NCBI GenBank assembly: GCA_029781115.1 | Contig: JAKOXG010000005.1 | Coordinates: forward strand, 1-64,000 | Source: Candidatus Cloacimonadota bacterium | GTDB lineage: Bacteria > Cloacimonadota > Cloacimonadia > Cloacimonadales > Cloacimonadaceae | Direction of reading: 5' to 3' | Length of the DNA stretch: 64,000 nt | Shown: one piece after another, positions 1 through 64,000 of the stretch | Numbering within the stretch: position 1 is the stretch's first letter | Layout: each line of letters begins with the position of its first letter | The notes under the pieces: generated by a model | Database searches by the model: none | What the model was told of the DNA's origin: nothing | The model's input: the letters and a program-made list of their open reading frames with translations, nothing else | Translations under genes and position numbers: made by a program

Positions 1-195
1 ACTACCTTGCAGTAGCACCCATCCGGTATTAGCCCAAGTTTCCCTGGGTTGTCCCGAACTCGAGGGTAGATAACCTACGTGTTACTCACCCGTTCGCCAC
101 TCTCTCAGCACCCGAAGGTGCCGATACCGTTCGACTTGCATGCCTAATCCACGCCGCCAGCGTTCGTCCTGAGCCAGGATCAAACTCTCCATCAT
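1..195 (-). rRNA. rrs: 16S ribosomal RNA, 5' end (partial)
   Basis: The reverse complement contains the universal 5' 16S primer site AGAGTTTGATCCTGGCTCAG at 188-169. It is followed by GACGAACGCTGGCGGCG, the GTGGCGAACGGGTGAGTAA block and the ACACGTAGG helix region. The primer site starts at E. coli position 8, so the mature 5' end is put near 195. The gene runs off the left edge of the window, so only about the first 195 nt are seen. It is useful for placing the organism. Confidence 0.97.
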
Positions 196-264
196 AATAA
201 TGAAGTATAGTTGTTACGTAAAATTGACAAGAGCTTCTTTCACTCATTCCCACTCTATATATTT

Positions 265-302
265 GTAAAGATCAAAAGAGCCCCCGAGAACTCTCATTCT
301 CG
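265..302 (-). promoter_or_regulatory. rRNA leader antitermination boxB/boxA-like elements
   Basis: On the minus strand, between the promoter and 16S, a perfect 6-bp hairpin (CGAGAA at 302-297, TTCTCG at 290-285) is followed by GGCTCTTTTGATCTTT (282-267). The latter resembles the E. coli rrn boxA (TGCTCTTTAACAATTT). Hairpin then boxA is the order found in E. coli rrn leaders, where Nus factors bind. The similarity is seen; the function is inferred. Confidence 0.55.
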
Positions 303-317
303 TGAGCACTGTTAGTC

Positions 318-345
318 ATCATTACGGAGGGGCCTTTTTTGTCAA
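318..345 (-). promoter_or_regulatory. Putative rRNA operon promoter
   Basis: TTGACA (345-340, minus) is a perfect -35 box. About 15-16 nt on lies TAATGA/AATGAT, a weak -10. The spacer begins AAAAAGGCCCC, a feature shared with several other TTGACA promoters in this window. It lies about 150 nt upstream of 16S, with the boxB/boxA leader in between. Confidence 0.45.
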
Positions 346-619
346 GCACAAAAATCAGTTTGGCCTGTTTTTATTTTTGGAGAACGGCGTAACTACCTGA
401 TATTATCAACACTTACAAAGGCAAACTTTTTTGCCGATCCGGAGTGCGAAACCGCCCAAAATACGTTTCTCAACTCTGAGCTGAGCTCAAAAGCACCTCA
501 AAAACAGCCCCTTTTCATCATAAATCGCAACCGAAAGACGATGATTCCCCAAGCATCTATCAGTTATTTAAGTTCAGGTTCAATTTCAGTGGATAGAGGT
601 TCATCACCCACTTGTTCCT
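346..619. other. Intergenic, nothing recognised
   Basis: Upstream of the rRNA promoter. No coding region, RNA gene or clear repeat was recognised here. Confidence 0.4.
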
Positions 620-702
620 TACTTACCCACCCGGTGATGCCGTGGAGATACTCGGGTTTTTCCCGGGAGGCTCCGGGTAATTACCGGGAGGCTCAGTAAG
701 GA
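620..702. repeat. GC-rich palindromic intergenic repeat, copy 1 (module d)
   Basis: About 80 bp containing GATGCCGTGGAGATACTCGG, then GGGTTTTTCCCGGGAGGCTCC and CCGGGAGGCT. A nearly identical stretch lies in inverse orientation at about 53215-53295. It is rich in short self-complementary pieces. Both copies are intergenic and each sits next to the small hairpin modules described for 829-981. Confidence 0.7.
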
Positions 703-828
703 AGCGGTAGGTGAGGGACGCCGGACAGCTTCGCTGCAAGTTGTGAGCGGCTGACTCTGGCTTCAGAGATACGCATGTTTTTGGTATAGATGTGGTTAGT
801 TTTGGGGTTGTATTGGAAAGCAAGCTGA

Positions 829-981
829 GCCTGCTGGCGGCGGTGTGGCAAGCGCCGGCTACCTTCTTTGGGTCGCTATGGCAAGCGACCATACTGGTGC
901 GGGCGGTCGCTGAACCGCCCGTACACAAGCGTGCGTGCACATGGTCGGTCCGGCGACCGACCCTACACCTAACACCTAACT
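829..981. repeat. Cluster of short palindromic repeat modules
   Basis: Four hairpin-forming modules in a row: a GGCGGCGGT..GCAA.CGCCGGCTAC unit (about 834-862), GGTCGCTATGGCAAGCGACC (871-890), GGGCGGTCGCTGAACCGCCC (901-920), and GGTCGGTCCGGCGACCGACC (943-962). They end in two heptamers of the CACCTAA type (964-981). The first and third modules recur at 53080-53170, and parts recur at 39208-39230 and 44540-44580. The block starts just past the stop of the 1825-residue gene and may also act as its transcript end, although no T-tract follows. Confidence 0.65.
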
Positions 982-3900
982 ACTTCATCAATATCATCTT
1001 GGACGTCTTTCCATACCCGGGCGCACTCATCCGAATCAGATACACGCCGCTGGCTATGGGACGTCCCTGCTTGTCCTTGCCATTGAAGACCTGTTTGTAG
1101 TGACCGGTGGCGTGGTCTTCATCCACCAAGGTGGTCACCAATTGGCCTTTGAGGTTATACACCTGCAGCTTCACCCGTCCCGGTTCCTTCACACTGTAAC
1201 TGATGGTAGTTTCAGGGTTGAAGGGGTTGGGGTAGTTGCCATTGAGGGCGGTAGCCGCCACGGGGATTTGGGGATCGTCTATGGGTGTGCCTTCTTCCAG
1301 GACAAAGTTCAGCGTGGTTGTCTGGTTGAAACTCACCACCACATCCGTCACGGTTTGGCTATGATGTTCGGCGGCAGATGCGGTCACCGTGTAGGTGCCC
1401 ACTGGGGCTTCAAGTGAGTAAGCTCCCAAGGCATCTGTGATGGCGGTGTAAAGGCCATCTTCCAGGCTCACGGTCGCCTCGCTGAGAGGCAGGTTGTTTT
1501 TCCCCAATACAGTTCCGGATATTTGGCCTCTCAATTCCGCCGCATCAATCATGAAAGTAGTCATGGGAAATTGTGCCGAGGGTGTGGTGTATGGCGGCGC
1601 TGCGGGATTATAGGTCACACTGTCAGACCAGATATACCGGCAGCGGTTATCTCCTTGAGTCTGACACCTGAAATAGTTTAAGGGATAGAGGATTGCGGGA
1701 CTGGCTTTATAGATCATCATCACCAGGTTTTCCTCGCCGGTGTAGGTATAGGGCTGGTCGAAGGTGAGGTTGACGGTGCCGAATCCGCTGTCGAAGTCTA
1801 CTGTGCCATCAAATACCTGCGTAAGCTGTGTCGAAGGGATCCAGCCGCTGCCGAGATTAGCCAGTGTGGTGCTTCCCAACCAGATGGTGATGGGAACGCC
1901 TTGTGGAGCGCAATTGAAGTTGGTATAAAACTGCAAGCCCACAATGTCGCCGTTTATTCCTACGATTTCATCGGGATAGTAGAGAGTTTGGTAGAGGGAG
2001 TTCATTCTGCCCGTATCCAAAGGCAAGACAGCATATTCGCTTCCATCGCCTATGGTGACGGCATACACTCCGCTTGGGTTTACCCAGAGGTTGAAGTTTG
2101 CCGTGCGGTTGTTGGCGTCAAATTCATCACCGTTCATTTCTATTTTGCCGTAGACGTCATAGTTTCCCGCTGTGGTTGGTGCCCAGGGGATCACTACTTC
2201 CAAGGTTTCCGAGCCGGCAATGGGTGGCCCGGTCACGCTGGCCAGCTCCACATCGCCGGGGCCCATGATCTTCACGGTATAATTGTCCTGCGCTACGGTG
2301 CCGTTGTTTTTGACCTTGATCGTATAGTTTGAAACCACGCCCACGGTAGGGAATTCGGTGCCGCTGATAGTCATGGCTCCCAGGTCGTTTTCCACCGATT
2401 CTTCAATGTAGGAAAAGGTGATCATGGGCAGTATATCCAAAGCCATGCCATCTTCAGGATCCATGGGGTTTAGCTCGCCGACCCAGCCAAACATATAGTG
2501 GGCACGCAAGCCATCCACCCTTTGACACTTAAAATTCTCGTTGGGGGTGTAGTCGTCTATGTTCAAGGGACGATACCACATCAGCACCAGGTTCCCCGGC
2601 ACATGTTCATAGGGCGTTTGCAGGTGGATGGTGATGGTATTTTCACCGCTGGGATACTCCACATTCCCATCATAGACCAAGGTCAACTCAGTAGCGGGGA
2701 TAAAGCCTGTGCTCAGCTCTTGTTCGCCTGTGCTCCCCAAGTAGATTTTGGTGGTTCCATCGGGCCTGTCGGTGGCAAAATCGTTATAGACCGCCAGAGA
2801 GGTGATGGTTCCGCTCGTAAAGCCCAGTTCATCCTGCGTATAGATGGCTTGATAGAGTGAGCCGCGGAAGTAGAAATCCACAGGATAGCGTGCCGGCGTA
2901 TCACCTGTGCCGATGGTAACAGTTTGGATATTGCTGGGATGGACGAATATCTCCATCGGATGGGTCTGGTCGTTTTGCGCCACTTCATCACCATCCAACA
3001 CCACTTTTCCACGGATCAGCATATATCCCGAGGTAGTGGGCGTCCAAGGCACCACCACATCCAAGACCTGCATGCTATTGATGGGCGGTCCTGCCACGTT
3101 AGCCAGCTCCACATCGCCGGGCCCGATGATCTTCACGCTATAGTTTTCCTGAGCCGCAGTGCCGTTGTTTTTGATACGGACAGTGTAGTTTGAACCTACG
3201 CCCACGGTGGCGTCATCTTCCCCGGAGATAGTCCAGGCAAACAGGTCGTTCACAACCGCTTGTGCGTTGTAGAAAAAGGTAGCTTGAGGAAACTGGGCAG
3301 AGACTGTTCCCTCGGGAGGGTTGAAGGGGTCTATAATCTCACTGTCATTGACATAATAAAGAGCACGGTTGACACTTCCCAACTGGCTCTTGAAATAGTT
3401 TGAATAAGAGTAGTAATCGGTATCCATGGGACGGTGGAACATCACCACCAGGTTCCCACCCGCGTGCACATAGGGCACCTGGAAGTTGATATTGATGGTG
3501 CGTTGACCCGCCGGATAGTCTATTTCCCCGTCATAGACCAAGACCATATCCGAGGCATCAAACCAGCCTGCATCAAGGTCTTCCAGATCGGTGCTTGCCA
3601 GATAGACTTTGGTGGGTTTGTTGAATATGCTGCTGTTAAACTGGGTATAGAGAGACATGGAGGTGATGACTCCACTGCCAAAACCCAGCTCATCTGCAAA
3701 GTAAAGACTTTGGTGGAGTGAGTTTTTGTAGTAGAAGTTCATGGGGTAATTGCTGATCCGGTCGCCTGCTCCGATGGTGATGGCATGGACGCCTTCAGGC
3801 TGGACGTTCAGCTGCAGCGGTTCTGTCTGGTTGTTACCGGCAATTGGATCACCAACCAGCTCCACCTTGCCATAGATGGTGAAGTTGCCTGCCGTGGTGG

Positions 3901-6457
3901 GCATCCAGGGAACAGATACCTCAAGCGTCTGCAGGCTGTTTATGGGAGGCCCGGCCACGCTGGCCAGCTCCACATCGTCCGGTCCCATCAGCTTTACGGT
4001 ATAGTTGGTTTGCGTCTCTGCATCGTTGTTTTTGACCATCACGGTAAAGGTGGTGGCTTCGCCCACGGTGGGCGTACGATTGCCACTGATGCCCATCGCC
4101 GCCAGATCGTCTGCTTGATGCGTATTAAGATGCAGCATGAGGTTTGGCATGCGGTTGTTCCGTTGTCCGGTTCCGGAGGGAGGGGAACCAACGTTAAACC
4201 AGTATTGATGCCTTTGCTCATCGATTTCTGTGTATCTATACAATTGACCAGGCAAGGTGCCACTGCCATAATTGGCTTCCACACCCACGATCAAGTTTCC
4301 GCCCGTGTAGGTGAAGGGCACATCCAGTTGGAAGCTGTTCCAGCCCAAGGTGTTGGGAATATAGTTGCCCTCGTGCACCAAGGTCATATCCGCCGTCAAA
4401 TACTGCCATCTGGTGATGCTCATCTCAGTATCGCCGGTGTTTTTGATCCAAATCTTGTAGGGAATGCTATAATCCGACGTTGCAGCACAATCCCAAGCCA
4501 ACATATCAATAAAGCCGGCTTCGCCTATCTGATCTGCGGTATAGAGCGTGGCGGAACGCATATAATCATGGGCTGTTGAAAAAGGATAATCTTGGGTTAA
4601 AATGCCGTCGCCGATGATGACGCTACCGGGGGTTAGTATCTCCGCAATCAACCCCACATCATAGTTTTGCCCTCCATAACTGATACGCAGGGTAGCGGTG
4701 ACCTCGCCAATGACGACGCTGTTTACGCTCACCGGAAGACGCAAAATCTGCCCCGGACCCAAAGAAGTGGGCAAAAGTGAAGCATCAAAGGAGAAATCGG
4801 CTGCATCTGGGCCCAAAATACTGATGTCACCTGCGGCAAGCTCTATCAGCCCTCCGCCCAAATTGGAAACAATCACATTCTGTGTTTCAGAAGTCACTCC
4901 ATTGTAAACAAAGCCAAAATCCAAGGTAGCGGGGGTGACACTGAAAACTGGTACGGTGGGCAACTCGCCAAACTGCATGCAGATATTGGGAAATACTGCT
5001 GCCAGGTAACCAATGGGTGGAGCGTTGGGATCTGGATTGCCGGCTTCGCTATCGCAGTGGAGGCTGCGGTTTTGCCCAGGTGTGGCAGTGCCGAGAAAGC
5101 ATTTGACGCCAGTGCCGTGGAAGTTATAGTCACGCTCCTGCGTGTTTTCATCCACAGCGATCACCAGGTTGTCCTCGTTGTTATACACAAACGGAGTATC
5201 CAGTTCTATCTCTATCCAGCCGGGGACTGCGGGAATACTCAGCCGACCCTCATAGACTTGCTGCATTGCGTGTGTGGGAGCCCAATCCATTGTGCTGGCA
5301 AACTCCTCCCGATCCGTGTGCCCCATATAAATCACCCAGTCATTGCTGTATGACAGCGAATCTGCTCCATTAAAAAAGTAGGAAATGCTTTCGATCAGCA
5401 TGGGCGAGCTCTGGGTGCCCGTGTTGGCAGCGTCAATCTCAGTTTGCAGAAAGATGCTCTGGGTGTAATTGTAATCGTAATAAGGCCAAATGGGAACCTT
5501 CTCTTGCTCTTCACCATTGCCTATCACTACCCCAGGAGCAAAAACAAAGCTGCTTGATGCCGGTGGAGAAAACCCTATCCCGTTTTTGGCTATCACCTGC
5601 CAAATATGAGTTCCGGTTTGCATATTACCGAGCACATATTGGTTACCCGGTTGATTTTCACTCACCAGCACCCCATCGATATACACGTCATAGCCGGTGA
5701 CGTCCGGAGTACCGTTGGGCAACATCCATTTCAGTGCCTCACCGCATCTGGCAAAACCATTATCCGCGGGATGCGTTATTTCAGGCGCCACGGGAGCTTG
5801 AGTATCTGTGAATACGAGCCTTATAGCTGCCTTGCTATTGGCTTCATTGGCCTCGGGCAGGTTATTGATGTCTATATCGGCGTCAACACTATGGTAATAT
5901 GCAGCTTCATAGGAGGCGCTGGTAGTACTGTAACCGCCCCAATACACTTGGTTGTTAGACCAACCGGGATTGGGAGTGTTTTCATGGACCGCCACCACCA
6001 GATTGTCTATATTGTTGTAGACAAAAGGGGTGTCCAAGGGGATTTCCATCCATTCTTGATTACCCTGCGGATAATAACTGAGCACGCTGCCGGCAAACAC
6101 CTGGGTAAGGCTGTCAGGCGATACAAAAGACGAAACAGGGTTAAAATTGGGATCATAACCGGGACCGGGATAAGAAGCAAAATAATCGCGGTCAGTGTGG
6201 CCGATACTGATAACCCAGTCATGGCTATAATCAAGACTCTCCGGCAGACCGGATCTCTTGAAAAAAGCGATCTTGGTGATCTCGCCCGCATGCTGGATCG
6301 TAGACTGCCTGTAGATCTGTTGAGTATAATTGTAGAAATAGCGAACCTCAACCGGTAAAAACCCTATAGACCAATTGAGGTCACCTATGATGAGCGTAGT
6401 GGCTCCCAGACCAAAGACCAGCAGCAGCAGTGCGGTCAAAGCTGTTAGACGTTTCAT
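980..6457 (-). CDS. Giant secreted repeat protein with C-terminal sorting (FlgD-like/Por) domain
   Basis: A 1825-residue exported protein. Residues 1-20 are a signal peptide (MKRLTALTALLLLVFGLGA). After it come six related modules beginning like IGDG/IGTGD..YP and containing a GNLV/DNLV(V/I)xV motif. Between them lie an fn3-like domain (about 221-308), a choice-of-anchor-D/ASH-like domain (about 503-608) and three CARDB/APHP-like Ig domains beginning DLAAMGISG (about 783-886), DLFAWTISG and DLGAMTISG. Near the end is a carboxypeptidase-regulatory-like Ig fold (GxVxGKNNLPLSEATV), then the C-terminal NPFNPETTISY...GQLV...SGVYLIR...KMILMK domain. In related phyla that domain directs type IX-like secretion or surface attachment. 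The start is supported by AGGAG 7 nt upstream of ATG. A sigma-54-like promoter lies about 200 nt upstream. The ligand or role is unknown; surface adhesion or matrix function is a guess. Confidence 0.9.
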   Translation of the reverse strand: MKRLTALTALLLLVFGLGATTLIIGDLNWSIGFLPVEVRYFYNYTQQIYRQSTIQHAGEITKIAFFKRSGLPESLDYSHDWVISIGHTDRDYFASYPGPGYDPNFNPVSSFVSPDSLTQVFAGSVLSYYPQGNQEWMEIPLDTPFVYNNIDNLVVAVHENTPNPGWSNNQVYWGGYSTTSASYEAAYYHSVDADIDINNLPEANEANSKAAIRLVFTDTQAPVAPEITHPADNGFARCGEALKWMLPNGTPDVTGYDVYIDGVLVSENQPGNQYVLGNMQTGTHIWQVIAKNGIGFSPPASSSFVFAPGVVIGNGEEQEKVPIWPYYDYNYTQSIFLQTEIDAANTGTQSSPMLIESISYFFNGADSLSYSNDWVIYMGHTDREEFASTMDWAPTHAMQQVYEGRLSIPAVPGWIEIELDTPFVYNNEDNLVIAVDENTQERDYNFHGTGVKCFLGTATPGQNRSLHCDSEAGNPDPNAPPIGYLAAVFPNICMQFGELPTVPVFSVTPATLDFGFVYNGVTSETQNVIVSNLGGGLIELAAGDISILGPDAADFSFDASLLPTSLGPGQILRLPVSVNSVVIGEVTATLRISYGGQNYDVGLIAEILTPGSVIIGDGILTQDYPFSTAHDYMRSATLYTADQIGEAGFIDMLAWDCAATSDYSIPYKIWIKNTGDTEMSITRWQYLTADMTLVHEGNYIPNTLGWNSFQLDVPFTYTGGNLIVGVEANYGSGTLPGQLYRYTEIDEQRHQYWFNVGSPPSGTGQRNNRMPNLMLHLNTHQADDLAAMGISGNRTPTVGEATTFTVMVKNNDAETQTNYTVKLMGPDDVELASVAGPPINSLQTLEVSVPWMPTTAGNFTIYGKVELVGDPIAGNNQTEPLQLNVQPEGVHAITIGAGDRISNYPMNFYYKNSLHQSLYFADELGFGSGVITSMSLYTQFNSSIFNKPTKVYLASTDLEDLDAGWFDASDMVLVYDGEIDYPAGQRTININFQVPYVHAGGNLVVMFHRPMDTDYYSYSNYFKSQLGSVNRALYYVNDSEIIDPFNPPEGTVSAQFPQATFFYNAQAVVNDLFAWTISGEDDATVGVGSNYTVRIKNNGTAAQENYSVKIIGPGDVELANVAGPPINSMQVLDVVVPWTPTTSGYMLIRGKVVLDGDEVAQNDQTHPMEIFVHPSNIQTVTIGTGDTPARYPVDFYFRGSLYQAIYTQDELGFTSGTITSLAVYNDFATDRPDGTTKIYLGSTGEQELSTGFIPATELTLVYDGNVEYPSGENTITIHLQTPYEHVPGNLVLMWYRPLNIDDYTPNENFKCQRVDGLRAHYMFGWVGELNPMDPEDGMALDILPMITFSYIEESVENDLGAMTISGTEFPTVGVVSNYTIKVKNNGTVAQDNYTVKIMGPGDVELASVTGPPIAGSETLEVVIPWAPTTAGNYDVYGKIEMNGDEFDANNRTANFNLWVNPSGVYAVTIGDGSEYAVLPLDTGRMNSLYQTLYYPDEIVGINGDIVGLQFYTNFNCAPQGVPITIWLGSTTLANLGSGWIPSTQLTQVFDGTVDFDSGFGTVNLTFDQPYTYTGEENLVMMIYKASPAILYPLNYFRCQTQGDNRCRYIWSDSVTYNPAAPPYTTPSAQFPMTTFMIDAAELRGQISGTVLGKNNLPLSEATVSLEDGLYTAITDALGAYSLEAPVGTYTVTASAAEHHSQTVTDVVVSFNQTTTLNFVLEEGTPIDDPQIPVAATALNGNYPNPFNPETTISYSVKEPGRVKLQVYNLKGQLVTTLVDEDHATGHYKQVFNGKDKQGRPIASGVYLIRMSAPGYGKTSKMILMK

Positions 6458-6655
6458 GTTTCTCTCCTGAATTTGCTTAAATTAATGTTCTATCCCGCAA
6501 AGCTGTAACCAGCCTTGCAGTCGATTTATAACCACCCGGCAACGCCGGGGAACAAAGCTCATCAAGGCAGAACCAAAGTACAAGCTACCATGTGTCAAAT
6601 CCTTGCTACTCGAGCAGCTTATCAATCTGAAACAGAGAGCGCACCGGAACAAATA

Positions 6656-6671
6656 TGCAAGTATCGTTCCA
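6656..6671 (-). promoter_or_regulatory. Sigma-54-type (-24/-12) promoter motif
   Basis: The minus strand reads TGGAACGATACTTGCA: GG and GC separated by exactly 10 nt, with the flanking T, ACG and TTGCA of the RpoN consensus (TGGCACG-N4-TTGCA). It lies 198 nt upstream of the 1825-residue gene. The match is seen; use by RpoN is inferred. Confidence 0.55.
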
Positions 6672-7427
6672 TTCTCTGTTAAATCCGGCTTGGAACCGGC
6701 TGATGTCGGAAATAAGGTCCGTGTTTTCACTTTTTCTTCTCCTTGGATTCATCCTTCTATATATTAAGTGTCAAAATCCCCGATTTTGAGATGCTGGAAT
6801 CGCAACTTTTTTTGATTTTGTGAAAATAGTTTTGGGCAGCAGTTTGTCAGAGGGCGCTTATTCTCTTTAGTAACAACAGATTAGGGAAATCTAAATCTCC
6901 TTGAAAGAAATGCCGCTTTTGGGGATGAAAACCGAATAATGGGGTGGACCTTATCTTCTTTTGATGTGGTTTGCTGTCTTGAAGCACAGCGAAGCAGAAG
7001 GTGCCCAGATACGGCCACTAAGCTAAAGAATATCTAAACAGCGCTGGCAGGGAACATTACAGTTTGGTATTATGTGCTGTAGTCGATAGTAAAAATGCTG
7101 CGTATACCTACCACCACGCAGAAGTATTATTCAGGTCCAGAATAGACCATATTCTACGACGTAATACATTAAAAGTTGAAGCCTTACTCCGCTGATTAGA
7201 CCCCATCTGTAGCACCTAATCCCAACGCGACAAGGTAGCATAAGGGAAAAATTACTTGACAATTATAGTCAGAATAAAAACAGTGCCTTTAGGCTGGTTG
7301 CCTAATAAATGAATAATGAGGAAATATGAGTGTCGTAACTACCTATAGAAGCAGCAAATTGGAATTTACACCAACATTAGAGATCCGGTAACTTTTAGGG
7401 TAACAATTACGATATGTGAGTGTATGA
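6672..7427. other. Intergenic AT-rich stretch
   Basis: No gene recognised in about 750 bp. A TTGACA at 7256-7261 ahead of the acyltransferase gene could be a -35 box, but no good -10 follows at 16-17 nt. The stretch is AT-richer by eye than the genes on either side and belongs to the AT-rich stretch that ends near 9.6 kb. Confidence 0.4.
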
Positions 7428-8048
7428 ATGATTGCAAATTTCGGATACAAATTACTTAAGGCTGTTACAGCCCCAACGGTCAAAAAACTGTGGATTGAAA
7501 GTATTGAAGGGCTTGAGAACATTCCCGTAGATAAGGGTGCAATACTGATTTCGAACCATGCCAGCTATTTGGATTTCATCATACTTGGCTCTATAGTCGA
7601 GTACATCGTGGGGCGACCATTGTATTTTTGGGCAAATTCAAAAGTTTGCAATCACCCCATATTCAAGTATTATGCTAAGTGTTTCAACAGCATAGAAGTT
7701 GACTATGAAAAGACTTCAAACAAATTCTGGAAAGAGTCAATCAATAAGCTCGACAACGATCAGTTGATCTGCATTTTTCCAGAGGGAACAAGAACGCGCA
7801 CAGGTAGACTCAATGAGTTTAACTGCGGATACCTTAGGCTTGCTAATACAACCCAATCTCAGATTGTTCCAATTGTCATTCAGGGATCATTTAAGATATT
7901 GCCTCCTCATAGAAATTCGCCAACTCTGAAGAAATGTAAGGTTACCGTATTTGAAGCGGTTTCTATCGCTCCGAAATCATCAAAGGCAGAACTTTCTGAA
8001 ATGAATGAATATATCTACGCAAAGTACTATAAAACCAACCTGCGTTGA
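7428..8048 (+). CDS. PlsC-type 1-acylglycerol-3-phosphate acyltransferase family protein
   Basis: A 206-residue protein of the lysophospholipid acyltransferase (PlsC/LPLAT) superfamily, which transfers an acyl chain from acyl-ACP or acyl-CoA to a lysophospholipid or related acceptor at the membrane. The catalytic HX4D motif is His44-Asp49 (NHASYLDF) and the substrate-binding FPEGTR motif is at 117-122. The protein is short for a PlsC (usually 220-260) but has both core motifs. No strong ribosome-binding site precedes the ATG. It lies 22 bp before a DUF362 gene and the two probably form one transcript. Base composition is AT-richer by eye than in genes outside this stretch, which suggests transfer. 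The natural acceptor is not evident. Confidence 0.8.
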   Translation: MIANFGYKLLKAVTAPTVKKLWIESIEGLENIPVDKGAILISNHASYLDFIILGSIVEYIVGRPLYFWANSKVCNHPIFKYYAKCFNSIEVDYEKTSNKFWKESINKLDNDQLICIFPEGTRTRTGRLNEFNCGYLRLANTTQSQIVPIVIQGSFKILPPHRNSPTLKKCKVTVFEAVSIAPKSSKAELSEMNEYIYAKYYKTNLR

Positions 8049-8070
8049 TATGAAAGTGGGAGGCTAATAA

Positions 8071-9210
8071 ATGGCTATAGCAATTCGGAAGTCAGACGAC
8101 ATCCGGCTTTCACTCGAAAGTATTATCTCTGAACTTTCCTTTATCCCAGGAAAACGCGTTTTCATCAAACCGAACCTATGTGGAAGAGCGCCAATTAAAC
8201 CAGGAGAAAATACCAGTATAGCAGTATTGGATGCGCTAATTGATATCCTGGTTAGGATGGATTGTCAAGTTACTATAGGGCATGGAGCTCTACTGGGTTC
8301 TGAGGAACAAAAGACTACGTTCTGTGAGACTCTAGAGCAATCGGGATTTGTGAAGTACATGGGGTCAAAGCATGTAACTATTATCAATATTGATGAGCTG
8401 GAAAGGGACGAAGTTATATTAGATGGCTTAGCTTTCCATTTGCCAATGAGTTACTTTGCTAATCACGTAGATACGTATATAAATCTTGCAAAGCTTAAAA
8501 CCCATATGGAAACACAGGTAAGCCTTTCTCTAAAGAACCAGATGGGATTGCCAATACCTGACGATAGAGTAAACATGCACAAGTATGGTTTGAACAAGTA
8601 CATAGCTCTATTGGGAAGTGTAATCAAACCTGACTTCAACATCATAGAAGGTTTCCCAGCGATGGAGAATAATGGACCTCATCATGGTACCCCTAGAGAT
8701 ACACAGCTAATAGCTGGTTCTAATGATATGGTCGAGTTAGATAGTTTTATATGTCGTTTGATAGGCCTTGATCCAACCAAGGTTGAACATATTAAACTAG
8801 CTAACGAGGCTAGCGTTGGGAAGTTCAGTGATCAATCTGTGACCCGCCAGTTTAGAGAACTTGTCATACCAGATTTCAAGTTGGCTTCTCGGGAATATAG
8901 GTATGGTAGAATGATGCGTGCTTATCCAGGTTACAGTTGTTCAATGTGTATCAGTGCCGTCAACAACGCTGGAAAAGAGTTCAAAAAACATCCTATAAAG
9001 TACTGGAGGGTATTGATAAAATCAATCATATCTAAACACCCCATAAACATTATCTTCGGTTCTCCTGATGGGTCGATTTTCGAAAAGGGTCGTAATATTT
9101 GTATCGGATCATGTGCCAAGGAGTTGGCTGAAGCAAAACAATCTGTATTCTTAGATGGTTGTCCCCCAAAACAGAGTGATGTTATAGAGTTTATCATGAA
9201 AAATATTTAG
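8071..9210 (+). CDS. DUF362 domain protein
   Basis: A 379-residue protein with the DUF362 core: FIKPNLCGRAP near residue 30, a GHGAL segment, INLAKLKTHMETQVSLSLKN about 140-160, and ENNGPHHGTPRD further on. A second DUF362 gene, with two 4Fe-4S motifs, is at 13561. This one has no ferredoxin domain but keeps a cysteine-rich tail (CSMC, CIGSC, GCPP), so a metal or cluster site is possible. Its function is not known; DUF362 proteins are often cytoplasmic iron-sulfur proteins of unclear role. It follows the acyltransferase by 22 bp and shares its AT-rich composition. No transcription terminator was seen after it. Confidence 0.75.
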   Translation: MAIAIRKSDDIRLSLESIISELSFIPGKRVFIKPNLCGRAPIKPGENTSIAVLDALIDILVRMDCQVTIGHGALLGSEEQKTTFCETLEQSGFVKYMGSKHVTIINIDELERDEVILDGLAFHLPMSYFANHVDTYINLAKLKTHMETQVSLSLKNQMGLPIPDDRVNMHKYGLNKYIALLGSVIKPDFNIIEGFPAMENNGPHHGTPRDTQLIAGSNDMVELDSFICRLIGLDPTKVEHIKLANEASVGKFSDQSVTRQFRELVIPDFKLASREYRYGRMMRAYPGYSCSMCISAVNNAGKEFKKHPIKYWRVLIKSIISKHPINIIFGSPDGSIFEKGRNICIGSCAKELAEAKQSVFLDGCPPKQSDVIEFIMKNI

Positions 9211-9630
9211 CAACATAATATGAAAAGCGATAGACTTGGAACCGTATTGTAAAACTGACGAAGACCGTAGAGCTGCGCTGTAGTAACATCAAACGAAAGG
9301 GATGGTTGGCACTCGCAAAATGTGATAAGCCACTGCTGATGATGCTTTCTGAGCATTTTACTCTCTTTCAGAATGGGATACTATTGATCGAGATGTATCG
9401 CCATTACTGGCAGGAGATTACAGGATATGATTTTTGGAATTTTGGACATCTTAGTGAGGTCGTCAGTGTATATTATAGAGGGACATGTTCGGAAGTGAGA
9501 ACTTGGATGCGCGGTAGGTGGCGGGGTGGCAGGAAATAAACAGTTGACCTGCAGCGTTTAACAGTTTAAACTTGACAAAAATGCCCCTGAATGAGACTGG
9601 GCACATGAAAAGCTAAAAAGGAGGTGGGAC
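9211..9630. other. Intergenic, with possible mgtE promoter
   Basis: No convincing gene. TTGACA at 9572-9577 is followed by AAAATGCCCC, the spacer pattern also seen before the rRNA, pyruvate oxidoreductase and 184-residue barrel genes. A clear -10 box is not visible. A strong ribosome-binding site (AAGGAGGTG) ends 5 nt before the mgtE ATG at 9631. No Mg-sensing leader was recognised. Confidence 0.4.
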
Positions 9631-10977
9631 ATGGGAGATAATCTTCAAGGTGCCAACCTGTTGCAGTTCTTGATCGAAAGTCCTGCAGACGAACTTAGAG
9701 CCTCTTTGGAAGACATTCATCCGGCGGACATACTGGATGCACTGGAAGAATATGAGGGCGATACTATCCTGCTTTTATCCCGCTTTCCCAGCGATGTTTT
9801 AGCTGCGATCATCGAAGAAGCGGAAGATGAGGACAAGGGTGAGATTTTAGACCTCTTCCCGGACGAGCAAAAGGCAGAGATCATCTCTGAGATGGCTTCA
9901 GACGAGCTGGTCGACCTCCTGGAAACCATGCATCCCGATGAGGCGTCCGAGCTTTTGGAAGCGCTTCCCGATGAAGATGCGCAAGAAGTATTGGAATTGA
10001 TGCGTCACCATCCGGAAACAGCCGGTGGTATCATGGCCACAGAGTTTGTGGCGATCCGGGAGCAGATGACGGTAAAGGAAACTCTGGAATATCTGCAGGT
10101 GCACGGTCATGACGCTGAATCTTTGAGCTATCTCTATGTATTGGACGAGGATGACATCCTCAAGGGTGTGATTGCGCTGAGGGAAATCGTGGTCAGCTCC
10201 TTTGACGAGCACATCGGCCCCTTGATCAATACCAACGTAATCAGCGTTAGAGCGGATATGGATCAGGAAGAGGTGAGCCGCGTCTTTGCCAAATATGGCT
10301 TCCACAGTATTCCGGTGGTGGATGAAAATGATAGGATGCTGGGTATTGTGACGGCGGACGACGTCTTTTATGTGGTGGAAGAGGAAACCACGGAAGACAT
10401 GGAAAAGATGGCCGCTTTGGCGCATAGTGAAAAGGATTATCTGGATACGGGTATATTTGGATTGGCCAAGCAGCGGATATTCTGGCTGCTATTTTTGATG
10501 ATTTCCGCCACCTTCACGGGCGTAATCATCCAGGGCTATCAAAAGGAATTGGCCTCGGTGGTGATCTTGGCCGCTTTCATCCCCATGCTGATGGATACCG
10601 GAGGCAATGCCGGCACGCAGGTCTCCACGCTGGTTATCCGCGGTATGGCGTTGGGCGAAATCAAACTGAAAGACTACTTTAAGGTGCTCTACAAAGAATT
10701 GCGGGTCAGCATTATCGTGGGCGTAGTTTTGGCTGTGGTAAACTTCCTGCGCGTGTGGATCTTCCATCATGATCCAATGCTGGCGCTCACCGTCTCAGCC
10801 TCACTGCTCTTTACGGTAGTCCTGGCTAAGTTGGTGGGCTGCACCCTGCCCATGATAGCCCGCAAGCTCAAGATAGACCCGGCGCTGATGGCTTCGCCCA
10901 TCATCACCACCATCGTGGATGCGCTGTCTTTGAGCGTGTATCTGTATCTGGCCAAGACTATTTATATCAACGCATAA
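9631..10977 (+). CDS. mgtE: Magnesium transporter MgtE
   Basis: A 448-residue inner-membrane Mg2+ channel. Residues about 1-130 are the acidic, helical MgtE N domain (repeats such as LLETMHPDEASELLEALPDEDAQEVLELM). Two CBS domains follow (about 135-260), then five membrane segments from about 285 to 448. The pore signature is DTGGNAGTQVSTLVIRG (about 327-343), as in the MgtE family. The length matches the family (about 450). The start follows a strong AAGGAGGTG. In known MgtE the N and CBS domains close the pore when cytoplasmic Mg2+ is high. Transcribed alone or ahead of purA, which has its own promoter. Confidence 0.95.
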   Translation: MGDNLQGANLLQFLIESPADELRASLEDIHPADILDALEEYEGDTILLLSRFPSDVLAAIIEEAEDEDKGEILDLFPDEQKAEIISEMASDELVDLLETMHPDEASELLEALPDEDAQEVLELMRHHPETAGGIMATEFVAIREQMTVKETLEYLQVHGHDAESLSYLYVLDEDDILKGVIALREIVVSSFDEHIGPLINTNVISVRADMDQEEVSRVFAKYGFHSIPVVDENDRMLGIVTADDVFYVVEEETTEDMEKMAALAHSEKDYLDTGIFGLAKQRIFWLLFLMISATFTGVIIQGYQKELASVVILAAFIPMLMDTGGNAGTQVSTLVIRGMALGEIKLKDYFKVLYKELRVSIIVGVVLAVVNFLRVWIFHHDPMLALTVSASLLFTVVLAKLVGCTLPMIARKLKIDPALMASPIITTIVDALSLSVYLYLAKTIYINA

Positions 10978-11046
10978 GGCAGTTGTTGCTCTGATAGGAT
11001 CTGGGGCAGGCAAGGGAGATGTCTGTGTGCATTTTGGAGATTTAAG

Positions 11047-11075
11047 TTGACAAAAAAGCGCACTTTCGCTATCAA
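11047..11075 (+). promoter_or_regulatory. Sigma-70-type promoter of the purA operon
   Basis: TTGACA (11047-11052), a 17-nt spacer, then TATCAA (11070-11075). It lies about 43 nt upstream of the purA ATG. Confidence 0.55.
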
Positions 11076-11117
11076 GTAAAATGTAAGATAATCACGTAAT
11101 AATCACGGGAGAAAGCG

Positions 11118-12377
11118 ATGAGTTCATTAGCTGTATTGGGTTGCATGTGGGGAGACGAGGCGAAAGCCAAGATAGTTGATTTCTTGGGCGAATCCGCCGA
11201 TGTGGTGGTTCGCTTCCAGGGCGGTGCCAATGCCGGGCACACTATTGTCGTAGACGGCATCAAATATGTATTTCACAGCGTTCCCTCGGGGATGTTGTAT
11301 CCGGAAGTCAAGTGCGTGATCGGCTCCGGTGTGATTGTGGATCCCAAAGGCATCAAAGCTGAGATAGAAAACCTGATGAACGCCGGTATAGACTTTACCG
11401 GCAGACTCTTTATCGACGAGCGCGCCGCCATGGTGCTTTCTATCCACAAGGAGCTGGACCTCTCTTCAGAGCAGCGTTTGGGCAAGGCCAAGATCGGCAC
11501 CACGGGCAGAGGCATCGGTCCGGCTTATGCGGATAGAGTGGCCAGACGTGCCCTCCGCTTGGTGGATCTGCGCTTCCCCACCTGGCTGCGTGAGCGGTTG
11601 ATCGCCCTCTATGCACACCATCATCTGCATATCACAGATGCGGAGCTGGATAATGAGATCGAAGAACTGGTGAGGCTTTACGACTTTTTGAAGCCCTTTT
11701 TGTGTCAGACGGAAGGGCTGCTTTGGGAGTGGTATTCCCAAGGCCAACGCTTCCTCTTTGAGGGTGCGCAGGGCACGCTTTTAGACCTCGTCTATGGCAG
11801 CTATCCATACGTGACTTCTTCGCATACCATGAGCGGCGGAATCAGCATCGGAACCGGCCTGCCGCCTCATGCGATCAACAAAATACTGGGAGTGTATAAA
11901 GCCTATTGCACCCGAGTGGGCGAAGGACCCATGCCCACGGAACTCAAGGACGAGGTTGGAGATTACATCCGCAAGGCGGGCAATGAATTTGGCTCCACCA
12001 CGGGCAGACCCAGGCGCATCGGCTGGTTTGATGCGGTGGCAGCACGCTATACGGCTCAGATCAACGGGATACACTCCTTTGCACTCACCCTTTTGGACGT
12101 CCTGAGTGGGATCGAAACCCTCAAGATCTGCACATCCTACTGGCTGGATGGCGAGCGATTCAAGGGCTACCCTTCACACCATCTCGATCTCGCCAGAGTG
12201 CAGTGTGAATATCTGGAAATGCCCGGTTGGGAAGACGATATCACCGGCTGCACCAAGCTGGAACACCTGCCCAAGGTGGCGGTAGAGTATCTGGAAGCGG
12301 TGCAAGACTTGGTGGAAAAGCCTTTGCAACTGGTTTCCGTGGGTAAGGAACGTAAACAAACCATCGTTATTCAATAA
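11118..12377 (+). CDS. purA: Adenylosuccinate synthetase with altered P-loop motif
   Basis: A 419-residue enzyme that joins IMP and aspartate using GTP, the first step from IMP to AMP. Recognised by NAGHTI (catalytic His), GTTGRGIGPAY, LFEGAQGTLLD, the TTGRPRR loop and the C-terminal QLVSVG segment. The start is supported by GGGAGAAAG upstream. The N-terminal signature, normally QWGDEGKGK, reads MWGDEAKAK (residues 10-18): catalytic Asp13 and Lys16 are kept but both glycines are alanine. The gene leads an operon; the next start is 14 bp downstream. Confidence 0.93.
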   Translation: MSSLAVLGCMWGDEAKAKIVDFLGESADVVVRFQGGANAGHTIVVDGIKYVFHSVPSGMLYPEVKCVIGSGVIVDPKGIKAEIENLMNAGIDFTGRLFIDERAAMVLSIHKELDLSSEQRLGKAKIGTTGRGIGPAYADRVARRALRLVDLRFPTWLRERLIALYAHHHLHITDAELDNEIEELVRLYDFLKPFLCQTEGLLWEWYSQGQRFLFEGAQGTLLDLVYGSYPYVTSSHTMSGGISIGTGLPPHAINKILGVYKAYCTRVGEGPMPTELKDEVGDYIRKAGNEFGSTTGRPRRIGWFDAVAARYTAQINGIHSFALTLLDVLSGIETLKICTSYWLDGERFKGYPSHHLDLARVQCEYLEMPGWEDDITGCTKLEHLPKVAVEYLEAVQDLVEKPLQLVSVGKERKQTIVIQ

Positions 12378-12391
12378 TGAGGACATGAGTT

Positions 12392-13564
12392 ATGAGACAC
12401 ACACTCATCATCATCGCACTGGTACTGGCAACGGGACTGTGCGCACAGGTATCCGACAGTCTGTCCTTTTCTCTGCCATTGGCAATGGATCCTGTGTTTG
12501 ACTATTTCAGCCTCAGCTACCTGGGTAGCAGGAGCTTGGGGCGTGGACACTCCTCGGTGAGCTACAGCGGCGGCGAAGAGGCGATCTTGGCCAATCCTGC
12601 CGCCTACAAAGCAAACAGGTCGTCTATCTACCTGGAATTGCTGGTCAAGCCACCCAGCAAAACAAATATCTATCAGAGCGAAAGCGACTTCTCTGCTCCC
12701 TTGCCCGTCAGTATAGGTGCATTGGGCGGGTGGCTTTCGCAGAAGTTCACTTGGGGTGCGGCTTATAGCCTGCCCAAGATCATACAATTGAACAGCATGG
12801 ATATAGATGTAAATCAGGGCGGCTACCTCCACAGCCGCTACCCGCTCTACTGTCTGCATCAAGCCACGGGTAACCTGGCTTTCCATCAGGGCGCCCTCAA
12901 TCTGGGGCTCAACCTGCATGGCCAATTTCACTATATCGACGATCAGCCCATACTGCGCAGCTTTGCCTCCGTCCGCGAAACCAGATTTATGGTGAGGCCG
13001 GAGCTGGGCTTTTTGTGCGAAAAGGAAAGCTGGGGAGTGGGCGCCACCTACATGCCACCAGCGAAAGTGGATTGGCATATGGATGTGATTAAGTTCAATA
13101 GCAAGCTGCCCGGCTTGGCCAGCTTGGGTGCGAGATACCAGCTTGGCAATCATGGTATTTCCGCTCAGGCAGACTGGGAAAACACCTCCATCGTCCATCC
13201 GAAATATGAAGACCGCCTCACCCTCAAAGCAGGCTATGAGGCCAGCAACCGTAAGGGACTGAAATACAGGCTGGGCTACATTTACCACCCCGGCATCTAT
13301 GACGGATTTTACAACATCCCCACCGTGACTATCGCTCATGCAGATACCGCCATCTGGTGGAATGATGTGCCCGCTGGCGGCAAGATCGCCGAGAATGATC
13401 AGCACTTTTTCACCGCCGGCATGGGAGTCAATACCAAGTTTGTGGATTTTAACCTTGCCTTTGCCTATCAATTGATCGGGCCTGAACCCATGTCTCAGGT
13501 GTCGGTTTCTGCCAGTGTAAACCCCGATATCTTCAAGCGCAGAAAACACCTCGGTGTGAAATGA
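12392..13564 (+). CDS. PorV/UPF0164-like outer-membrane beta-barrel protein
   Basis: A 390-residue exported protein with a signal peptide (MRHTLIIIALVLATGLCAQ). Near residues 45-70 is the family hallmark of PorV/FadL-like barrels: LGSRSLGRGHSSVSYSGG followed by ANPAAY. After that come alternating aromatic strands typical of an outer-membrane barrel. PorV is the shuttle barrel of type IX secretion in Bacteroidota, and this window codes several proteins with matching C-terminal domains, so a role in their export is possible but unproven. The stop overlaps the next start by 4 bp (ATGA). Confidence 0.65.
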   Translation: MRHTLIIIALVLATGLCAQVSDSLSFSLPLAMDPVFDYFSLSYLGSRSLGRGHSSVSYSGGEEAILANPAAYKANRSSIYLELLVKPPSKTNIYQSESDFSAPLPVSIGALGGWLSQKFTWGAAYSLPKIIQLNSMDIDVNQGGYLHSRYPLYCLHQATGNLAFHQGALNLGLNLHGQFHYIDDQPILRSFASVRETRFMVRPELGFLCEKESWGVGATYMPPAKVDWHMDVIKFNSKLPGLASLGARYQLGNHGISAQADWENTSIVHPKYEDRLTLKAGYEASNRKGLKYRLGYIYHPGIYDGFYNIPTVTIAHADTAIWWNDVPAGGKIAENDQHFFTAGMGVNTKFVDFNLAFAYQLIGPEPMSQVSVSASVNPDIFKRRKHLGVK

Positions 13565-14691
13565 AGAAGCCAAGAGTCCAAATCCGCAAGTTGAACAGCT
13601 ACGACCTGGATGAGCTGCAGGATGCTGTGGGAACCTTCATCAAGAGTTGCCGCAATCCCAAGCTGCAGAAGTCCAAGCGCGTCCTGATCAAGCCCAATAT
13701 GCTGGGTGCCTACCCGCCCGAGAAGGCGGTGACTACGCATCCTGTGGTCGTGGAAGCGATCGTGCGCTACTTCCTGGATGCAGGGAAGGAGGTTTGGGTG
13801 GGAGATTCGCCCGGAGGCAGCGTTTCCGTGGAAGACGTGTGGGAAGCCACAGGCTTCAGCGACCTGGCAAAACGCTATCCCATCAAGCTGCAAAACCTCT
13901 CCACCATGGGCTTCAGGGAGCTGAAGATGGATGGCAAGACGTTGCGCATCTCGGAAGCCTTTTGGCGCTGCGGCATCGTCATCAACGTAGCCAAATACAA
14001 GACACACAGCCTGATGGCCTTCACCGGTGCCTTCAAGAACCTCTATGGCCTCGTGCCGGGACTCATCAAGAGTGATTATCACCGCCAATACCCCGATACA
14101 CACAGCTTTTCAGACCTGCTGATCGCCCTGTGGAAACTCACCAAAAACAGGGTGACTTACAACTTTATCGATGGCATCTTGGGCATGGATGGAGCGGGAC
14201 CATCAGCCGGAAACCCGCGTCACTTCGGGCTCTTCTTTGGCTCTTCCTCCATCGCCGCCCTGGATTATGTGGCCGCCACCATGATGGGCTTCAAGCTGAA
14301 AGATGTGCCCTACCTCTCACCCATACTGCACGCTGAAGGCGTGCTCCCCTCCAGGATCAGCATCCCCAACAGCTTTAGAGATCATCCTTCCTTTGATGCG
14401 GAACTGGGAGTGGTGAAGCTGCGCACTGACCTTGTTAAATACCTGCCTCAACCCGTCCGCCGCGGCTTTAAGAAGCTCTACTACGCACGGCCGGTGATCG
14501 GAACGGATTGCAAACGCTGTGGCGTGTGTGTGAAGAGCTGTCCCGTCAAAGCGATCAATTGGCAGGATGACGGCTTCCCCCTGATAGACAACGCCAAGTG
14601 CATCAAGTGTATGTGCTGCCACGAGATGTGCCCCTATCATGCCATTGATATCAAAAACTCATTCTTATGGCGGATGGTATTTGGATCATGA
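13561..14691 (+). CDS. DUF362 protein with 2x[4Fe-4S] ferredoxin domain
   Basis: A 376-residue iron-sulfur protein. Residues about 35-310 are DUF362 (VLIKPNMLGAYPP, GDSPGG, NVAKYKTHSL, FKNLYGLVPG). Residues about 318-365 carry two 4Fe-4S motifs, CKRCGVCVKSCP and CIKCMCCHEMCP. It is probably a cytoplasmic electron carrier or an iron-sulfur enzyme; its substrate is unknown. It overlaps the previous gene by 4 bp and its own stop overlaps the next start by 4 bp, so it is translationally coupled on both sides. Confidence 0.85.
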   Translation: MKKPRVQIRKLNSYDLDELQDAVGTFIKSCRNPKLQKSKRVLIKPNMLGAYPPEKAVTTHPVVVEAIVRYFLDAGKEVWVGDSPGGSVSVEDVWEATGFSDLAKRYPIKLQNLSTMGFRELKMDGKTLRISEAFWRCGIVINVAKYKTHSLMAFTGAFKNLYGLVPGLIKSDYHRQYPDTHSFSDLLIALWKLTKNRVTYNFIDGILGMDGAGPSAGNPRHFGLFFGSSSIAALDYVAATMMGFKLKDVPYLSPILHAEGVLPSRISIPNSFRDHPSFDAELGVVKLRTDLVKYLPQPVRRGFKKLYYARPVIGTDCKRCGVCVKSCPVKAINWQDDGFPLIDNAKCIKCMCCHEMCPYHAIDIKNSFLWRMVFGS

Positions 14692-15017
14692 GCACCAACG
14701 CTAAAAAGAGATCCAAGTATCACAAGCTTTACAACCTGATCTTCTGGGTGGTGCTGATCTATTTGGTACTGTGGGTGCTGTTTCTGAGTGAGAGCAGCTT
14801 TTACAAGGCGAGGCAGATCCGCAAGAAGATGGTAACTTTGGAGCAGGAAATGAAGGTCTTGCAGGCGCAGAACGATAGCTTGAAAGAGGAAAACCACCGT
14901 CTCAAGACAGACCCCAAAGCCGCGGAGGCGGTAGCCAGGGAGAAGTTTGGGCTCACCAAGGAAAATGAGACCAAGTATATCTTCTTCCCCGGGAGCCCGG
15001 CCACCAAGGATAAATAG
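14688..15017 (+). CDS. FtsB/DivIC-like septum formation initiator
   Basis: A 109-residue bitopic protein: a basic N-terminus (NAKKRSKYHK), one membrane segment (about 20-38, IFWVVLIYLVLWVLFL) and a coiled coil (about 45-80, LEQEMKVLQAQNDSLKEENHRL). It ends in the FtsB-type tail AREKFGLTKENE. In the FtsB/DivIC family this small protein links FtsL and FtsQ in the division site complex. A start at 14688 is preferred over an in-frame ATG at 14667 because it gives the 4-bp ATGA overlap seen elsewhere in this operon and the usual length. Confidence 0.8.
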   Translation: MSTNAKKRSKYHKLYNLIFWVVLIYLVLWVLFLSESSFYKARQIRKKMVTLEQEMKVLQAQNDSLKEENHRLKTDPKAAEAVAREKFGLTKENETKYIFFPGSPATKDK

Positions 15018-15019
15018 CC

Positions 15020-16651
15020 TTGTTTAAAGACACCGATCCCAAAGACATCAAGTGCCGCAAAGAGCTGTCCGCTCTGGTGAGCTCGTTGCTTGACTCCCCA
15101 GAGGAGTTGCGACCGGATTTGGTGGCTCAACTGGTGGAGCTCTGCGGTTCCGAGCGCGTGCAACACCTTCAGAGTGATGAGTATAAGGAGTTTTGGGCAC
15201 TGGTGATGGACGGCATGATCGAGCGCCTGGCTGCCATCAGGTCTGCAGATCAATCCTTGCTCTTTCGGGCACTGCAATTGATTCCCAGGCTGCCGCTGGA
15301 TGTTCGCAACTATAAACACACCCTTCTGCAAAGGCTTTGGATGCATATAAACAGGCTCAACGAAGCCAACTTTGAGCTCTTTGACAAGGTGCAACTCATC
15401 TATCTCATGGTGAGGCTGGGAGACTTTGGCTCTGCACTGCGCGTAAGTAACCAGATTGAACACCAGATAGACAGCTCCGAGCCCCTGGGATACCTTATCT
15501 ATAATGCCTGTAAAGCGCATATCCTCGCCCATCATAACCAGGGCTCCGATTTTGCCTGCCTGTGGCTGAACCTGATCCCACACTTTTACCATACCGACAG
15601 TGCAGACACGGCACTCTTTGTCATCATCCTCTGGATCAAAGCCATGAAGTGGCCCAGCGACTCCCTCACCAAGCAAAGGCTGCTTTCCAAGATCAACTCT
15701 TTGGTCAATAAAAACATGAACGTCAACACCGCCTTCGTGCTCTACGACATCTTTTCCCTGCAGGATCGCCTCATGCCGCCTGATAAAAAGATGATGATCG
15801 CCGAGCTTTTAATCAATCGCCTGGCTCCATACTTGAGTGTGAGACAGCTGCAAGAGTTGCACTTTTTCTGTGGAAACTACTCCTCTGCCATGCGTACCGA
15901 CTTCAATGAAAGCATTCAATACTTCAAGTTTTCAAACTACTATCAAAACAGGGTGTTGCTTCATCAGATCAAGTGCTCTCAATTCATCAGGAGCATACTG
16001 AGTGCGGAAGAGTTTGTGGAGGTGATGCCCTTCTTTGAAACACGCATCATGATGCTGGGCAACCAGATAGGCATCTACAACAACACCTATGTGGAGTCCT
16101 TGCAGGCAGACTATGACAAGATCGAAATGCTGCTCAAGCAGGTGGAAGAGCTCTCGCTCACCGACACCCTCACCGGTTTGAAAAACCGCCGCCACCTGGA
16201 GGAAAACCTCATCCAGATCATGCGGTTGGCCACTCGTCACGGGACGCCTATCAGCTTTGCCATGGTGGATATAGACCACTTCAAAAAGGTGAACGACAAG
16301 TGGGGACATCCCGCCGGAGACAGGGTTTTGGTAGGCTTGGCAGAGATCCTCAACGAGGAATTTCGCAAGAGTGACGTGGTGATCCGCTACGGTGGTGAGG
16401 AGTTTTTGATCATCCTCTTTGATTCCAAGCTGGAGGACACTCTGGTCAAGATGGAGATGCTCCGCGCCAAGGTGGAAGCACACGTCTTCCGCTACAAGGA
16501 CATAGAGATCAAGGTCACCATCAGCATAGGCGTGAATAAGCAAGACAGGGGCATCTACGATGAAATGGATGTGGCACGCTGCATCGAAGCGGCTGATGAT
16601 GCCCTTTACAAAGCCAAGAACGAAGGCCGCAATCAGGTGAGAATCGCATAA
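15020..16651 (+). CDS. GGDEF diguanylate cyclase with helical N-terminal region
   Basis: A 543-residue protein. The C-terminal GGDEF domain (about 380-543) has the active GGEEF motif at 458-462. An intact RxxD product-inhibition site (RKSD, 449-452) lies five residues before it, so it should make cyclic di-GMP and be feedback inhibited. The first 370 residues are helical, without membrane segments, perhaps TPR-like, ending in a short coiled coil before the catalytic domain. The start is TTG, 2 bp after the preceding stop, with a weak AAGGAT upstream. It is the last gene of the purA operon; no terminator was seen. Confidence 0.88.
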   Translation: MFKDTDPKDIKCRKELSALVSSLLDSPEELRPDLVAQLVELCGSERVQHLQSDEYKEFWALVMDGMIERLAAIRSADQSLLFRALQLIPRLPLDVRNYKHTLLQRLWMHINRLNEANFELFDKVQLIYLMVRLGDFGSALRVSNQIEHQIDSSEPLGYLIYNACKAHILAHHNQGSDFACLWLNLIPHFYHTDSADTALFVIILWIKAMKWPSDSLTKQRLLSKINSLVNKNMNVNTAFVLYDIFSLQDRLMPPDKKMMIAELLINRLAPYLSVRQLQELHFFCGNYSSAMRTDFNESIQYFKFSNYYQNRVLLHQIKCSQFIRSILSAEEFVEVMPFFETRIMMLGNQIGIYNNTYVESLQADYDKIEMLLKQVEELSLTDTLTGLKNRRHLEENLIQIMRLATRHGTPISFAMVDIDHFKKVNDKWGHPAGDRVLVGLAEILNEEFRKSDVVIRYGGEEFLIILFDSKLEDTLVKMEMLRAKVEAHVFRYKDIEIKVTISIGVNKQDRGIYDEMDVARCIEAADDALYKAKNEGRNQVRIA

Positions 16652-16713
16652 ATGATAAAACAACTATTGACATATATGCTCTATATTTTAGGCAGGTTCA
16701 AAGGAGTATTTTG

Positions 16714-17817
16714 ATGGCCAAGATAACGATTAAAAACCTTAATAAGTTCTATGATAACGGCTTTCATGCCGTTAAAGACGTCAGCTTTGAAGCACTGGAC
16801 AAAGAGTTCATGGTGCTGGTAGGTCCCTCGGGATGCGGCAAGACCACCGTCCTCAGGCTGATCGCCGGCTTGGAAGAGATTTCCAGTGGCGAGATCTGGA
16901 TCGGGGACAAACTGGTAAACAACGTGCACCCCAAGGACAGAAACATCGCCATGGTGTTTCAAAACTACGCTCTCTATCCGCACATGACGGTGTATGACAA
17001 CATGGCTTTTGCGCTCAAGCTGCGCAAAGAAGACAAAGCCACCATCCAGAAGAAGGTGGCTCACGCAGCCGAGCTTCTGGGCATTGAAAGCATGATGAAA
17101 CGCCGTCCCGCACAGCTTTCCGGTGGACAAAGGCAGCGTGTGGCTCTGGGTAGAGCCATCGTGAGAAACCCCCAGGTCTTCCTCTTTGACGAGCCGCTCT
17201 CCAACCTCGACGCCAAGCTGAGGGTGCAGATGCGCTCCGAGATCGTGAAGCTGCACAGGCATCTGGAAAACACGATGATCTACGTGACGCACGACCAGGT
17301 GGAAGCGATGACCATGGCAGACAGGATCGTGGTGATGAAAGACGGCGTCATCCATCAGATAGACACGCCGCTGGACATCTACAACAACCCCGCAAACATG
17401 TTTGTCGCCGGCTTTATCGGCAGTCCTGCAATCAACCTGCTCGATGGCAGACTGGAAGCCAGGGATTCGCAACTCTGCTTCGTCACCGAGGGTGTGAGCA
17501 TTGCACTCACCAAGACGCAGGAAGAGACGCTGAAGTCTTACAAAGACAAGGCAATAGTCTTTGGCATCCGTCCGGAAGACATCTACGACGCACGCTTTGA
17601 CAGCATGGCGGATGCACCGCAGCAGATCATGGCACTCTGCGACATCGTGGAGCCCTTGGGCAATGAATATCACCTGCAGCTCAAAGCCGGCAAAGATGAC
17701 CTCACCGCCCGCTTTGACCCCAAGGAACTGCCCAGAGCGGGAGAACAGCTCGCCATCAGCGTAGACATGGCCAAAGCGCACTTCTTTGACCCTGAGACGC
17801 AACTGAGCTTGGTCTAA
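16714..17817 (+). CDS. ABC transporter ATP-binding protein, MalK/UgpC/MsmX type
   Basis: A 367-residue ATPase. Walker A is GPSGCGKT (37-44), the signature LSGGQ is at 135-139, and Walker B is VFLFDEP (about 155-161) followed by the D-loop NLDA and the switch His in VTHDQ. Residues about 240-365 form the TOBE/MalK-type regulatory domain (FGIRPEDIYDA), typical of carbohydrate importers. An ATG at 16714 is chosen because AAGGAG lies 7 nt before it. No permease or binding protein is nearby, so it may serve several transporters, as MsmX does. A TTGACA at 16667-16672 could be part of its promoter. Confidence 0.92.
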   Translation: MAKITIKNLNKFYDNGFHAVKDVSFEALDKEFMVLVGPSGCGKTTVLRLIAGLEEISSGEIWIGDKLVNNVHPKDRNIAMVFQNYALYPHMTVYDNMAFALKLRKEDKATIQKKVAHAAELLGIESMMKRRPAQLSGGQRQRVALGRAIVRNPQVFLFDEPLSNLDAKLRVQMRSEIVKLHRHLENTMIYVTHDQVEAMTMADRIVVMKDGVIHQIDTPLDIYNNPANMFVAGFIGSPAINLLDGRLEARDSQLCFVTEGVSIALTKTQEETLKSYKDKAIVFGIRPEDIYDARFDSMADAPQQIMALCDIVEPLGNEYHLQLKAGKDDLTARFDPKELPRAGEQLAISVDMAKAHFFDPETQLSLV

Positions 17818-17837
17818 ATCCGTAATCGCTCCCATTC

Positions 17838-18623
17838 ATGCTTTCTGTAGTGGACAAAGCGGCTGTCTGGCAGCCCCTGTTGCTGTGTATCATGGTCTTT
17901 GGCACAGTTGCCAACCTGACGGCAGACCTGAGCGAGGAAAGCGCATCCTCAATCGCTTTGAGCGGCATCACCTTCCTTTCCGACAGCCCTGCAGACCAGA
18001 CGCTTTCGCCCCTGATCAGAGGCAATGGGATCAGCTTCAACTACCACCTCCCCTTCAGCCAGCCCGAAGCACAGGTATGGGGAGTGCACTACGCAATGGA
18101 CTACAAGACTTTACACTCCGGCTTTGGCTCCACTTGGATGAGTCATCCGGATTACAACTATCGAGACTACTATCTGAACGCCAATCTGGGCAATGAAGAG
18201 ATAGTGCTGGGCTACACTCAGCACCTTATTCACGAGTCTTTCAGCACTGATGACTCCTACCTGACGTGGCATTCGGACTTGGGGTTATCCGCCATGCACG
18301 CCCCTTACGGTGGTGAAATCCGCTGGCTGAGGATAGCAAGCCTGGATGCGCAGTGGCATTTCACCGCACTTTATCGCTTTGGGCTGGGTGGCAAGTCCGC
18401 CGTGAGCTACGTGCATCAGCCCCATGGAGACGACAGTCTTCGCAGTAGCATCTCTATTGCCGCCAGTGATTTACTCCACTTTGCGGCTTCCTGGCAGAGC
18501 CATCCCTCCCGCTTTGGGTTTGGCTTGCGCCTCAATTATGGCTCCCTGGCGCTGTTGTATGCCATTCGCACGCATCAGGAGCTCAATGCAGATCACAGTT
18601 TGGAAATGAGGTACCAATGGTAA
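17838..18623 (+). CDS. Probable outer-membrane beta-barrel protein (PorQ-like), unknown function
   Basis: A 261-residue protein with an N-terminal hydrophobic segment (about 13-28) that may be a signal sequence. The rest alternates polar and aromatic residues in strand-like stretches. The final YGSLALLYAIRTHQELNADHSL segment resembles the closing strands of PorQ/PorV-like barrels, and it ends in MRYQW, an aromatic C-terminus usual for barrels. The family is not firmly recognised. It begins 20 bp after the ABC ATPase and overlaps the next gene by 7 bp. No clear ribosome-binding site precedes this ATG, so the start is uncertain. Confidence 0.6.
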   Translation: MLSVVDKAAVWQPLLLCIMVFGTVANLTADLSEESASSIALSGITFLSDSPADQTLSPLIRGNGISFNYHLPFSQPEAQVWGVHYAMDYKTLHSGFGSTWMSHPDYNYRDYYLNANLGNEEIVLGYTQHLIHESFSTDDSYLTWHSDLGLSAMHAPYGGEIRWLRIASLDAQWHFTALYRFGLGGKSAVSYVHQPHGDDSLRSSISIAASDLLHFAASWQSHPSRFGFGLRLNYGSLALLYAIRTHQELNADHSLEMRYQW

Positions 18624-20161
18624 GATACTTACTTGTTTTATTGCTGCTTTTCAGCGTTCCGATCTGGGCGCAAGTGCCCGATCAAGATGAAGAAATCCAG
18701 AGCCCTGAGCTGATAGAGCTCACTCTGGACGAGATTCAAGTGCAAGGTTGGCAACAAGATGCGGCTGACCTGCTGCAACAAACCAGGATATGGGCTTTGG
18801 AAAACCGCCTCTGGTGGGATGGCGAGCTGGAAAGCCTGCACCGCTTTGGCGGCTGGTATACGGGGAACAGGCTGGACGTGGCTCTGCTCCACAATTGGGA
18901 CAATCACAATACCCATTTCGGTGCTTCGCTGAAGGTCGACAGAAGCGGCGCCATCAGAGAAATGGCGGTGGGCAACTACCGTCCCCGTTTTGGCAGTGGA
19001 GTCAGCCTGGGTGTTTCCGGAAGCGGACGCCGCGGCCCGATGTTTGAGCTCGGTTCCATGAGCCCCGTAGACCTCTACAGCCCCATGGGTGCCGCCGTGA
19101 TAGCCGATATCTGGGAGCTCAAGGCAATGGCCTTTGGCTCCATCGTAAACCGACCCATCAACGTGAATACAAACAACCAGGTCGCCTCTTTTGCCAAGCG
19201 CAAGGTCGATTATGACACCCTGGACAGGGAACGCATCTGGGGCGCCGCTTTGGCCTATGAAGACGAATACTTCAGCGTGGGCGGCATGCTCTATGAACAA
19301 AAGCACAATTGGGAACATCAAAACGTGGTCTACAAGCAAAAGCTGCTCATCCCTGCCCTGGCTTTCAAGCTGGATCTTCATGAGTTTGAGCTGGATTTGG
19401 AACTGGGCAAGATCAAGAAAAAGGTGCACGCCTACGCCGCCTTCCGCTATGAACATGAAGGCTTCAAACAGCAGATCAGCATGGCCAAAGACCCCGATAG
19501 AAGCAAGATCGCCTACAGCAACTTTGCCCAGGCAGTCGTCCGCAATCCAAACAGCATAGAGCTCGCTTACGATGCGCTTTTCCCGCTGGCAAAGTATCTG
19601 AAGCTGCACCTGCTCTTTTCCGCCAATCAATACCAGCAACCCACCTCATCCAACAACTCCATCAAAAGCAGGCTGGCCGCCTCTCTCAGGTATGCAGACA
19701 AGGTCTCCGCTTTCGGCATCAAGGTCAGCTACTTTGACAGGGAAGTGCTCTCCAACATCATGCAAAACTATGCGGTCACGCGCCCCAATCACTGGCGCTT
19801 TGAGCTGAACATGAACCACAAGGCGCTGGATCCCTTGCAGATACACCTCAACTGCCGTTACCACATTGAGGATAAAAAGAACTACAAAAACAACGGCTTC
19901 TATTACAACAGCGGCCTCAGATACAAACACAAAAACGTCTGCTTTGATGCCGGTTACAGAGCCTGCTTCAGAAACAAATACGGGATTTACTACCTTGACG
20001 AGAGCTATGAAGGCTGGTCGATGTCAGTGCGTGAGGATCAGCAGATCTATCTGGGCGGCAAGCTGGATTTCCACCCCGCCTACGTGAGCCTTCAATACAA
20101 CCAATCCATCCAACACGCCAAAGACTACAGGATAATCGCCGGCCTCACGATCAAGTATTGA
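18617..20161 (+). CDS. Outer-membrane beta-barrel protein, unknown function
   Basis: A 514-residue exported protein with signal peptide MVRYLLVLLLLFSVPIWAQ. Many amphipathic strands follow, with a GNYRPRFGSGVSLG segment near residue 115. That resembles the GxYxxxFGQGL motif of large barrel proteins in FCB bacteria, some of which carry helix-hairpin-helix repeats, but no such repeats are seen here. The last residues (IIAGLTIKY) fit a barrel-end strand. It overlaps the 261-residue gene by 7 bp, so the two are co-translated. The substrate is unknown. Confidence 0.6.
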   Translation: MVRYLLVLLLLFSVPIWAQVPDQDEEIQSPELIELTLDEIQVQGWQQDAADLLQQTRIWALENRLWWDGELESLHRFGGWYTGNRLDVALLHNWDNHNTHFGASLKVDRSGAIREMAVGNYRPRFGSGVSLGVSGSGRRGPMFELGSMSPVDLYSPMGAAVIADIWELKAMAFGSIVNRPINVNTNNQVASFAKRKVDYDTLDRERIWGAALAYEDEYFSVGGMLYEQKHNWEHQNVVYKQKLLIPALAFKLDLHEFELDLELGKIKKKVHAYAAFRYEHEGFKQQISMAKDPDRSKIAYSNFAQAVVRNPNSIELAYDALFPLAKYLKLHLLFSANQYQQPTSSNNSIKSRLAASLRYADKVSAFGIKVSYFDREVLSNIMQNYAVTRPNHWRFELNMNHKALDPLQIHLNCRYHIEDKKNYKNNGFYYNSGLRYKHKNVCFDAGYRACFRNKYGIYYLDESYEGWSMSVREDQQIYLGGKLDFHPAYVSLQYNQSIQHAKDYRIIAGLTIKY

Positions 20162-20177
20162 GGCCAGTTTAGCTGGA

Positions 20178-20209
20178 TAGGTGTTAGGTGTTAGGTTTTA
20201 GGTGTTAGG
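20178..20209. repeat. Short tandem heptamer repeat (TTAGGTG type)
   Basis: About four imperfect copies of a 7-nt unit (TTAGGTG). Two copies of the same unit in reverse orientation are at 964-981, and a related CTAACAA array is at 44657-44674. All lie between genes. Confidence 0.7.
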
Positions 20210-20261
20210 GCTGCGCTGGTTTCGGGGATGCGTGTGCTTCTTCTAAGGCGCAGGTAGCCGT

Positions 20262-20816
20262 TTAGAAGGCGTATCGATAGCCCAGGGAGACCAATATCGG
20301 GATACTCTTGCCAAACTGCGGATAGCCTTGGCTTTCCAGCTCCTCGATGCGCTTATTCTGAGTGGTGTAGACGATATACAGAATATCAAAATCCACTCCA
20401 TGCCTGCGCCGGGAGCCAAACATCAACTCTCCCCCGGCTCCGACGGTAAAGCCCTGATGAGCTTCCATGACCTTGGTCATGCCTTGAGGATTGGCATACA
20501 CAATGCCATTTACGCCATACCAAACACTCAACTTGGGACGCACACGCGCATCAAACTTTAAAAAGTAGTATTTTAGCCCCAGCTCATAGCCACCCACATA
20601 GCCAAAGGTGCCGATGCTGCCGCTGACGGCGATGTCATCGGTAAAATTGTAATCTCCATTGAAGCCCAAGCCCCCATAACACAGCCCATAACCGATGCCC
20701 AATGCGCCACGCCTGTGTCTGATCGTGGGTGTGAGGGCGAGATCCGTCTGTGCCTGCAGGGAAAGAACTGCCGTGAGCATCATGCCCAATAATACAAATA
20801 TGTTGAGATGTTTCAT
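20262..20816 (-). CDS. Small outer-membrane beta-barrel protein
   Basis: A 184-residue exported protein with signal peptide MKHLNIFVLLGMMLTAVLSLQAQ. Its glycine- and aromatic-rich strands (GIGYGLCYGGLGFNG, GSIGTFGYVGGYELGLKYY) end in LVSLGYRYAF, with a terminal Phe as in OmpA/OmpX-like eight-stranded barrels. It is monocistronic, has its own TTGACA/TAGCAT promoter, and is convergent with the plus-strand genes to its left. The function is not known. Confidence 0.7.
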   Translation of the reverse strand: MKHLNIFVLLGMMLTAVLSLQAQTDLALTPTIRHRRGALGIGYGLCYGGLGFNGDYNFTDDIAVSGSIGTFGYVGGYELGLKYYFLKFDARVRPKLSVWYGVNGIVYANPQGMTKVMEAHQGFTVGAGGELMFGSRRRHGVDFDILYIVYTTQNKRIEELESQGYPQFGKSIPILVSLGYRYAF

Positions 20817-20840
20817 TATGACTCCATACTATTTTGATTT

Positions 20841-20868
20841 ATGCTATTTGGCGGGGCTTTTATGTCAA
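20841..20868 (-). promoter_or_regulatory. Sigma-70-type promoter of the 184-residue barrel gene
   Basis: Minus strand TTGACA (868-863 of 20.8 kb), a 16-nt spacer starting TAAAAGCCCC, then TAGCAT (846-841). It lies about 25 nt upstream of the ATG. Confidence 0.55.
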
Positions 20869-20946
20869 GCTAAATCTGCTAACTGTGCTTGGACGGGGAG
20901 ATTAGGGTGCCAAGCTGCCCAAGCTGACCTGATTTTGATGAGCAGC

Positions 20947-20973
20947 AAAAAGCCCCAGGAAAATCCCGGGGCT
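20947..20973 (-). terminator. Rho-independent terminator of the 722-residue gene
   Basis: Minus strand: AGCCCCGGGATTTTCCTGGGGCT hairpin followed by a run of T. It lies about 22 bp past the stop at 20995. Confidence 0.8.
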
Positions 20974-20994
20974 TATCTATCATTTACACTGTCA

Positions 20995-23163
20995 TTATTT
21001 CATCAGCATCATCTTGCGGGTTTGGCTGTGTTTGCCGGCTTCCAGGCGGTAGAAGTAGATGCCGCTGGGCATGATGTTGCCGTGGTTGTCTTTGCCATCC
21101 CACACCACTTTGTGATCGCCGGTGTCTTTGCGTTCGTTCACCAGAGAGCGCACCAATTGGCCTCTGAGGTTATAGATGCCCAGTTTGGCATCACCGGCTG
21201 CGGGCATGGTGTAGCTGATGGTGGTTTCAGGGTTGAAGGGGTTGGGATAGTTTTCATGGAGGATATCGATGGAAGGCTGCACCACCGGATCATCTGCATC
21301 CGGATAATGTCTTTGGAAAGCGATTTCCAGCTCCATAAACATGGTTCTCCCACCATCGTTATTGGTGTGGTATTGGGGAGCATTCACATGTGATCCCCAA
21401 GTGAAATCATCATAAAACATAAAGGCGATTTTTCCCATCCGATAGCCATTCTTGATACCCGTATAATAGACTCTGTCTGCGGGAAACACATACATGGGCT
21501 TGATGCCACTGAACTCAGGCGTTTCCTGGTTGTTGATGTTGATGGGCTCGCTCCAGGTCATGCCGTTGTCATTGCTGATTGAGATCCTGATCTCAGGCGT
21601 ATCGAAGAAATCGGAATACTCAGAGATGTTTACATCGTTGTAATAGCGCGCTCTACCGCTATCTTGCCACACCATCACCATCCACCCCCAATCGTTTGGC
21701 CTGGTCATTTTGATGTGGTTGTAGTGGAATATCATTGCGTTATCATGGGCGCTTGTATCCCAGTGTGGGAAAGGCCAGATGGTCTCGATGTCCAGATAGA
21801 GTTCTCCCCCAATTTCGACGTATTCGGGTTCTCCAAAAGGCTCCTCGGTATCCCAGGGTGTGTGGCAATCGTTGTAGTAGTCATCAGGATTTTGGACGGG
21901 GTGTACATCGTGGATTTCAATCTCACCGATGGAGGGATCAAATACCAATTGCTTCACATGGTGCAAGGCGGGGAAATAGACGTTATCTGTCGCTCTAAGT
22001 GACCAGAGGGCAGGCATATGCAGCCTTCCCAGATTGTCGACGACAGCATTCACATGGCCGGAATTGATGATGCCCCAATAAAGCTCTTCCGACGCATAAG
22101 GCGTATTACCCTCTTTTTTGAAATAACCTGTGGGGTCGGTGGGAGAAGTGGCCGGATTCCAGGTCGGGAAATTGCCCAGCCTGTCATAGGCAATCCAGTT
22201 TCCTTCGCCATAATTGTCACACTTCAACACCTGCAGATCGTTTTCGCCCAGATCGTTACCATCTGCATCCACGGCAATGCAATAGCCTATGTAGTAGATG
22301 TTTCCTGCCTCGTCGGCACAGATGGTGGTATAAGGCCTGCGCAGGACTTCTGTATCGACGTTCCAGAGGTCATACATGGGCACTGTTTTATAGTTCCAGG
22401 CGAGGTCTTCGTTTCTTTCGATCGTAGGTCCGTCAAAATCCGCATAGGCGATCAAGGCGTTTTCGCTGGGTCTGCCACCGCTGGCGTGGGTAATTTTATT
22501 GCGCATGGACACATAGATGCGGCGCATGCCATCGATGGGCGAAGGGCCAATCACGGCTGTAGGCCAGATAAATTCGTTGTCTTCCGTTACGACGCCGTTG
22601 GGTGCCGTGATGGTGGTGGGGTTATCGGCAAGATAAACGATATTGGTCCAAAGGCCGGTATTATCCCACATGAAGGCATCCCAAATTCCCAACGATTCCA
22701 GTGCATCATCCGTGGTATCTTCGTTTACGTGCCAAGCGTAGAAGGGTTTGCCGCTCACCGGATCGACCACCAAAGTGGGGAAGCCTTCGTGTTTTTGCGA
22801 GTTGGTGATCTCGCTGTTGTTCTTCACGTTACCTTGGCGATCCAGGTGCGTGAAGTAAATCCTGCGGTTGCTGCCCGCTTCCCGTCGACCGTGATAGGTC
22901 ATAAAGTATCCGCGGCCATACTCCGGCGGGATCATTCTCAAAGGCAGGCTGCTGTAACCTCCGATAAAGTAGTCGTAAAAGTTTGTCATGATAGGCAATG
23001 GCTCGCAGGAGAATTCGTAGTATGGTGCCTCCCGCGTGGCCGCTTTGGGCCTGGTGTGGGGCGTATCGATGGGCTTCATAGCCGGCTCCGGTGCCGGAAT
23101 CTCTGCATACACAAAGCTGAGCACCATGAACAGGGCTAACACGATTAAAGCAAATCTTTTCAT
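20995..23163 (-). CDS. Secreted beta-propeller-like protein with C-terminal sorting domain (paralogue 1)
   Basis: A 722-residue protein with signal peptide MKRFALIVLALFMVLSFVYA. The body is rich in W, Y and G with one Asp-box-like motif (SNDNGMTW, about 555), which suggests a sialidase-type propeller, although no catalytic set was identified. Residues about 640-722 form the NPFNPETTISYTMPAAGDA...SGIYFYRLEAG...KMMLMK sorting domain. It is a tandem paralogue of the 725-residue protein next to it (shared stretches include GYPT/GFPT..VDPVSGKP, ITAPNGVVT and FIWPTA). Ribosome-binding site AGGAGG. A sigma-54-like promoter motif lies 131 nt upstream. The function is unknown. Confidence 0.85.
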   Translation of the reverse strand: MKRFALIVLALFMVLSFVYAEIPAPEPAMKPIDTPHTRPKAATREAPYYEFSCEPLPIMTNFYDYFIGGYSSLPLRMIPPEYGRGYFMTYHGRREAGSNRRIYFTHLDRQGNVKNNSEITNSQKHEGFPTLVVDPVSGKPFYAWHVNEDTTDDALESLGIWDAFMWDNTGLWTNIVYLADNPTTITAPNGVVTEDNEFIWPTAVIGPSPIDGMRRIYVSMRNKITHASGGRPSENALIAYADFDGPTIERNEDLAWNYKTVPMYDLWNVDTEVLRRPYTTICADEAGNIYYIGYCIAVDADGNDLGENDLQVLKCDNYGEGNWIAYDRLGNFPTWNPATSPTDPTGYFKKEGNTPYASEELYWGIINSGHVNAVVDNLGRLHMPALWSLRATDNVYFPALHHVKQLVFDPSIGEIEIHDVHPVQNPDDYYNDCHTPWDTEEPFGEPEYVEIGGELYLDIETIWPFPHWDTSAHDNAMIFHYNHIKMTRPNDWGWMVMVWQDSGRARYYNDVNISEYSDFFDTPEIRISISNDNGMTWSEPININNQETPEFSGIKPMYVFPADRVYYTGIKNGYRMGKIAFMFYDDFTWGSHVNAPQYHTNNDGGRTMFMELEIAFQRHYPDADDPVVQPSIDILHENYPNPFNPETTISYTMPAAGDAKLGIYNLRGQLVRSLVNERKDTGDHKVVWDGKDNHGNIMPSGIYFYRLEAGKHSQTRKMMLMK

Positions 23164-23294
23164 CTTTACCTCCTAAGTAATTGGTTTGTTAATTTGCTCT
23201 GGTTCGTTACTCTCTGATCTGTCAGCAGATAGCCACTTGGAAGCAGGCTCCCTGCGGGAATTCCTAATGTTTGTCTCTACTGCGTTTTATTGTA

Positions 23295-23310
23295 TGCACA
23301 AATCGAGCCT
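23295..23310 (-). promoter_or_regulatory. Sigma-54-type promoter motif ahead of the 722-residue gene
   Basis: Minus strand AGGCTCGATTTGTGCA: GG-N10-GC. The 15-nt core GGCTCGATTTGTGCA also occurs at 26192-26178 and 27760-27746. The expected leader is about 120 nt; it holds a small perfect hairpin (ATCTG/CAGAT, 23216-23231). Confidence 0.6.
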
Positions 23311-23445
23311 AAACACAGAATATCTTTACTTTTGCTTTTTATTTTGTGTATATCCGCTCATAAAAACAGCTAAGCCCCCTGGTTTTCCCTTTGGATAAAA
23401 TGCCCATTTTGGAGCCTAATTTATTTGCAGAATCCCTATGTTTGC

Positions 23446-23740
23446 AAAACATTTGACTTTTGCCCCGGAATGACCTCCCGCCCCGAAGTGCTTTTTGCTC
23501 CCCTTGGCTCTGCCTCCTAACTGCCTGCTTTGCTACTCGTTACTTACTCGAGGAGCAGGAGAGCAGCAGGGAAGGAGTTGGGAGCCCGCATGGAATCGAC
23601 ATTTGAGAAGGGTCTTTGATAGCGGTTATTGCTCATTGTATTATGTGTAATAGTCAAATATTGATTTTCGGCTTGGGTTTTCCGGCTCCATGCTTATCCA
23701 AAGATCACCTACTATTTTCATGGGTGTTTTGCAAGAAAAC
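23446..23740. repeat. Dispersed intergenic repeat, copy A
   Basis: Shares with copies at 38.8-39.0 kb and 63.5-63.8 kb: an opening ACATTTGACTTTT (about 23448), a middle CTAACTGCCTGCTTTGCTAC...CGAGGAGCAGGAGAGCAGCA, a GCCCGCATGGAATCG segment, and a closing GTCAAATATTGATTTT (23653-23668). The two ends are imperfect direct repeats about 205 bp apart. After the second, ATCCAAAGATCACCTACTAT...ATGGGTG is shared with copy C only. It lies between the two paralogous secreted-protein genes. No gene is seen in 23311-23812. Confidence 0.8.
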
Positions 23741-23812
23741 AGCTTCAGAGCTGTGCGCAGCGCAGCCGGGATCACCTGCGTCCCGGAATCCAGCGCCACA
23801 ACAGACAACCAC

Positions 23813-23839
23813 AAAAAAGCCCGTGGGGATACCACGGGC
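23813..23839 (-). terminator. Rho-independent terminator of the 725-residue gene
   Basis: Minus strand: hairpin GCCCGTGGTATCCCCACGGGC followed by six T. It lies 27 bp past the stop at 23866. Confidence 0.85.
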
Positions 23840-23865
23840 ATTATTGATCAGAAGCTTGAAGTCTC

Positions 23866-26043
23866 TTACTGCATCAGCATCATCTTGCGGGTTTGGCTAT
23901 GTTTGCCTGTTTCCAGGCGGTAGAAATAGATGCCGCTGGTCACGCTGTCTCCGTTGTCATCCTTGCCGTCCCACACCACCCTGTGGTCGCCACCGGCTTT
24001 GGGTTCATTTACCAAAGTGCGCACCAATTGGCCTCTGAGGTTGTAGATGCCCAGTTTGGCATCACCGGCTGCGGGCATGGTGTAGCTGATGGTGGTTTCG
24101 GGATTGAAGGGATTGGGGAAGTTTCCCTTGAGAATGCCTATCCCCGGTGCTGAGGCCAGAGATTCGTCTGCATCTCCGGCAGGCTCAAAGGCGATGGTCA
24201 GCTCCATAAACATGACTTCTCCACCATCATTGTTGTCGTGGTAGGGGGGATAAAGCTCGTATGAACCCCAAGTGTTATCATCATAAAACATAAGTCCCAC
24301 CTTCCCCATGTGATAGTCTCTGCCCTCTTTGGGATTGTGGGCTACACCTGCATAAACGACCTCATCCACGGGATATACCCACATGGGAGTGAGATCAGCA
24401 AGTTGGGGAACATCCAGGCTGTTGAGGCAGATGGGGTCTTTCCAGGTCATTCCGTTGTTGGGACTTACAGCGATCATGATATCGGGTGAAAATCCAGCAC
24501 CAGGGTCATCTGACTGGTCGTAGAGCATGGCCCGATTACAATCTTGCCACACCATCACCGTCCAGCTATGCTGGTTTGGTTTGCTCATCTTGATATTGTT
24601 ATAATGAGCCATCATAGAGCTTTCATGGGCAGTCCTGTCCCAATGGCAAAAAGGCCACATGGCATTGATGTCCAGATGCCATTCTCCATCTACCTGGATA
24701 TACTCTGCCTCTCCCCAGGGCGGTTCGTTATCCCACGGATGGTAACACTCATAATCAGCGGTGTTATCAGGGTGCTTGATGGGATATACCTCATGAATGC
24801 TGACTTCGTTTGTGGCGGGATCAAAGATAAGCTGCTTCACATACTGCATGTTTGGATAGTATGATGTATCGGATGAAAGTGCCCAGAGGGCGGGGAAATG
24901 GATCCTTCCACTGCGATCGACAACGGCATTCACATGGCTGGAATTTTGGATCGCCCAGTAAAGATCGCCCGGTTCGTAGGGGTTGCCATCCTCGTCATAG
25001 AAGTGGGGTTCAACCCAGGGAGGTCCTTCCGGAATCCAGGCAGGGATATGGCCGGATGCGGTCATCATCGTCCAAGTGCCTTCGCCAAAGTTGTCACACT
25101 TCATCACATGCACATCAGGTTCGTCAAATGGGTTGCCATCCAGGTCACGGGAGTCATGATAACCAATATAGTAGATATTTCCTGCATCATCAGCGCAGAA
25201 GGTGGTAAATGGTCTGCGCCAGTTTTCCGTGTCTACATTCCAGAGGTCAAAGGTGGGCACAGAGGTGTAGTTCCAGACGGCCGGGATGCCTTCCTCTATC
25301 ATGTCTCCATCAATATCCGCATAGGCGATCAAGACGTTTTCACTGGGAAAGTTGTTGGGAACGTGACTTCTGGAGTTGCGCGTAGCCACATAGACACGGC
25401 GCTTGCCGGCTATCGGTGAGGGACCGATCGTGGCTGTGGGCCAGATAAACTGGTTATCGCCGGTGACTACCCCGTTGGGAGCAGTGATCTGGGTGGGGTT
25501 GTCTACAATCGTCTGGTAATTGGTAAACAGACCGGGGAAATCATCCATAAATGCATCTGCGACAAACACCACTTCTTGCTTGCCATCATGATCCACATCC
25601 GTGTGCCAGGCATACATGGGCTTGCCACTCACGGGATCAATAGTCATGGTGGGATAACCCTCAGTGGCGCTACTGTCAGATATTTCGCTGTTGGATATGA
25701 CGAACCCCGACTGATCCAGATAAGTGTAGTAGACTTTCCTGGTGCTGTCGGGAGCGCAGCGTCCTTGATAAACCATGAAATATCCGCCGCCGAATTCACC
25801 GGGGATCGCCCTCAGGGGCAAGCCGTTGTAACTTCCGATCATGTAGTCGTAAAAGCTGGTCATGATGGATATTGGTTCGCTGGAGAAATAGTAGTAAGGC
25901 GCATACTGCGAGGTCGCTCTGACTGTGGATTGGGGTATATCAATAAAGACAGGTTTTTTAGCCTGCGCCGGTGCCTGAATCTCCGCATACGCAAAGCTTA
26001 GCACCACGAGCAGGGCTATCGTGCTTAAAGCAATCTTTCTCAT
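23866..26043 (-). CDS. Secreted beta-propeller-like protein with C-terminal sorting domain (paralogue 2)
   Basis: A 725-residue paralogue of the neighbouring 722-residue protein, sharing its order of motifs throughout. Signal peptide MRKIALSTIALLVVLSFAYA. There is an Asp-box-like SPNNGMTW about residue 555, and the sorting domain NPFNPETTISYTMPAAGDA...KMMLMQ fills the last 80 residues. Predicted to be exported and anchored or released by a type IX-like route; the activity is unknown. The ribosome-binding site is GAGGAGGTGG. Its sigma-54-like promoter lies 134 nt upstream, only 13 bp past the end of the radical SAM gene. Confidence 0.85.
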   Translation of the reverse strand: MRKIALSTIALLVVLSFAYAEIQAPAQAKKPVFIDIPQSTVRATSQYAPYYYFSSEPISIMTSFYDYMIGSYNGLPLRAIPGEFGGGYFMVYQGRCAPDSTRKVYYTYLDQSGFVISNSEISDSSATEGYPTMTIDPVSGKPMYAWHTDVDHDGKQEVVFVADAFMDDFPGLFTNYQTIVDNPTQITAPNGVVTGDNQFIWPTATIGPSPIAGKRRVYVATRNSRSHVPNNFPSENVLIAYADIDGDMIEEGIPAVWNYTSVPTFDLWNVDTENWRRPFTTFCADDAGNIYYIGYHDSRDLDGNPFDEPDVHVMKCDNFGEGTWTMMTASGHIPAWIPEGPPWVEPHFYDEDGNPYEPGDLYWAIQNSSHVNAVVDRSGRIHFPALWALSSDTSYYPNMQYVKQLIFDPATNEVSIHEVYPIKHPDNTADYECYHPWDNEPPWGEAEYIQVDGEWHLDINAMWPFCHWDRTAHESSMMAHYNNIKMSKPNQHSWTVMVWQDCNRAMLYDQSDDPGAGFSPDIMIAVSPNNGMTWKDPICLNSLDVPQLADLTPMWVYPVDEVVYAGVAHNPKEGRDYHMGKVGLMFYDDNTWGSYELYPPYHDNNDGGEVMFMELTIAFEPAGDADESLASAPGIGILKGNFPNPFNPETTISYTMPAAGDAKLGIYNLRGQLVRTLVNEPKAGGDHRVVWDGKDDNGDSVTSGIYFYRLETGKHSQTRKMMLMQ

Positions 26044-26177
26044 CTCTCCACCTCCTCAAGTGGTATTGGGTTGCTACTTTTGTTTGAGTTGGTTAATAAA
26101 GGGATTGCAGGATGCCTTGATAAAACACGGGCTCCTGAAGGGATATCTACAAATCGCTTATGCAGTTACGATTAACT

Positions 26178-26193
26178 TGCACAAATCGAGCCG
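26178..26193 (-). promoter_or_regulatory. Sigma-54-type promoter motif ahead of the 725-residue gene
   Basis: Minus strand CGGCTCGATTTGTGCA, GG-N10-GC. It shares the 15-nt core with the motifs at 23.3 and 27.75 kb. It starts 13 bp after the stop of the upstream radical SAM gene. Confidence 0.6.
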
Positions 26194-26205
26194 AAATAGA
26201 AGATA

Positions 26206-27609
26206 TTATTGGTTTCTGAGTGTGCTTTTGTAGAAGTCCTTTCTCAAAACGTAGGTTTCAAAGAGGGATTTGGCACTGCTGAAGATGATCCTGGGCTCCA
26301 AGGATTTGCTCTTGATGGCTTGGATAAAGAGGGGGATCAATTCGCGCCGCTTGGCCCAGTAGATCTTGAGGTAAGCTTTGGGCAAATACGCTTCCATCTG
26401 CTTGTAGGTCATGCCCAAGGGGTTGTAGACGCAGTGGGTGATGTCGTAATCCTCCCAATTGTAGTGCCGGATGCGGTTTTCGCGCTTGAGTCTGTCATAT
26501 ACGGCGGTGCCCGGGAAAGGTGTCATGACGGAGACGAGGATGAGACCGGGGAGCTTGCTGGCGAACTTGATGTTCTTTTCGATGATCTCGGGGGTGTCAA
26601 ATTCATCGCCACTGCCGAGGATAAAGAAGAAGCTGTAGCTGATGCCCAGGTTCTTCAGGATGCTCACGGCTTTCATGATCTGATCGGTGCTGATCCTTTT
26701 ATTGAGGCTTTCCAACACCTCCGGCACACCGCTCTCGATGCCGAATCCCATCAGGGTGCAGCCACAAGCAGCCAATCTGGCCACCAGCTCGGGCTTTCTG
26801 ATGACCATGTCTATTCTGGTCATGCAGGCGAAGGTAAACTTTAGCTTTTCCTCTTCCACCAAGTCACAGAAACGGGTGATCCAATCGGCATTGGTGGTGA
26901 AATTGTCGTCATGAATCCAGAACTGGTCGTATCCCCAAGAGATAAAGTCCTTGATTTCCCCGATCACGTCTTCCACTCTGCGTTGGCGGAAACTGCCACC
27001 ATAAAAAGCGGAGATGGAGCAATAGGAACACTTGAAAGGACAGCCCCTGCTGGAGACTATCTTGGGCGTGAAGCTGAACTCCGGGGCTACCAAGTCCATG
27101 GTGATCTTGGGAATGGAGTTGATGTCTTTGAGTAACACGATCTCTTCATCGTTGTAAAACTCACCGTCTTTCAGGTAAGCCATGCCGGTGATGGCGGGAT
27201 AGCGGTCTTTTGCTTCCAGAGCCTTGACAAGGGCGACAAAGGTCTCCTCTCCCTCACCGCGACAAACGAAGTCTACGCCTGTCTCTTGCAGGGTTTCCTT
27301 GTACATGAAGGTCACGTGGTGACCGCCGATCACGGTGATGATCTCGGGATGATGCTCTTTTACATAGCGAATCATTTCTCCGGCCAGGGGATAGACCGCC
27401 GTTACAGCGGTAAAGCCGATCACATCGGGTTTGTATCTGCGGATATAGCGGTGCAGGGTGTTGACATCTGCCTGAACCACTACAGACCTGTAGCCCGCAT
27501 CCCTGACTGCGGCAGCCACATACAAGACTCCCTGAAATATCTGGTGCCCTTTGCGCGTCCTCTGCAGGCCACCGGCGGTAGCCTTTGGCGAAACAAATAG
27601 AACTGTCAT
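26206..27609 (-). CDS. B12-binding radical SAM protein (paralogue 1)
   Basis: A 467-residue class B (BchE-like) radical SAM enzyme. Residues 1-130 are the cobalamin-binding-like Rossmann region (PDVIGFTAVTAVYP, VIGGHHVTF). The radical SAM cluster ligands are Cys190, Cys194 and Cys197 (GCPFKCSYC). A helical tail ends YVLRKDFYKS. An ATG at 27609 is preferred over one at 27687: AAGGAAGG lies 8 nt upstream and the N-terminus (MTVLFVSPKAT) then aligns with the adjacent paralogue (MTILLVSPTAT). It probably performs a radical modification or methylation of a lipid, cofactor or polyketide-like substrate; the substrate is unknown. Its own sigma-54-like motif lies 136 nt upstream. Confidence 0.88.
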   Translation of the reverse strand: MTVLFVSPKATAGGLQRTRKGHQIFQGVLYVAAAVRDAGYRSVVVQADVNTLHRYIRRYKPDVIGFTAVTAVYPLAGEMIRYVKEHHPEIITVIGGHHVTFMYKETLQETGVDFVCRGEGEETFVALVKALEAKDRYPAITGMAYLKDGEFYNDEEIVLLKDINSIPKITMDLVAPEFSFTPKIVSSRGCPFKCSYCSISAFYGGSFRQRRVEDVIGEIKDFISWGYDQFWIHDDNFTTNADWITRFCDLVEEEKLKFTFACMTRIDMVIRKPELVARLAACGCTLMGFGIESGVPEVLESLNKRISTDQIMKAVSILKNLGISYSFFFILGSGDEFDTPEIIEKNIKFASKLPGLILVSVMTPFPGTAVYDRLKRENRIRHYNWEDYDITHCVYNPLGMTYKQMEAYLPKAYLKIYWAKRRELIPLFIQAIKSKSLEPRIIFSSAKSLFETYVLRKDFYKSTLRNQ

Positions 27610-27745
27610 TGTGAAACCTTCCTTTTTACTCAACTGGCGAAGGAAACAGGATTCCGTGCCGATTTTTACTTGAAAGATATGCGCCAATGATTATCATCAA
27701 GACCATTACGTTCTCAATGTAGCCTTGGCTTGTGGGCACAGTGTA

Positions 27746-27761
27746 TGCACAAATCGAGCCA
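27746..27761 (-). promoter_or_regulatory. Sigma-54-type promoter motif ahead of radical SAM paralogue 1
   Basis: Minus strand TGGCTCGATTTGTGCA, GG-N10-GC, the closest of the three to the RpoN consensus. It begins 11-12 bp after the stop of radical SAM paralogue 2. Confidence 0.62.
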
Positions 27762-27772
27762 AACTTGTTATG

Positions 27773-29176
27773 TTATTTGGTTTTACGTATGCTCTTGTAG
27801 AAATCCTTTCTCAAAACATAGGTTTGAAACAGGGATTTGGCGCTGCCCAAGATCATTCCCGGTTCGATGGATTTGGTTTTTAGCGCCTTGATGAAGAGTG
27901 AGGGTAATTCCCGCCATTTGGCCAAGTATATCTTCATATAGGCTTTGGGCAGATAGGATTCCATCTGTTTGTAGGTCATGCCCAGGGGATTGTAGACGCA
28001 GTGCGTGATGTCGTAATCTTCCCAATTGTAGTGGCGGATGCGGTTTTCACGCTTCAGTTTTTCATACACGGCTGTGCCCGGGAAAGGCGTGAGGATGGAG
28101 GCAAGGACGAGCCCGGGGAGCTTGCTGAAAAACTTGATGTTCTTGTCCATGATCTCGGGGGTGTCAAACTCATCACCGCTGCCCAGGAGCATGAAGAAGG
28201 TGTAGCTGATGCCCTGTTTCTTCAGGATATTCACCGCCTTCAAGATCTGGGGGATGCTGAGCTTTTTGTTGATGCTTTCCAACACCTCCGGCACGCCGCT
28301 TTCGATGCCGATGCTCATCATGGTGCAGCCGCATTTGCCCAGTCTTTCCACCAGCTCGGGTGATCGCTCGATGAAGTTGATCCGGCTCATGCAGCTGAAG
28401 GTAAACTTCAGCTCTTCCTGCTCGACCAGATCGCAGAAGCGCGTGAGCCAGGCGGCGTCTGTGGTGAAGTTGTCGTCATGAATCCAAAACTGGGTGTAGC
28501 CCCAGGAGATGTAATCCTTGATGTCTGCGATCACGTCTTCCACTCTGCGCTGACGGTATTTGCCGCCATAGAAGGCGGAGATGGAGCAGTAGGAACACTT
28601 GAAGGGGCAGCCCCTGCTGGAGACTATCTTGGGCGTGAAAGTGGATTCCGGCGCCACCAAATCCATGGTGATGCGCGGGATTTTGTTGATGTCTTCCAGC
28701 AGCACTATCCTTTCGTCGTTGTAAAACTCGCCGTCCTTCATGTAGACCATGCCGGTGATGGCGGGATAGCGGTCTTTGGCTTCCAGAGCAGAAAGGAGGG
28801 CGGCGAAGGTCTCTTCACCCTCGCCGCGACAAACAAAATCCACACCTGTCTCTTGCAGGGTTTCCTTGTACATGAAGGTCACATGGTGGCCGCCAACCAC
28901 GGTGATGATCTCGGGGTGCTTTTCCTTTACATAGCGGATCATCTCGCTCACCAAAGGGTACACGGCTGTCACGCAGGTGAAGCCGATCACGTCGGGTATA
29001 TAGCGGCGGATGTAGCGGTGCAGGTTGTTGACATCAGCCTGAACCACTACGGCTCTATGGCCTGCATCCCTCGCTGCGGCGGCTATATACAAGATTCCCT
29101 GAAACACTTGATGCCCTCTGCGCATCATTTCCAAGCCACCGGTGGTAGCTGTGGGAGAAACAAGTAGGATCGTCAT
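27773..29176 (-). CDS. B12-binding radical SAM protein (paralogue 2)
   Basis: A 467-residue tandem paralogue of the gene at 26206, nearly collinear, with the same RGCPFKCSYC cluster motif and the same C-terminal YVLRKDFYKS segment. It begins 8 bp after the stop of the 946-residue DUF6754-like gene (an AAGG overlaps that stop), so it is read as part of the DUF6754 operon, whereas its twin has a separate promoter. The substrate is unknown. Placement in the operon suggests it may modify a component handled by the membrane cluster, which is inference. Confidence 0.88.
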   Translation of the reverse strand: MTILLVSPTATTGGLEMMRRGHQVFQGILYIAAAARDAGHRAVVVQADVNNLHRYIRRYIPDVIGFTCVTAVYPLVSEMIRYVKEKHPEIITVVGGHHVTFMYKETLQETGVDFVCRGEGEETFAALLSALEAKDRYPAITGMVYMKDGEFYNDERIVLLEDINKIPRITMDLVAPESTFTPKIVSSRGCPFKCSYCSISAFYGGKYRQRRVEDVIADIKDYISWGYTQFWIHDDNFTTDAAWLTRFCDLVEQEELKFTFSCMSRINFIERSPELVERLGKCGCTMMSIGIESGVPEVLESINKKLSIPQILKAVNILKKQGISYTFFMLLGSGDEFDTPEIMDKNIKFFSKLPGLVLASILTPFPGTAVYEKLKRENRIRHYNWEDYDITHCVYNPLGMTYKQMESYLPKAYMKIYLAKWRELPSLFIKALKTKSIEPGMILGSAKSLFQTYVLRKDFYKSIRKTK

Positions 29177-29184
29177 ATTATGCC

Positions 29185-32025
29185 TTATTCAAATGGCAGG
29201 AAGTGCAGCAGCTCGTGCCAGTGGGCGGTTGAAAGGAAGGTGCCGATGATGATCAGGAAGATCATCACGATCTTGAAGTAGTCCTGCCCTTTGAGCATAC
29301 TCACCAGCTCGATATTGCGGGAGAGATAAGCGCTGGCGGCATAAAACTCTTCGCCGATCAGTGTATAGTCACAGGTGGTGATGAAGAAAGGAACCTGCGT
29401 GATGGCGTCTGTGCCAGCGATTTGGATGGAGCCCATCTGGTTTCCGGTCTCGGTCATGAGCAGGGCTTCGGCGTTGAAGTAGCCCATGTAGAGCACGGTT
29501 GCGGCTCGTTCACGGATGATGATGCCGTTTACACCTGCGGCAAAGGCAAATTGCGAATCCGAGATGTAGAAGATGTCTTCACGGTTGAAGGCATCCGGTC
29601 TGCCGGCCTCGTTGTAGGCAGTCTGCACTATCTCCTGCGCCAGCGGCATCACAAAATAGTCCACGTGCGGCGAGATGAGGCGGACGTCAAACTCGGCCGT
29701 CTTCTTCGCCGTTTCACTGAGGATCATCAGCGCACTGATGGTGCAGGGATCACCCAGGCCGCCCCAGCCGGGCACAAACATCACGGGTCTGCCCATCTCG
29801 GTGGCACGTCCCACAGCGTTGTCCAGCTCCTCCAAACCTGCGATGGGGCGGATGTAGAGCTCCCTGCGGCGGGCTTGCACCAAGGCAACGACAATCATGA
29901 TGCCAAAAGTGAGGCTGCCGATGAGGGTGGCCAATTTGGTCTTGTCAAACCATTGCGGCTCGGGGAAGAACCACTGGTTGCCCTTGGGATCTTTGTAGGT
30001 GTCTGTCTGTTGGATGAGACCGTGACCGTCGGTGAGCAAAAGCTGATAGGCGTAGGTGCGGGAGTTGCGGTGCATCTCTGCCAGCAGTATCTTGCGCCAT
30101 GCCTTCTCGCTGCGTGCTTTTTGGGCTTGCTTGTAGGCGGGATGGTTGATGATAAAGTTGTAGCTATCCTGAGCTTGGGTAGCCTCGGCTTGACTGCTCA
30201 GATAGGCTTCGCTGAGCGTATCTCCGGTAGCCTGCATACCCTTCACCAGCTTGCTGAGGCTGTCGGCCTCCGCCTTCATCTCCCTCAAGTCTTTCTCAAA
30301 TACGCCGCGATAGATGTTGCCAGCAAAGCTGAGCATCTTGTCTTCGTCAAAGGCAACTGTAAAAGCCGGGCTTAGCAGCAGTCTGCGGCTCTTGGCATCG
30401 TAGTTTGAGATGGGTTTATAGAGTGCATCAGGGTAGTTGATGGCGTGATCCAAGGCGCGGATCATACCGTTAGAGCGCATGCCGGGACTGAAATAGGGGC
30501 TGAGCTTGTTTTTGATCAGCACATCCATGTAGACGCGGTCGAGACGCTTGCCGGCGATGCTCAGATGCTTGCCCAGATACCTGTGCGTAGCTTCCTCAAA
30601 CAGGATATCCTGATGTGCGGCAGGCTCTTCATATTTGCCCTTGTTTTTGCGCAACATCACCTGCGTCTCCACCTTGAAGCTCTTGCCGTGCGCAAAGTCT
30701 TTGGGCAGCTTCATCGAGATCACCTTATCCGGATAATACTCCGTGATCTGAGCTATCTCTTTGCCGCCTTCCTCCCTGAAGGTAAAGCGCAGACGCTCAA
30801 TCGGATACAGGTCGTTCTCAAGCAGCTCATAGGTAAACTTGAGCTTGTTGTGCTTGGCTGAAGTGTAAGAGGCCTGCGTGATGTAGGCGATGGGCTTGCC
30901 CATGGAGAGGTAGTTGTTGTCTCCCTTGTCATTGGGCTTGTCCTGAACGCTGAAGGCGGGAAGATTGGGATACTCAGCGGAGTTTCTGATGTAGAGTGTA
31001 TCTGCGATAGAGGCGTTTTGATACTCGGAATAATCCATGTAACTCAGCACGGGCAGATAGTCTGAGGCAGGACGGCTGAGGCTGATGCCTGCTTCTTTGA
31101 GATCCACCTTTTCATAGAGCGTCTTGGAGCCTGAAGTCACATAGGAATCAAAGACCTTGATCGCTCTTTCTTGCCAAGCGGCGTGGAACTGCTCGTCTGC
31201 CGCAGTGAGGTTGAGCTCCTGCTCTGATCTGAAGAGTGGCACCGACTCCTTGGGGAGCAGCCAACCGCTGTAGAGAGCGATGTCATAGCCCACTTCAGGC
31301 ATATTCCACTCAAAGCCAAGCTCCTGCGTATCTTCCACGTAGGTGGCGTTGACCACTGCATCGGGCGCAGGACGGTTGTCCACCGGGATGGCGGAGACTA
31401 TCTTGGCGGCGGGCAGGTGGTGTCCGCGCTCATTCACCGCCACCACGCTGTAATAGTATTCATTGCCAACTTTGGGGTTGGCCAAGATGAGGTCAAACTG
31501 GTTGAGCTTGTAGCCGGCATAGCTTTCTTTATCCAGCTTCACCTGCTTGGATTGATGGTAAAACACGCTGTGCTTGATGGAACCCAGCATGTCATAGCGA
31601 TCGACAAGCGAGCCGATCACCTTCGGGTCGCGGGGTACGGCTCGATACAGCGGGCTGTCGGCAGGCTGGTGCTTTTCCTTCTTCAGCTTTGCGGGTGCGG
31701 TTTCAAACTCATACAGCGGTTGATAATCCGAATCGGTAAAGCGGAGCTCATCACCGATCACACCCATAGTGGGGTCTACATCCAGATTGCTGAGGAAGAA
31801 GAGGGTATCCGGGCTGCAACCCCGATAGATCTTATACTGGATAATGCGATGCTCTTTGCTGAGTGGTGTCCATTTCAACACTATACCTGAGCCATCGTCA
31901 AAGGGGGCATCCATGGCGATCAAACCGGTCACCTGACCCTGTTTTGCCACCTCCGGTGAGGAGGCGGAAAACAGGATCAAGCTTCCCAGAAGAACCATGG
32001 CCGTGAACAGGCTATATTTCTTCAT
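29185..32025 (-). CDS. DUF6754-like membrane protein with fn3 domains (paralogue 2)
   Basis: A 946-residue protein: signal sequence (MKKYSLFTAMVLLGSLILFSA), fn3-like domains (about 35-260), a long extracytoplasmic region with a coiled coil near 580-620, and a membrane segment about 680-702. A conserved C-terminal domain (IAGLEELDNAVGRATEMGRP, TETGN, IAGTDAITQVPFF, CDYTLIGEEFYAASAYLSR) follows, then a last membrane segment about 915-935. The C-terminal domain looks like DUF6754 (recalled, not searched). It is paralogous to the 956-residue product at the head of the operon. The function is not known. Confidence 0.8.
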   Translation of the reverse strand: MKKYSLFTAMVLLGSLILFSASSPEVAKQGQVTGLIAMDAPFDDGSGIVLKWTPLSKEHRIIQYKIYRGCSPDTLFFLSNLDVDPTMGVIGDELRFTDSDYQPLYEFETAPAKLKKEKHQPADSPLYRAVPRDPKVIGSLVDRYDMLGSIKHSVFYHQSKQVKLDKESYAGYKLNQFDLILANPKVGNEYYYSVVAVNERGHHLPAAKIVSAIPVDNRPAPDAVVNATYVEDTQELGFEWNMPEVGYDIALYSGWLLPKESVPLFRSEQELNLTAADEQFHAAWQERAIKVFDSYVTSGSKTLYEKVDLKEAGISLSRPASDYLPVLSYMDYSEYQNASIADTLYIRNSAEYPNLPAFSVQDKPNDKGDNNYLSMGKPIAYITQASYTSAKHNKLKFTYELLENDLYPIERLRFTFREEGGKEIAQITEYYPDKVISMKLPKDFAHGKSFKVETQVMLRKNKGKYEEPAAHQDILFEEATHRYLGKHLSIAGKRLDRVYMDVLIKNKLSPYFSPGMRSNGMIRALDHAINYPDALYKPISNYDAKSRRLLLSPAFTVAFDEDKMLSFAGNIYRGVFEKDLREMKAEADSLSKLVKGMQATGDTLSEAYLSSQAEATQAQDSYNFIINHPAYKQAQKARSEKAWRKILLAEMHRNSRTYAYQLLLTDGHGLIQQTDTYKDPKGNQWFFPEPQWFDKTKLATLIGSLTFGIMIVVALVQARRRELYIRPIAGLEELDNAVGRATEMGRPVMFVPGWGGLGDPCTISALMILSETAKKTAEFDVRLISPHVDYFVMPLAQEIVQTAYNEAGRPDAFNREDIFYISDSQFAFAAGVNGIIIRERAATVLYMGYFNAEALLMTETGNQMGSIQIAGTDAITQVPFFITTCDYTLIGEEFYAASAYLSRNIELVSMLKGQDYFKIVMIFLIIIGTFLSTAHWHELLHFLPFE

Positions 32026-32089
32026 TGGTCATTCCATATATAGTCGCCCGACAAAGCGAGCTATGGCAGGACGGCTATGCTATAAGGTT

Positions 32090-32692
32090 TTAGAATATCT
32101 TGGCGAAGACATCGTTGACCAGGAACTGGATACGTCCGATCAACAATGAGATACGAGCCATCACGGTGAGTCCGAAGGAGGCACCAAAGCCCACCATCAT
32201 AAACCACTTTCCGATCGACACAAACTTGCCATAGACGCCGGTGTGTGCTTTGGAGAAGAAGAAGTAGAGCAACACGGTGACTGTGCCCAGGAAGATCAGG
32301 AAGAGGTTGAGGTTTTCGATTGGCACCATCGCCTGACGCATCTGCACCAGGATAAGGCTGTGCATAGCCAAGGCCACGCTGGCACCTGCTCCCATCATGG
32401 AAAAGGCGATCGGGTAGCGGCTCAACCAGCTCAGTTTGCGGCTGAAGCGGAAGAGGTAGAAAGCACCGATGATAGCCGGAATGATGAGGATAAACTCGTG
32501 CTTGAGTATGATGGGCTGCCAAAAGAAGGGGATGAACACACGTTCGTAGGAGAGCACCAGGCTGTAGCCCAGTGAAATACCCACCAAGAGCTGTTCAGAC
32601 ATCTGATAGAGGGGGTTGTCCTTGTAAAGGAAGGAGAAGATAGCCAGGGTGAAGAAAGCACCCACTAAGTTACTGAATAGTTCAAATGACAT
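32090..32692 (-). CDS. Polytopic membrane protein of the DUF6754 cluster
   Basis: A 200-residue integral membrane protein with about five or six hydrophobic segments (FFTLAIFSFLY, LLVGISLGYSLVL, FILIIPAIIGAFYLF, FLIFLGTVTVLLYFFF, MMVGFGASFGLTV). It has no recognised domain. It begins 12 bp after the 396-residue gene and is followed after 64 bp by the 946-residue paralogue. The position between the two DUF6754-like paralogues suggests a subunit of the same complex; this is inferred from order alone. Confidence 0.75.
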   Translation of the reverse strand: MSFELFSNLVGAFFTLAIFSFLYKDNPLYQMSEQLLVGISLGYSLVLSYERVFIPFFWQPIILKHEFILIIPAIIGAFYLFRFSRKLSWLSRYPIAFSMMGAGASVALAMHSLILVQMRQAMVPIENLNLFLIFLGTVTVLLYFFFSKAHTGVYGKFVSIGKWFMMVGFGASFGLTVMARISLLIGRIQFLVNDVFAKIF

Positions 32693-32704
32693 TTTTAACC
32701 TCCT

Positions 32705-33895
32705 TTACTGCTGCTTTGCCTGGCGGGCTTTTTGGATGAAGTAACCGATATTACCCAGGATAATGAACACGATGATCATGATATGGGCCACGGATTGAGC
32801 GTTCATGCCGATGCGCGCTACTTTAAACTTATAAGGAATGTTGTAGGTGAGGCGGTTGAGATCGTTGAAAGCCACATAGCCCAGCTCATCCTTTTGAGCT
32901 TCTGTGACCTTGGTGACGTCGATCACAACCTTGCCATCTTTCTCTTCTTTGAGACCATCAAAGATGTCCTGTTTTTCAGGATGTTTCGCTACAAACTGTT
33001 GATATTCTGCAGGCGTGAATTTAGCCGTATTCTGAGTGGTGATATTGAGGTATTTCTGGATAGACTCATCCCTCAGGATATCGCTGCTGAAGGAGCGTCC
33101 GTGCGGGATCTTGTTGCCATCTTCGTCTACGCCCAGATCCAGCGGAGTGCCGGGTTCGCGGTAGGCACCAAAGACGTCGGTGAGCTTTTCATATTCAGCC
33201 GCACCCTTGAGCCCGGAAAGCATGCCGATAAACTGTCCGGTTTGCAGGTAGGGATACATGTCTGCAGCCATCACGGCGGTCACGCCCACGGCGATGTTGA
33301 GACCAAACTTGGGTCTGGCATAATAGAGCCACATTCCACCGGCGGAGCTACCGGAAAACTCGATCACCAAGTTCAATTCGCTGTAGTTGGTCAGACCTTT
33401 CATGATCTCCAGGTTTTCCAGCTTGCGTCCTTCGGCGTCCGTCTTCACTGCGGCGGCGATGTTGTCTCCCATACCCAAAATGGTAGGCATGGCCAAGGTG
33501 CCGGGAATGTAGCCAAAGTTACAGTAGTCCACGCCGGATTTGATGTTTGGATACTCTTCTTTCACGGTATTGATGGCGTAGTCGATGATGGGACCTGCGG
33601 AAGGCAGCCAGGTGAGCGTAAAGACCTTGATATTGCGCTCAAAGCAGTGCCTCAGGATGGCCACTTCCATGGGGAAGAGCTCCGGCATCGTGGAGGCATC
33701 GTGGTAGAAGCTCAGCAGGATGGCTCTATCCGGCCTGCCGGCAAAGCTGTCGATAAACTGATACAGGTTTTCTGTAGGTGGCGAGGTGACGTTGTCTGAA
33801 TTGAAGGGGAAAGCCAGAGGCAGGGCGATGGCCAGAGCCACCACGATGTAGATCCAACGGCGATCCAACTTTTGAATGCGTTCAAAGAAATTCAT
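32705..33895 (-). CDS. Bitopic extracytoplasmic protein of the DUF6754 cluster
   Basis: A 396-residue protein anchored at both ends: a membrane segment about 14-31 and another about 366-386, with a large domain between. That domain starts with an alpha/beta-looking stretch (RAILLSFYHDAS, NIKVFTLTWLPSAG) and includes a glycine-rich piece (EFSGSSAGGMW). No catalytic motif was recognised. It begins 12 bp after the 208-residue gene. The function is unknown; a scaffold or sensor facing outward is possible. Confidence 0.75.
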   Translation of the reverse strand: MNFFERIQKLDRRWIYIVVALAIALPLAFPFNSDNVTSPPTENLYQFIDSFAGRPDRAILLSFYHDASTMPELFPMEVAILRHCFERNIKVFTLTWLPSAGPIIDYAINTVKEEYPNIKSGVDYCNFGYIPGTLAMPTILGMGDNIAAAVKTDAEGRKLENLEIMKGLTNYSELNLVIEFSGSSAGGMWLYYARPKFGLNIAVGVTAVMAADMYPYLQTGQFIGMLSGLKGAAEYEKLTDVFGAYREPGTPLDLGVDEDGNKIPHGRSFSSDILRDESIQKYLNITTQNTAKFTPAEYQQFVAKHPEKQDIFDGLKEEKDGKVVIDVTKVTEAQKDELGYVAFNDLNRLTYNIPYKFKVARIGMNAQSVAHIMIIVFIILGNIGYFIQKARQAKQQ

Positions 33896-33907
33896 TGCAT
33901 GCCTCCA

Positions 33908-34534
33908 TTAATCTCCGCCCAAGTAAGAGCGTTCGATACCTAACATAATCTTGAGGGTGGTAGCCACCGAGCCCAATCCCACGCCCAGCATGATGCCGCG
34001 CTTGGCTGCCAGGTTTGGGACGTCCAAGATCCACTGTGAGATGGCGGGCAGGTATTTGGAAATCTTCACTCCGATCGGCACCTGTGCCAGCATCACCACG
34101 ATAGCAGCAGCGAGCAGCACAGTAGCTTCAGCGGAGCGCGCCCTGAAGGCTTTATAGGCTGCAGAAGCCATATAAAAAGCCAACAGCGAAAACATGGTGG
34201 CACTCATGGGCATAGCCATGTTTTCAAACATCCACATGTAGAGGCCACCCTTTTGCGTGCCTCCGATGAATCCGGCAAGTGAGGTGGCGATAAAACCTGC
34301 AAAGAAGAAGTAACTGTATTGCCATTTGGGTGCACGCCGCTTGATCTTGGCGGTGTGCATCATGGAAAGGCTAAACACACCCAGGATGATGGCAAAGGGT
34401 GCCATCGCCCTTGCCCAGGGCATGTAGAACTTATAGTAAAAATCGTCGGCCATGACTCTATGGGGTATAAACACCCAGAGGAGCCACACTATTCCTCCGG
34501 CGATGACGATGATGAGTGGTATTGTCTTTTTCAT
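33908..34534 (-). CDS. Polytopic membrane protein of the DUF6754 cluster
   Basis: A 208-residue integral membrane protein with about six hydrophobic segments, starting at residue 4 (IPLIIVIAGGIVWLLWVFI). It includes a conserved-looking MMHTAKIKRRAPKW cytoplasmic loop and a GFIGGTQKGG turn. No known family was recognised. It lies 16 bp after the 956-residue gene and 12 bp before the 396-residue gene. Confidence 0.75.
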   Translation of the reverse strand: MKKTIPLIIVIAGGIVWLLWVFIPHRVMADDFYYKFYMPWARAMAPFAIILGVFSLSMMHTAKIKRRAPKWQYSYFFFAGFIATSLAGFIGGTQKGGLYMWMFENMAMPMSATMFSLLAFYMASAAYKAFRARSAEATVLLAAAIVVMLAQVPIGVKISKYLPAISQWILDVPNLAAKRGIMLGVGLGSVATTLKIMLGIERSYLGGD

Positions 34535-34550
34535 AATGATTGATCCTCTA

Positions 34551-37421
34551 TTACTTGGTAGGGAGAATATTCAGTAGAGTCATTACCTGGAAGCTGGAGA
34601 GCAGGGAGCCCACAAGCACCAAGAACACGATAATGATCTTGAAATAGTCCTGAGCCTTCAAGGTGCCCAGCAGCATGGGTTCACGGTTCAGATAAGCACC
34701 GGCGGCGTAAAGCTCTTCGCCGATCAATGTATAGTCACATGTGGTGATGAAGAAGGGAATCTGAGTCACGGAGTCTGTGCCGGCGATCTGCACTGCACCC
34801 ACCGTGTTTCCGGTCTCGGTCATCAGCAACGCTTCCGCCGAGAAGTAGCCCAGGAAGAAGTTGGTCGCCATCTTTTCACGGATCATGATTCCATTCACGG
34901 CAGCCACATAGGCAAATTGGGAGTTGGTAAGGTAGAAGATGTTGTTTTTGTCGTAGGTATCGGGTCTGCCCACGCTGTAGTGGGATTCTCTCACGATTTC
35001 CTGCACGATGGGCAGCACGATGTAGTCATAACACGGCACGATCATCTTGGTATCATATTCTGCCGCTTTTCTGGCCACCTGAGAGATGATGCTCATAGAG
35101 GCAAGTGTCGCCACGTCTGAAAGGCCACCATGACCCATACAATAGAGCATCGGGCGTCCCATCTCGGTGGCGCGGCCCACGGCGTTGTCTATCTCATCCA
35201 ATCCCGCAATGGGGCGGACGTAGAGCTTTCTACCACTCTTGGCCATAGTCACAAAGGCCACTACCAAAGCACCGTAGACAATCACGGCGATCAGCGTCAC
35301 AAACTTATCCGTGGCAAACCAGTTGGAGATGGGGAAGTAGAAGTTTGGCTCTTCCTTTTCGTTGAGGTCCAGATCCCCTTCGGTATACAAGCCCCTGGTA
35401 TCCGTCTTCACCACGCGGTAGTTGTGCTGACGGCTTTCCGGCTCTCTGATCTTGGCGATGAAGGCCGTCCAGGCGCGCTGGCCTTTGCGCTTCAAGGCTT
35501 CGATCACGTTCTCGTTTGTATCATAGAGCTTCACTTGCTTTTCCAGTGCATCCACCTTGGCCTGCAGTTGAGGTTTGAGGCTATCTGATGCGGCAGCCAC
35601 CTGTCCTTTGAGCTCGGCCAGCTCTTTCTTGCTTTCATCCATCTGCTTGAGGGCTTCGTCTCTGAAGATATTGAGGCTGATGCGGGTGTCGTTTTCCACA
35701 TCGTAGGTAAAGTCTATCTCAGGCGAGACGAGCGCATAAGCGCTTCTGGATTCGCCAGGTTTGAGCTTTCTCACAAAGCGTTTGCCATTCATGTAGGTAT
35801 GCAGGTCGATGCCTTTGACAAAGCTGAAGCCATAGACGCCCCGGCCCACCGTGGAGGGGTAAGGAACGTTGACGTCCAGGTTGTTGTCAAAGCAGGTGTT
35901 GTTTTTCAAGGTCATATACATGGGCGAGCTGATGCCGCGTCTGTAGACCACGTTTTGGATCTTGGACACTTCCACGCCATTGCGCCAGAGCTCTTTGGTG
36001 GGCATTAAGGTCATCATGCCTTCATCCCAAACGAGTTCCTGCTCCAAGGCATAGGACTTGCGGTCTACCTTCTTGCCTTCCATGGTGATGCGCACCCTGA
36101 AGCCCTTGCGGTAATCATAATCCTTGGGCACGTTGATGTTGAAGCTCATATCCTGATAAAACTCTTTTATCGTGGCAAATGGCTTGCTCTCACCCAGCTT
36201 GGTAAATTCAAAATAGAGGTTTTTCACATCCTGAGTGTCGGTCTTATTGAGCTGATAGTTTACCTTCAGCCTGGTGTTTTCCCGATCCAGCGATGAAGTC
36301 TTGGTGATGAAGACGATCGGGTGATCCCAGATCACGCAGAGGCGGTCTCCCTTGTCGTTGGGCTTGTCTTCCACGTAGAAGGTGGGCTTTTCAGGCAGAT
36401 AGCTGCTGTCCAGCATCCTGGGTGTTGATATGGCAGAGAAGGCGGTGCCTTCACGGTTCATCAGCTCGATCACAAACTGCGCATTTTCCGGGATGCCATC
36501 CGGCATGGGCACCGTCTTATAGGCCGGCAGTGCACCACCGCCCACGGGGCCTGCCGTAACGGGACGCAGGTAGGCGCTGCGCTGCTCAGGATTGTCTTTC
36601 ACGCTCTCCCAAGCTTCCGCACCGATGCCGCTTACCAAGTAGATCTGATACTGCAGGATGTTGTCCTTGATCGTGGGATATTCCCACTCAAAGCGCAACT
36701 CCTTGGTATCGCTGAGCCACACGCTATGAAGCGCAGCTGCCGCTTCCGGCGCATTGGCCACCGGGCTGCCGGAAACCACAGGCGCAGGATCCTGGAATCT
36801 GCTGCGCTCATCCACCGCAACCACGCTGTAATAGTAAGTGTTACCGGGTGCCAGCGAAGCAAACAAACTCTGATGCTTGAATTTGAAGCCGGCATAGGCG
36901 GTGCTGTCAGCCTCATCGGCAGAATAGACCTTTTGGCCCTTCTTGTAGAAGGCGCTCCTATCCACCGAGGAAAAGATGCTGAAATTCTCAGACAACCTGG
37001 CTGCAAGCTCCATATCTCGCGGAATCCGGCGATACAGGGGGCTGCCCGGCTTCTGCTGCTTCTCTTGCCTCAGCTTGCCCGGCGAGGTGAGATCGATAAA
37101 CTCTCCATAACCGCTATCATAAAAATACATCCTGTCACCGGCAAAACCTGTCTTTGGGTTCACCGGCACAGCCTGAGTAAAAAACAGGGTATCGGGATGA
37201 ACACCGCGGTAAACGCGATATTCAATGATGCGTTTGGAGCGGTGCAAAGGCTTCCAGCTCACGATCAAGCCGGAACCATCATCGGATGGCAGGTCCTCAA
37301 CCTTGAGGTCATCCACCACATTTCGCCCTGAAGCCGGGTCTTTGCTCGCTATGCTCAACCCGAGGGCTACTGCAAAAGCAAGCAATAACGTCAACTTCAG
37401 CAGTCGATTAGACAGTCTCAT
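34551..37421 (-). CDS. DUF6754-like membrane protein with fn3 domains (paralogue 1, operon head)
   Basis: A 956-residue protein with a signal sequence (LTLLLAFAVALGLSIA), fn3-like domains (about 40-310; GSGLIVSWKPLHRSKRIIEYRVYRG), a long outer region, and a coiled coil about 610-660 (MDESKKELAELKG). A membrane segment lies about 700-720, then the DUF6754-like domain (IAGLDEIDNAVGRATEMGRP, SVTQIPFFITTCDYTLIGEELYAAGAYLNR) and a final membrane segment. Same plan as the 946-residue paralogue five genes on. It heads an operon of this gene, three small membrane proteins, the paralogue and a radical SAM gene. Its start follows TGGAG. Confidence 0.8.
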   Translation of the reverse strand: MRLSNRLLKLTLLLAFAVALGLSIASKDPASGRNVVDDLKVEDLPSDDGSGLIVSWKPLHRSKRIIEYRVYRGVHPDTLFFTQAVPVNPKTGFAGDRMYFYDSGYGEFIDLTSPGKLRQEKQQKPGSPLYRRIPRDMELAARLSENFSIFSSVDRSAFYKKGQKVYSADEADSTAYAGFKFKHQSLFASLAPGNTYYYSVVAVDERSRFQDPAPVVSGSPVANAPEAAAALHSVWLSDTKELRFEWEYPTIKDNILQYQIYLVSGIGAEAWESVKDNPEQRSAYLRPVTAGPVGGGALPAYKTVPMPDGIPENAQFVIELMNREGTAFSAISTPRMLDSSYLPEKPTFYVEDKPNDKGDRLCVIWDHPIVFITKTSSLDRENTRLKVNYQLNKTDTQDVKNLYFEFTKLGESKPFATIKEFYQDMSFNINVPKDYDYRKGFRVRITMEGKKVDRKSYALEQELVWDEGMMTLMPTKELWRNGVEVSKIQNVVYRRGISSPMYMTLKNNTCFDNNLDVNVPYPSTVGRGVYGFSFVKGIDLHTYMNGKRFVRKLKPGESRSAYALVSPEIDFTYDVENDTRISLNIFRDEALKQMDESKKELAELKGQVAAASDSLKPQLQAKVDALEKQVKLYDTNENVIEALKRKGQRAWTAFIAKIREPESRQHNYRVVKTDTRGLYTEGDLDLNEKEEPNFYFPISNWFATDKFVTLIAVIVYGALVVAFVTMAKSGRKLYVRPIAGLDEIDNAVGRATEMGRPMLYCMGHGGLSDVATLASMSIISQVARKAAEYDTKMIVPCYDYIVLPIVQEIVRESHYSVGRPDTYDKNNIFYLTNSQFAYVAAVNGIMIREKMATNFFLGYFSAEALLMTETGNTVGAVQIAGTDSVTQIPFFITTCDYTLIGEELYAAGAYLNREPMLLGTLKAQDYFKIIIVFLVLVGSLLSSFQVMTLLNILPTK

Positions 37422-37465
37422 ATGCTATCTCCATTCTGGATATTATTATTTATCATGGTTCAAAG

Positions 37466-37495
37466 CATATCCCTTAGAAGAGCGTTTATTGTCAA
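37466..37495 (-). promoter_or_regulatory. Putative promoter of the DUF6754 operon
   Basis: Minus strand TTGACA (37495-37490) with GATATG/GGATAT 17-18 nt on. The -35 is perfect and the -10 weak. It lies about 45 nt upstream of the ATG. Confidence 0.4.
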
Positions 37496-37800
37496 TCACT
37501 TTTTTTGATTATTCGTGTTTAAACACCCATTTTCCCCATGGATAAAGCACCATATCCTTACCTTTTAGCTTCCGATTTTACCCTGAATATTCCCATCCAT
37601 ATCCGCCACCTTTTTCATGACCCTTTTACCCGCTCAAGACCTCGTGCGCCTGTCCCTGCCCCAACCGCTGCATCAATCACAGCCCTACCCGGATTGAAGT
37701 GTTACTTCCAAGTTCCAACCGCCCAATCCTCCGCATACACTCCCAGCCTGACTCCCTACCCCTGTAAGCTTTGGACACATTTATTAAAGTAATGGTAAAA
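37496..37800. other. Intergenic, pyrimidine-rich on the plus strand
   Basis: No gene. From about 37550 to 37770 the plus strand is strongly C/T-rich with few G (runs such as CCACCTTTTTCATGACCC and GTCCCTGCCCCAACCGC). Confidence 0.5.
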
Positions 37801-37807
37801 ATAGTGC

Positions 37808-37836
37808 TTGACAAAAAGCTGGACATGAGTTACTTT
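37808..37836 (+). promoter_or_regulatory. Promoter of the LexA/CI-like repressor gene
   Basis: TTGACA (37808-37813), a 17-nt spacer, TACTTT (37831-37836). The predicted start of transcription falls in the palindrome at 37843-37859. Confidence 0.6.
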
Positions 37837-37842
37837 GGTTTC

Positions 37843-37859
37843 AGTAATTCAGAATAACT
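37843..37859. promoter_or_regulatory. 17-bp palindromic operator candidate
   Basis: AGTAATTCAGAATAACT fits AGT-W-ATTC-W-GAAT-W-ACT; only the three W positions break perfect dyad symmetry. Placed just after the -10 box of the repressor gene, it is the expected site for self-repression. Confidence 0.6.
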
Positions 37860-37894
37860 AAAAGGAACACCCGTTTTTTTACCAAGGAGGAACA

Positions 37895-38620
37895 ATGACT
37901 GGAGAAAGACTAAAAGCCGTAAGAAAAAAGCTCGGGCTCAACCAACAAGACTTCGGCTCGGCATTGAAGATCAACGCTTCCGCTATCTCACAGATGGAAA
38001 ACAACCGCATCAAACCGTCTCTGGACACACTTCTGCTCTTGAGCAAACACTTCAGGGTAGACCTGCACTGGCTGATCACCGGCAAAGGCGACATGTTTAT
38101 GGACACTGAAGAAAAACGCACCAACGATGCCAACCGCAGCCTCAACAAACTCAAGGCCTTCATCAACGATGAACTCCTGAACATCGTCAAGGTAAAGGAA
38201 AGCAACATCAACGCCGAAGCCTTTGACCTGCCCGTGATGGGCGAAATCGCCGCCGGACCCGCCGTCGAGACCAACGACGCCGTCCTGGATGTCGTCAGCA
38301 TCAGACGCAGCATGCTCAAAGGCAACATCACCGAATATGTCTGCCTCAGAGTCAATGGCCACAGCATGGAACCCGATATCCACAACAACGACGTCGTCAT
38401 CATCCGCAAAAGCAACGACTGGGAACGCCTCCAAGGACGTATCTGCGCCGTGCGCATCGATGGCAGCATCACTCTCAAAAAACTTAGCATGGATGACAAA
38501 CGCAAGCTCATCATCCTGCTGCCCATCAATGAAAGCTTTGCCCCCATCGTGATCGACCCTGACGACCACGAAGACCTCGGCATGATCGGCTATTTGCACT
38601 ATCTCTACAGAAAGCTGTAA
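37895..38620 (+). CDS. LexA/CI-type repressor: XRE helix-turn-helix plus S24 self-cleavage domain
   Basis: A 241-residue cytoplasmic regulator. Residues about 4-62 are a Cro/CI-type helix-turn-helix (LNQQDFGSALKINASAISQMENNRIKPS). Residues about 112-235 are a peptidase S24/LexA domain: cleavage site Ala120-Gly121 (EIAAGPA), nucleophile Ser157 (NGHSMEPD) and general base Lys195 (ITLKKL), 38 residues apart as in LexA (37). All parts needed for RecA-stimulated self-cleavage are present, but the DNA-binding domain is CI-like, not the winged helix of LexA. The ribosome-binding site is AAGGAGG. It is monocistronic with its own operator and terminator; no phage genes are near. It may control an SOS-like or stress regulon. 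Confidence 0.9.
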   Translation: MTGERLKAVRKKLGLNQQDFGSALKINASAISQMENNRIKPSLDTLLLLSKHFRVDLHWLITGKGDMFMDTEEKRTNDANRSLNKLKAFINDELLNIVKVKESNINAEAFDLPVMGEIAAGPAVETNDAVLDVVSIRRSMLKGNITEYVCLRVNGHSMEPDIHNNDVVIIRKSNDWERLQGRICAVRIDGSITLKKLSMDDKRKLIILLPINESFAPIVIDPDDHEDLGMIGYLHYLYRKL

Positions 38621-38637
38621 CTGAGCTATCTTTTAGC

Positions 38638-38681
38638 GGGAGAGCACTGCCACCCACTCACCGGCAAGGCTCTCCCTTTTT
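38638..38681 (+). terminator. Rho-independent terminator of the repressor gene
   Basis: GGGAGAGC (38638-38645) pairs with GCTCTCCC (38669-38676), followed by TTTTTCTT. Confidence 0.8.
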
Positions 38682-38814
38682 CTTGCCCACTGATTTTAGC
38701 TTTATCTTCTGCTGCCATTCAATAAGTTTTCCCAGCCCAAAACCTCCGGCAAAGCCAGCTGGAAAAACCTTCCTTTTGTGGCTCGATATTGTTTGCATAA
38801 ACCGGTATTCCACG

Positions 38815-39036
38815 CAAATATTGACTTTTCACCCCGATTGACCGCCCACCAAAAGCTACTTTTTCTTCCACTTGGCTCCTGCTCCTAACTGCCTGCTTTT
38901 CTACTCGTTACTCGCTCGAGGAGCAGGAGAGCAGCAGGGGCGGAGTTGGCAAGCCGCATGGAATCGGCATTTGAGGGGTATCGAAAAGGGCAGTTTCTCT
39001 TAACCTGTTAATATAGCATGGTCAAATATTGATTTT
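38815..39036. repeat. Dispersed intergenic repeat, copy B
   Basis: Same order as copies A and C: CAAATATTGACTTTTC (38815-38830) at the left and TCAAATATTGATTTTT (39022-39037) at the right, direct repeats about 207 bp apart. Between them lie CTAACTGCCTGCTTTTCTAC, CTCGAGGAGCAGGAGAGCAG and GCCGCATGGAATCGGCATTT. In this copy CTCCTGCTCCT (about 38877) and AGGAGCAGGAG form a perfect 11-bp stem. The stretch from 38682 to 39179 has no gene. Confidence 0.8.
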
Positions 39037-39179
39037 TAGCCGGCTTTATCCGGCTTCCCACCTCACCACCATGGGCGATGCTTATCCCAACCCCTTCAAA
39101 CAAGTCAACAGCTCCCCAGCGCGAATATGACCAAGAAAATGGTTATCGTGAAATAAAGTCTTTTAAAGACGCACAAAAG

Positions 39180-39202
39180 CCCCGGGACATCTCGGGGTTT
39201 TT
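39180..39202 (+). terminator. Hairpin with T-tract, terminator-like
   Basis: CCCCG (39180-39184) and CGGGG (39193-39197) with TTTTT after. It has no gene directly upstream, so it may belong to an untranslated RNA starting in the repeat or be a relic. Past it, GTACGGGCGGTTGC...CCGCC is a partial copy of the palindromic module seen at 897-924. Confidence 0.45.
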
Positions 39203-39291
39203 CCTTGTACGGGCGGTTGCTATACCGCCGGAGAAGTTCTCCAGTAAGGCTAACTGGTTCTATCCATCTGATTCCAAAAGCACTATTTAGC

Positions 39292-39319
39292 TTGACAAAT
39301 ATCCACACATTATTATAGT
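39292..39319 (+). promoter_or_regulatory. Promoter of the 1636-residue secreted protein
   Basis: TTGACA (39292-39297), a 16-nt spacer, TATAGT (39314-39319). This leaves a leader of about 240 nt before the ATG at 39565. Confidence 0.65.
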
Positions 39320-39564
39320 GTGCCCGTGAACAAAGGGTGGTGGTGCCATCATCTTTTATTAGTGGATGAGTGGGCTCACGCCGCATATTTATACCACGCA
39401 GCGCAGGGTGAAACACCATGAATTACGGGTTCTTCGGCCAACCGGCAAATTCCAGGGGCAAGACTTCTTGTCCTCGAAGGGGTCGTATGCCCATATTTAC
39501 CCCAACGCTGCATCCCCAACCCTTCAACCCTATTAAAATCAAACTGAATGAGGAGACATCTACT

Positions 39565-42500
39565 ATGAAAAGTCGTTTTGCATTTATCCTGCTGCTGGCC
39601 CTGATGCTGAGCGTCTTCAGTATCGGCAATGCAGCAACCGTGCAGATTGGCAGTGGAAGCGGGTCTACCGGATACCTTCCGTTATCTGGCTCATACGCCT
39701 ACAGTTACACTCAGCAAATCTATACCCAAGAACAGGTCAACTGTGCCGGAACCATCACCAAAATCCGCTTCTATTACGTTTCAGGCACGATCGACAACAA
39801 CAAGGATTTGACCATCTACTTGGGACACACGCAGAAAGATACTTTTTCCAGCACCGGCGATTGGGTTGTTTATTCAGACCTCACGCAGGTATTCAGCGGC
39901 GATGTGTCGTCTCTGATGCCTGCATCGACCTACGCCTGGATGGAGATCACGCTTTCTACTCCCTTTGCCTACAACAACATCGACAACCTGGTGCTTGCAG
40001 TTGATGAAAACACCCCTGACAGTGGAAATATGAGCTGGGGTGCCTTTACCAGCGGGAGCAGCACCGGTATCTACTATCGGGACAATACCACCAATCCTGA
40101 TCCCAGCAATCCACCTTATGCAAATGGAAGGACAAACATCATTAACCGCATCCAATTGGAGATCACAGCCACCGCAGCACCTCTGGCCCCCACACTTGTA
40201 TCCCCTGCAGATGGTGCTTATGCTTTTGATACCCACAGTCTGAGCTGGGCTTCGACGGTTGGAAGTGCCGGTGTGACCGGCTATGACGTCTACCTTGACG
40301 GCAACCTCGTAAGCAGCAACCAGACAGAGACCTCCTATCCACTCAGCCCCACGAAGGGACTGGGACAGCACACTTGGTATGTGGTGGCGCGCAACGAGCT
40401 TGGTGCTTCACCTGCGTCTGAGACCCGGACTTTTGAGCTTGTAGAGCCGGTGTTCATCGGCAACCAGAGTTACCTCAGACAAACCCCTTTCAACGCTTAC
40501 AACAGCTATGGACGCTCCCTGGCGCTCTATACCTCTGCTCAGATCGGGCAGGTGGGTCAAATCAGTGGCTTGGGTTGGTATGTATACACCCCCGGTCATG
40601 CCTCAATCCCTTACAAGGTATATATCAAACCCACCACCGCTGAAGAGGTTGCGCCCATGACCTGGAATGCTTTCACCGCGGAGGCTACTCTGGTGAAAGA
40701 AGGAAGCTACAGCTTCGACAGACAGGGCTGGCATACTTTAACACTGGATACGCCATTCACTTTCAGCGGTGACAACCTGCTCATCGGCGTGGAAGCCAAC
40801 TTTGGTGGCAATGGAGCCGGAAGCGGCGGCTATCCCAGCTTCTATCATTCTTCTTGCAGTGCAGGTTTACATCAATATTGGCATTCAAACAGTGCTCCTC
40901 CCACAGGTGACGGAACCCCGATCACATATTTGCCCAACCTGGCAGTGATCATGGCACCTGTTGCTGCTGAGCCCTCGTTTGTGCTCAGCCCCACAGAGTG
41001 GAATTACGGCCCCACGATCATCACCATCACAAGCTCGCGAACCTTCAGCGTGGGTAATGTGGGCGATGGAACTCTCAATATCACCGGCATCAGCCCCATA
41101 TCCGACGGGTTTTTCACCCTTGTGGATGCGCCTGAATTCCCTGTGGCTTTGACCTTTGGACAAACGGCCTCCTTCACCATCAATTATACTCCCACCGCCG
41201 TTGGCAATCATAGCGGCACCTTCACCATCTCGCATGCAGATAGCACGGCAGATCTCACGGTGAGCGGCGAATGTTTTGATCCCACCATCCATAATTATCC
41301 CTACACGGAAGGCTTTGAAACGGGACAGGCGCACGACACACCCGTGCAAAATTGGCTGCAGATTCTGGATAATGGCAAGACTAACTATTGGATGGCCAAC
41401 TCCGGCTATAGTGACCAAAACCGTAGCCCACGCAGTGGTGAATTCAACGCTTTCCTGAAGTGGGACAGCAACGCCTGGCTGATAAAACCCTTCCAGATGC
41501 AGGCGGATCAATCCTACGACGTGGAAGTGTGGGCGAGACAAAGCGTGAGCACTCCCGCATATGCCAAACTGGCGCTGTACTACGGTACAGAAGGTTCCAT
41601 CGCCGCCATGACCAACACCATAGTTGCTCAAACCGGGATCGTCAGCGGAGATTACCAAAAGCTGAAAGGCAGCTTCACGCCTGCCGAAAGTGGAGTTTAC
41701 TGGATCGGCATCCATGGTCTGACCTCCAACTCAACCTGGTATATCAGCATCGATGACCTCTCGGTGCAGCACACACCGGTAAATCCTGTCTTTACCCACA
41801 CTCCTGATGCTATCGGCTTTGGCTCCATTTACGCCAATACAACCACAGAATATCAGGATATCACCGTGACCAACACCGCCGGCGGCACGCTGAATCTGAC
41901 TGCGGCGGACATCAGCATCACAGGCCCGGGTGCGGCGATGTTTGAGATCGATCCCACTGGCCTGCCTCTGGCTCTCACTGCCGACCAGAGTGGCGTCATC
42001 CCGGTGCGCTACAACCCCACTGTTACAGGCAAACACAACGCTACCCTGCAGATGGCTTTTGCAGGAACCAACCATGAGGTCGCCTTGAGCGGCAGGGCGG
42101 TGGACGAGAATGCCCTCTTTGAGAGCTTTGAGGACACCGAGTTCCCGCCGCCCGAGTGGCATGGCAACTGGAGCCGCAACACCAGCCAAGCTCAACACGG
42201 AAGCGCATCCGCCTATAAATACGGTCATTACCTCAACCAATATGTGCTCAGCACACCCATGCTCATTATTGAAGATGACAGCATGCTCGACTTCTGGGCT
42301 TGCTGCGCCAATAGTGCCGGCATCCTTCAGGTGGTATATTCTTCAGATAGAACCAACTGGATTCAGATTGGCGCTAACATCACCTTTGCCGAAAGCAATA
42401 CCTGGTACTATCACGAGATAGATCTCAGCTTCCTGAGCGGCACCAATTACTACCTCGGCCTGCGCACCGGTTTGGTCAGTTACTGTGCTTACTATGTGGA

Positions 42501-44475
42501 TATGGTGGTTGGGCCGGAAGTCGCTCCCCTCCCGCCTGATGCGCCCGTCCTCATCTCTCCTGCGAATAATGCCAGCGGCGTGGCTGCCAATCCCACCTTC
42601 GCTTGGGATGATGCCATAACTGGCGGCAGGCCGGCATCTTACAAAATCTTCTGTGATGCCAACAACCCGCCCACCACGCAGATCGGCACCAGCACAACCT
42701 GCAGCTTCACCTCGCCGATTAACTACCCCTACGACAGCACTTTCTATTGGACGGTAACAGCTGCGAATGATCTGGGAGAAAGTGAGCCCGCCACGCCCTT
42801 CAGCTTTACCACCCGCATCGATCCTATCATTTATGACCTGCCCTGGCTGGAGGATTTTACCGCCACCGCCTTCCCGCCTGAGGATTGGGCTCGCTACACG
42901 GGCTTGTATCCCACAGAAACCCTCACCCCATACACAGGTGGATGGACGAGAAGAAACTTTGACGGCAATCCTGCCGCCAGCCTCAATATCTATAGCACTC
43001 CGGTCAGGTATTGGTTAGTCACGCCGCCCATTTCTATTCCGGCTGGAGCTTACCGGCTGAGCTTCGATCTGGCTCTCACTCAACGCAACAACTCAAATCC
43101 GGTTGATCCGACCCTGCAACAAGATGACAGGTTCATTGTCTTTATCGCCGATAACCCCACCATGGTTGACGCCACGCCCCTGAGAGAGTGGAACAACACC
43201 GGCTCTCCTCATGTGTATAACACTATCTCGCACACGGGCACAAAGCAGTATTTAGACCTCAGCAGCCACAGCGGTGTCAAATACATCGCCTTCTACGGTG
43301 AATCAACCGTCTCCGGAGGAGGAGGCAGCGTCTACGTGGACAATGTCTTGGTAGGTGAAACGCCTGCTACAGCCATTTTTGCCTATACACCTGAGGCAAT
43401 TGATTTTGGCCAGGTGGCCTACAACACTCCCAGCGAAGCGGTGAATGTAACAGTCACAAACACCGGCTCAGGTGTCATCAATCTCAGCGCATCTGACATC
43501 AGTATTATTGGCACCAATGCAGCTGATTTTGCCTTTGCCGCCAGCAACCTGCCGGCAAGTTTGGCCATGGGCGAATCCGTGAGCATCCCCGTGAACGTGC
43601 AAAGCAGCACCGAAGGCAACATATCCGCCACCCTGCGTTTAGCTTACAACGCTGAAAACTACGACGTGGCGCTGAGTGCCTTTGTGCTGCTGGAAGGAAT
43701 GGCAGTGGTGGGCAACGGAACGAGCTACAATAATCACTATACCAATCCATCGGTCTATGGTAGTTACCACAGATATGGCCGTGAGCAATACATCTTGACT
43801 GCCGCTGAATTGACCGCAGCAGGTGTGCAACCCGGCCTGATCAACTCCATCGGCTTCAACGTCTTTGCTCCCAACGACTGCGCAGACCTTGCCAACTTCA
43901 GCATCAGCATACGCGCCATCAGCGACACGGAATTTGGGAACTCCAGCTTCTTTACCGGTCTTACCCAAGTGTATGCTGTAGACACCTACACCCCCGTATC
44001 CGGTTGGAATCAGCACGTCCTCACCACACCTTTCACCTGGAACGGCTCCTCAAACCTCGTGATCCAGACCAGCTTCGGCAGGTCAGCTTCTTATACGCAA
44101 AACGCCAGTGTCTATTACACCGATACTTCGCCCGCAAAGCGAACCTTGTTCTACCGTCATGACACCACTGCCTGGGATACGGTGGGCACAGGAACGTTAA
44201 GCTATAATCGCCCTAATATAGCGCTTCTCATGGATACCGAATCCAGTGTTCTGATTCCACCTGTGGTGCAGGCGTCTATCTCTGGCTCGAATGTGGTCTT
44301 GGAGTGGGAGCCGGTATTTGGTGCTACCAGCTATCTGGTCTACGCCTCGGATGATCCCTGTAACTTTGGCTCTGATCCCATAACCACCGTTACCACCAAT
44401 AGCTGCACCCTGCCCGCAACAGCAGCCATGCGCTTCTTCAGGGTAGTCAGCAGTAACGAACTCTTTGGTGAATAA
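39565..44475 (+). CDS. Giant secreted repeat protein lacking a C-terminal sorting domain
   Basis: A 1636-residue exported protein. The start at 39565 is chosen over an upstream in-frame ATG (39418) because AGGAG lies 9 nt before it and the signal peptide MKSRFAFILLLALMLSVFSIGNAA begins there. The first module (about 25-200; SYTQQIYTQEQ, LGHTQKDTF, NNIDNLVLAVDENTP) matches module 1 of the 1825-residue protein. After it come fn3-like domains, at least three choice-of-anchor-D-like domains (VFTHTPDAIGFGS, IFAYTPEAIDFGQ), choice-of-anchor-J-like jelly rolls (EDFTATAFPPEDWARY, ESFEDTEFPPPEW), and a final fn3-like domain ending in ELFGE. The NPFNP sorting domain is absent, so it may be released, or anchored differently. 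No neighbour shares its transcript. Confidence 0.87.
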   Translation: MKSRFAFILLLALMLSVFSIGNAATVQIGSGSGSTGYLPLSGSYAYSYTQQIYTQEQVNCAGTITKIRFYYVSGTIDNNKDLTIYLGHTQKDTFSSTGDWVVYSDLTQVFSGDVSSLMPASTYAWMEITLSTPFAYNNIDNLVLAVDENTPDSGNMSWGAFTSGSSTGIYYRDNTTNPDPSNPPYANGRTNIINRIQLEITATAAPLAPTLVSPADGAYAFDTHSLSWASTVGSAGVTGYDVYLDGNLVSSNQTETSYPLSPTKGLGQHTWYVVARNELGASPASETRTFELVEPVFIGNQSYLRQTPFNAYNSYGRSLALYTSAQIGQVGQISGLGWYVYTPGHASIPYKVYIKPTTAEEVAPMTWNAFTAEATLVKEGSYSFDRQGWHTLTLDTPFTFSGDNLLIGVEANFGGNGAGSGGYPSFYHSSCSAGLHQYWHSNSAPPTGDGTPITYLPNLAVIMAPVAAEPSFVLSPTEWNYGPTIITITSSRTFSVGNVGDGTLNITGISPISDGFFTLVDAPEFPVALTFGQTASFTINYTPTAVGNHSGTFTISHADSTADLTVSGECFDPTIHNYPYTEGFETGQAHDTPVQNWLQILDNGKTNYWMANSGYSDQNRSPRSGEFNAFLKWDSNAWLIKPFQMQADQSYDVEVWARQSVSTPAYAKLALYYGTEGSIAAMTNTIVAQTGIVSGDYQKLKGSFTPAESGVYWIGIHGLTSNSTWYISIDDLSVQHTPVNPVFTHTPDAIGFGSIYANTTTEYQDITVTNTAGGTLNLTAADISITGPGAAMFEIDPTGLPLALTADQSGVIPVRYNPTVTGKHNATLQMAFAGTNHEVALSGRAVDENALFESFEDTEFPPPEWHGNWSRNTSQAQHGSASAYKYGHYLNQYVLSTPMLIIEDDSMLDFWACCANSAGILQVVYSSDRTNWIQIGANITFAESNTWYYHEIDLSFLSGTNYYLGLRTGLVSYCAYYVDMVVGPEVAPLPPDAPVLISPANNASGVAANPTFAWDDAITGGRPASYKIFCDANNPPTTQIGTSTTCSFTSPINYPYDSTFYWTVTAANDLGESEPATPFSFTTRIDPIIYDLPWLEDFTATAFPPEDWARYTGLYPTETLTPYTGGWTRRNFDGNPAASLNIYSTPVRYWLVTPPISIPAGAYRLSFDLALTQRNNSNPVDPTLQQDDRFIVFIADNPTMVDATPLREWNNTGSPHVYNTISHTGTKQYLDLSSHSGVKYIAFYGESTVSGGGGSVYVDNVLVGETPATAIFAYTPEAIDFGQVAYNTPSEAVNVTVTNTGSGVINLSASDISIIGTNAADFAFAASNLPASLAMGESVSIPVNVQSSTEGNISATLRLAYNAENYDVALSAFVLLEGMAVVGNGTSYNNHYTNPSVYGSYHRYGREQYILTAAELTAAGVQPGLINSIGFNVFAPNDCADLANFSISIRAISDTEFGNSSFFTGLTQVYAVDTYTPVSGWNQHVLTTPFTWNGSSNLVIQTSFGRSASYTQNASVYYTDTSPAKRTLFYRHDTTAWDTVGTGTLSYNRPNIALLMDTESSVLIPPVVQASISGSNVVLEWEPVFGATSYLVYASDDPCNFGSDPITTVTTNSCTLPATAAMRFFRVVSSNELFGE

Positions 44476-44505
44476 AGAAAACTCTCTCTCCTCACATCAG
44501 ATAAG

Positions 44506-44537
44506 CCCGCATGTCCTCCCCGGATGTGCGGGTTTTT
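44506..44537 (+). terminator. Rho-independent terminator of the 1636-residue gene
   Basis: An 11-bp stem, CCCGCATGTCC with GGATGTGCGGG (two G-T pairs), followed by TTTTT, 31 bp after the stop. Confidence 0.85.
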
Positions 44538-44676
44538 CGTACGGGCGGTCGTGTAGGGTCGCTCGCCGAAGCGACCAAACAAGCGCAGCTTGTTCCCGCT
44601 CCAAAACCATCCGGATCCCAAACAAAAGCACGCGCACCCCAGAAACTTGCGCAGCGACTAACAACTAACAACTGTC
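44538..44676. repeat. Partial palindromic modules and CTAACAA heptamers
   Basis: Contains GTACGGGCGGTCG and GGTCGCTCGCCGAAGCGACC (about 44557-44576), related to the hairpin modules at 829-962 and 53080-53180. They are followed at 44657-44674 by a short array of CTAACAA heptamers. Confidence 0.5.
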
Positions 44677-44682
44677 AAATCG

Positions 44683-45255
44683 TTAGTGCGAATTGACCAC
44701 AATCTCCTCTTTCCTAAGCCTTCTCTCGCTACCGGAAAACACGTTCAATGCCTTGCTATAGAGCGTTTTGTCGTCTTTGGGATAGCCAAAGGGTGACATC
44801 GCCACGATGCGGTAGCTCTTTGGCAAATTCAGATATTTAGCCAGTTTCTCTTCGTTGAAGGCGGCCAGCCAGCAGGAGCCCACGCCGTGTGCCCAGGCGG
44901 CCAATATCATCTGATGAAAGGAGATAGCCACATCCACCAGATAGTAGTCCTGCTGATTCAGCCTCACGCTTTTCTTCGCTTCGGCGCAGGCAATCACCAG
45001 GCAGGGAGCGTCCTTGATGAAGTAGTTGGAAAGGCCGATCAAGCCTGTGTGTTTGACTAACTCTTTGATCTTTTCCGGCTCGGTGATGATCACATACCGC
45101 CAGGGTTGCCGGTTTTGGGCAGAGGGGGCCAAGCGGGCGGCTTCGATCATGTCGTCGATCACTTCCTGTGGAAGAGGATCGGGCAGGAAGTCACGCACGC
45201 TGTAACGCTTTTTGATAAGTTCAATGGTATCTTTCATGGGTTCAATTCTTTTCAT
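44683..45255 (-). CDS. Nitroreductase-family flavoprotein
   Basis: A 190-residue FMN-dependent nitroreductase-family protein that would use NAD(P)H to reduce an unknown acceptor. Seen are the FMN-binding N-terminus RYSVRDFLPDPLP, the ARLAPSAQNRQPWRYVII motif (about 40-57), a central helix DVAISFHQMILAAWAHGVGSCW and the C-terminal GYPK. The length is normal for the short subfamily. An alternative start at 45237 (MKDTIE) would give 184 residues; neither start has a strong ribosome-binding site. A sigma-54-like motif lies 28 nt upstream. It is convergent with the 1636-residue gene and co-directional with the pyruvate oxidoreductase gene, from which a terminator separates it. Confidence 0.88.
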   Translation of the reverse strand: MKRIEPMKDTIELIKKRYSVRDFLPDPLPQEVIDDMIEAARLAPSAQNRQPWRYVIITEPEKIKELVKHTGLIGLSNYFIKDAPCLVIACAEAKKSVRLNQQDYYLVDVAISFHQMILAAWAHGVGSCWLAAFNEEKLAKYLNLPKSYRIVAMSPFGYPKDDKTLYSKALNVFSGSERRLRKEEIVVNSH

Positions 45256-45283
45256 CTGTGCAGGTTAGTCAATAGAAAAGAAA

Positions 45284-45299
45284 TGCAAAAAAAGTGCCG
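45284..45299 (-). promoter_or_regulatory. Possible sigma-54-type promoter of the nitroreductase gene
   Basis: Minus strand CGGCACTTTTTTTGCA, GG-N10-GC with the CAC and TTGCA of the RpoN consensus. It sits on the terminator of the preceding gene, whose T-tract accounts for much of the match, so chance is a real possibility. Confidence 0.3.
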
Positions 45300-45328
45300 C
45301 TCCAGGACTTAAGTAGCCCCGAAGCGGC
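45287..45328 (-). terminator. Terminator of the pyruvate oxidoreductase gene
   Basis: Minus strand GCCGCT (45328-45323) pairs with AGCGGC (45301-45296), then A-C and seven T. It lies 23 bp past the stop. Confidence 0.75.
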
Positions 45329-45350
45329 TTTTATCACGGTTTTTTATCTC

Positions 45351-48300
45351 TTATTTATCTGCAAGTTCTTTGTATTGCAGGTATCTTTCCTTGTAAAACA
45401 CCTTGCTGGCGTCTTGGAACTTCTCATAGCGATCCGGGAAGATGGCTTCCAAGCCGGCATAGCGGCGTTCGCCTTTGAGGAATTCGGTCACGGGCTCGGT
45501 GGGCTCTTTGCTATCCAGAGTCAAGGGGTTCTTGCCTTCCAGGGCTCTGAGTGGATTGTAGCGGTAGAGCACCCAATATCCGGTTTCCACAGCCTTTTTC
45601 TGACGGATCTGTGAGTGTGACATATCGATGCCGTGGTTGATGCAGGGAGCGTAGCAGATGACGATTGAGGGGCCGGGATAGGCTTCTGCTTCCTTGATGG
45701 CGTTGATGGCTTGCATCTTGTTGGCGCCCATGGCGATAGCGGCCACATACACATAGCCATAGCTCATCATCATCATGCCCAAGTCCTTCTTGTTGGTGTT
45801 CTTACCTGCTTCTGCAAAGCGGGCAATGGAGCCGAGCGGGGTGCTCTTGGAGGCCTGACCACCGGTGTTGGAATACACTTCGGTGTCCAGCACCAGCACG
45901 TTGATGTTCTTGTTGGAGGCCAGCACGTGGTCCAAGCCACCGTAACCGATGTCATAAGCCCAGCCGTCTCCACCAAAGCACCAGATAGATCTTTCCAAGA
46001 TGTAATCCTGCAGGACGCGGATGCGATCAAGGTGTCCGACACAACCTGCACAGGCGTTCTTGATTGCTTCGGGCAGTAAAGCTTTGATCTTCTCAGCGTT
46101 TTCCCTGGCTGCCTCGTCCACATCGTTCCAGTGCTCCAAAGCGTAGCCAAAGGCTTCTTTCAGAGCGGGATCGATGCCTTTTTCCAGCATCACTTTCATG
46201 TCTTGTTTGAGCACTTTGCGATGGGAATCCACGGCCAAACGCATACCAAATCCATACTCGGCGTTGTCTTCAAAGAGGCTGTTTGCCCAGGCGGGGCCGC
46301 GACCGTCTTTGTTGACTGTATATGGAATGGTGGGGAAGGTTCCACCCCAGATGGAGGTGCAACCGGTGGCGTTGGCGATGATCATGCGGTCGCCAAAGAG
46401 TTGCGTCACCAGCTTGATGTAGGGTGTTTCGCCGCAACCGGCACAGGCGCCTGAGAACTCCAGGAGAGGTTGCTTGAATTGGCTGCCTTTGACGGATTCG
46501 GCTTTGGTGTTGCCCATCACGTCGTAGGGGAGCTTCTCAAAGTATTCGTAGTTGGCCTGTTCGCCTCTTTCCAGCTCCTCTTCGATGGGCATCATTTCGA
46601 GGGCTTGCTTGGGACACTCGTTCACGCAGACTTTACAGCCTTGGCAGTCGTCCACATATACTTGCAGTTTATAGCGATAGCCTTCTGCGCCGATGGCTTT
46701 GAGGGTATTGAAGCTGGCGGGAGCGTCCTTGAGATCCTCTTCCTTGATCAATTTGGGTCTGATCGCAGCGTGAGGACACACGAAGGAGCATTGGTTGCAC
46801 TGGATGCAGAGTTCCGGGTTCCAGCGGGGCACAAAGGGAGACACACGACGCTTTTCCAGCTTGGCGGTGCCGCTCATGGCGTAGCCGTCAATGGTCATCT
46901 GAGAGACCTTGATCTGGTTGCCTTCTTCGCGCATGATGGGCTCGATAACATCTTTGATAAAGCCGGTGGAGCCTTCCGGAACCAGTTGCTTCATGGGAGC
47001 GTGCTCCTCAGGAAGTGTGGCGGGAACATCGACCTGCACCAATGCTTCGCTGGTTTTATCGATGGCGTTGAGGTTCATCTGAACGACCTTCTCGCCTCTG
47101 CGACCGTAGGTCTTGATTGCGGCTTCTTTGATCAGCTTCATCGCTTCTTCGCGGTCCAAAACGCCGGAGATGAGGAAGAATGCAGTCTGCATCACGGTGT
47201 TGATGCGTCCACCCAAGCCTACTTCTTCGGCAATCTTGAGGGCATCGATGTTGTAGAATTTGATCTTCTTGTCGATGATGGTCTTCTGCATGTCGCGGGT
47301 GAGGTTTTGGAAGGCTTCTTCGCGACTCCAGAAGGAGTTGAGCAGGAACACACCGCCTTCTTTGATGCCGCCAAGCAGGTCGAAACGGCCGATGAAGGCT
47401 TGGTTGTGACAAGCCACAAAGTCTTCGCGGGCAACCAGATACTGGCTGTGGATGGGAGCTTTGCCAAAGCGCAGGTGGCTGCGTGTGATGCCGCCGCTCT
47501 TTTTGCTGTCATATTGGAAATAGCCCTGCACGTTCAGGTCGGTATTGTCACCGATGATCTTGATGCTGTTTTTGTTGGCACCCACGGTTCCGTCCGAGCC
47601 CAAGCCCCAGAATTTGAGACTGATCGTGCCTTCAGGAACGGTTTGGATTTCCTCATCCAAAGGCAGGCTGAGGTGGGTGACGTCATCTTCGATACCCACG
47701 GTGAAGCCATGGAAGCCCTTGGCCATCAGGTGCTTGTAAACTGCCAAGACCATGGTGGGGGTAAATTCTTTGCTGGAAAGACCATAGCGACCACCGATGA
47801 TGAAGGTATCCTTGCGGTCCTTCAGGGCAGAAACCACGTCCAGATAGAGGGGTTCGCCGATGGAACCGGGCTCTTTTGTCCTGTCTAAGACTGCGATGTT
47901 CTTTGCGCTCTTGGGAAGCACGTCCAGGAAGTATTTGGTGCTGAAGGGACGGTAGACTCTCACCTTGACCAATCCCAGCTTCATGCCGCGCTTGTCGTTG
48001 AGGTAATTGATTGCCTCTTCGATGGTTTCGCAGCTGCTGCCCATGGAAACGATCACGTGTTCGGCTTCGGGGTGTCCCACATATTCAAAGGGCTTGTAAT
48101 AGCGACCGATCTTGTCGCCCACCTGCTTCATCGTCTCGGCGATGACGTCGGGTGCAGCCTGGTAAAACTTGTTGGTGGTCTCACGTCCTTGGAAATAGAC
48201 GTCCGGAGAGTGCTGACCCACTTTGACGCGGGGCTTCTCAGGGTTGAGGGCGTTGGCGCGGAACTTCTCGACCAGCTTGGGATCGTTGAGCTCGGCCATG

Positions 48301-48872
48301 GTCTCATAGTCAACCACATTGATCTTTTGCAGCTCGTGCGAGGTGCGGAAGCCGTCAAAGAAGACCAGGAAGGGGATGGAGGTCTTCATCGTAGCCAACT
48401 GAGCCACGATACCCAAGTCCATCACTTCCTGCACGCTGTTGCAGGCCAAGAGGGCAAAACCCGTGTTGCGGGCAGCCATCACGTCTGAGTGGTCGCCAAA
48501 AATGGAGAGAGATTGCGCCGCAAGCGAGCGTGCGGTCACATAAAAAACGGTGGGAAGCATCTCACCGGCGATCTTGTGCATATTGGGAAGCATCAACATC
48601 AAGCCTTGAGATGCGGTGAAAGTGGTGGTCACAGCACCGGCAGAAAGAGAACCGTGAACTGCGCCTGCTGCGCCGGCTTCACTCTGAAGCTCGATCACAT
48701 CTACAGTGGTGCCATTGATATTCTTGCGCCCTTCCGCTGCCCAAGCATCGGCGAGCTCTCCCATCCCTGATGAAGGGGTGATGGGGAAAATGGCAGCAAC
48801 GTCTGCAAATGCATAAGCTACGTGTGCTGCTGCGGCATTGCCGTCCATGGTAGTTTTCTTTTGTTTAGCCAT
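45351..48872 (-). CDS. nifJ: Pyruvate:ferredoxin (flavodoxin) oxidoreductase, single-chain
   Basis: A 1173-residue homodimeric-type enzyme that converts pyruvate and CoA to acetyl-CoA, CO2 and reduced ferredoxin, central to anaerobic energy metabolism. Domain I starts MDGNAAAAHVAYAFADVAAIFPITPSS. Two 4Fe-4S motifs lie about residues 688 (CIQCNQCSFVCP) and 742 (CQGCKVCVNECP). The proximal-cluster cysteines are in SGACAGCGETPY, and the thiamine-diphosphate site includes GDGWAYDIG (about 969) and YSNTGGQASKST (about 1002). The length fits the family (about 1170-1200). Ribosome-binding site AAGGAG. Monocistronic between a TTGACA promoter region and a terminator. Confidence 0.97.
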   Translation of the reverse strand: MAKQKKTTMDGNAAAAHVAYAFADVAAIFPITPSSGMGELADAWAAEGRKNINGTTVDVIELQSEAGAAGAVHGSLSAGAVTTTFTASQGLMLMLPNMHKIAGEMLPTVFYVTARSLAAQSLSIFGDHSDVMAARNTGFALLACNSVQEVMDLGIVAQLATMKTSIPFLVFFDGFRTSHELQKINVVDYETMAELNDPKLVEKFRANALNPEKPRVKVGQHSPDVYFQGRETTNKFYQAAPDVIAETMKQVGDKIGRYYKPFEYVGHPEAEHVIVSMGSSCETIEEAINYLNDKRGMKLGLVKVRVYRPFSTKYFLDVLPKSAKNIAVLDRTKEPGSIGEPLYLDVVSALKDRKDTFIIGGRYGLSSKEFTPTMVLAVYKHLMAKGFHGFTVGIEDDVTHLSLPLDEEIQTVPEGTISLKFWGLGSDGTVGANKNSIKIIGDNTDLNVQGYFQYDSKKSGGITRSHLRFGKAPIHSQYLVAREDFVACHNQAFIGRFDLLGGIKEGGVFLLNSFWSREEAFQNLTRDMQKTIIDKKIKFYNIDALKIAEEVGLGGRINTVMQTAFFLISGVLDREEAMKLIKEAAIKTYGRRGEKVVQMNLNAIDKTSEALVQVDVPATLPEEHAPMKQLVPEGSTGFIKDVIEPIMREEGNQIKVSQMTIDGYAMSGTAKLEKRRVSPFVPRWNPELCIQCNQCSFVCPHAAIRPKLIKEEDLKDAPASFNTLKAIGAEGYRYKLQVYVDDCQGCKVCVNECPKQALEMMPIEEELERGEQANYEYFEKLPYDVMGNTKAESVKGSQFKQPLLEFSGACAGCGETPYIKLVTQLFGDRMIIANATGCTSIWGGTFPTIPYTVNKDGRGPAWANSLFEDNAEYGFGMRLAVDSHRKVLKQDMKVMLEKGIDPALKEAFGYALEHWNDVDEAARENAEKIKALLPEAIKNACAGCVGHLDRIRVLQDYILERSIWCFGGDGWAYDIGYGGLDHVLASNKNINVLVLDTEVYSNTGGQASKSTPLGSIARFAEAGKNTNKKDLGMMMMSYGYVYVAAIAMGANKMQAINAIKEAEAYPGPSIVICYAPCINHGIDMSHSQIRQKKAVETGYWVLYRYNPLRALEGKNPLTLDSKEPTEPVTEFLKGERRYAGLEAIFPDRYEKFQDASKVFYKERYLQYKELADK

Positions 48873-48929
48873 GTCTGCTAACTCCTTTTATTCTTTTTTT
48901 ATTGTTATACCAAAAATAGGGTTTGCAGA

Positions 48930-48959
48930 CATGGGAATTTGAAGGGGCTTTTATGTCAA
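48930..48959 (-). promoter_or_regulatory. Putative promoter region of the pyruvate oxidoreductase gene
   Basis: Minus strand TTGACA (48959-48954) followed by TAAAAGCCCC, the same 16 nt as upstream of the 184-residue barrel gene (20.87 kb). The -10 box at 16-17 nt is poor. A second AT-rich stretch with TATAACAAT lies closer to the gene. Confidence 0.4.
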
Positions 48960-49009
48960 GCAAGAAGTTGATAACAGGGGTAGTTGGGGAGAAATCAGAG
49001 GCTATGCTG

Positions 49010-49696
49010 CTATGGGACGGCAAGGCTCTTCCTCTGCCTCCAATCCGGCAGATACTGATCCAGCAAGCCGTAGAAGCGTTCGTTATGCCCTCTTTCCAGC
49101 AGATGCACCAGCTCATGCACCACCACATATTCCAGATATGCGTCGCACTTCTTGGCCAGTTCCAAGCTCAGCCAGATGCGCTTGTCACGCGTGTTGCAGC
49201 TACCCCACTTGGTCTTCATCCGCTTGATATTCCAAGAGTTTGCCTGCACGCCCAACACCCTCTGCCATTTATTCATCAAAGGCTGCACCCTGGCTTTGAG
49301 CCTGACTCGATACCACTCTTGCAGCATCCTGGGCACCTGCTCCGGAGTCCTGCCCGGCTTCAAATACAAGTCTATACGCCCTTCATGGAGATGGATGCGG
49401 TTTGAGCTGGCGTCCGGTATCAGGTTCAAGATGTAGCTTTTACCCTCCAATTGGTGCGTGGAGCCACTCTCGTAGCTGATAGATGCTGCTGGCTTTACCT
49501 TTGCCAATTGCCTCTCGATCCAACTCAGCTTGGACTCCAGGAACCGCCTCACGCGCTCTTCGTCCATGCGCAGCGGCACCGAGACCCGGATCCTTCCCGT
49601 AGCGGGATAGACCGCCAGGTTGATATTCTTGATGCGCTTGCGCTGCAGCTCGATGCTGTGTCCTTGCAGGATGATCGTCTTTTCTTTGCTGTTCAT
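49010..49696 (-). CDS. YgjP-type (DUF45/M48-like) metal-dependent hydrolase
   Basis: A 228-residue cytoplasmic protein of the YgjP family (PF01863). The zinc-binding motif is His194-Glu195-Leu-Val-His198 with a third ligand at His204 (HELVHLLERGHNERF). The upstream WGSC (165-168) is typical of the family. The substrate is not established for the family; a peptidase role is assumed from the motif. The ATG at 49696 is preferred: reading further up would need a TTG at 49732 without a ribosome-binding site. Monocistronic. Confidence 0.85.
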   Translation of the reverse strand: MNSKEKTIILQGHSIELQRKRIKNINLAVYPATGRIRVSVPLRMDEERVRRFLESKLSWIERQLAKVKPAASISYESGSTHQLEGKSYILNLIPDASSNRIHLHEGRIDLYLKPGRTPEQVPRMLQEWYRVRLKARVQPLMNKWQRVLGVQANSWNIKRMKTKWGSCNTRDKRIWLSLELAKKCDAYLEYVVVHELVHLLERGHNERFYGLLDQYLPDWRQRKSLAVP

Positions 49697-49793
49697 GCTT
49701 TCCACGTTTGGAGAGTGCCCTCTTTTTGTCAATAGTGAAGCGTCATGATATTTGCAGAAACCCTTGAAAGTGTCAATTATAGCGAAATAAAGC

Positions 49794-49822
49794 TTGACAG
49801 ATTTCCACAGTCAAAAGACAAT
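49794..49822 (+). promoter_or_regulatory. Putative promoter of the metacaspase fusion gene
   Basis: TTGACA (49794-49799), a 17-nt spacer, GACAAT (49817-49822). It lies about 110 nt before the ATG. Confidence 0.5.
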
Positions 49823-49931
49823 GCCGTTCAATGCTTGACTTTACATAGACGTGTATTGACGAGGAGCTGCAAATGCCCTCCAAAGAACCTTTCAAACAAC
49901 TAACACTCAACCAATAACACATGAGGATAAC

Positions 49932-51749
49932 ATGAAAAAGCTTATCTTGGGACTGCTGTTGCTGACCCTGCTGACATGCCCGTTGCTGGCCGCACGCAAG
50001 GCCTTAGTGATAGGCAATTCAGAATATTTGACCGCACCGCTGCGGAATCCGGTGAACGATGCCCGGGCGATGGAATTGGCCCTGCGTGACCTGGGATTTG
50101 AGGTCACCGTTGGCTATAACATCAAGGACCACCGCGAAATGCTGCGTCTGATCCTGGATTTTGGAGCCGAGCTCGATGCTGTAGCGGACGAGGACGAGAG
50201 CGTTGGCTTATTTTACTATGCCGGTCATGGCGTCCAGAGTAATGGCCGCAACTACCTGATACCCACAGAGGCGAACATCCGCAGAGACCAGGATATTGAG
50301 CTGGAAGGGGTTGAACTGGACCGCGTGCTGCGCGAGATGGGCTATGCCCAAAATGACGTCAACATCATCATTATGGATGCCTGCCGCAACAATCCCTACG
50401 CCTCCAGCTTGCGCTCTGCCATGCCCGGTCTGGCACCCACCACCGCCAAAAGAATCCCCGGACTGCTGATCGCCTATGCGACCGAGCCGGATGGCGTGGC
50501 ACGGGATGGATCGGGAGACAACGGCATCTACACCGAAGAGCTTTTGAAAAACATCAACACCCCGGGCTTGACCCTGAACCAAATCCTGATGAAGACCCGG
50601 GAATCAGTTATAGCCAAGACAAACGGAGATCAAATCCCCTGGGAAAACAGCTCTCTGACCCGGGATTTTTACTTCGACCCCAACGTCGACCCCACCATGA
50701 TAGACGTCCCGGCTCCACCGCCGCCTGTGGAAGGCCGCGTGCAATTCAGGCCCAACTACGGCTGGATCGAGGTCTCTTCCACGCAAGAAGCGGAAGTGTT
50801 TTTGGATGGAGTTTTCAAGGACAAAGTCTCCGCCGCCAACAACCTGGAGATCCACAACGTCCCCGTGGGCAGCCATACGCTGGAGCTGCGGAGCCCGCAC
50901 AGGACCGAAAGCCAAAGCATCTATGTGGATAAAAACCTCAAGAGCGAAGTGCACTTTGGCAGAACCCTGGAAAACATGGTATTTGTGGAAGGTGGCAGCT
51001 TTACGATGGGCTCGCTTGACGGAGAAGATAACGAGCAACCGGAGCATGAGGTGAAGGTCTCGCCTTTCTGGATTGGCAAATACGAGGTAACTCAGGCGGA
51101 ATATACCAAGTTTATGCAGCCGGCCTCAAGCTGGACAGCCGAATACGGAATAGGAGACAGCTACCCCGCTTACTACGTCTCCTGGTATGCCGCTCTCAAA
51201 TACTGCAACTACCGCAGCATGGCGGAAGGGCTCACACCCTGTTACACGATAGATGGCCAAATCAATCCCGATAATTGGGGTGCCATCCCCACCTTCACAA
51301 ACCCTACCTGGGACGGCGTTGTCTGCGATTGGGAAGCCAACGGCTACAGACTGCCAACCGAGGCGGAATGGGAATTTGCAGCCCGCGGCGGAATCAAGAG
51401 CAGGGGCTACAAATACGCCGGCGCCAACGAGCTTACCCCCGTGGCCTGGAACATCGACAATTCCACCTACAAAGCCCACGAAATTGGATCCAAAGCCCCC
51501 AATGAACTGGGCATTTACGACATGAGCGGCAACGTCGGGGAATGGTGCTGGGACTGGTATTCTGGCTCTTACTATAGCGAAAGCCCAAAGGACAATCCCA
51601 CCGGTGAGGAAAGCGGCTATTGGAGATCTTTGCGCGGTGGCGACTTCTACAAAGAAGCCACCGAATGCCGGGTCTACTCCCGTGATTTCACCAGCCCCTA
51701 CTTCAGCAGCCACGAAAGCGGCTTCCGCGTCTGCAGAAACTTAGATTGA
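49932..51749 (+). CDS. Secreted metacaspase-PEGA-SUMF1 (FGE-like) fusion protein
   Basis: A 605-residue exported protein with signal peptide MKKLILGLLLLTLLTCPLLA. Residues about 22-245 are a caspase/metacaspase (C14) domain with the dyad His99 (YYAGHG) and Cys151 (MDACRNNP). Residues about 275-345 are a PEGA-like domain (EAEVFLDGVFKDKVSAANN, VPVGSHTLEL). Residues about 348-603 are a formylglycine-generating-enzyme/SUMF1-like domain (GGSFTMGS, EVTQAEYTKFM, RLPTEAEWEFAARGG, GNVGEWCWDWY, RGGDFY, GFRVCR). In active FGE two cysteines sit near the final RGGSW..C....C motif; here the first is replaced (RGGDFYKEATEC), so this domain is probably a binding fold and not an enzyme. Monocistronic, with start supported by AGGAT upstream. 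Confidence 0.88.
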   Translation: MKKLILGLLLLTLLTCPLLAARKALVIGNSEYLTAPLRNPVNDARAMELALRDLGFEVTVGYNIKDHREMLRLILDFGAELDAVADEDESVGLFYYAGHGVQSNGRNYLIPTEANIRRDQDIELEGVELDRVLREMGYAQNDVNIIIMDACRNNPYASSLRSAMPGLAPTTAKRIPGLLIAYATEPDGVARDGSGDNGIYTEELLKNINTPGLTLNQILMKTRESVIAKTNGDQIPWENSSLTRDFYFDPNVDPTMIDVPAPPPPVEGRVQFRPNYGWIEVSSTQEAEVFLDGVFKDKVSAANNLEIHNVPVGSHTLELRSPHRTESQSIYVDKNLKSEVHFGRTLENMVFVEGGSFTMGSLDGEDNEQPEHEVKVSPFWIGKYEVTQAEYTKFMQPASSWTAEYGIGDSYPAYYVSWYAALKYCNYRSMAEGLTPCYTIDGQINPDNWGAIPTFTNPTWDGVVCDWEANGYRLPTEAEWEFAARGGIKSRGYKYAGANELTPVAWNIDNSTYKAHEIGSKAPNELGIYDMSGNVGEWCWDWYSGSYYSESPKDNPTGEESGYWRSLRGGDFYKEATECRVYSRDFTSPYFSSHESGFRVCRNLD

Positions 51750-51776
51750 TAAGCCCTTGGCTCATGTGGCTTTGCT

Positions 51777-51814
51777 TCCGGCAATCGCTGCCATGGTGGT
51801 GGTGCATTGCCGGA
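51777..51814. terminator. Hairpin between convergent genes, possible bidirectional terminator
   Basis: TCCGGCAAT (51777-51785) and ATTGCCGGA (51806-51814) form a 9-bp stem between the stop of the metacaspase fusion and the stop of the exonuclease gene. No T-tract follows on either side, so termination is uncertain. Confidence 0.4.
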
Positions 51815-51844
51815 GGCGGAGCGTTCGCCGTGGTGATGGTCACT

Positions 51845-53017
51845 TCAACCTTCAGGACGGCTTTTACTGATCTTTCTTTGCAGGCGGATTCGCCGTTTGT
51901 CTATCTCGTGCAATGTCTTAAGATCCGGCAGGGAAAGGCTTTGCTGCCAGCGCAACAGCTCTTCAGTGCACCTTAGAGCCTGCTCAAAGTCCCTCTTTTG
52001 CTCCAAGATAATAGCCAAAGCCAGCAGGGAAGGCGGATGCAAAAGCGCAGCACCATATTCAAAGCACTGCTGCGCTTCCTCCAGCTCCCTGTCCCGCTTG
52101 CAGAGCTGTCCCAGCTCATAGACGCTTTCCACCGTGGCGATATCCAACTCCCTCATCTCCTGCAAGATCTGCTTGGCCACTTCCGTTTGGCCCTGACTCA
52201 GATACAGCTTTGCCACCGCATGATAATCCACCCTGGGGTCTTTGCCCACCTCCATTGGCAGGCGGATGGCGTCACAGATAATCACCATCAAAGCCATGGT
52301 GTAGATGATGTCCAACTGATTGTGTTTGACGATCTTAAGCAGCGGCTCCACATCGCCGTAGACGAGATAGTGGTTGTAAGCCTGCGGGATCATGCCGCCG
52401 TTGATATCCAGCTCCGGATCCCTCAACACGCCCATCACATAATATTCCAGGCTCTCCAAGGCGCAGGAGGGCAGGGTGCCTTTCCACAGGCGCCGCGCCA
52501 TGTGCAGGAGGTCTATGTGGTCTTTTCCTGCAAGGTTCAGCCAGATGCGGTGATAGAGCAGACGGGATTCGAGGACGGGGATATCGAAGCTTTTGCCGTT
52601 GAAGGTGACTAAGACGCTGTGGCTTTCCAGTAGCTCAATCAGGCGGTCAAAGCTGTTGAGTTCGGCGTCCGGTTCTGGCAGTAAGATCTGCTCCACCACG
52701 TAGTTACCTTCCTCAAAATAGCCCAAACCAATCAGGAAAGACAGGGTGTTGCCTCTGCCTAAGCCAGTGGTTTCGACGTCCAAGACCAACAGCTCATTCA
52801 CATCCAAACCCTGCGAGGCATCCAGCTTGGCCCAGTTCAACAGCACCTCCGGGATGTCCTGCAGCTCCAGACTCACCCCCTCATCGCTGTAGCCGGCCCA
52901 GCTCTCGGAGAGCAGCAGCACGCTATCTTCTTTGTGGGCAGAGTACTGTCCGCCCAGCGTCGCCTGTAAGAGCTCGCGGGTAAGCTGTCTGAGGTCGAAG
53001 TCTTGAGTGTGAGCCAT
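51845..53017 (-). CDS. YprB-type RNase H-like exonuclease with TPR tail
   Basis: A 390-residue protein. The DEDDh-type exonuclease core has Asp80 and Glu82 (VLDVETTG), TFNGKSFDIP about 130-140, and a later HNQLDIIYTMAL motif, matching the YprB family (PF13482). Residues about 285-370 look like TPR repeats (AVAKLYLSQGQTEVAKQ, ELGQLCKRDRELEEAQQCFEYG). The nucleic-acid substrate is unknown. An ATG at 53017 (MAHTQDF) is chosen because further upstream codons run into the repeat block. The -10 box ends 7 bp before this ATG, so the message may be leaderless. Confidence 0.78.
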   Translation of the reverse strand: MAHTQDFDLRQLTRELLQATLGGQYSAHKEDSVLLLSESWAGYSDEGVSLELQDIPEVLLNWAKLDASQGLDVNELLVLDVETTGLGRGNTLSFLIGLGYFEEGNYVVEQILLPEPDAELNSFDRLIELLESHSVLVTFNGKSFDIPVLESRLLYHRIWLNLAGKDHIDLLHMARRLWKGTLPSCALESLEYYVMGVLRDPELDINGGMIPQAYNHYLVYGDVEPLLKIVKHNQLDIIYTMALMVIICDAIRLPMEVGKDPRVDYHAVAKLYLSQGQTEVAKQILQEMRELDIATVESVYELGQLCKRDRELEEAQQCFEYGAALLHPPSLLALAIILEQKRDFEQALRCTEELLRWQQSLSLPDLKTLHEIDKRRIRLQRKISKSRPEG

Positions 53018-53024
53018 GAGAGCA

Positions 53025-53052
53025 AATCTGGATGAGGGGCTGTTGCTGTCAA
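53025..53052 (-). promoter_or_regulatory. Putative promoter of the exonuclease gene
   Basis: Minus strand TTGACA (53052-53047), a 16-nt spacer containing AGCCCCTC, then CAGATT (53030-53025), only 7 bp before the ATG. Confidence 0.45.
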
Positions 53053-53075
53053 TGTATTTAGGAAAATTCTCAAGT

Positions 53076-53300
53076 GTACGGGCGGTCGCTGAACCGCCGA
53101 TTGCCAAGATATTAGGAAAATCAAGCTGCGCTTGATGGCGGCGGTATAGCAACCGCCGGCTACAAGATGGGTCGCTCAAGTAGGGTCGCTCGCAGAAGCC
53201 ACCCCCTCCTTCCTGCCTTAGCCTCCCGGTGATTCCCCGGAGCCTCCCGGGAAAAACCCGAGTATCTCCACGGCATCTCCGGGTGGGTGAGTAAGGGCCG
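53076..53300. repeat. Palindromic intergenic repeat block, copy 2
   Basis: Holds GTACGGGCGGTCGCTGAACC (about 53078), GGCGGCGGTATAGCAACCGC (about 53139), GGGTCGCT units (53166, 53181) and, at 53215-53295, the inverse of the 620-702 repeat (GGAGCCTCCCGGGAAAAACC, CGAGTATCTCCACGGCATC). The order of modules is changed relative to copy 1 at 620-965. There is no gene from 53018 to 53487. Confidence 0.7.
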
Positions 53301-53407
53301 AGCGTGAAGCGCGGTCATGAGAAAGTCTCATCTTATCATTTGAGTCCAAAGTGTGGTGATTCATCAGGCAAATCCATGGTTTTTTAGGCACCTTCCACCT
53401 AAATAGA

Positions 53408-53436
53408 TTGACAGCAAATCGCTTTCTAAAAAGCAT
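53408..53436 (+). promoter_or_regulatory. Possible promoter of the polysaccharide operon
   Basis: TTGACA (53408-53413) with a weak AAGCAT 17 nt on. An AT-rich stretch with TATATT lies at about 53455, nearer the gene. Confidence 0.3.
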
Positions 53437-53487
53437 GCACTTTAGTGGAATATTCTATATTAAAAGCAATCTTAAGGATATAAGTTA

Positions 53488-54651
53488 ATGGAAAAACGAG
53501 AGTTCGACGTCTTTGAACTGATCAAGATCATGTTGCGCCATCGCTGGTTCATCATCATCTTTGTGGCCATCGTGAGCATTGGGGCGGTGATTTATTCACT
53601 GCTCACGCCTCAGATCTGGGAGAGCGGAGCCACGTTTTACATCGTGGGCGATGAAGCTACCGCCTTGCCCATCAATCTCCCCGGCATAGGCAGTTTGGCT
53701 TCCAACCTGATGAATCAGGACAACTTACAGGGTGGCCTCAATGCCGTTTCGGCGATGTATTCGAGACGCTTTTCGGAGGATGTGATCCGCAAATTTGACC
53801 TCATCAGCTACTTCAAGATCAACGATCCGGACACCTTGTTGCAGATGGATGTTGCGCTCAAGAAGCTGAAAAAGGGCATGGTCGACATCAATCTCAGCGA
53901 GGAAACCGGCCTCGTCTCCATCAGCGTGGAGACCAAAGATAAAAAGCTAAGTATGGACATGGTAAACTATTACCTGGCCAAGCTGGATGAATATAACCGC
54001 GAGCAAAAGCTCACCAAAGGCAAGCGTGAACGTGTCTTTTTGGAAGAAAGAGTGGCGGAAACACGGGCGGTCTTGGATTCCCTGATCGCTGCGGATAAAG
54101 AGTTCAGGCTCAGCAGCAACGCCATTGACATCGAAGAGCAGACTGCGGCATTGATGAAGAGCTATGCGGATCTGGTTGCCCAGAAGTTGGCTGCGGAAAC
54201 AGAGCTGGAAATGGCACGCCAATCCCTGAGCGAAAATTCGCCCATGGTGCAGGAACTCAGGACCAAGCGGAATGTGCTCAATTCTCAGATTCGAGAGCTG
54301 GAGAGCAGCAAGGATAAGGTCAAACCCCGCTATCTGATAGACATCGCCTCCTTGCCGGATCTCGGCTCGCGCTATGCTCAGCTCAAGATGGAGCTCATGA
54401 TCCAGACTGCCGTCTTTGAATTTCTGTATCCCCAATATGAGGCTGCACGCCTGGAAGAGCTCAAGGATATGCCCTCGGTGGACATCCTGGATTCCCCTCG
54501 GGAAGCCGGCTTACGTGCCCGTCCCAAGCGCGCCGTGATCTGCATCATTGCCTTCTTCCTGGCTTTTGTGGTGGCTGTGTGCATCGTGCTTTTCAAAGCC
54601 ATCCTGGAACGCAATAAAGATAGACTGCTGGAGTTGCGCCAAACCCTTTAG
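53488..54651 (+). CDS. Wzz-type polysaccharide chain-length regulator
   Basis: A 387-residue inner-membrane protein of the Wzz/chain-length-determinant family (polysaccharide co-polymerase). There is a cytoplasmic start, a membrane segment about 19-39 (RWFIIIFVAIVSIGAVIYSLL), a large periplasmic region with long coiled coils (about 180-280), and a second membrane segment about 348-372. It lacks a C-terminal kinase domain, so it is the short Wzz form, not a Wzc-type kinase. It is followed after 12 bp by a Wzy-like gene, which fits control of polymer length. Ribosome-binding site AAGGAT 8 nt before the ATG. First gene of a six-gene operon. Confidence 0.88.
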   Translation: MEKREFDVFELIKIMLRHRWFIIIFVAIVSIGAVIYSLLTPQIWESGATFYIVGDEATALPINLPGIGSLASNLMNQDNLQGGLNAVSAMYSRRFSEDVIRKFDLISYFKINDPDTLLQMDVALKKLKKGMVDINLSEETGLVSISVETKDKKLSMDMVNYYLAKLDEYNREQKLTKGKRERVFLEERVAETRAVLDSLIAADKEFRLSSNAIDIEEQTAALMKSYADLVAQKLAAETELEMARQSLSENSPMVQELRTKRNVLNSQIRELESSKDKVKPRYLIDIASLPDLGSRYAQLKMELMIQTAVFEFLYPQYEAARLEELKDMPSVDILDSPREAGLRARPKRAVICIIAFFLAFVVAVCIVLFKAILERNKDRLLELRQTL

Positions 54652-54663
54652 GAGCTTAAGACT

Positions 54664-55950
54664 TTGGGAGCACTGCAAAAAATAAGCAAGCCGATCATCT
54701 ATCTGGCATTGATGAGCTTGTGCATCTATCTCGCACAAGCTATGCAGACTGCGACCTTTGGCATGCTGGCTGTAGCGGTGCTGTTTTTGGGCGCTTGGCT
54801 TTTCTATGCCTTTGCTTTTGGGCTCGACTTTCGGGCTTGCTTGGTATTCTCCACCTTCTTCTTTGTAAAGCCTTTCATTCCCACCTTTTATGTGGTGTTA
54901 GTGCTGCTGGCCTTTTCGCTGCTGACCCAATACTATCAAGAAAGGCGCAAGCTGTTGTGGCCCTACCCTTTGGCCACCGCTATCCTGGTAGCGACCGCTT
55001 TCTATGGCCTGATCCGCAGCAGAGCTCCCGGCAGTGCTCTGCCCTATTTCTTTTCCACGGCCATAGTTCCCACGCTGCTTTTTATCTGCTTTGCCAATAG
55101 CAAGATAGACGCCAAGCTCTTTGATCTCTGGGTGCGCCTCATCGTCTACATCAACGTCTTTTTGGCCTTTATCGGCGTGATCGTGGCGCTGCTCAATCCC
55201 ACAAAACGGCTTGGCTCACTGTGGATTACGGCCATGACCATCAATGGCTTTTACCTGATGGGGCTCTTCTTTGCCATCGCTCTGGGCATCCGTGAAAAGG
55301 ACAAAAACAAGAGCCTGCTCTGGTATCTGGGCGCAGTAATCATCTTCCTGGGCATGGTTTACACTTACACGCGCATGGCGCTGCTGGCCGTCTTTTTCGG
55401 CTTTTTCCTGATGATGCTCAAGATGAAGCGTTTCAGGCTGATCGGCATCATTATCCTGCTTTTGATCCCGCTTTTGATTCCCGCCTCCATGCTCGAGCGC
55501 GTCCAGAGCACTTTCAGCTTCGATATGTCCATCTTCATCCGCCTTTTTGCCTGGTATCATGCGCTGCGGCAGATCAGCCTGCACCCCTTCTTTGGCATAG
55601 GCATCAGCACTTGGGAGACCTGGTATCGAGGCGTGGTGCCCTTCTCCTTCCTCTATGCGGAACACCCTCACAACCTCTTTTTGAGGATCTTTGTCGAGAT
55701 CGGCGTCTTTGGCTTCATCAGCTACTTCTGGATCATTTACCGCGTGCTGAAAGACTTCCGCAACAATGTGGTAAAGCGCAGCCAAGAGCCCTACTACTGG
55801 GTGATCTACATCGGCGTGCTGTCGCTGCTCTTTTCCTGCCTGACTGATATTTTCATCCAACAATACAGCATCAGCTTGGCATTTTGGACCTGCTTGGCCT
55901 TTATGTATATGCTGAGCCGTCAACAGATTGCAGATAACGAGGATACATGA
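54664..55950 (+). CDS. O-antigen ligase/polymerase-like (Wzy/WaaL) membrane protein
   Basis: A 428-residue polytopic membrane protein with about 11-12 hydrophobic segments. Near residues 310-345 is the O-antigen ligase/polymerase (Wzy_C) signature: HPFFGIGISTWETWY, then AEHPHNLFLRIFVEIGVFG, with a conserved His-Asn pair. It either joins repeat units or transfers the polymer to a carrier on the periplasmic face; sequence alone does not tell which. The start is TTG with AGGAG 9 nt upstream. It follows the Wzz gene by 12 bp and overlaps the MazG gene by 4 bp (ATGA). Confidence 0.87.
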   Translation: MGALQKISKPIIYLALMSLCIYLAQAMQTATFGMLAVAVLFLGAWLFYAFAFGLDFRACLVFSTFFFVKPFIPTFYVVLVLLAFSLLTQYYQERRKLLWPYPLATAILVATAFYGLIRSRAPGSALPYFFSTAIVPTLLFICFANSKIDAKLFDLWVRLIVYINVFLAFIGVIVALLNPTKRLGSLWITAMTINGFYLMGLFFAIALGIREKDKNKSLLWYLGAVIIFLGMVYTYTRMALLAVFFGFFLMMLKMKRFRLIGIIILLLIPLLIPASMLERVQSTFSFDMSIFIRLFAWYHALRQISLHPFFGIGISTWETWYRGVVPFSFLYAEHPHNLFLRIFVEIGVFGFISYFWIIYRVLKDFRNNVVKRSQEPYYWVIYIGVLSLLFSCLTDIFIQQYSISLAFWTCLAFMYMLSRQQIADNEDT

Positions 55951-56714
55951 AACAATTTGACCAACTGATAGAGATCATGGCGCGGCTGCGTGACCCTGAA
56001 ACCGGCTGCCCCTGGGATAACAAACAAACGCCTATGTCCTTGAGAGCCAACTTTATCGAGGAACTATATGAGGCCATCGAAGCCATCGAAGCGGATGATG
56101 CTGAGGCTCTCAGCGAAGAGCTGGGCGACCTGATGCTGCACATCGTTTTCCAGGCGCGCATGGCTGAAGAGGCGCAGCGTTTCGACATCCGCACCGTGCT
56201 GGAAAAGATCAATGACAAGCTGATCCGCCGCCATCCCCACATCTTTGCGGATACCAAGGTCGAGGATGCCGAAGGCGTGAAGCAGAATTGGGAGCTGATC
56301 AAAAAGCGGGAAAAGAAGCACCGCAAGAGCATCTTGGACGGCATCCCCGGCTCCATGCCTGCCCTGATCCATGCCTCTCGCACACAGGAAAAGGCTGCCG
56401 CTTTGGGCTTTGATTGGGATGACATCCCACCCGTGATCGAGAAGATCGAAGAGGAGCTGGAAGAACTCAAATGCGCCCTCAAAGCGCAACAAGAGGGGCA
56501 AATCACCATGGAGATCGGCGATCTGCTCTTCAGCGTGGTAAACCTTGCCAGAAAGCTGAATATAGACGCCGAAGCCGCCCTCAAAGCCAGCACCCGTAAA
56601 TTCACCGAACGCTTTCACTTTATCGAAGAATACTATGAGAAAAACCAAAAAGACATCAGAAGAGCAGGATTGGAAGAACTCGACGAGATCTGGGAACTCG
56701 CAAAGAAGCACTAA
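55947..56714 (+). CDS. mazG: Nucleoside triphosphate pyrophosphohydrolase MazG
   Basis: A 255-residue, two-domain MazG that hydrolyses NTPs to NMP and pyrophosphate, a house-cleaning enzyme. The N-terminal domain has LRDPETGCPWDNKQTPMSL and the metal-binding EELYEAIEAIEADD...EELGDLMLHIVF (about 37-70). The second copy has EKIEEELEELK and MEIGDLLFSVVNLAR (about 165-200). Length and order match E. coli MazG (263). It is translationally coupled to the gene before it, and its 3' end overlaps the kinase gene by 80 bp. Confidence 0.94.
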   Translation: MKQFDQLIEIMARLRDPETGCPWDNKQTPMSLRANFIEELYEAIEAIEADDAEALSEELGDLMLHIVFQARMAEEAQRFDIRTVLEKINDKLIRRHPHIFADTKVEDAEGVKQNWELIKKREKKHRKSILDGIPGSMPALIHASRTQEKAAALGFDWDDIPPVIEKIEEELEELKCALKAQQEGQITMEIGDLLFSVVNLARKLNIDAEAALKASTRKFTERFHFIEEYYEKNQKDIRRAGLEELDEIWELAKKH

Positions 56715-58218
56715 CCGCTTCCGCCTGCTGCGTTTCTACATGATCGGCGGTACGGTTCTGATCCTCATCGCCTTTGCTGCCTACAACCTCATCCTTGTCA
56801 AAAACGCCAAGAGAGAGCAGGAATGCGTGCCCCGGATGTTTGCCCAATATATTGCCTACACGGATAGCTATCTGCGTCAGGCAGAAGAATATGAGCGTCT
56901 GATCAGCGAAGTGCGCACCCGCTACTTCCAATTTGCATCCAAACAAAACTTCCAGGAAGAGCTCTGGGACTACATCAGCATCGATTTTATGCAGAAAAAC
57001 CCCATCCCCGTGATCATCACAGACGAAGCCTTCACGCCTCTCTTTTGGAACCGGGTGGGAGTGAGCCAGGATTCGCTCTACTCCGAGCTTTCCTACACCT
57101 CCAAGCGCAAGCTGCAGGAACACATGTCCAGCATGATCCACTCCAAGCTCACAGACAAAAACGTCGTCACCGGCTATGCATTCTATGCCAAACCTGTTTC
57201 ATTGCAGGAGTTTGTGAGCCGCGTGGACTACTCCATCGTGGTTACCGATCGCGACAAACAGCCCCTCTTTTGGCACAATGTGGGCGTGCCGGAATCGCAG
57301 AAGTATGAGGAAGTGGAGCCCGAGCACCGCGCTGAACTGCAAGAAATGATGGCTTCCATGACCGAGATGCCGATGGCCAGCGATGCCGACAGCCTCGGCT
57401 ACATCTATTTTACCGTGCCGCGTTCGCTGCATCAGATCCGTAACTTCGTGGTGCTACAGCTCTTGATCGTGCTGATTTTGATCGGCTTTACCACCTATGG
57501 CATCTTTCTGCTCAAACGCGCCGAAAAAGACAGCCTCTGGATGGGGCTGGCCAAGGAAATTGCGCACCAATTTGGCACACCCATCACCTCGCTGATGGGC
57601 TGGCTGGAATACCTGAAAAGCAGGGACACAGAGACGCCCACACAGGTGGATAACCAGCAGATCTTGGACATGATGGCCACCGACGTCGACCACCTCAAAA
57701 ACATCGCCTCGCGCTTCGGTAAAGTGGGCTCACAGGCAGAGCTCAAGCCCACTGTCCTGCACGACATTATGGAGGAAACTGTGGATTATTTCCGCAAGCG
57801 CATGCCGCACCTGGGCTCACGGATAGACATCCACCTGATCAGCAAAATCCAAGGTGTGAATGTGATGTTGGATGTGGAACTCTTCAAGTGGTCGATGGAA
57901 AACCTGATCAAAAACTGTGTGGATGCCATGGTTCCCAAAGGCGGCAACATCATCATCACCGCCACACAGAGCGAAAGACACGTCTACCTCCAGATACGCG
58001 ACGAGGGCAAAGGCATCCCACGCTCGCAATGGAAGAAGATCTTCGAGCCCGGCGTCACCAGCAAACATCGGGGCTGGGGCTTGGGACTGAGCCTGGCCCA
58101 ACGCATCATTCAAGACTACCACCAGGGCTACATCAAGGTGGTGACCAGCACCGCCGATGAAGGCACCACCATGGAGATCAAACTGCACAAAGAAAACCGT
58201 GAAAAGGACAAATCATGA
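56635..58218 (+). CDS. Sensor histidine kinase with duplicated sensory segment
   Basis: A 527-residue membrane sensor kinase. Membrane segment 1 is about 33-55, then about 215 outer residues, with segment 2 about 269-293. The phospho-acceptor is His311 (KEIAHQFGTP). The ATPase domain has the N box (ENLIKNCVDAM), G1 (RDEGKGIP) and G2 (GWGLGLSLA). The outer region repeats itself: IITDEAFTPLFWNRVGVSQDS (about 127-147) and VVTDRDKQPLFWHNVGVPES (about 202-221), followed by LQEHMSSM and LQEMMASM. No response regulator lies next to it. The ATG at 56635 overlaps mazG by 80 bp; a later start would cut into membrane segment 1. Confidence 0.9.
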   Translation: MRKTKKTSEEQDWKNSTRSGNSQRSTNRFRLLRFYMIGGTVLILIAFAAYNLILVKNAKREQECVPRMFAQYIAYTDSYLRQAEEYERLISEVRTRYFQFASKQNFQEELWDYISIDFMQKNPIPVIITDEAFTPLFWNRVGVSQDSLYSELSYTSKRKLQEHMSSMIHSKLTDKNVVTGYAFYAKPVSLQEFVSRVDYSIVVTDRDKQPLFWHNVGVPESQKYEEVEPEHRAELQEMMASMTEMPMASDADSLGYIYFTVPRSLHQIRNFVVLQLLIVLILIGFTTYGIFLLKRAEKDSLWMGLAKEIAHQFGTPITSLMGWLEYLKSRDTETPTQVDNQQILDMMATDVDHLKNIASRFGKVGSQAELKPTVLHDIMEETVDYFRKRMPHLGSRIDIHLISKIQGVNVMLDVELFKWSMENLIKNCVDAMVPKGGNIIITATQSERHVYLQIRDEGKGIPRSQWKKIFEPGVTSKHRGWGLGLSLAQRIIQDYHQGYIKVVTSTADEGTTMEIKLHKENREKDKS

Positions 58219-59720
58219 TACCTATTTATAGCCTCAAACAGACCAAAGACGCTGACACTCACGCCATCAAAGGATTTGGCATCCCCTCCATGTCGCTGAT
58301 GGAAAATGCCGGATTGGCAATCGCCAAGCGCATCTTGACACTTTACCCGGAGATAAAGCACTGCACCATCGCTTGCGGACCGGGCAACAACGGCGGCGAC
58401 GGCCTGGTGATCGCCCGCTGGCTGGTAGATATGGACGTGGATGTGACCATCATCCTGCTGCCTCACCCCAGGCTCAGCACCGAGATGAAGGCACAGCTGC
58501 AGATCTGCCGGGAGTTAGACCTTTATATCCTTGATTTTGATGAAGATAGCCTGATCGTCGACGATGCCTTTTATGAGACTGACCTGATCGTGGATGCGCT
58601 CTTCGGCAGTGGCTTCAAAGGCGAAATCAGCGGTGCTGCGGCAGAGTTGCTGACCATGATCGAGGATTCCCCTGCACCCGTGCTCAGCGTGGACATCCCC
58701 TCCGGCTTGGATGCCGATACCGGCAACAGCAGCAAATGCGTAAAGGCCGATCATACCATAGCTTTGGAGACGCTCAAGCCGGGTTACTTCATGAACCTGG
58801 GGCCGGTGGTATGCGGTCAACTCAGCGTCGCACCCGTGGGTTTGCACCTCAAGACCCAAGCCATGGCTCCCCTGCTCCACAAGCTGGAAGAGAGCGATCT
58901 GATGCTGGATTATCGCACCCGAGCCTCCCACAAAGGTGTGTGGGGCAAGCTGATGATCATCGGAGCTTGTGATGGCTTTACCGGAGCCACCTTCATGGCC
59001 ACCGCCTCCGCACTTAAAGCTGGTGCCGGATATGTGTTTGTGCTGCACAGATCTAACCAGGGCTCACTCTTTGCCGGACGCCTCACCGAAGCCATCTATC
59101 AGAAGGTTCCCGAAACCAAACAGCAGCTACCGGATACCCGCAAGGTGAAGCAAATGCTCAAAGAAGCCACCGCCATCCTCATCGGCCCGGGTTTGGGACA
59201 GGATGAGTGGTCGCTCAAGATGCTGGAAATAGCAGTGCAGCATAAGGATATCCCCGTGATCTACGACGGGGACGCCCTCAACCTGCTTGCCAAACACCCC
59301 AAGCTTTTGCAAGAAACCGCCCACGGCATGAGCATCTACACCCCGCATCACGGCGAGTTTTGCCGCCTGGCAAAGGTAGATAAATCCACACTGCAGAGCG
59401 ACCCCATCGCCACCCTCAAAGCCTGGATGCCGAAGTCGGACGCCTGCATCCTGCTCAAGAGCCATTATAGCCTGATCCGCTGCGGTGAGGAGCTTTACCT
59501 CAATAGCTTTGGCAACGACGGCTTGGCAAAAGCGGGTAGCGGCGACGTCTTAGCCGGCATGGTTGCTTCTTTCGCCGCCCAAGGCTTGCCTCTGGAAGTC
59601 GCCGCCACCAACGCCTCCATCATCCTGGGTTTAACCGCCGAAAAGATGGCGCAAAGCATGGCTACCCAGGCGATTACCGCCTCAGGCATCATAGACAACC
59701 TGCTGAAGCACAACAGGTAG
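58215..59720 (+). CDS. nnr: Bifunctional NAD(P)H-hydrate epimerase/dehydratase
   Basis: A 501-residue fusion that repairs damaged NADHX and NADPHX. Residues about 1-210 are the NnrE/YjeF_N epimerase (SLMENAGLAIAK, GPGNNGGDGLVIARWL, DALFGSGF, DIPSGLDADTG). Residues about 225-500 are the NnrD/carbohydrate-kinase-like ADP- or ATP-dependent dehydratase (GPGLGQDEW, YDGDALNLL, TPHHGEFCRL, NDGLAKAGSGDVLAGM). The length is standard. The start overlaps the stop of the kinase gene by 4 bp. Together with mazG it places two metabolite-repair genes in this operon. Confidence 0.95.
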   Translation: MIPIYSLKQTKDADTHAIKGFGIPSMSLMENAGLAIAKRILTLYPEIKHCTIACGPGNNGGDGLVIARWLVDMDVDVTIILLPHPRLSTEMKAQLQICRELDLYILDFDEDSLIVDDAFYETDLIVDALFGSGFKGEISGAAAELLTMIEDSPAPVLSVDIPSGLDADTGNSSKCVKADHTIALETLKPGYFMNLGPVVCGQLSVAPVGLHLKTQAMAPLLHKLEESDLMLDYRTRASHKGVWGKLMIIGACDGFTGATFMATASALKAGAGYVFVLHRSNQGSLFAGRLTEAIYQKVPETKQQLPDTRKVKQMLKEATAILIGPGLGQDEWSLKMLEIAVQHKDIPVIYDGDALNLLAKHPKLLQETAHGMSIYTPHHGEFCRLAKVDKSTLQSDPIATLKAWMPKSDACILLKSHYSLIRCGEELYLNSFGNDGLAKAGSGDVLAGMVASFAAQGLPLEVAATNASIILGLTAEKMAQSMATQAITASGIIDNLLKHNR

Positions 59721-59730
59721 GAGGAAGAAC

Positions 59731-60324
59731 ATGCACAAATTAGCCAAAATGGGCACGCCCATCTTCTGGGCAGAGGGTCATCCCGGGCGTTTGGAAAAGG
59801 AAAAGTGGAGCTTGAAAGTGGAAGGACTCTGCGATAACCCAACCGAATTTAACTGGCAGCAACTGATGGACTTACCGCAGGTTACTGTCAATGCGCGCCT
59901 CACCTCTGTGACCCGCTGGTCTGTGCGTGGAGATTGGGGCGGCATCAGGTTTAAAGACATCCTGGACGCCGTGGGTATCAAGGATAGCTGCACGCATCTG
60001 CGCTTTTGGAGCCATGGTAACCACTACGACACCTCCATCCCCTTAAGTATTGCGCTCAAAGAGAAAAGCCTGCTGGCCACCAGCTTTGATGGTGAAGATC
60101 TCAGCGAGGATTACGGCGGCCCCATCCGTGCCCTCATCCCCTATCTTTGGGGCTATAAATCTGCCAAAAGCATCGTGAAAATCCAGCTTATGGACTACTA
60201 TATGCCCGGCTTTTGGGAGCTGAGAGGCTACACGGATTCAGGCGAGCTTGAGGAAGGCCCCTGCCGTGACATCAACGACGAGGGCGTGGTCAAACACATG
60301 ACCATAAAGGATTTTACCAGTTAG
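59731..60324 (+). CDS. Sulfite-oxidase-fold molybdopterin oxidoreductase with altered ligand
   Basis: A 197-residue protein of the oxidoreductase molybdopterin-binding family (COG2041; short bacterial form). Motifs: LKVEGLCDNP, VTRWSVRGDWGGIRFKDIL (about 60-78), HYDTSIPLSIAL, GGPIRALIPYLWGYKSAKSI and the final MPGFWELRGY. In active members a cysteine that binds molybdenum comes just before VTxWS (CVTRWS); here the position is Ser59 (LTSVTRWS). It may have lost redox activity or use another ligand. There is no export signal. It is the last gene of the operon, 10 bp after nnr. Confidence 0.82.
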   Translation: MHKLAKMGTPIFWAEGHPGRLEKEKWSLKVEGLCDNPTEFNWQQLMDLPQVTVNARLTSVTRWSVRGDWGGIRFKDILDAVGIKDSCTHLRFWSHGNHYDTSIPLSIALKEKSLLATSFDGEDLSEDYGGPIRALIPYLWGYKSAKSIVKIQLMDYYMPGFWELRGYTDSGELEEGPCRDINDEGVVKHMTIKDFTS

Positions 60325-60357
60325 AGATACGCCCTTCCAGCTCTACCGGAAACCTAT

Positions 60358-61356
60358 CTACTTGTCGTCGAAGCTATCCCAATCCGGGATGGTGTGATAT
60401 TTGGCCTTATCGCCTTCCCGCACCCGCATATTGGGCCTGGGCTTGGGTTTGGGTGTAAATCTTTGTTGCGGGCGTGAAGCAGATCTGTTGGGTTTATAGT
60501 TGCGTTGCTGCCTGGTTTGCTGTGAATCGCGCTGTTGCGATTGGGGTCTGTTCTTGGGGGTTCTGCCCCGGGATTTGTTTCTCCGATCATAGCTTCTGGA
60601 GCCACTTTGCCCTCTATTCACCGCCGATTTGCCATAGCGCTTCCGCTTTTCCCAATTCATCTTTTCCGTAGCGTGTTGGATCACCAAAGGTGCCGCTTTG
60701 TCCTTGTTATTGGCCAGAAACTCCTCCACCGCTTCGGAATAGAAGCCCCACAGCTCCATCAGATAGATGCCAACTGCCTGCTGCACTATCTTTTCGGGAT
60801 CATTGAGCAGGGGTTCTGCAAATTCCAGCAGCATATCGGAAGAGACCTTATCTTTCAGATACAGCATGGTGAGGATGCCCACGCGGCGGGTCCACTTGCT
60901 TTCTGCCTCTCTCCAGGCTTTAAAATCATCCACGCTCGCTATGCCCAGCTCCAAAAACACAGGCGTGATCTTGGTAGCCAGAAGGTCGATGATGAGGACG
61001 TTTTCCAGACCGTCATCCAGCCAGCTTTTCACCTGATCATAGCAATGGCGGTCCATTCGGGGTCTGTGTTTCTTCAGCATTTGGACGGCCAAAAGCTGCA
61101 GCTCATATTTATGCGTGGCTACACATATCGTCCCAAAATCCGCCAGTTCAGGCACGGTGAGGCCATAGTTGTCCAGCACCATCATCAGCATCTCTCTTTG
61201 CTCTTCGTCGGTCAAGCCAAAGGCGTCATAGATCGAATCCTTGTGCTGGGGATAGTTCTTAATCACCACTTGTGGGTCTTCATGCTCATAGAGATACTTC
61301 ATGCAAGCATCCAATATCTCCTGTTGAAGAGCGCTTATTTCAAGGTTATCTTTCAT
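60358..61356 (-). CDS. AlkD/HEAT-like protein with basic Arg/Gln-rich tail
   Basis: A 332-residue protein. Residues about 30-235 are helical HEAT-like repeats resembling the DNA alkylation repair (AlkD) family (HKYELQLLAVQMLKKHRP, SWLDDGLENVLIIDLLA, WREAESKWTRRVGILTML). Residues about 245-320 are a disordered tail rich in R, Q, N, S and P (KNRPQSQQRDSQQTRQQRNY), ending in an acidic WDSFDDK. Such a tail suggests nucleic-acid binding. The ATG at 61356 has GGAG 8 nt upstream; an ATG at 61362 overlaps the preceding stop. Third gene of a three-gene minus-strand set with the TrmJ-like gene and another HEAT-like gene. The enzyme activity is unproven. Confidence 0.7.
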   Translation of the reverse strand: MKDNLEISALQQEILDACMKYLYEHEDPQVVIKNYPQHKDSIYDAFGLTDEEQREMLMMVLDNYGLTVPELADFGTICVATHKYELQLLAVQMLKKHRPRMDRHCYDQVKSWLDDGLENVLIIDLLATKITPVFLELGIASVDDFKAWREAESKWTRRVGILTMLYLKDKVSSDMLLEFAEPLLNDPEKIVQQAVGIYLMELWGFYSEAVEEFLANNKDKAAPLVIQHATEKMNWEKRKRYGKSAVNRGQSGSRSYDRRNKSRGRTPKNRPQSQQRDSQQTRQQRNYKPNRSASRPQQRFTPKPKPRPNMRVREGDKAKYHTIPDWDSFDDK

Positions 61357-61361
61357 TTTCA

Positions 61362-62111
61362 TTACTCCAAATTATCGTGCGAGAAGCCTTTACCTTTGCC
61401 GGTAACCAAGACATGCCAGCGGTTGAACATCTGTTTGAACCGCCAGCTCATCATCTTGCCCGGGTTGAGTTGCATCAGCATCCTGCGCAGAAATACGTCC
61501 CAGTTTGTGCTTTCATGATCCTGGAAAAAGCCGCTGCTTTCCATCACATCCATCATATAATGGTGCAGATATTCCATCTGAGGCCGCTCCAAAGGCACTT
61601 CCTGACCCGCTCGCCGCCGTTCCTTGACTGAGTAAATCTCCCAGCAGGCGATGGCAACGGCTTGCGCCAGATTGATGGAAGGAAAGGCAGGATTTGCCGG
61701 GATATGACAGCGCAAAGGGCACAAATCCGCCTCTGCATCCGTGAGCCCAAAGGTTTCTCTGCCAAAGACCAAGCCCAGCTTGAGGTCTTGCGCCTCGCTC
61801 GCATATTGGGCCATGGCTTTCGGGTCAAAATCTATCGGTTTGAGCTTGCCCACGCGCCGGGAAAAGGCGATCACCCTGTCCAGATCTGCGGTGGCAGCTT
61901 CAAGATCATCATATACTTGCGCATTTTCCAGGATGAAGGTGGAGTGCATGGCAAGGTAAAAGTCGTTTTTGGTGGGCAGCGAACCCACGATGCGCAGGTT
62001 GGCAAAAGAAAAGTTGTTCATGATCCGGGCCACGGCACCCACATTGCCCTCGTAGATTGGCTCCACCAGGATGATGTAGATGTTTTCTGCTTTGCAGCCC
62101 GGAGTGTTCAT
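61362..62111 (-). CDS. TrmJ-like SPOUT RNA methyltransferase
   Basis: A 249-residue methyltransferase of the TrmH/SpoU class, closest to TrmJ, which 2'-O-methylates residue 32 of tRNAs with S-adenosylmethionine. The three knot motifs are present: VEPIYEGNVGAVARIMNNF (about 16-34), LGLVFGRETFGLTDAEADLC (about 122-142) and IPANPAFPSINLAQAVAIACWE (about 146-167). The C-terminal extension is helical. It begins 6 bp after the upstream stop and its own stop overlaps the next start region. The exact target is inferred from the family. Confidence 0.87.
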   Translation of the reverse strand: MNTPGCKAENIYIILVEPIYEGNVGAVARIMNNFSFANLRIVGSLPTKNDFYLAMHSTFILENAQVYDDLEAATADLDRVIAFSRRVGKLKPIDFDPKAMAQYASEAQDLKLGLVFGRETFGLTDAEADLCPLRCHIPANPAFPSINLAQAVAIACWEIYSVKERRRAGQEVPLERPQMEYLHHYMMDVMESSGFFQDHESTNWDVFLRRMLMQLNPGKMMSWRFKQMFNRWHVLVTGKGKGFSHDNLE

Positions 62112-62117
62112 GATTGC

Positions 62118-62939
62118 CTAAGATTGCAATATTTGATGCAGACGGTTGCCCATCTGAGATACCAGCGGTGAGGAATCCTTGCGCCAATCACCAACCACAC
62201 GCCGGGTGATGGTCCAAAAATCATTGCTCTGATCCTCACGTTCCCGCCGCGCCACGATGGCGGCCAGCACCTTCAGGGCATCCCACAAAAGCCTGGCTCT
62301 GTCTTCATCGCCAAACTTCAGCCAGCGTAAAACATTCATATAGGCGTGCTGGGGACGGTGACGCGCCACCGAGATCAGCGTCTTGACAAACTTCTCCTGC
62401 ACGTCGGGATCTTCATCATCCAACAGCTTTTCCAGGTGCATGAGCACAAATTGCGGGCTATCCAGCGCAACCCTTTCCATGCCGTGCATGCTCATCGCCC
62501 GTTTTTTGGGTGAGGGTGACAATGCCCACTGCGCCATCTCCTGCTTCATCAGCTCAGGGTGCGACTTCCAGAGCTCCTCGATAATGTGCTCGCTCTCCCA
62601 TCTGACCGTCTCCGCAGTCTTGCTCAGGATGCGCAGCAGCACCTCCGGATTATCTATATTACTATAATAAAAGTAGAATAAAGCGGTAGCACGAATCCCG
62701 TAGATGTGGTCGTCCAACAGTTTGGAACACACCTCTTTCATCGCTCCAGGCCCTTCATAAGTTGCCAAACGCTTGCCCAGCTCCTCGCGAACAAAATAGT
62801 TCTGCGTGTTTGCCATCTCAGTTATCAGTTCAGTTGCTTCTTGAATGCGGTCTTTACCCAAATTGATAAAGATCTTTTCCACTTGGGAATCAATTAGCTT
62901 GTAATCGTCCAGATTTAGACGACCTATACTCTTGATCAT
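62118..62939 (-). CDS. AlkD/HEAT-repeat-like protein
   Basis: A 273-residue helical protein with HEAT-like repeats of the kind found in DNA alkylation repair (AlkD) proteins: YFVREELGKRLATYEG, HIYGIRATALFYFYYS, WESEHIIEELWKSHPELMKQEMAQWALSP (about 115-143), and QEKFVKTLISVARH. Catalytic residues of AlkD cannot be assigned from sequence alone; a non-enzymatic HEAT protein is an alternative. First gene of a three-gene set; the start is supported by GGAG 10 nt upstream. A promoter-like TTGACA-N16-TATCTT is about 205 nt upstream. Confidence 0.65.
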   Translation of the reverse strand: MIKSIGRLNLDDYKLIDSQVEKIFINLGKDRIQEATELITEMANTQNYFVREELGKRLATYEGPGAMKEVCSKLLDDHIYGIRATALFYFYYSNIDNPEVLLRILSKTAETVRWESEHIIEELWKSHPELMKQEMAQWALSPSPKKRAMSMHGMERVALDSPQFVLMHLEKLLDDEDPDVQEKFVKTLISVARHRPQHAYMNVLRWLKFGDEDRARLLWDALKVLAAIVARREREDQSNDFWTITRRVVGDWRKDSSPLVSQMGNRLHQILQS

Positions 62940-63143
62940 ATGTGCTTACTCCAGCAATTTGTGCTTTCTAATACTGTGCATCCCATACACGAAAAACGAG
63001 GTAGAATACTTTTTTCTCTCGGACTTTCCCCAGAGGATGCATTAAGGTAAGGTATTGTGTTTGTAGGTAATAACACAGACGTTATAGTGCCAAAAAGATT
63101 GTCGTGTGGTGGCCATCTGTAGAACCCATGTAACTTGGATACT

Positions 63144-63171
63144 AAGATATTGAAGAGGCCGTTTTTGTCAA
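63144..63171 (-). promoter_or_regulatory. Sigma-70-type promoter of the HEAT/TrmJ-like operon
   Basis: Minus strand TTGACA (63171-63166), a 16-nt spacer, TATCTT (63149-63144). Confidence 0.55.
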
Positions 63172-63524
63172 GAGAATTCGGATTTTGCCCTGTTTGGAGG
63201 CTGATATATCTCCGCTGAAGAGTGGTAGAGGACGCTGTGTTGTCTGCACCGGCAACCTCGTCTCGGAACCCCTTCCACCAAGCAGAAAAGAGCTGGAAGC
63301 AAATACCAGGCTCTACCCGGAAGCGATGTCACCGATATTGGTTTAGGTTACCAAAATATACATTGTTGGCAAGCATGTGCCTGAATTGGCATGGTGTCTA
63401 ATCCAAGCTACCATCCACCTTGGGTTGTAATTGCGGCGTTTTTGCCACCAATCTACGACACCATTATCACCAAAACCAGGCCCAGTTTTGCCCCCATTTT
63501 ATTTGCCACAACCAGAGAATAGCG
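63172..63524. other. Intergenic, nothing recognised
   Basis: Between the promoter and repeat copy C. No coding region or RNA gene could be supported. Confidence 0.4.
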
Positions 63525-63810
63525 AAACATTTGATTTTTCACGTCTGCCGACCACCATCCGAAAGGTGCTTTTGCCCCCACTCGGCTCTGCCTCCTAACT
63601 GCCTGCTTTCTTACTCGTTACTTGATCGAGGAGCAGGAGAGCAGCAGGGGCGGGGTTGGCAAGCCGCATGAAATCGGCATTTGAGGGGTGTCTTTGATAG
63701 CGGTTATAGGTAACCTTATTATGGGCCAAGGTCAAATGTTGATTTTGAGCCGGCTTTTTCCTGTTCCCTGTTCATCCAAATATCACCTACTATTTTTATG
63801 GGTGATTGGT
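63525..63810. repeat. Dispersed intergenic repeat, copy C
   Basis: AAACATTTGATTTTTC (63525-63540) at the left, GTCAAATGTTGATTTT (63731-63746) at the right, about 206 bp apart. Between them lie CCTAACTGCCTGCTTTCTTA, TCGAGGAGCAGGAGAGCAGC and GCCGCATGAAATCGGCATTT. Downstream ATCCAAATATCACCTACTAT matches copy A. It ends just before the stop of the nadD-like gene. Confidence 0.8.
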
Positions 63811-63822
63811 GGCTGTTTTAAC

Positions 63823-64000
63823 TTAGCTTTTTATGCCGGAAGCGTAAAGCCGGCTCACCTGCGGCTCAATTTCTTCCGGGACCAAGCCCCGGATGCTGAG
63901 CCCTTGGGCGATTTTTTGTCTGATGGAGCTGGAGGAGACCTCCGGGGGACGGATGTCTTTGATCAGGTAGTTAATTCCCAGCTCATCAAGGCCTTGCAGC
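63823..64000 (-). CDS. Nicotinate-nucleotide adenylyltransferase-like, C-terminal part
   Basis: The last 59 codons of a gene that runs off the right edge. The visible product ends with SSSSIRQKIAQGLSIRGLVP followed by a helix and YASGIKS, then TAA at 63825-63823. The SSxxIR...G.SI..LVP pattern is the C-terminal signature of NadD, which adenylates nicotinate mononucleotide in NAD synthesis; other nucleotidyltransferases with similar ends are possible. The stop lies directly next to repeat copy C. Confidence 0.65.
   Translation of the reverse strand, partial: LQGLDELGINYLIKDIRPPEVSSSSIRQKIAQGLSIRGLVPEEIEPQVSRLYASGIKS

Follow-up and report, generated by a model that had tools for sequence, protein, structure and literature searches.

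A probable sigma-54 promoter ahead of a large T9SS cargo gene in Cloacimonadota, and the association of such sites with genes for sorting-domain proteins

In a 64,000-nt stretch of a Candidatus Cloacimonadota genome, hereafter the window, the element TGGAACGATACTTGCA preceding the gene of an 1825-aa T9SS-tailed protein is most probably the -24/-12 region of a real sigma-54 promoter, part of a regulon that would cover about a fifth of the T9SS-tailed genes. Judged from sequence, no other reading of this motif comes close in likelihood to a sigma-54 promoter, because of the enrichment of such sites ahead of tailed genes, their N10 spacing, the replication of this association in a second genus (G012), the presence of RpoN and of activators in the genome, and the conservation of the site at the orthologous locus L248. 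Since the same signal stands ahead of about a fifth of the export-tagged proteins, these observations suggest that one activator-dependent sigma factor turns on part of the cell surface. Promoters of this type are known already; the novelty lies in finding them linked to many T9SS cargo genes of this lineage.

Table 1. Features of the window discussed in the text.
Feature	Coordinates	Strand	Basis or remark
Sigma-54-type -24/-12 element TGGAACGATACTTGCA	6656..6671	-	Consensus match, matrix scores, orthologue conservation
1825-aa protein, signal-peptide-like start and PF18962 T9SS sorting tail; proposed target gene	980..6457	-	ORF, Pfam
Predicted 188-nt leader	6458..6645	-	Start placed 12 nt after the -12 C
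82-aa ORF overlapping the motif	6482..6730	-	ENGTILA encoded across the motif
Dispersed conserved module	6738..6836	-	TCAAAAT-N5-ATTTTGA palindrome in the window copy
Sigma-54-type site AGGCTCGATTTGTGCA	23295..23310	-	Ahead of the 722-aa tailed protein
722-aa protein with PF18962 tail	20995..23163	-	
Sigma-54-type site CGGCTCGATTTGTGCA	26178..26193	-	Ahead of the 725-aa tailed protein
725-aa protein with PF18962 tail	23866..26043	-	
Sigma-54-type site TGGCTCGATTTGTGCA	27746..27761	-	Ahead of the radical SAM gene
B12-binding radical SAM protein, no tail	26206..27687	-	493 aa from TTG
Sigma-70-like promoter TTGACA-N16-TATAGT	39292..39319	+	Ahead of the 1636-aa protein; contrast case

The sigma-54 consensus is TGGCACG-N4-TTGCW. 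Read 5' to 3' at 6671..6656, TGGAACGATACTTGCA departs from this consensus by one mismatch among the 12 specified positions, and its GG-to-GC distance is exactly 10 nt; the RpoN-like motif claimed in the initial annotation is thus present, on the minus strand, with 11 of 12 specified positions and the N10 spacing. It lies 214 nt ahead of the ATG of the 1825-aa gene, within a 970-bp intergenic region bounded by this minus-strand gene and a plus-strand ORF at 7428, and its score is reached in 1 of 2000 dinucleotide shuffles of that region, either strand being considered. A single match is by itself weak proof, and many such matches are noise, because sequences with at most one mismatch to the consensus number 22 in the whole genome, while the consensus reversed as a control gives 13. 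The product of the proposed target gene carries its PF18962 match at residues 1742-1822 of 1825 (35.7 bits, for a cut-off of 27). The 5' end of a 16S rRNA gene is located at the window edge (1-195, minus strand).

Two other genes of the window code for PF18962-tailed proteins, and the expectation that all of its secreted proteins with the sorting domain carry the motif is borne out for 3/3 PF18962 genes, since the 722-aa, 725-aa and 1825-aa genes are each preceded by a site. The sequence GGCTCGATTTGTGCA is present in three copies, all on the minus strand, within the sites of the 722-aa, 725-aa and radical SAM genes. Genome-wide, GGNNCGATNNNTGCA has 6 matches, 4 of them ahead of tailed genes and 1 ahead of the radical SAM gene, while the sixth, by its coordinates, lies inside a tailed-gene frame on the opposite strand. 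Independence of TGGAACGATACTTGCA from local duplication, as asserted in the initial annotation, stands with respect to the local GGCTCG copies but not with respect to a gene of the same family on contig C3, which has the sister site TGGAACGATATGTGCA. The 1636-aa protein, for which the Pfam scan returned no PF18962 match, starts at ATG 39565 (residue 50 of the ORF 39418..44475) and does have the TTGACA/TATAGT promoter that had been ascribed to it. Among untailed genes of the G000 control set, the radical SAM gene, which with its site spans 26206-27761 (minus strand), has the top-scoring sigma-54-type site.

The genome to which the window belongs (G000; 2.25 Mb, 22 contigs, 99% complete) contains 96 PF18962 matches, and upstream stretches were taken for all 96; 7 of these run off contig ends and 5 belong to genes without a signal-peptide-like start, leaving 84 usable genes. 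Gene calling used a simple longest-ORF rule, and a crude hydrophobicity rule served to recognise signal peptides. An untrained matrix, the weights of which were set by hand from the consensus, was applied to the region from -300 to -10 with a score of at least 11. On the sense strand it detects sites at 16/84 tailed genes (antisense, 3) vs 3/265 untailed genes (one-sided Fisher P = 2e-8), the latter being drawn from control stretches at round coordinates that were chosen after the genome match lists were known. At the same threshold, sites occur at 3/144 untailed genes whose upstream gap is 60 nt or longer (P = 1.4e-5 against the tailed genes), and at 1/99 of those that also have a signal-peptide-like start. 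Other thresholds give, for the 84 tailed vs the 265 untailed genes, 27 vs 21 at a score of 9, 21 vs 14 at 10, 9 vs 3 at 12, and 8 vs 1 at 13.

The enrichment also depends sharply on the spacing. When the untrained matrix is scanned with spacings from N6 to N15, N10 yields the 16 tailed genes and every other spacing 0 to 5; with the plain pattern TGG..TGCA at spacings N5 to N16, N10 is found ahead of 13/84 tailed genes (antisense, 0) and the others ahead of 0 to 5 each. The stricter pattern TGGMW-N6-TTGCA precedes 8/84 tailed vs 1/281 untailed genes and has 61 matches in the genome (reversed control, 7), of which 0.33 would be expected ahead of tailed genes. The genome-wide enrichment of GG-N10-GC motifs at tailed genes, proposed as a check in the initial annotation, is therefore found, and it is specific to both strand and spacing. 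A tail is nonetheless no general sign of sigma-54 control, because recognisable sites occur at only 16 (untrained matrix) to 22 (fitted matrix) of the 84 usable tailed genes; moreover, a site of this type also precedes an untailed gene, that of the radical SAM protein.

A matrix fitted to the tailed genes of G000 has the consensus TTTGG(A/C)(A/T)(C/T)(G/A)A(T/A)T(C/T)TTGCAT and finds sites at 22/84 tailed genes, a proportion that is biased because the matrix was trained on those same genes; 20 of the 22 leave-one-out scores exceed 12, a level also exceeded by 3/265 untailed genes, the radical SAM gene included. No site is found with it at the other 62/84 tailed genes. The 22 sites lie 50 to 224 nt from the gene start and are mostly, though not wholly, independent of one another. 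Alignment of their upstream regions gives two pairs at E 1e-3, L107/L122 and L045/L049, the latter being alignable away from the site; independence is incomplete because L094 and L111 have a local 15-mer in common and because L122, L086, L092 and L107 form one gene family. Upstream of the 22 sites, no word or dyad that could serve as an activator-binding site is in common beyond chance.

Three other genomes were sampled: G012, from another genus of the same family, G019, an AT-rich genome of another family, and G020, also of another family. Stretches of G012 and G019 were picked for their tailed genes, independently of motifs, whereas for G020 contigs 1-20 were each taken over their first 20 kb or in full. 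Counts are limited to genes that lie wholly within a stretch and have 150 nt or more ahead of them, tails being recognised with a profile from 30 sequences, so that the tailed genes counted represent 37 of the 123 matches present in G012 and 16 of the 60 in G019. The enrichment replicates in the second genus, where the untrained matrix (at least 11) detects 5/37 tailed vs 0/123 untailed genes (P = 5e-4) and GGMW-N6-TTGC 12/37 tailed vs 3/75 untailed genes with a gap, other spacings giving 0 to 5; with a single-sequence tail profile the latter figures are 13/53 vs 3/75 controls. With the strict TGG..TGCA pattern, N10 does not stand out in G012 (4/37, with N9 also at 4). The enrichment is weak in G019, with 1/16 tailed vs 0/126 untailed genes at a score of at least 11, 2/16 vs 0/126 at 10 or more, and 3/16 vs 1/126 for the fitted matrix above 14. 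It is absent in G020 with the untrained matrix at 11 or more (0/14 tailed vs 5/258 untailed). The association of site and tail looks restricted to a lineage.

Conservation at the locus itself is seen in one orthologue, L248, the product of which shares 85% identity across its first 222 aa and which carries TGGAACAGCGCTTGCA in register with the window site. The -24 and -12 elements are conserved there: TGGAAC and CTTGCA are retained while the four intervening bases are all different. A second site of L248, about 640 nt 5' of the ATG, scores higher with the fitted matrix (14.2 vs 10.7); L248 and L254 are apparently one and the same locus. In same-genus genomes, genes for proteins considered secreted from their signal-peptide-like starts, L255 and L258 of G002 and L257 of G005, have TGGAATGAATTATGCA, TGGAACGATATTTGCT and TGGAACGGTTTGTGCT at 156, 181 and 303 nt before the ATG, respectively. 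Among named genomes, one related locus was found, from a Candidatus Cloacimonadota MAG.

The motif overlaps an 82-aa ORF with a Shine-Dalgarno-like AAGGAG, and the 16 nt could have been kept as a coding part of a real small protein rather than as a promoter. We consider this improbable, even though L107/L256 and L254 have small ORFs like it, each with a start and a Shine-Dalgarno-like sequence (and with GTMFA and GTALA), and the GGN frame is free of stops near 6/22 sites, four of them in the family of the 1825-aa gene, vs 1/22 for each of the other frames. At 16/22 sites a stop is located nearby in the GGN frame. Furthermore, third codon positions do not behave as in a gene, since in the fitted matrix T13 is near-invariant and position 16 is either A or T, and the changes between the window and L248 include first and second codon positions.

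A comparably small chance is left to transcription of the gene from elsewhere, for instance from the module at 6738-6836, in which case the motif would be the site of another protein or a leftover. The module does recur in the genome and in the genus, with copies at L253, L256, L259, L250, L251, L254 and L257, and at L251 and L259 it stands directly 5' of a secreted ORF of 66-69 aa without any sigma-54-type site in between; it is a possible second promoter or activator site, and its palindrome a candidate activator-binding site. However, a search of the collected loci did not find the module at most of the site-bearing tailed genes, and the GG-N10-GC geometry, the strand bias and the match to the extended consensus are those expected of sigma-54, in a genome that encodes RpoN. 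Mere coincidence, for which the whole-genome count of near-matches could be invoked, is the least credible option in view of the position, strand and orthologue conservation of the motif, the gene-class enrichment and the rarity of its score in shuffled sequence.

The initial annotation had made its proposal depend on RpoN, and one RpoN is found in G000 (gene around C17:29370), in which the three Pfam domains for activator interaction, core binding and DNA binding are all present. A Sigma54_DBD match occurs in 21/21 genomes, the own genome included; the T9SS component SprA_N is present in G000 and, counting it, in 20/21. PF00158 identifies three strong sigma-54 activators in G000, along with two weak matches. 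The activator of C16 is a 1425-aa protein of TPR-GAF-AAA+-Fis architecture with the loop GSFTGA, and that of C7 is an NtrC-type response regulator with the loop GAFTHA, the gene of which adjoins a histidine kinase gene. The third, on C20, is a response regulator with a sigma-54 interaction domain (L040 1021-2553, minus strand). GAFTGA is the loop motif through which activators contact sigma-54. Inspection of the C20 sequence revealed no recognisable GAFTGA-like loop, and this activator may for that reason not contact sigma-54, which makes those of C16 and C7 the better candidates.

RpoN-RNA polymerase would then bind the TGG..TGC element as a closed complex, to be opened on a signal by an AAA+ enhancer-binding protein, presumably that of C16 or C7 in preference to that of C20. 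By convention, transcription starts 12 nt after the C of the -12 element. The start would accordingly fall near 6645, and the predicted mRNA of the 1825-aa T9SS cargo protein would begin with a 188-nt leader. The last ~125 nt of this leader (6458-6585, minus strand) contain two hairpins, CCCCGGC-N3-GCCGGG and GCAAGGCU..AGCNUUGC, that are conserved in seven related genes (the window gene, L248, L107, L097, L086, L255 and L258). The window leader has a fold z-score of -2.9; 3/15 pairs are changed on both sides, the covariation term is slightly unfavourable, and an Rfam search gave no family match and none near the gathering score. This conserved leader is a candidate cis-regulatory RNA. In this genome, the putative regulon would take in roughly one in five genes that code for a T9SS C-terminal sorting domain, plus a few others.

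A wider proposal, which we advance tentatively and only as a whole, is that sigma-54 acts mainly as a secretome sigma factor in this family of Cloacimonadota, with T9SS cargo as its largest target class. Each cargo gene would have its own -24/-12 promoter, and one or two enhancer-binding proteins, the best candidate being the 1425-aa TPR-GAF-AAA+ protein, would switch all of them together, such that one signal could change the set of surface proteins and proteases. For the genes related to that of the 1825-aa protein, the structured leader might then add a further level of control.

Cloacimonadota are an uncultured phylum of anoxic habitats. Gene regulation in this phylum is seemingly little known, open-access literature searches having given nothing, and a motif marking roughly one in five T9SS cargo genes would be a testable handle on the deployment of surface proteins and proteases. 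T9SS is reported to be possibly present in Cloacimonadota (PMC11285876), and secreted peptidases are described in these bacteria (PMC8542988). That sigma-54 can control an operon for a T9SS adhesin is prior knowledge: in Flavobacterium psychrophilum, the remFG-sprCDBF operon, which encodes the adhesin SprB secreted by T9SS, is driven by a sigma-54 promoter that mutagenesis has confirmed, and exported proteins belong to the SM4 (sigma-54) regulon (PMC9723704). The likeness extends to a -24/-12 promoter for T9SS cargo, exported targets and three PF00158 activators, but the targets there are one adhesin operon, chaperones and envelope-stress genes (PMC9723704), whereas here they are many sorting-domain cargo genes, in another phylum and predicted from sequence only. 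If true, sigma-54 control of T9SS cargo would extend from one Flavobacterium adhesin operon to many genes of another phylum. More broadly, the abstract of Francke et al. (2011) presents sigma-54 as a controller of the bacterial exterior, and the present association similarly ties sigma-54 promoters to genes of environmental contact; that abstract lists exopolysaccharides, flagella, lipids, lipopolysaccharide, lipoproteins and peptidoglycan, and does not name T9SS cargo (PMC3162934). A dedicated T9SS regulatory route is also described for PorXY-SigP of Porphyromonas gingivalis, in which an ECF sigma factor acts on machinery genes, unlike the action of sigma-54 on cargo proposed here (PMC4800418). 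The main text of a 2025 survey of sigma-54 regulons contains neither Cloacimon- nor type IX as a term (PMC12316311). No paper on the association appears among the open-access papers listed for Cloacimonadota with sigma54, T9SS or sorting domains, or among those listed for T9SS with sigma54 or RpoN.

A specialisation of the regulon in peptidases was considered and rejected, because peptidase domains do not differ clearly between genes with and without a site. The scan covered 21/22 site genes (19 over the N-terminal ~300 aa and 2 whole; L106 left out), and peptidase domains are present in 7 of them: C25 in L114, L109, L091 and L053, M14 in L137, M1 in L043 and M6 in L112. For the 62 site-less genes, the 25 commonest of 37 families include C25 propeptide in 4 genes, S8 in 2, and C25, M14, C10 and M28 in 1 each. 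In G012, peptidase domains occur in 4/10 of the best-scoring vs 5/10 of chosen low-scoring tailed proteins. Finally, the top untailed matches of the two more distant genomes, scoring 21.8 in G019 (L238, before 8633, plus strand) and 19.1 in G020 (L282, before 616, plus strand), are located at -43 and -39 of lipoprotein-like genes, which are possibly a sigma-54 target in common.

Follow-up and report, generated by a model that had tools for sequence, protein, structure and literature searches.

A conserved DUF6754 membrane module of Cloacimonadota and a candidate ATPase-coupled inner-membrane complex

The Pfam family DUF6754 (PF20539) carries no function, no mention of it was found in the literature searched, and the four-gene context presented here has not been described for the family. 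ECF transporters are an example of one energising unit serving several membrane modules. GlmL, a protein of about 460 residues, is matched at E 1e-64 by the ATPase that accompanies the locus studied here; the latter, however, is about 620 residues long, has no accompanying glutamate mutase, and scored 218.6 bits against the GlmL cut-off of 475 (NF040745) and 157 against that of 204 for TIGR01319. Within the window (the whole stretch of 64,000 nucleotides that was analysed), the locus is a minus-strand run of five genes, A956, B208, C396, D200 and E946, plus a radical SAM gene, with gaps of 16, 12, 12, 64 and 8 bp along A-B-C-D-E-radical SAM. Coordinates and gaps are thus in agreement with the preliminary description, which reported five minus-strand genes spaced by 12-64 bp and a radical SAM gene 8 bp beyond E946.

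Profile searches against PF20539 confirmed the DUF6754-like C-terminal domains proposed for both large proteins. In A956 (34551..37421, minus strand, 956 aa), the profile matched residues 699-951 (34569..35327, minus strand) with 381.1 bits and E 2.7e-114, and in E946 (29185..32025, minus strand, 946 aa) residues 689-940 (29206..29961, minus strand) with 367.6 bits and E 3.6e-110; the curated cut-off is 27 bits, and both matches span profile positions 2-255 of 257, that is, the full domain. By hydropathy, both proteins presented a signal peptide and a TM-domain-TM arrangement, which in A956 consists of a ~680-residue ectodomain, TM 707-725, the predicted cytoplasmic DUF6754 domain and TM 929-947. 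Identity between A and E was 28% over ~675 residues of the ectodomains (E 4e-80) and 52% in the DUF6754 domains, and their designation as paralogues sharing one plan holds. The accompanying fn3/coiled-coil label is plausible only, because neither match reached its cut-off: fn3 scored 16.6 bits against 25 (E 0.009), and the coiled coil had E 0.016. The three membrane proteins of 208, 396 and 200 residues were recovered as described by ORF length and hydropathy: B208 (33908..34534, minus strand) and D200 (32090..32692, minus strand) are polytopic, with about 4-6 TM each, and C396 (32705..33895, minus strand) has a TM-domain-TM layout in which TM 15-33 and TM 369-387 enclose a Rossmann-like domain, predicted to be extracytoplasmic, that carries an insertion specific to the family near residues 242-290. 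None of the three matched a Pfam or NCBIfam family over cut-off, and a homology between B and D was rejected, as profile comparison gave no support.

The true unit is a four-gene inner-membrane module, DUF6754-B-C-D, previously undescribed. Its order was unbroken in all intact Cloacimonadota neighbourhoods and was also kept across at least 12 lineages (80 loci), divergent sequences included, and this conservation across phyla excludes a chance arrangement. The bacterial phyla that share it are many and little-known; Armatimonadota, for example, are represented by loci L139 and L166. The outcome that the preliminary description named as refuting, a cluster whose genes do not stay together, was looked for and did not arise: A-B-C-D were joined in every intact neighbourhood. 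The broader proposal of an undescribed, conserved membrane complex to which motifs assign no function is upheld. Within its phylum, 122 of 125 genomes have the system, and outside it DUF6754 occurs in 43 of the 165 genomes sampled. Among recurrent neighbours we observed glycine-cleavage genes (14 loci), a TonB-type receptor (13) and ExbB-like genes (10), which lie mostly within few lineages and were not accepted as components. Omp85 occurs in 43/44 system-positive genomes, but also in 75/80 negatives, and with this control the signal for a restriction of the system to outer-membrane genomes vanished; one genome (G184) carries a divergent system without Omp85. A search of PADLOC-DB with seven proteins gave no match to a known anti-phage defence system, and that reading was rejected.

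Three further proteins belong to the system: a GlmL/MutL-type ASKHA ATPase, a barrel-sandwich protein of ~376 residues and a small protein of ~130 residues. The ATPase matches PF13941 (for which nothing was found in the literature searched) at E 1e-128 and contains the motifs ATDCGSTTTKA, GVDIGGATTD and GSGGVLSHAP; the family match and these phosphate/adenosine motifs, read from the sequence, indicate that it belongs to the ASKHA superfamily. The small protein matches no family; a weak biotinyl match was the sole exception to an otherwise complete lack of family matches above curated cut-offs for B, C, D, the barrel-sandwich protein and the small protein. In the window's genome the three are encoded together (G000:C7:40754-44172), and a second complete module lies elsewhere in the same genome; neither this module nor the partner set is visible from the window, and both were consequently missed in the preliminary description. 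Outside the phylum, the barrel-sandwich protein was detected in 40 of 43 DUF6754-positive and 0 of 122 negative genomes, and the ATPase and the small protein each in 39/43 and 1/122, counts whose co-occurrence P-values are inflated by the shared ancestry of the genomes. The exceptions for the ATPase were four genomes with DUF6754 and no detected ATPase (G131, G154, G182 and G201) and one with the ATPase and no DUF6754 (G211). It could be argued that these are unrelated housekeeping genes that share their distribution by ancestry, the module being a stand-alone entity: the genomes are phylogenetically non-independent, and in Cloacimonadota the ATPase set does not adjoin the modules but lies on a separate contig (C7, versus C2 and C20 for the modules). 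We consider this unlikely, since absence is as consistent as presence, and since in many lineages, the most divergent (L179, L180) among them, the ATPase and barrel-sandwich genes are co-directional with the module and lie directly upstream of it or just after it. In addition, 28 loci have the small protein next to the ATPase or the module. All six large genes stand consecutively in the compact operon of LQBI01000035 (locus L111).

AlphaFold yielded confident models for the DUF6754 domain of A (pLDDT 90.3) and for C (pLDDT 86), both Rossmann-like; in each, two TM helices enclose six strand-helix units of matching order, and the motif positions near the end are alike; in the DUF6754 model, the invariant residues cluster in loops after strands. 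Profile comparison lent no support to a homology between the two domains, and we therefore claim only a similar topology. Foldseek searches with both models returned nothing at E<0.001 and no convincing PDB match; the weak matches that recurred (molybdenum-cofactor carrier, SIS, RCK) speak of a Rossmann-like fold and no more. PDB sequence searches gave no useful match for DUF6754, C, the barrel-sandwich protein or the ATPase. Positively charged residues (K+R) around the first DUF6754 TM averaged 4.1 after versus 1.6 before it (n=200), whereas at the two C TMs the terminal sides had 3.1 and 3.9 and the domain sides 1.4 and 1.3 (n=175). By the positive-inside rule, the DUF6754 domain should be cytoplasmic and the C domain outside.

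The conserved order across phyla, together with the companion ATPase, adaptor-like and small proteins, suggests an ATP-driven cell-envelope machine, and on balance we lean towards the view that the cluster is one membrane module, with E as an additional duplicate, of a seven-component ATPase-coupled inner-membrane complex. In the mechanism that we infer, B and D would form the membrane core, the cytoplasmic DUF6754 domain would offer the ATPase a putative docking and ligand site, and the barrel-sandwich protein would be a candidate adaptor. On binding or hydrolysing ATP, the ASKHA protein might then set off a conformational change that passes via B/D to the extracytoplasmic C domain and the A ectodomain, which would handle an envelope substrate, presumably a small molecule, lipid or glycan that is moved or loaded, rather than carry out bulk metabolic catalysis. 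Both modules of the cell would share the partner set on C7, and differing A ectodomains may confer differing targets on each module. The same architecture could be read as a sensory or signalling complex instead of a transporter, in which the A ectodomains sense the envelope and DUF6754, as a switch, passes the signal on to the ATPase. In favour of this, the A ectodomain ranges in size from almost absent to ~680 residues against a conserved background of B, C, D and DUF6754, and several modules per genome accompany one ATPase set; yet the neighbours include no recurring receiver, kinase or DNA-binding partner, and two polytopic subunits would seem to exceed the needs of a relay, which makes this reading improbable. 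Since divergent A proteins lack the ectodomain, the core function does not depend on it.

The preliminary description had further proposed a hetero-oligomer in which the paired paralogues A and E are an essential design. In the window's family, A and E do flank B-C-D in 9/9 neighbourhoods examined, and a second DUF6754 copy resembling E occurs in two other families (f6 and f10). However, in most of the order and class and in other phyla E is absent and each module has a single DUF6754 protein, which suffices there; the two-paralogue bracket therefore lacks support as a general feature. In the phylogeny, E groups as sister (support 0.77) to the A proteins of the window's own family. E is a later copy of A that only part of the phylum has, and the late origin of E and the single-copy modules elsewhere make an A/E hetero-oligomer at most a local elaboration and, as an essential design, very improbable.

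Least credible is a B12-linked system, with the MutL-like protein as reactivase of B12-dependent mutases and radical SAM B12 proteins as its partners, which the kinship of the ATPase to GlmL and the adjacent B12-binding radical SAM gene (27773..29176, minus strand, 467 aa, BchE-like below cut-off) would favour: the ATPase falls short of the GlmL cut-offs, most genera examined have no radical SAM gene beside the cluster, and glutamate mutase E (PF06368), the sole B12 enzyme surveyed, was over cut-off in just 1/44 system genomes, not including that of the window, so that this link was rejected. The coupling to the radical SAM gene noted from the window was found in 4/9 family neighbourhoods (L012, L043, L044 and the window itself) and finds no support as a general feature; the protein is probably not part of the core.

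A gene order conserved across many phyla yet without any function is rare for gene systems. If ATP-driven, the system would link an ASKHA ATPase with a membrane complex in a new way, and seven protein families would find their explanation together. More tentatively, it could be an ASKHA-ATPase-driven inner-membrane machine of a new kind that has its own Rossmann-like domain on each membrane side (DUF6754 inside, C outside), is shared by at least a dozen lineages, most of them uncultured, and is almost universal in Cloacimonadota. The analysis provides a precise protein list for co-expression, with a short DUF6754 protein without ectodomain as the minimal version.

Compared with known systems, the N-terminal part of the barrel-sandwich protein showed a weak, sub-cut-off match to RnfC/NqrA (PF13375, PF05896; best RnfC_N score 23.6 bits versus a cut-off of 25.6), and its C-terminal part weakly resembles KOW domains. 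Nevertheless, there are no RnfA/D/E/G relatives or other Rnf/Nqr subunits among B, C and D, and by its composition the system is not an Rnf/Nqr complex. With ECF transporters no sequence relation was found, and the ATPase there is of the ABC type versus ASKHA here; the plan is nonetheless alike, with one ATPase set and two or more membrane modules per genome.

The five minus-strand genes of the cluster, A956 (34551-37421), B208 (33908-34534), C396 (32705-33895), D200 (32090-32692) and E946 (29185-32025), here A to E with residue numbers attached, are separated by gaps of 16 (A-B), 12 (B-C), 12 (C-D) and 64 bp (D-E). The strand, lengths and spacings of the preliminary description were confirmed. 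A Pfam profile search placed DUF6754 (PF20539) far above its cut-off at the C-terminal ends of A and E, previously called DUF6754-like, and hydropathy supported the plan proposed for both (outer part, membrane segment, conserved domain, membrane segment). The ectodomains of A and E were 28% identical. C displayed a TM-domain-TM plan by hydropathy. None of B, C and D matched a Pfam or NCBIfam family over the curated cut-off. An HTH plus S24-peptidase (LexA/CI-like) regulator, transcribed divergently from A, lies upstream of it (37895-38620), and a 241-residue gene adjoins A at this place in the nearest relative (L044), not elsewhere. Directly downstream of the cluster, two paralogous secreted proteins of ~720 residues (20995-23163 and 23866-26043) bear C-terminal type IX-like sorting domains (Por_Secre_tail/FlgD_ig).

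The unit is made of four genes, DUF6754-B-C-D. This order was kept in every intact Cloacimonadota neighbourhood, with A, B, C and D staying together in related genomes. A search of the window's genome disclosed a third DUF6754 gene, on a different contig, which belongs to a complete second module (L029) with the same order, a370-b232-c285-d212. DUF6754 was present in 122 of 125 genomes of the phylum (69/71 of the better ones), which typically carry two modules, one with a DUF6754 protein of ~950 residues and one with a protein of ~370. The arrangement of two DUF6754 paralogues around B-C-D held for the window's family, but E, with a second-copy counterpart in families f6 and f10, was missing in most members of the order and of the class. 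In the tree built from 200 DUF6754 domains, E proteins from the window's family grouped with that family's own A proteins (support 0.77) and away from the f6 and f10 copies, which makes E a probable late duplicate. In the window a B12-binding radical SAM gene (27773-29176, minus strand) lies 8 bp beyond E, and such a gene adjoins the cluster in L012, L043 and L044, but it was missing beside the cluster in L009, L010, L011, L013 and L014, all of the same family; it is probably not part of the core. This gene and the one in tandem with it (26206-27687, also B12-binding) are BchE-like and scored below every named NCBIfam cut-off.

Among genomes from other phyla, 43 of 165 carried DUF6754, many of the genomes surveyed being incomplete, and the neighbourhoods were again DUF6754-B-C-D, often as two or three tandem modules. 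A scan of GTDB representatives yielded at least 575 stretches encoding relatives, and in the 80 examined as loci, with genes called by a simple longest-ORF script, no departure from the A-B-C-D order was seen. Their record labels were Zixiibacteriota, WOR-3/Stahlbacteria, Coatesbacteria, Latescibacterota, Fermentibacteria, Aegiribacteria, Edwardsbacteria, Poribacteria, Eisenbacteria, Armatimonadota, TA06, UBP7, UBP2 and Cloacimonadota. The most divergent members still kept the set, with a short A (258-282 residues) devoid of ectodomain; the ~680-residue ectodomain of the window had clear relatives in L094 and L095, which represent two other lineages. In L065 (4262-10748; another phylum), four C-like genes are found close to one DUF6754 gene and one B gene, which looks like a local expansion of C. 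In five WOR-3/Stahlbacteria loci (L101, L103, L106, L109 and L130) a fixed set of genes comes after the module; judged by sequence appearance, they encode DUF4388-like, roadblock-like, two small membrane and ExbB/TolQ proteins.

Three partner proteins recurred with the module. Two of them were encoded immediately upstream of it in many phyla: a MutL-type ASKHA ATPase (PF13941, E 1e-128) and a protein of ~376 residues that weakly matches RnfC/biotinyl-like barrel-sandwich domains. The third, of ~130 residues and with no family match, had its gene next to that of the ATPase, or next to the module among divergent members, in 28 loci. Each was searched, like DUF6754, in the same 290 genomes. Outside Cloacimonadota, the barrel-sandwich protein was found in 40 of 43 DUF6754 genomes (or 41, counting one weak match) versus 0 of 122 others, and the ATPase and the small protein each in 39/43 versus 1/122, the single negative genome (G211) being the same for both. 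The Fisher P-values (3e-35 for the barrel-sandwich protein, 4e-32 for the ATPase) overstate the strength of the association, since genomes are not independent; stronger evidence comes from the fact that the genes are neighbours again and again in separate lineages. In the window's genome the partner genes (G000:C7:40754-41158, 41188-43032 and 43048-44172) lie away from both modules; downstream of them on the same contig, positions 13369-18663 of locus L079 encode two paralogous fusion proteins judged caspase-like/formylglycine-enzyme-like from sequence. Around the ATPase and module genes of L063, L086, L087, L093, L134 and others, glycine cleavage genes (gcvT, gcvH, gcvPA/PB) are found repeatedly, as are lipoate ligase and a PH-like membrane protein, with TonB-type receptors and ExbB-like genes recurring downstream. 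Omp85, surveyed for a possible link of the system to the outer membrane, was common to both groups of genomes, at 43/44 system-positive and 75/80 negative. L098 (G184:C9), from a genome with no Omp85 match, has the most divergent DUF6754 (29% identity) as well as relatives of the ATPase and barrel-sandwich protein, and may represent a monoderm form of the system.

The DUF6754 region and C were modelled as single proteins (AlphaFold2, 68-row alignments; mean pLDDT 90.3 and 86.2, respectively). Each model showed a six-stranded alpha/beta domain flanked by two TM helices, and neither Foldseek against the PDB (nothing at E<0.001) nor a sequence-profile search found solved relatives. Both have six strand-helix units in the same order, although profile comparison did not support common descent. 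Charge counts, over 200 sequences of A and 175 of C, place DUF6754 on the cytoplasmic side and the C domain outside. The loops after the DUF6754 strands hold many invariant residues (e.g. G-x-F-x-A-E, A-G-T, C-D-x-T-x-I-G-E-E), a pattern that fits a ligand or active site.

We found no mention of DUF6754 or PF13941 in the literature searched, and neither a recent study of the whole phylum Cloacimonadota (PMC13082233) nor a catalogue of unknown genes in uncultivated taxa (PMC10849945) mentions the system in its main text. Of the parts, DUF6754 and PF13941 already have catalogue entries; the system as a whole does not.

No defence-system match was found for these proteins. Most likely, B, D and the TM helices of A and C would form an inner-membrane core, with the ATPase and the barrel-sandwich protein docking on the cytoplasmic DUF6754 domain, and ATP would drive a change passed on to the outside domains. 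The ATPase is related to GlmL, but it is not the known GlmL accessory protein, because it scored below the GlmL cut-offs and glutamate mutase was present in just 1 of the 44 genomes with the system. There is one ATPase set per two or more modules. ECF transporters follow a plan in which one energising unit serves several modules, and the system resembles them in this plan, but not in its proteins.
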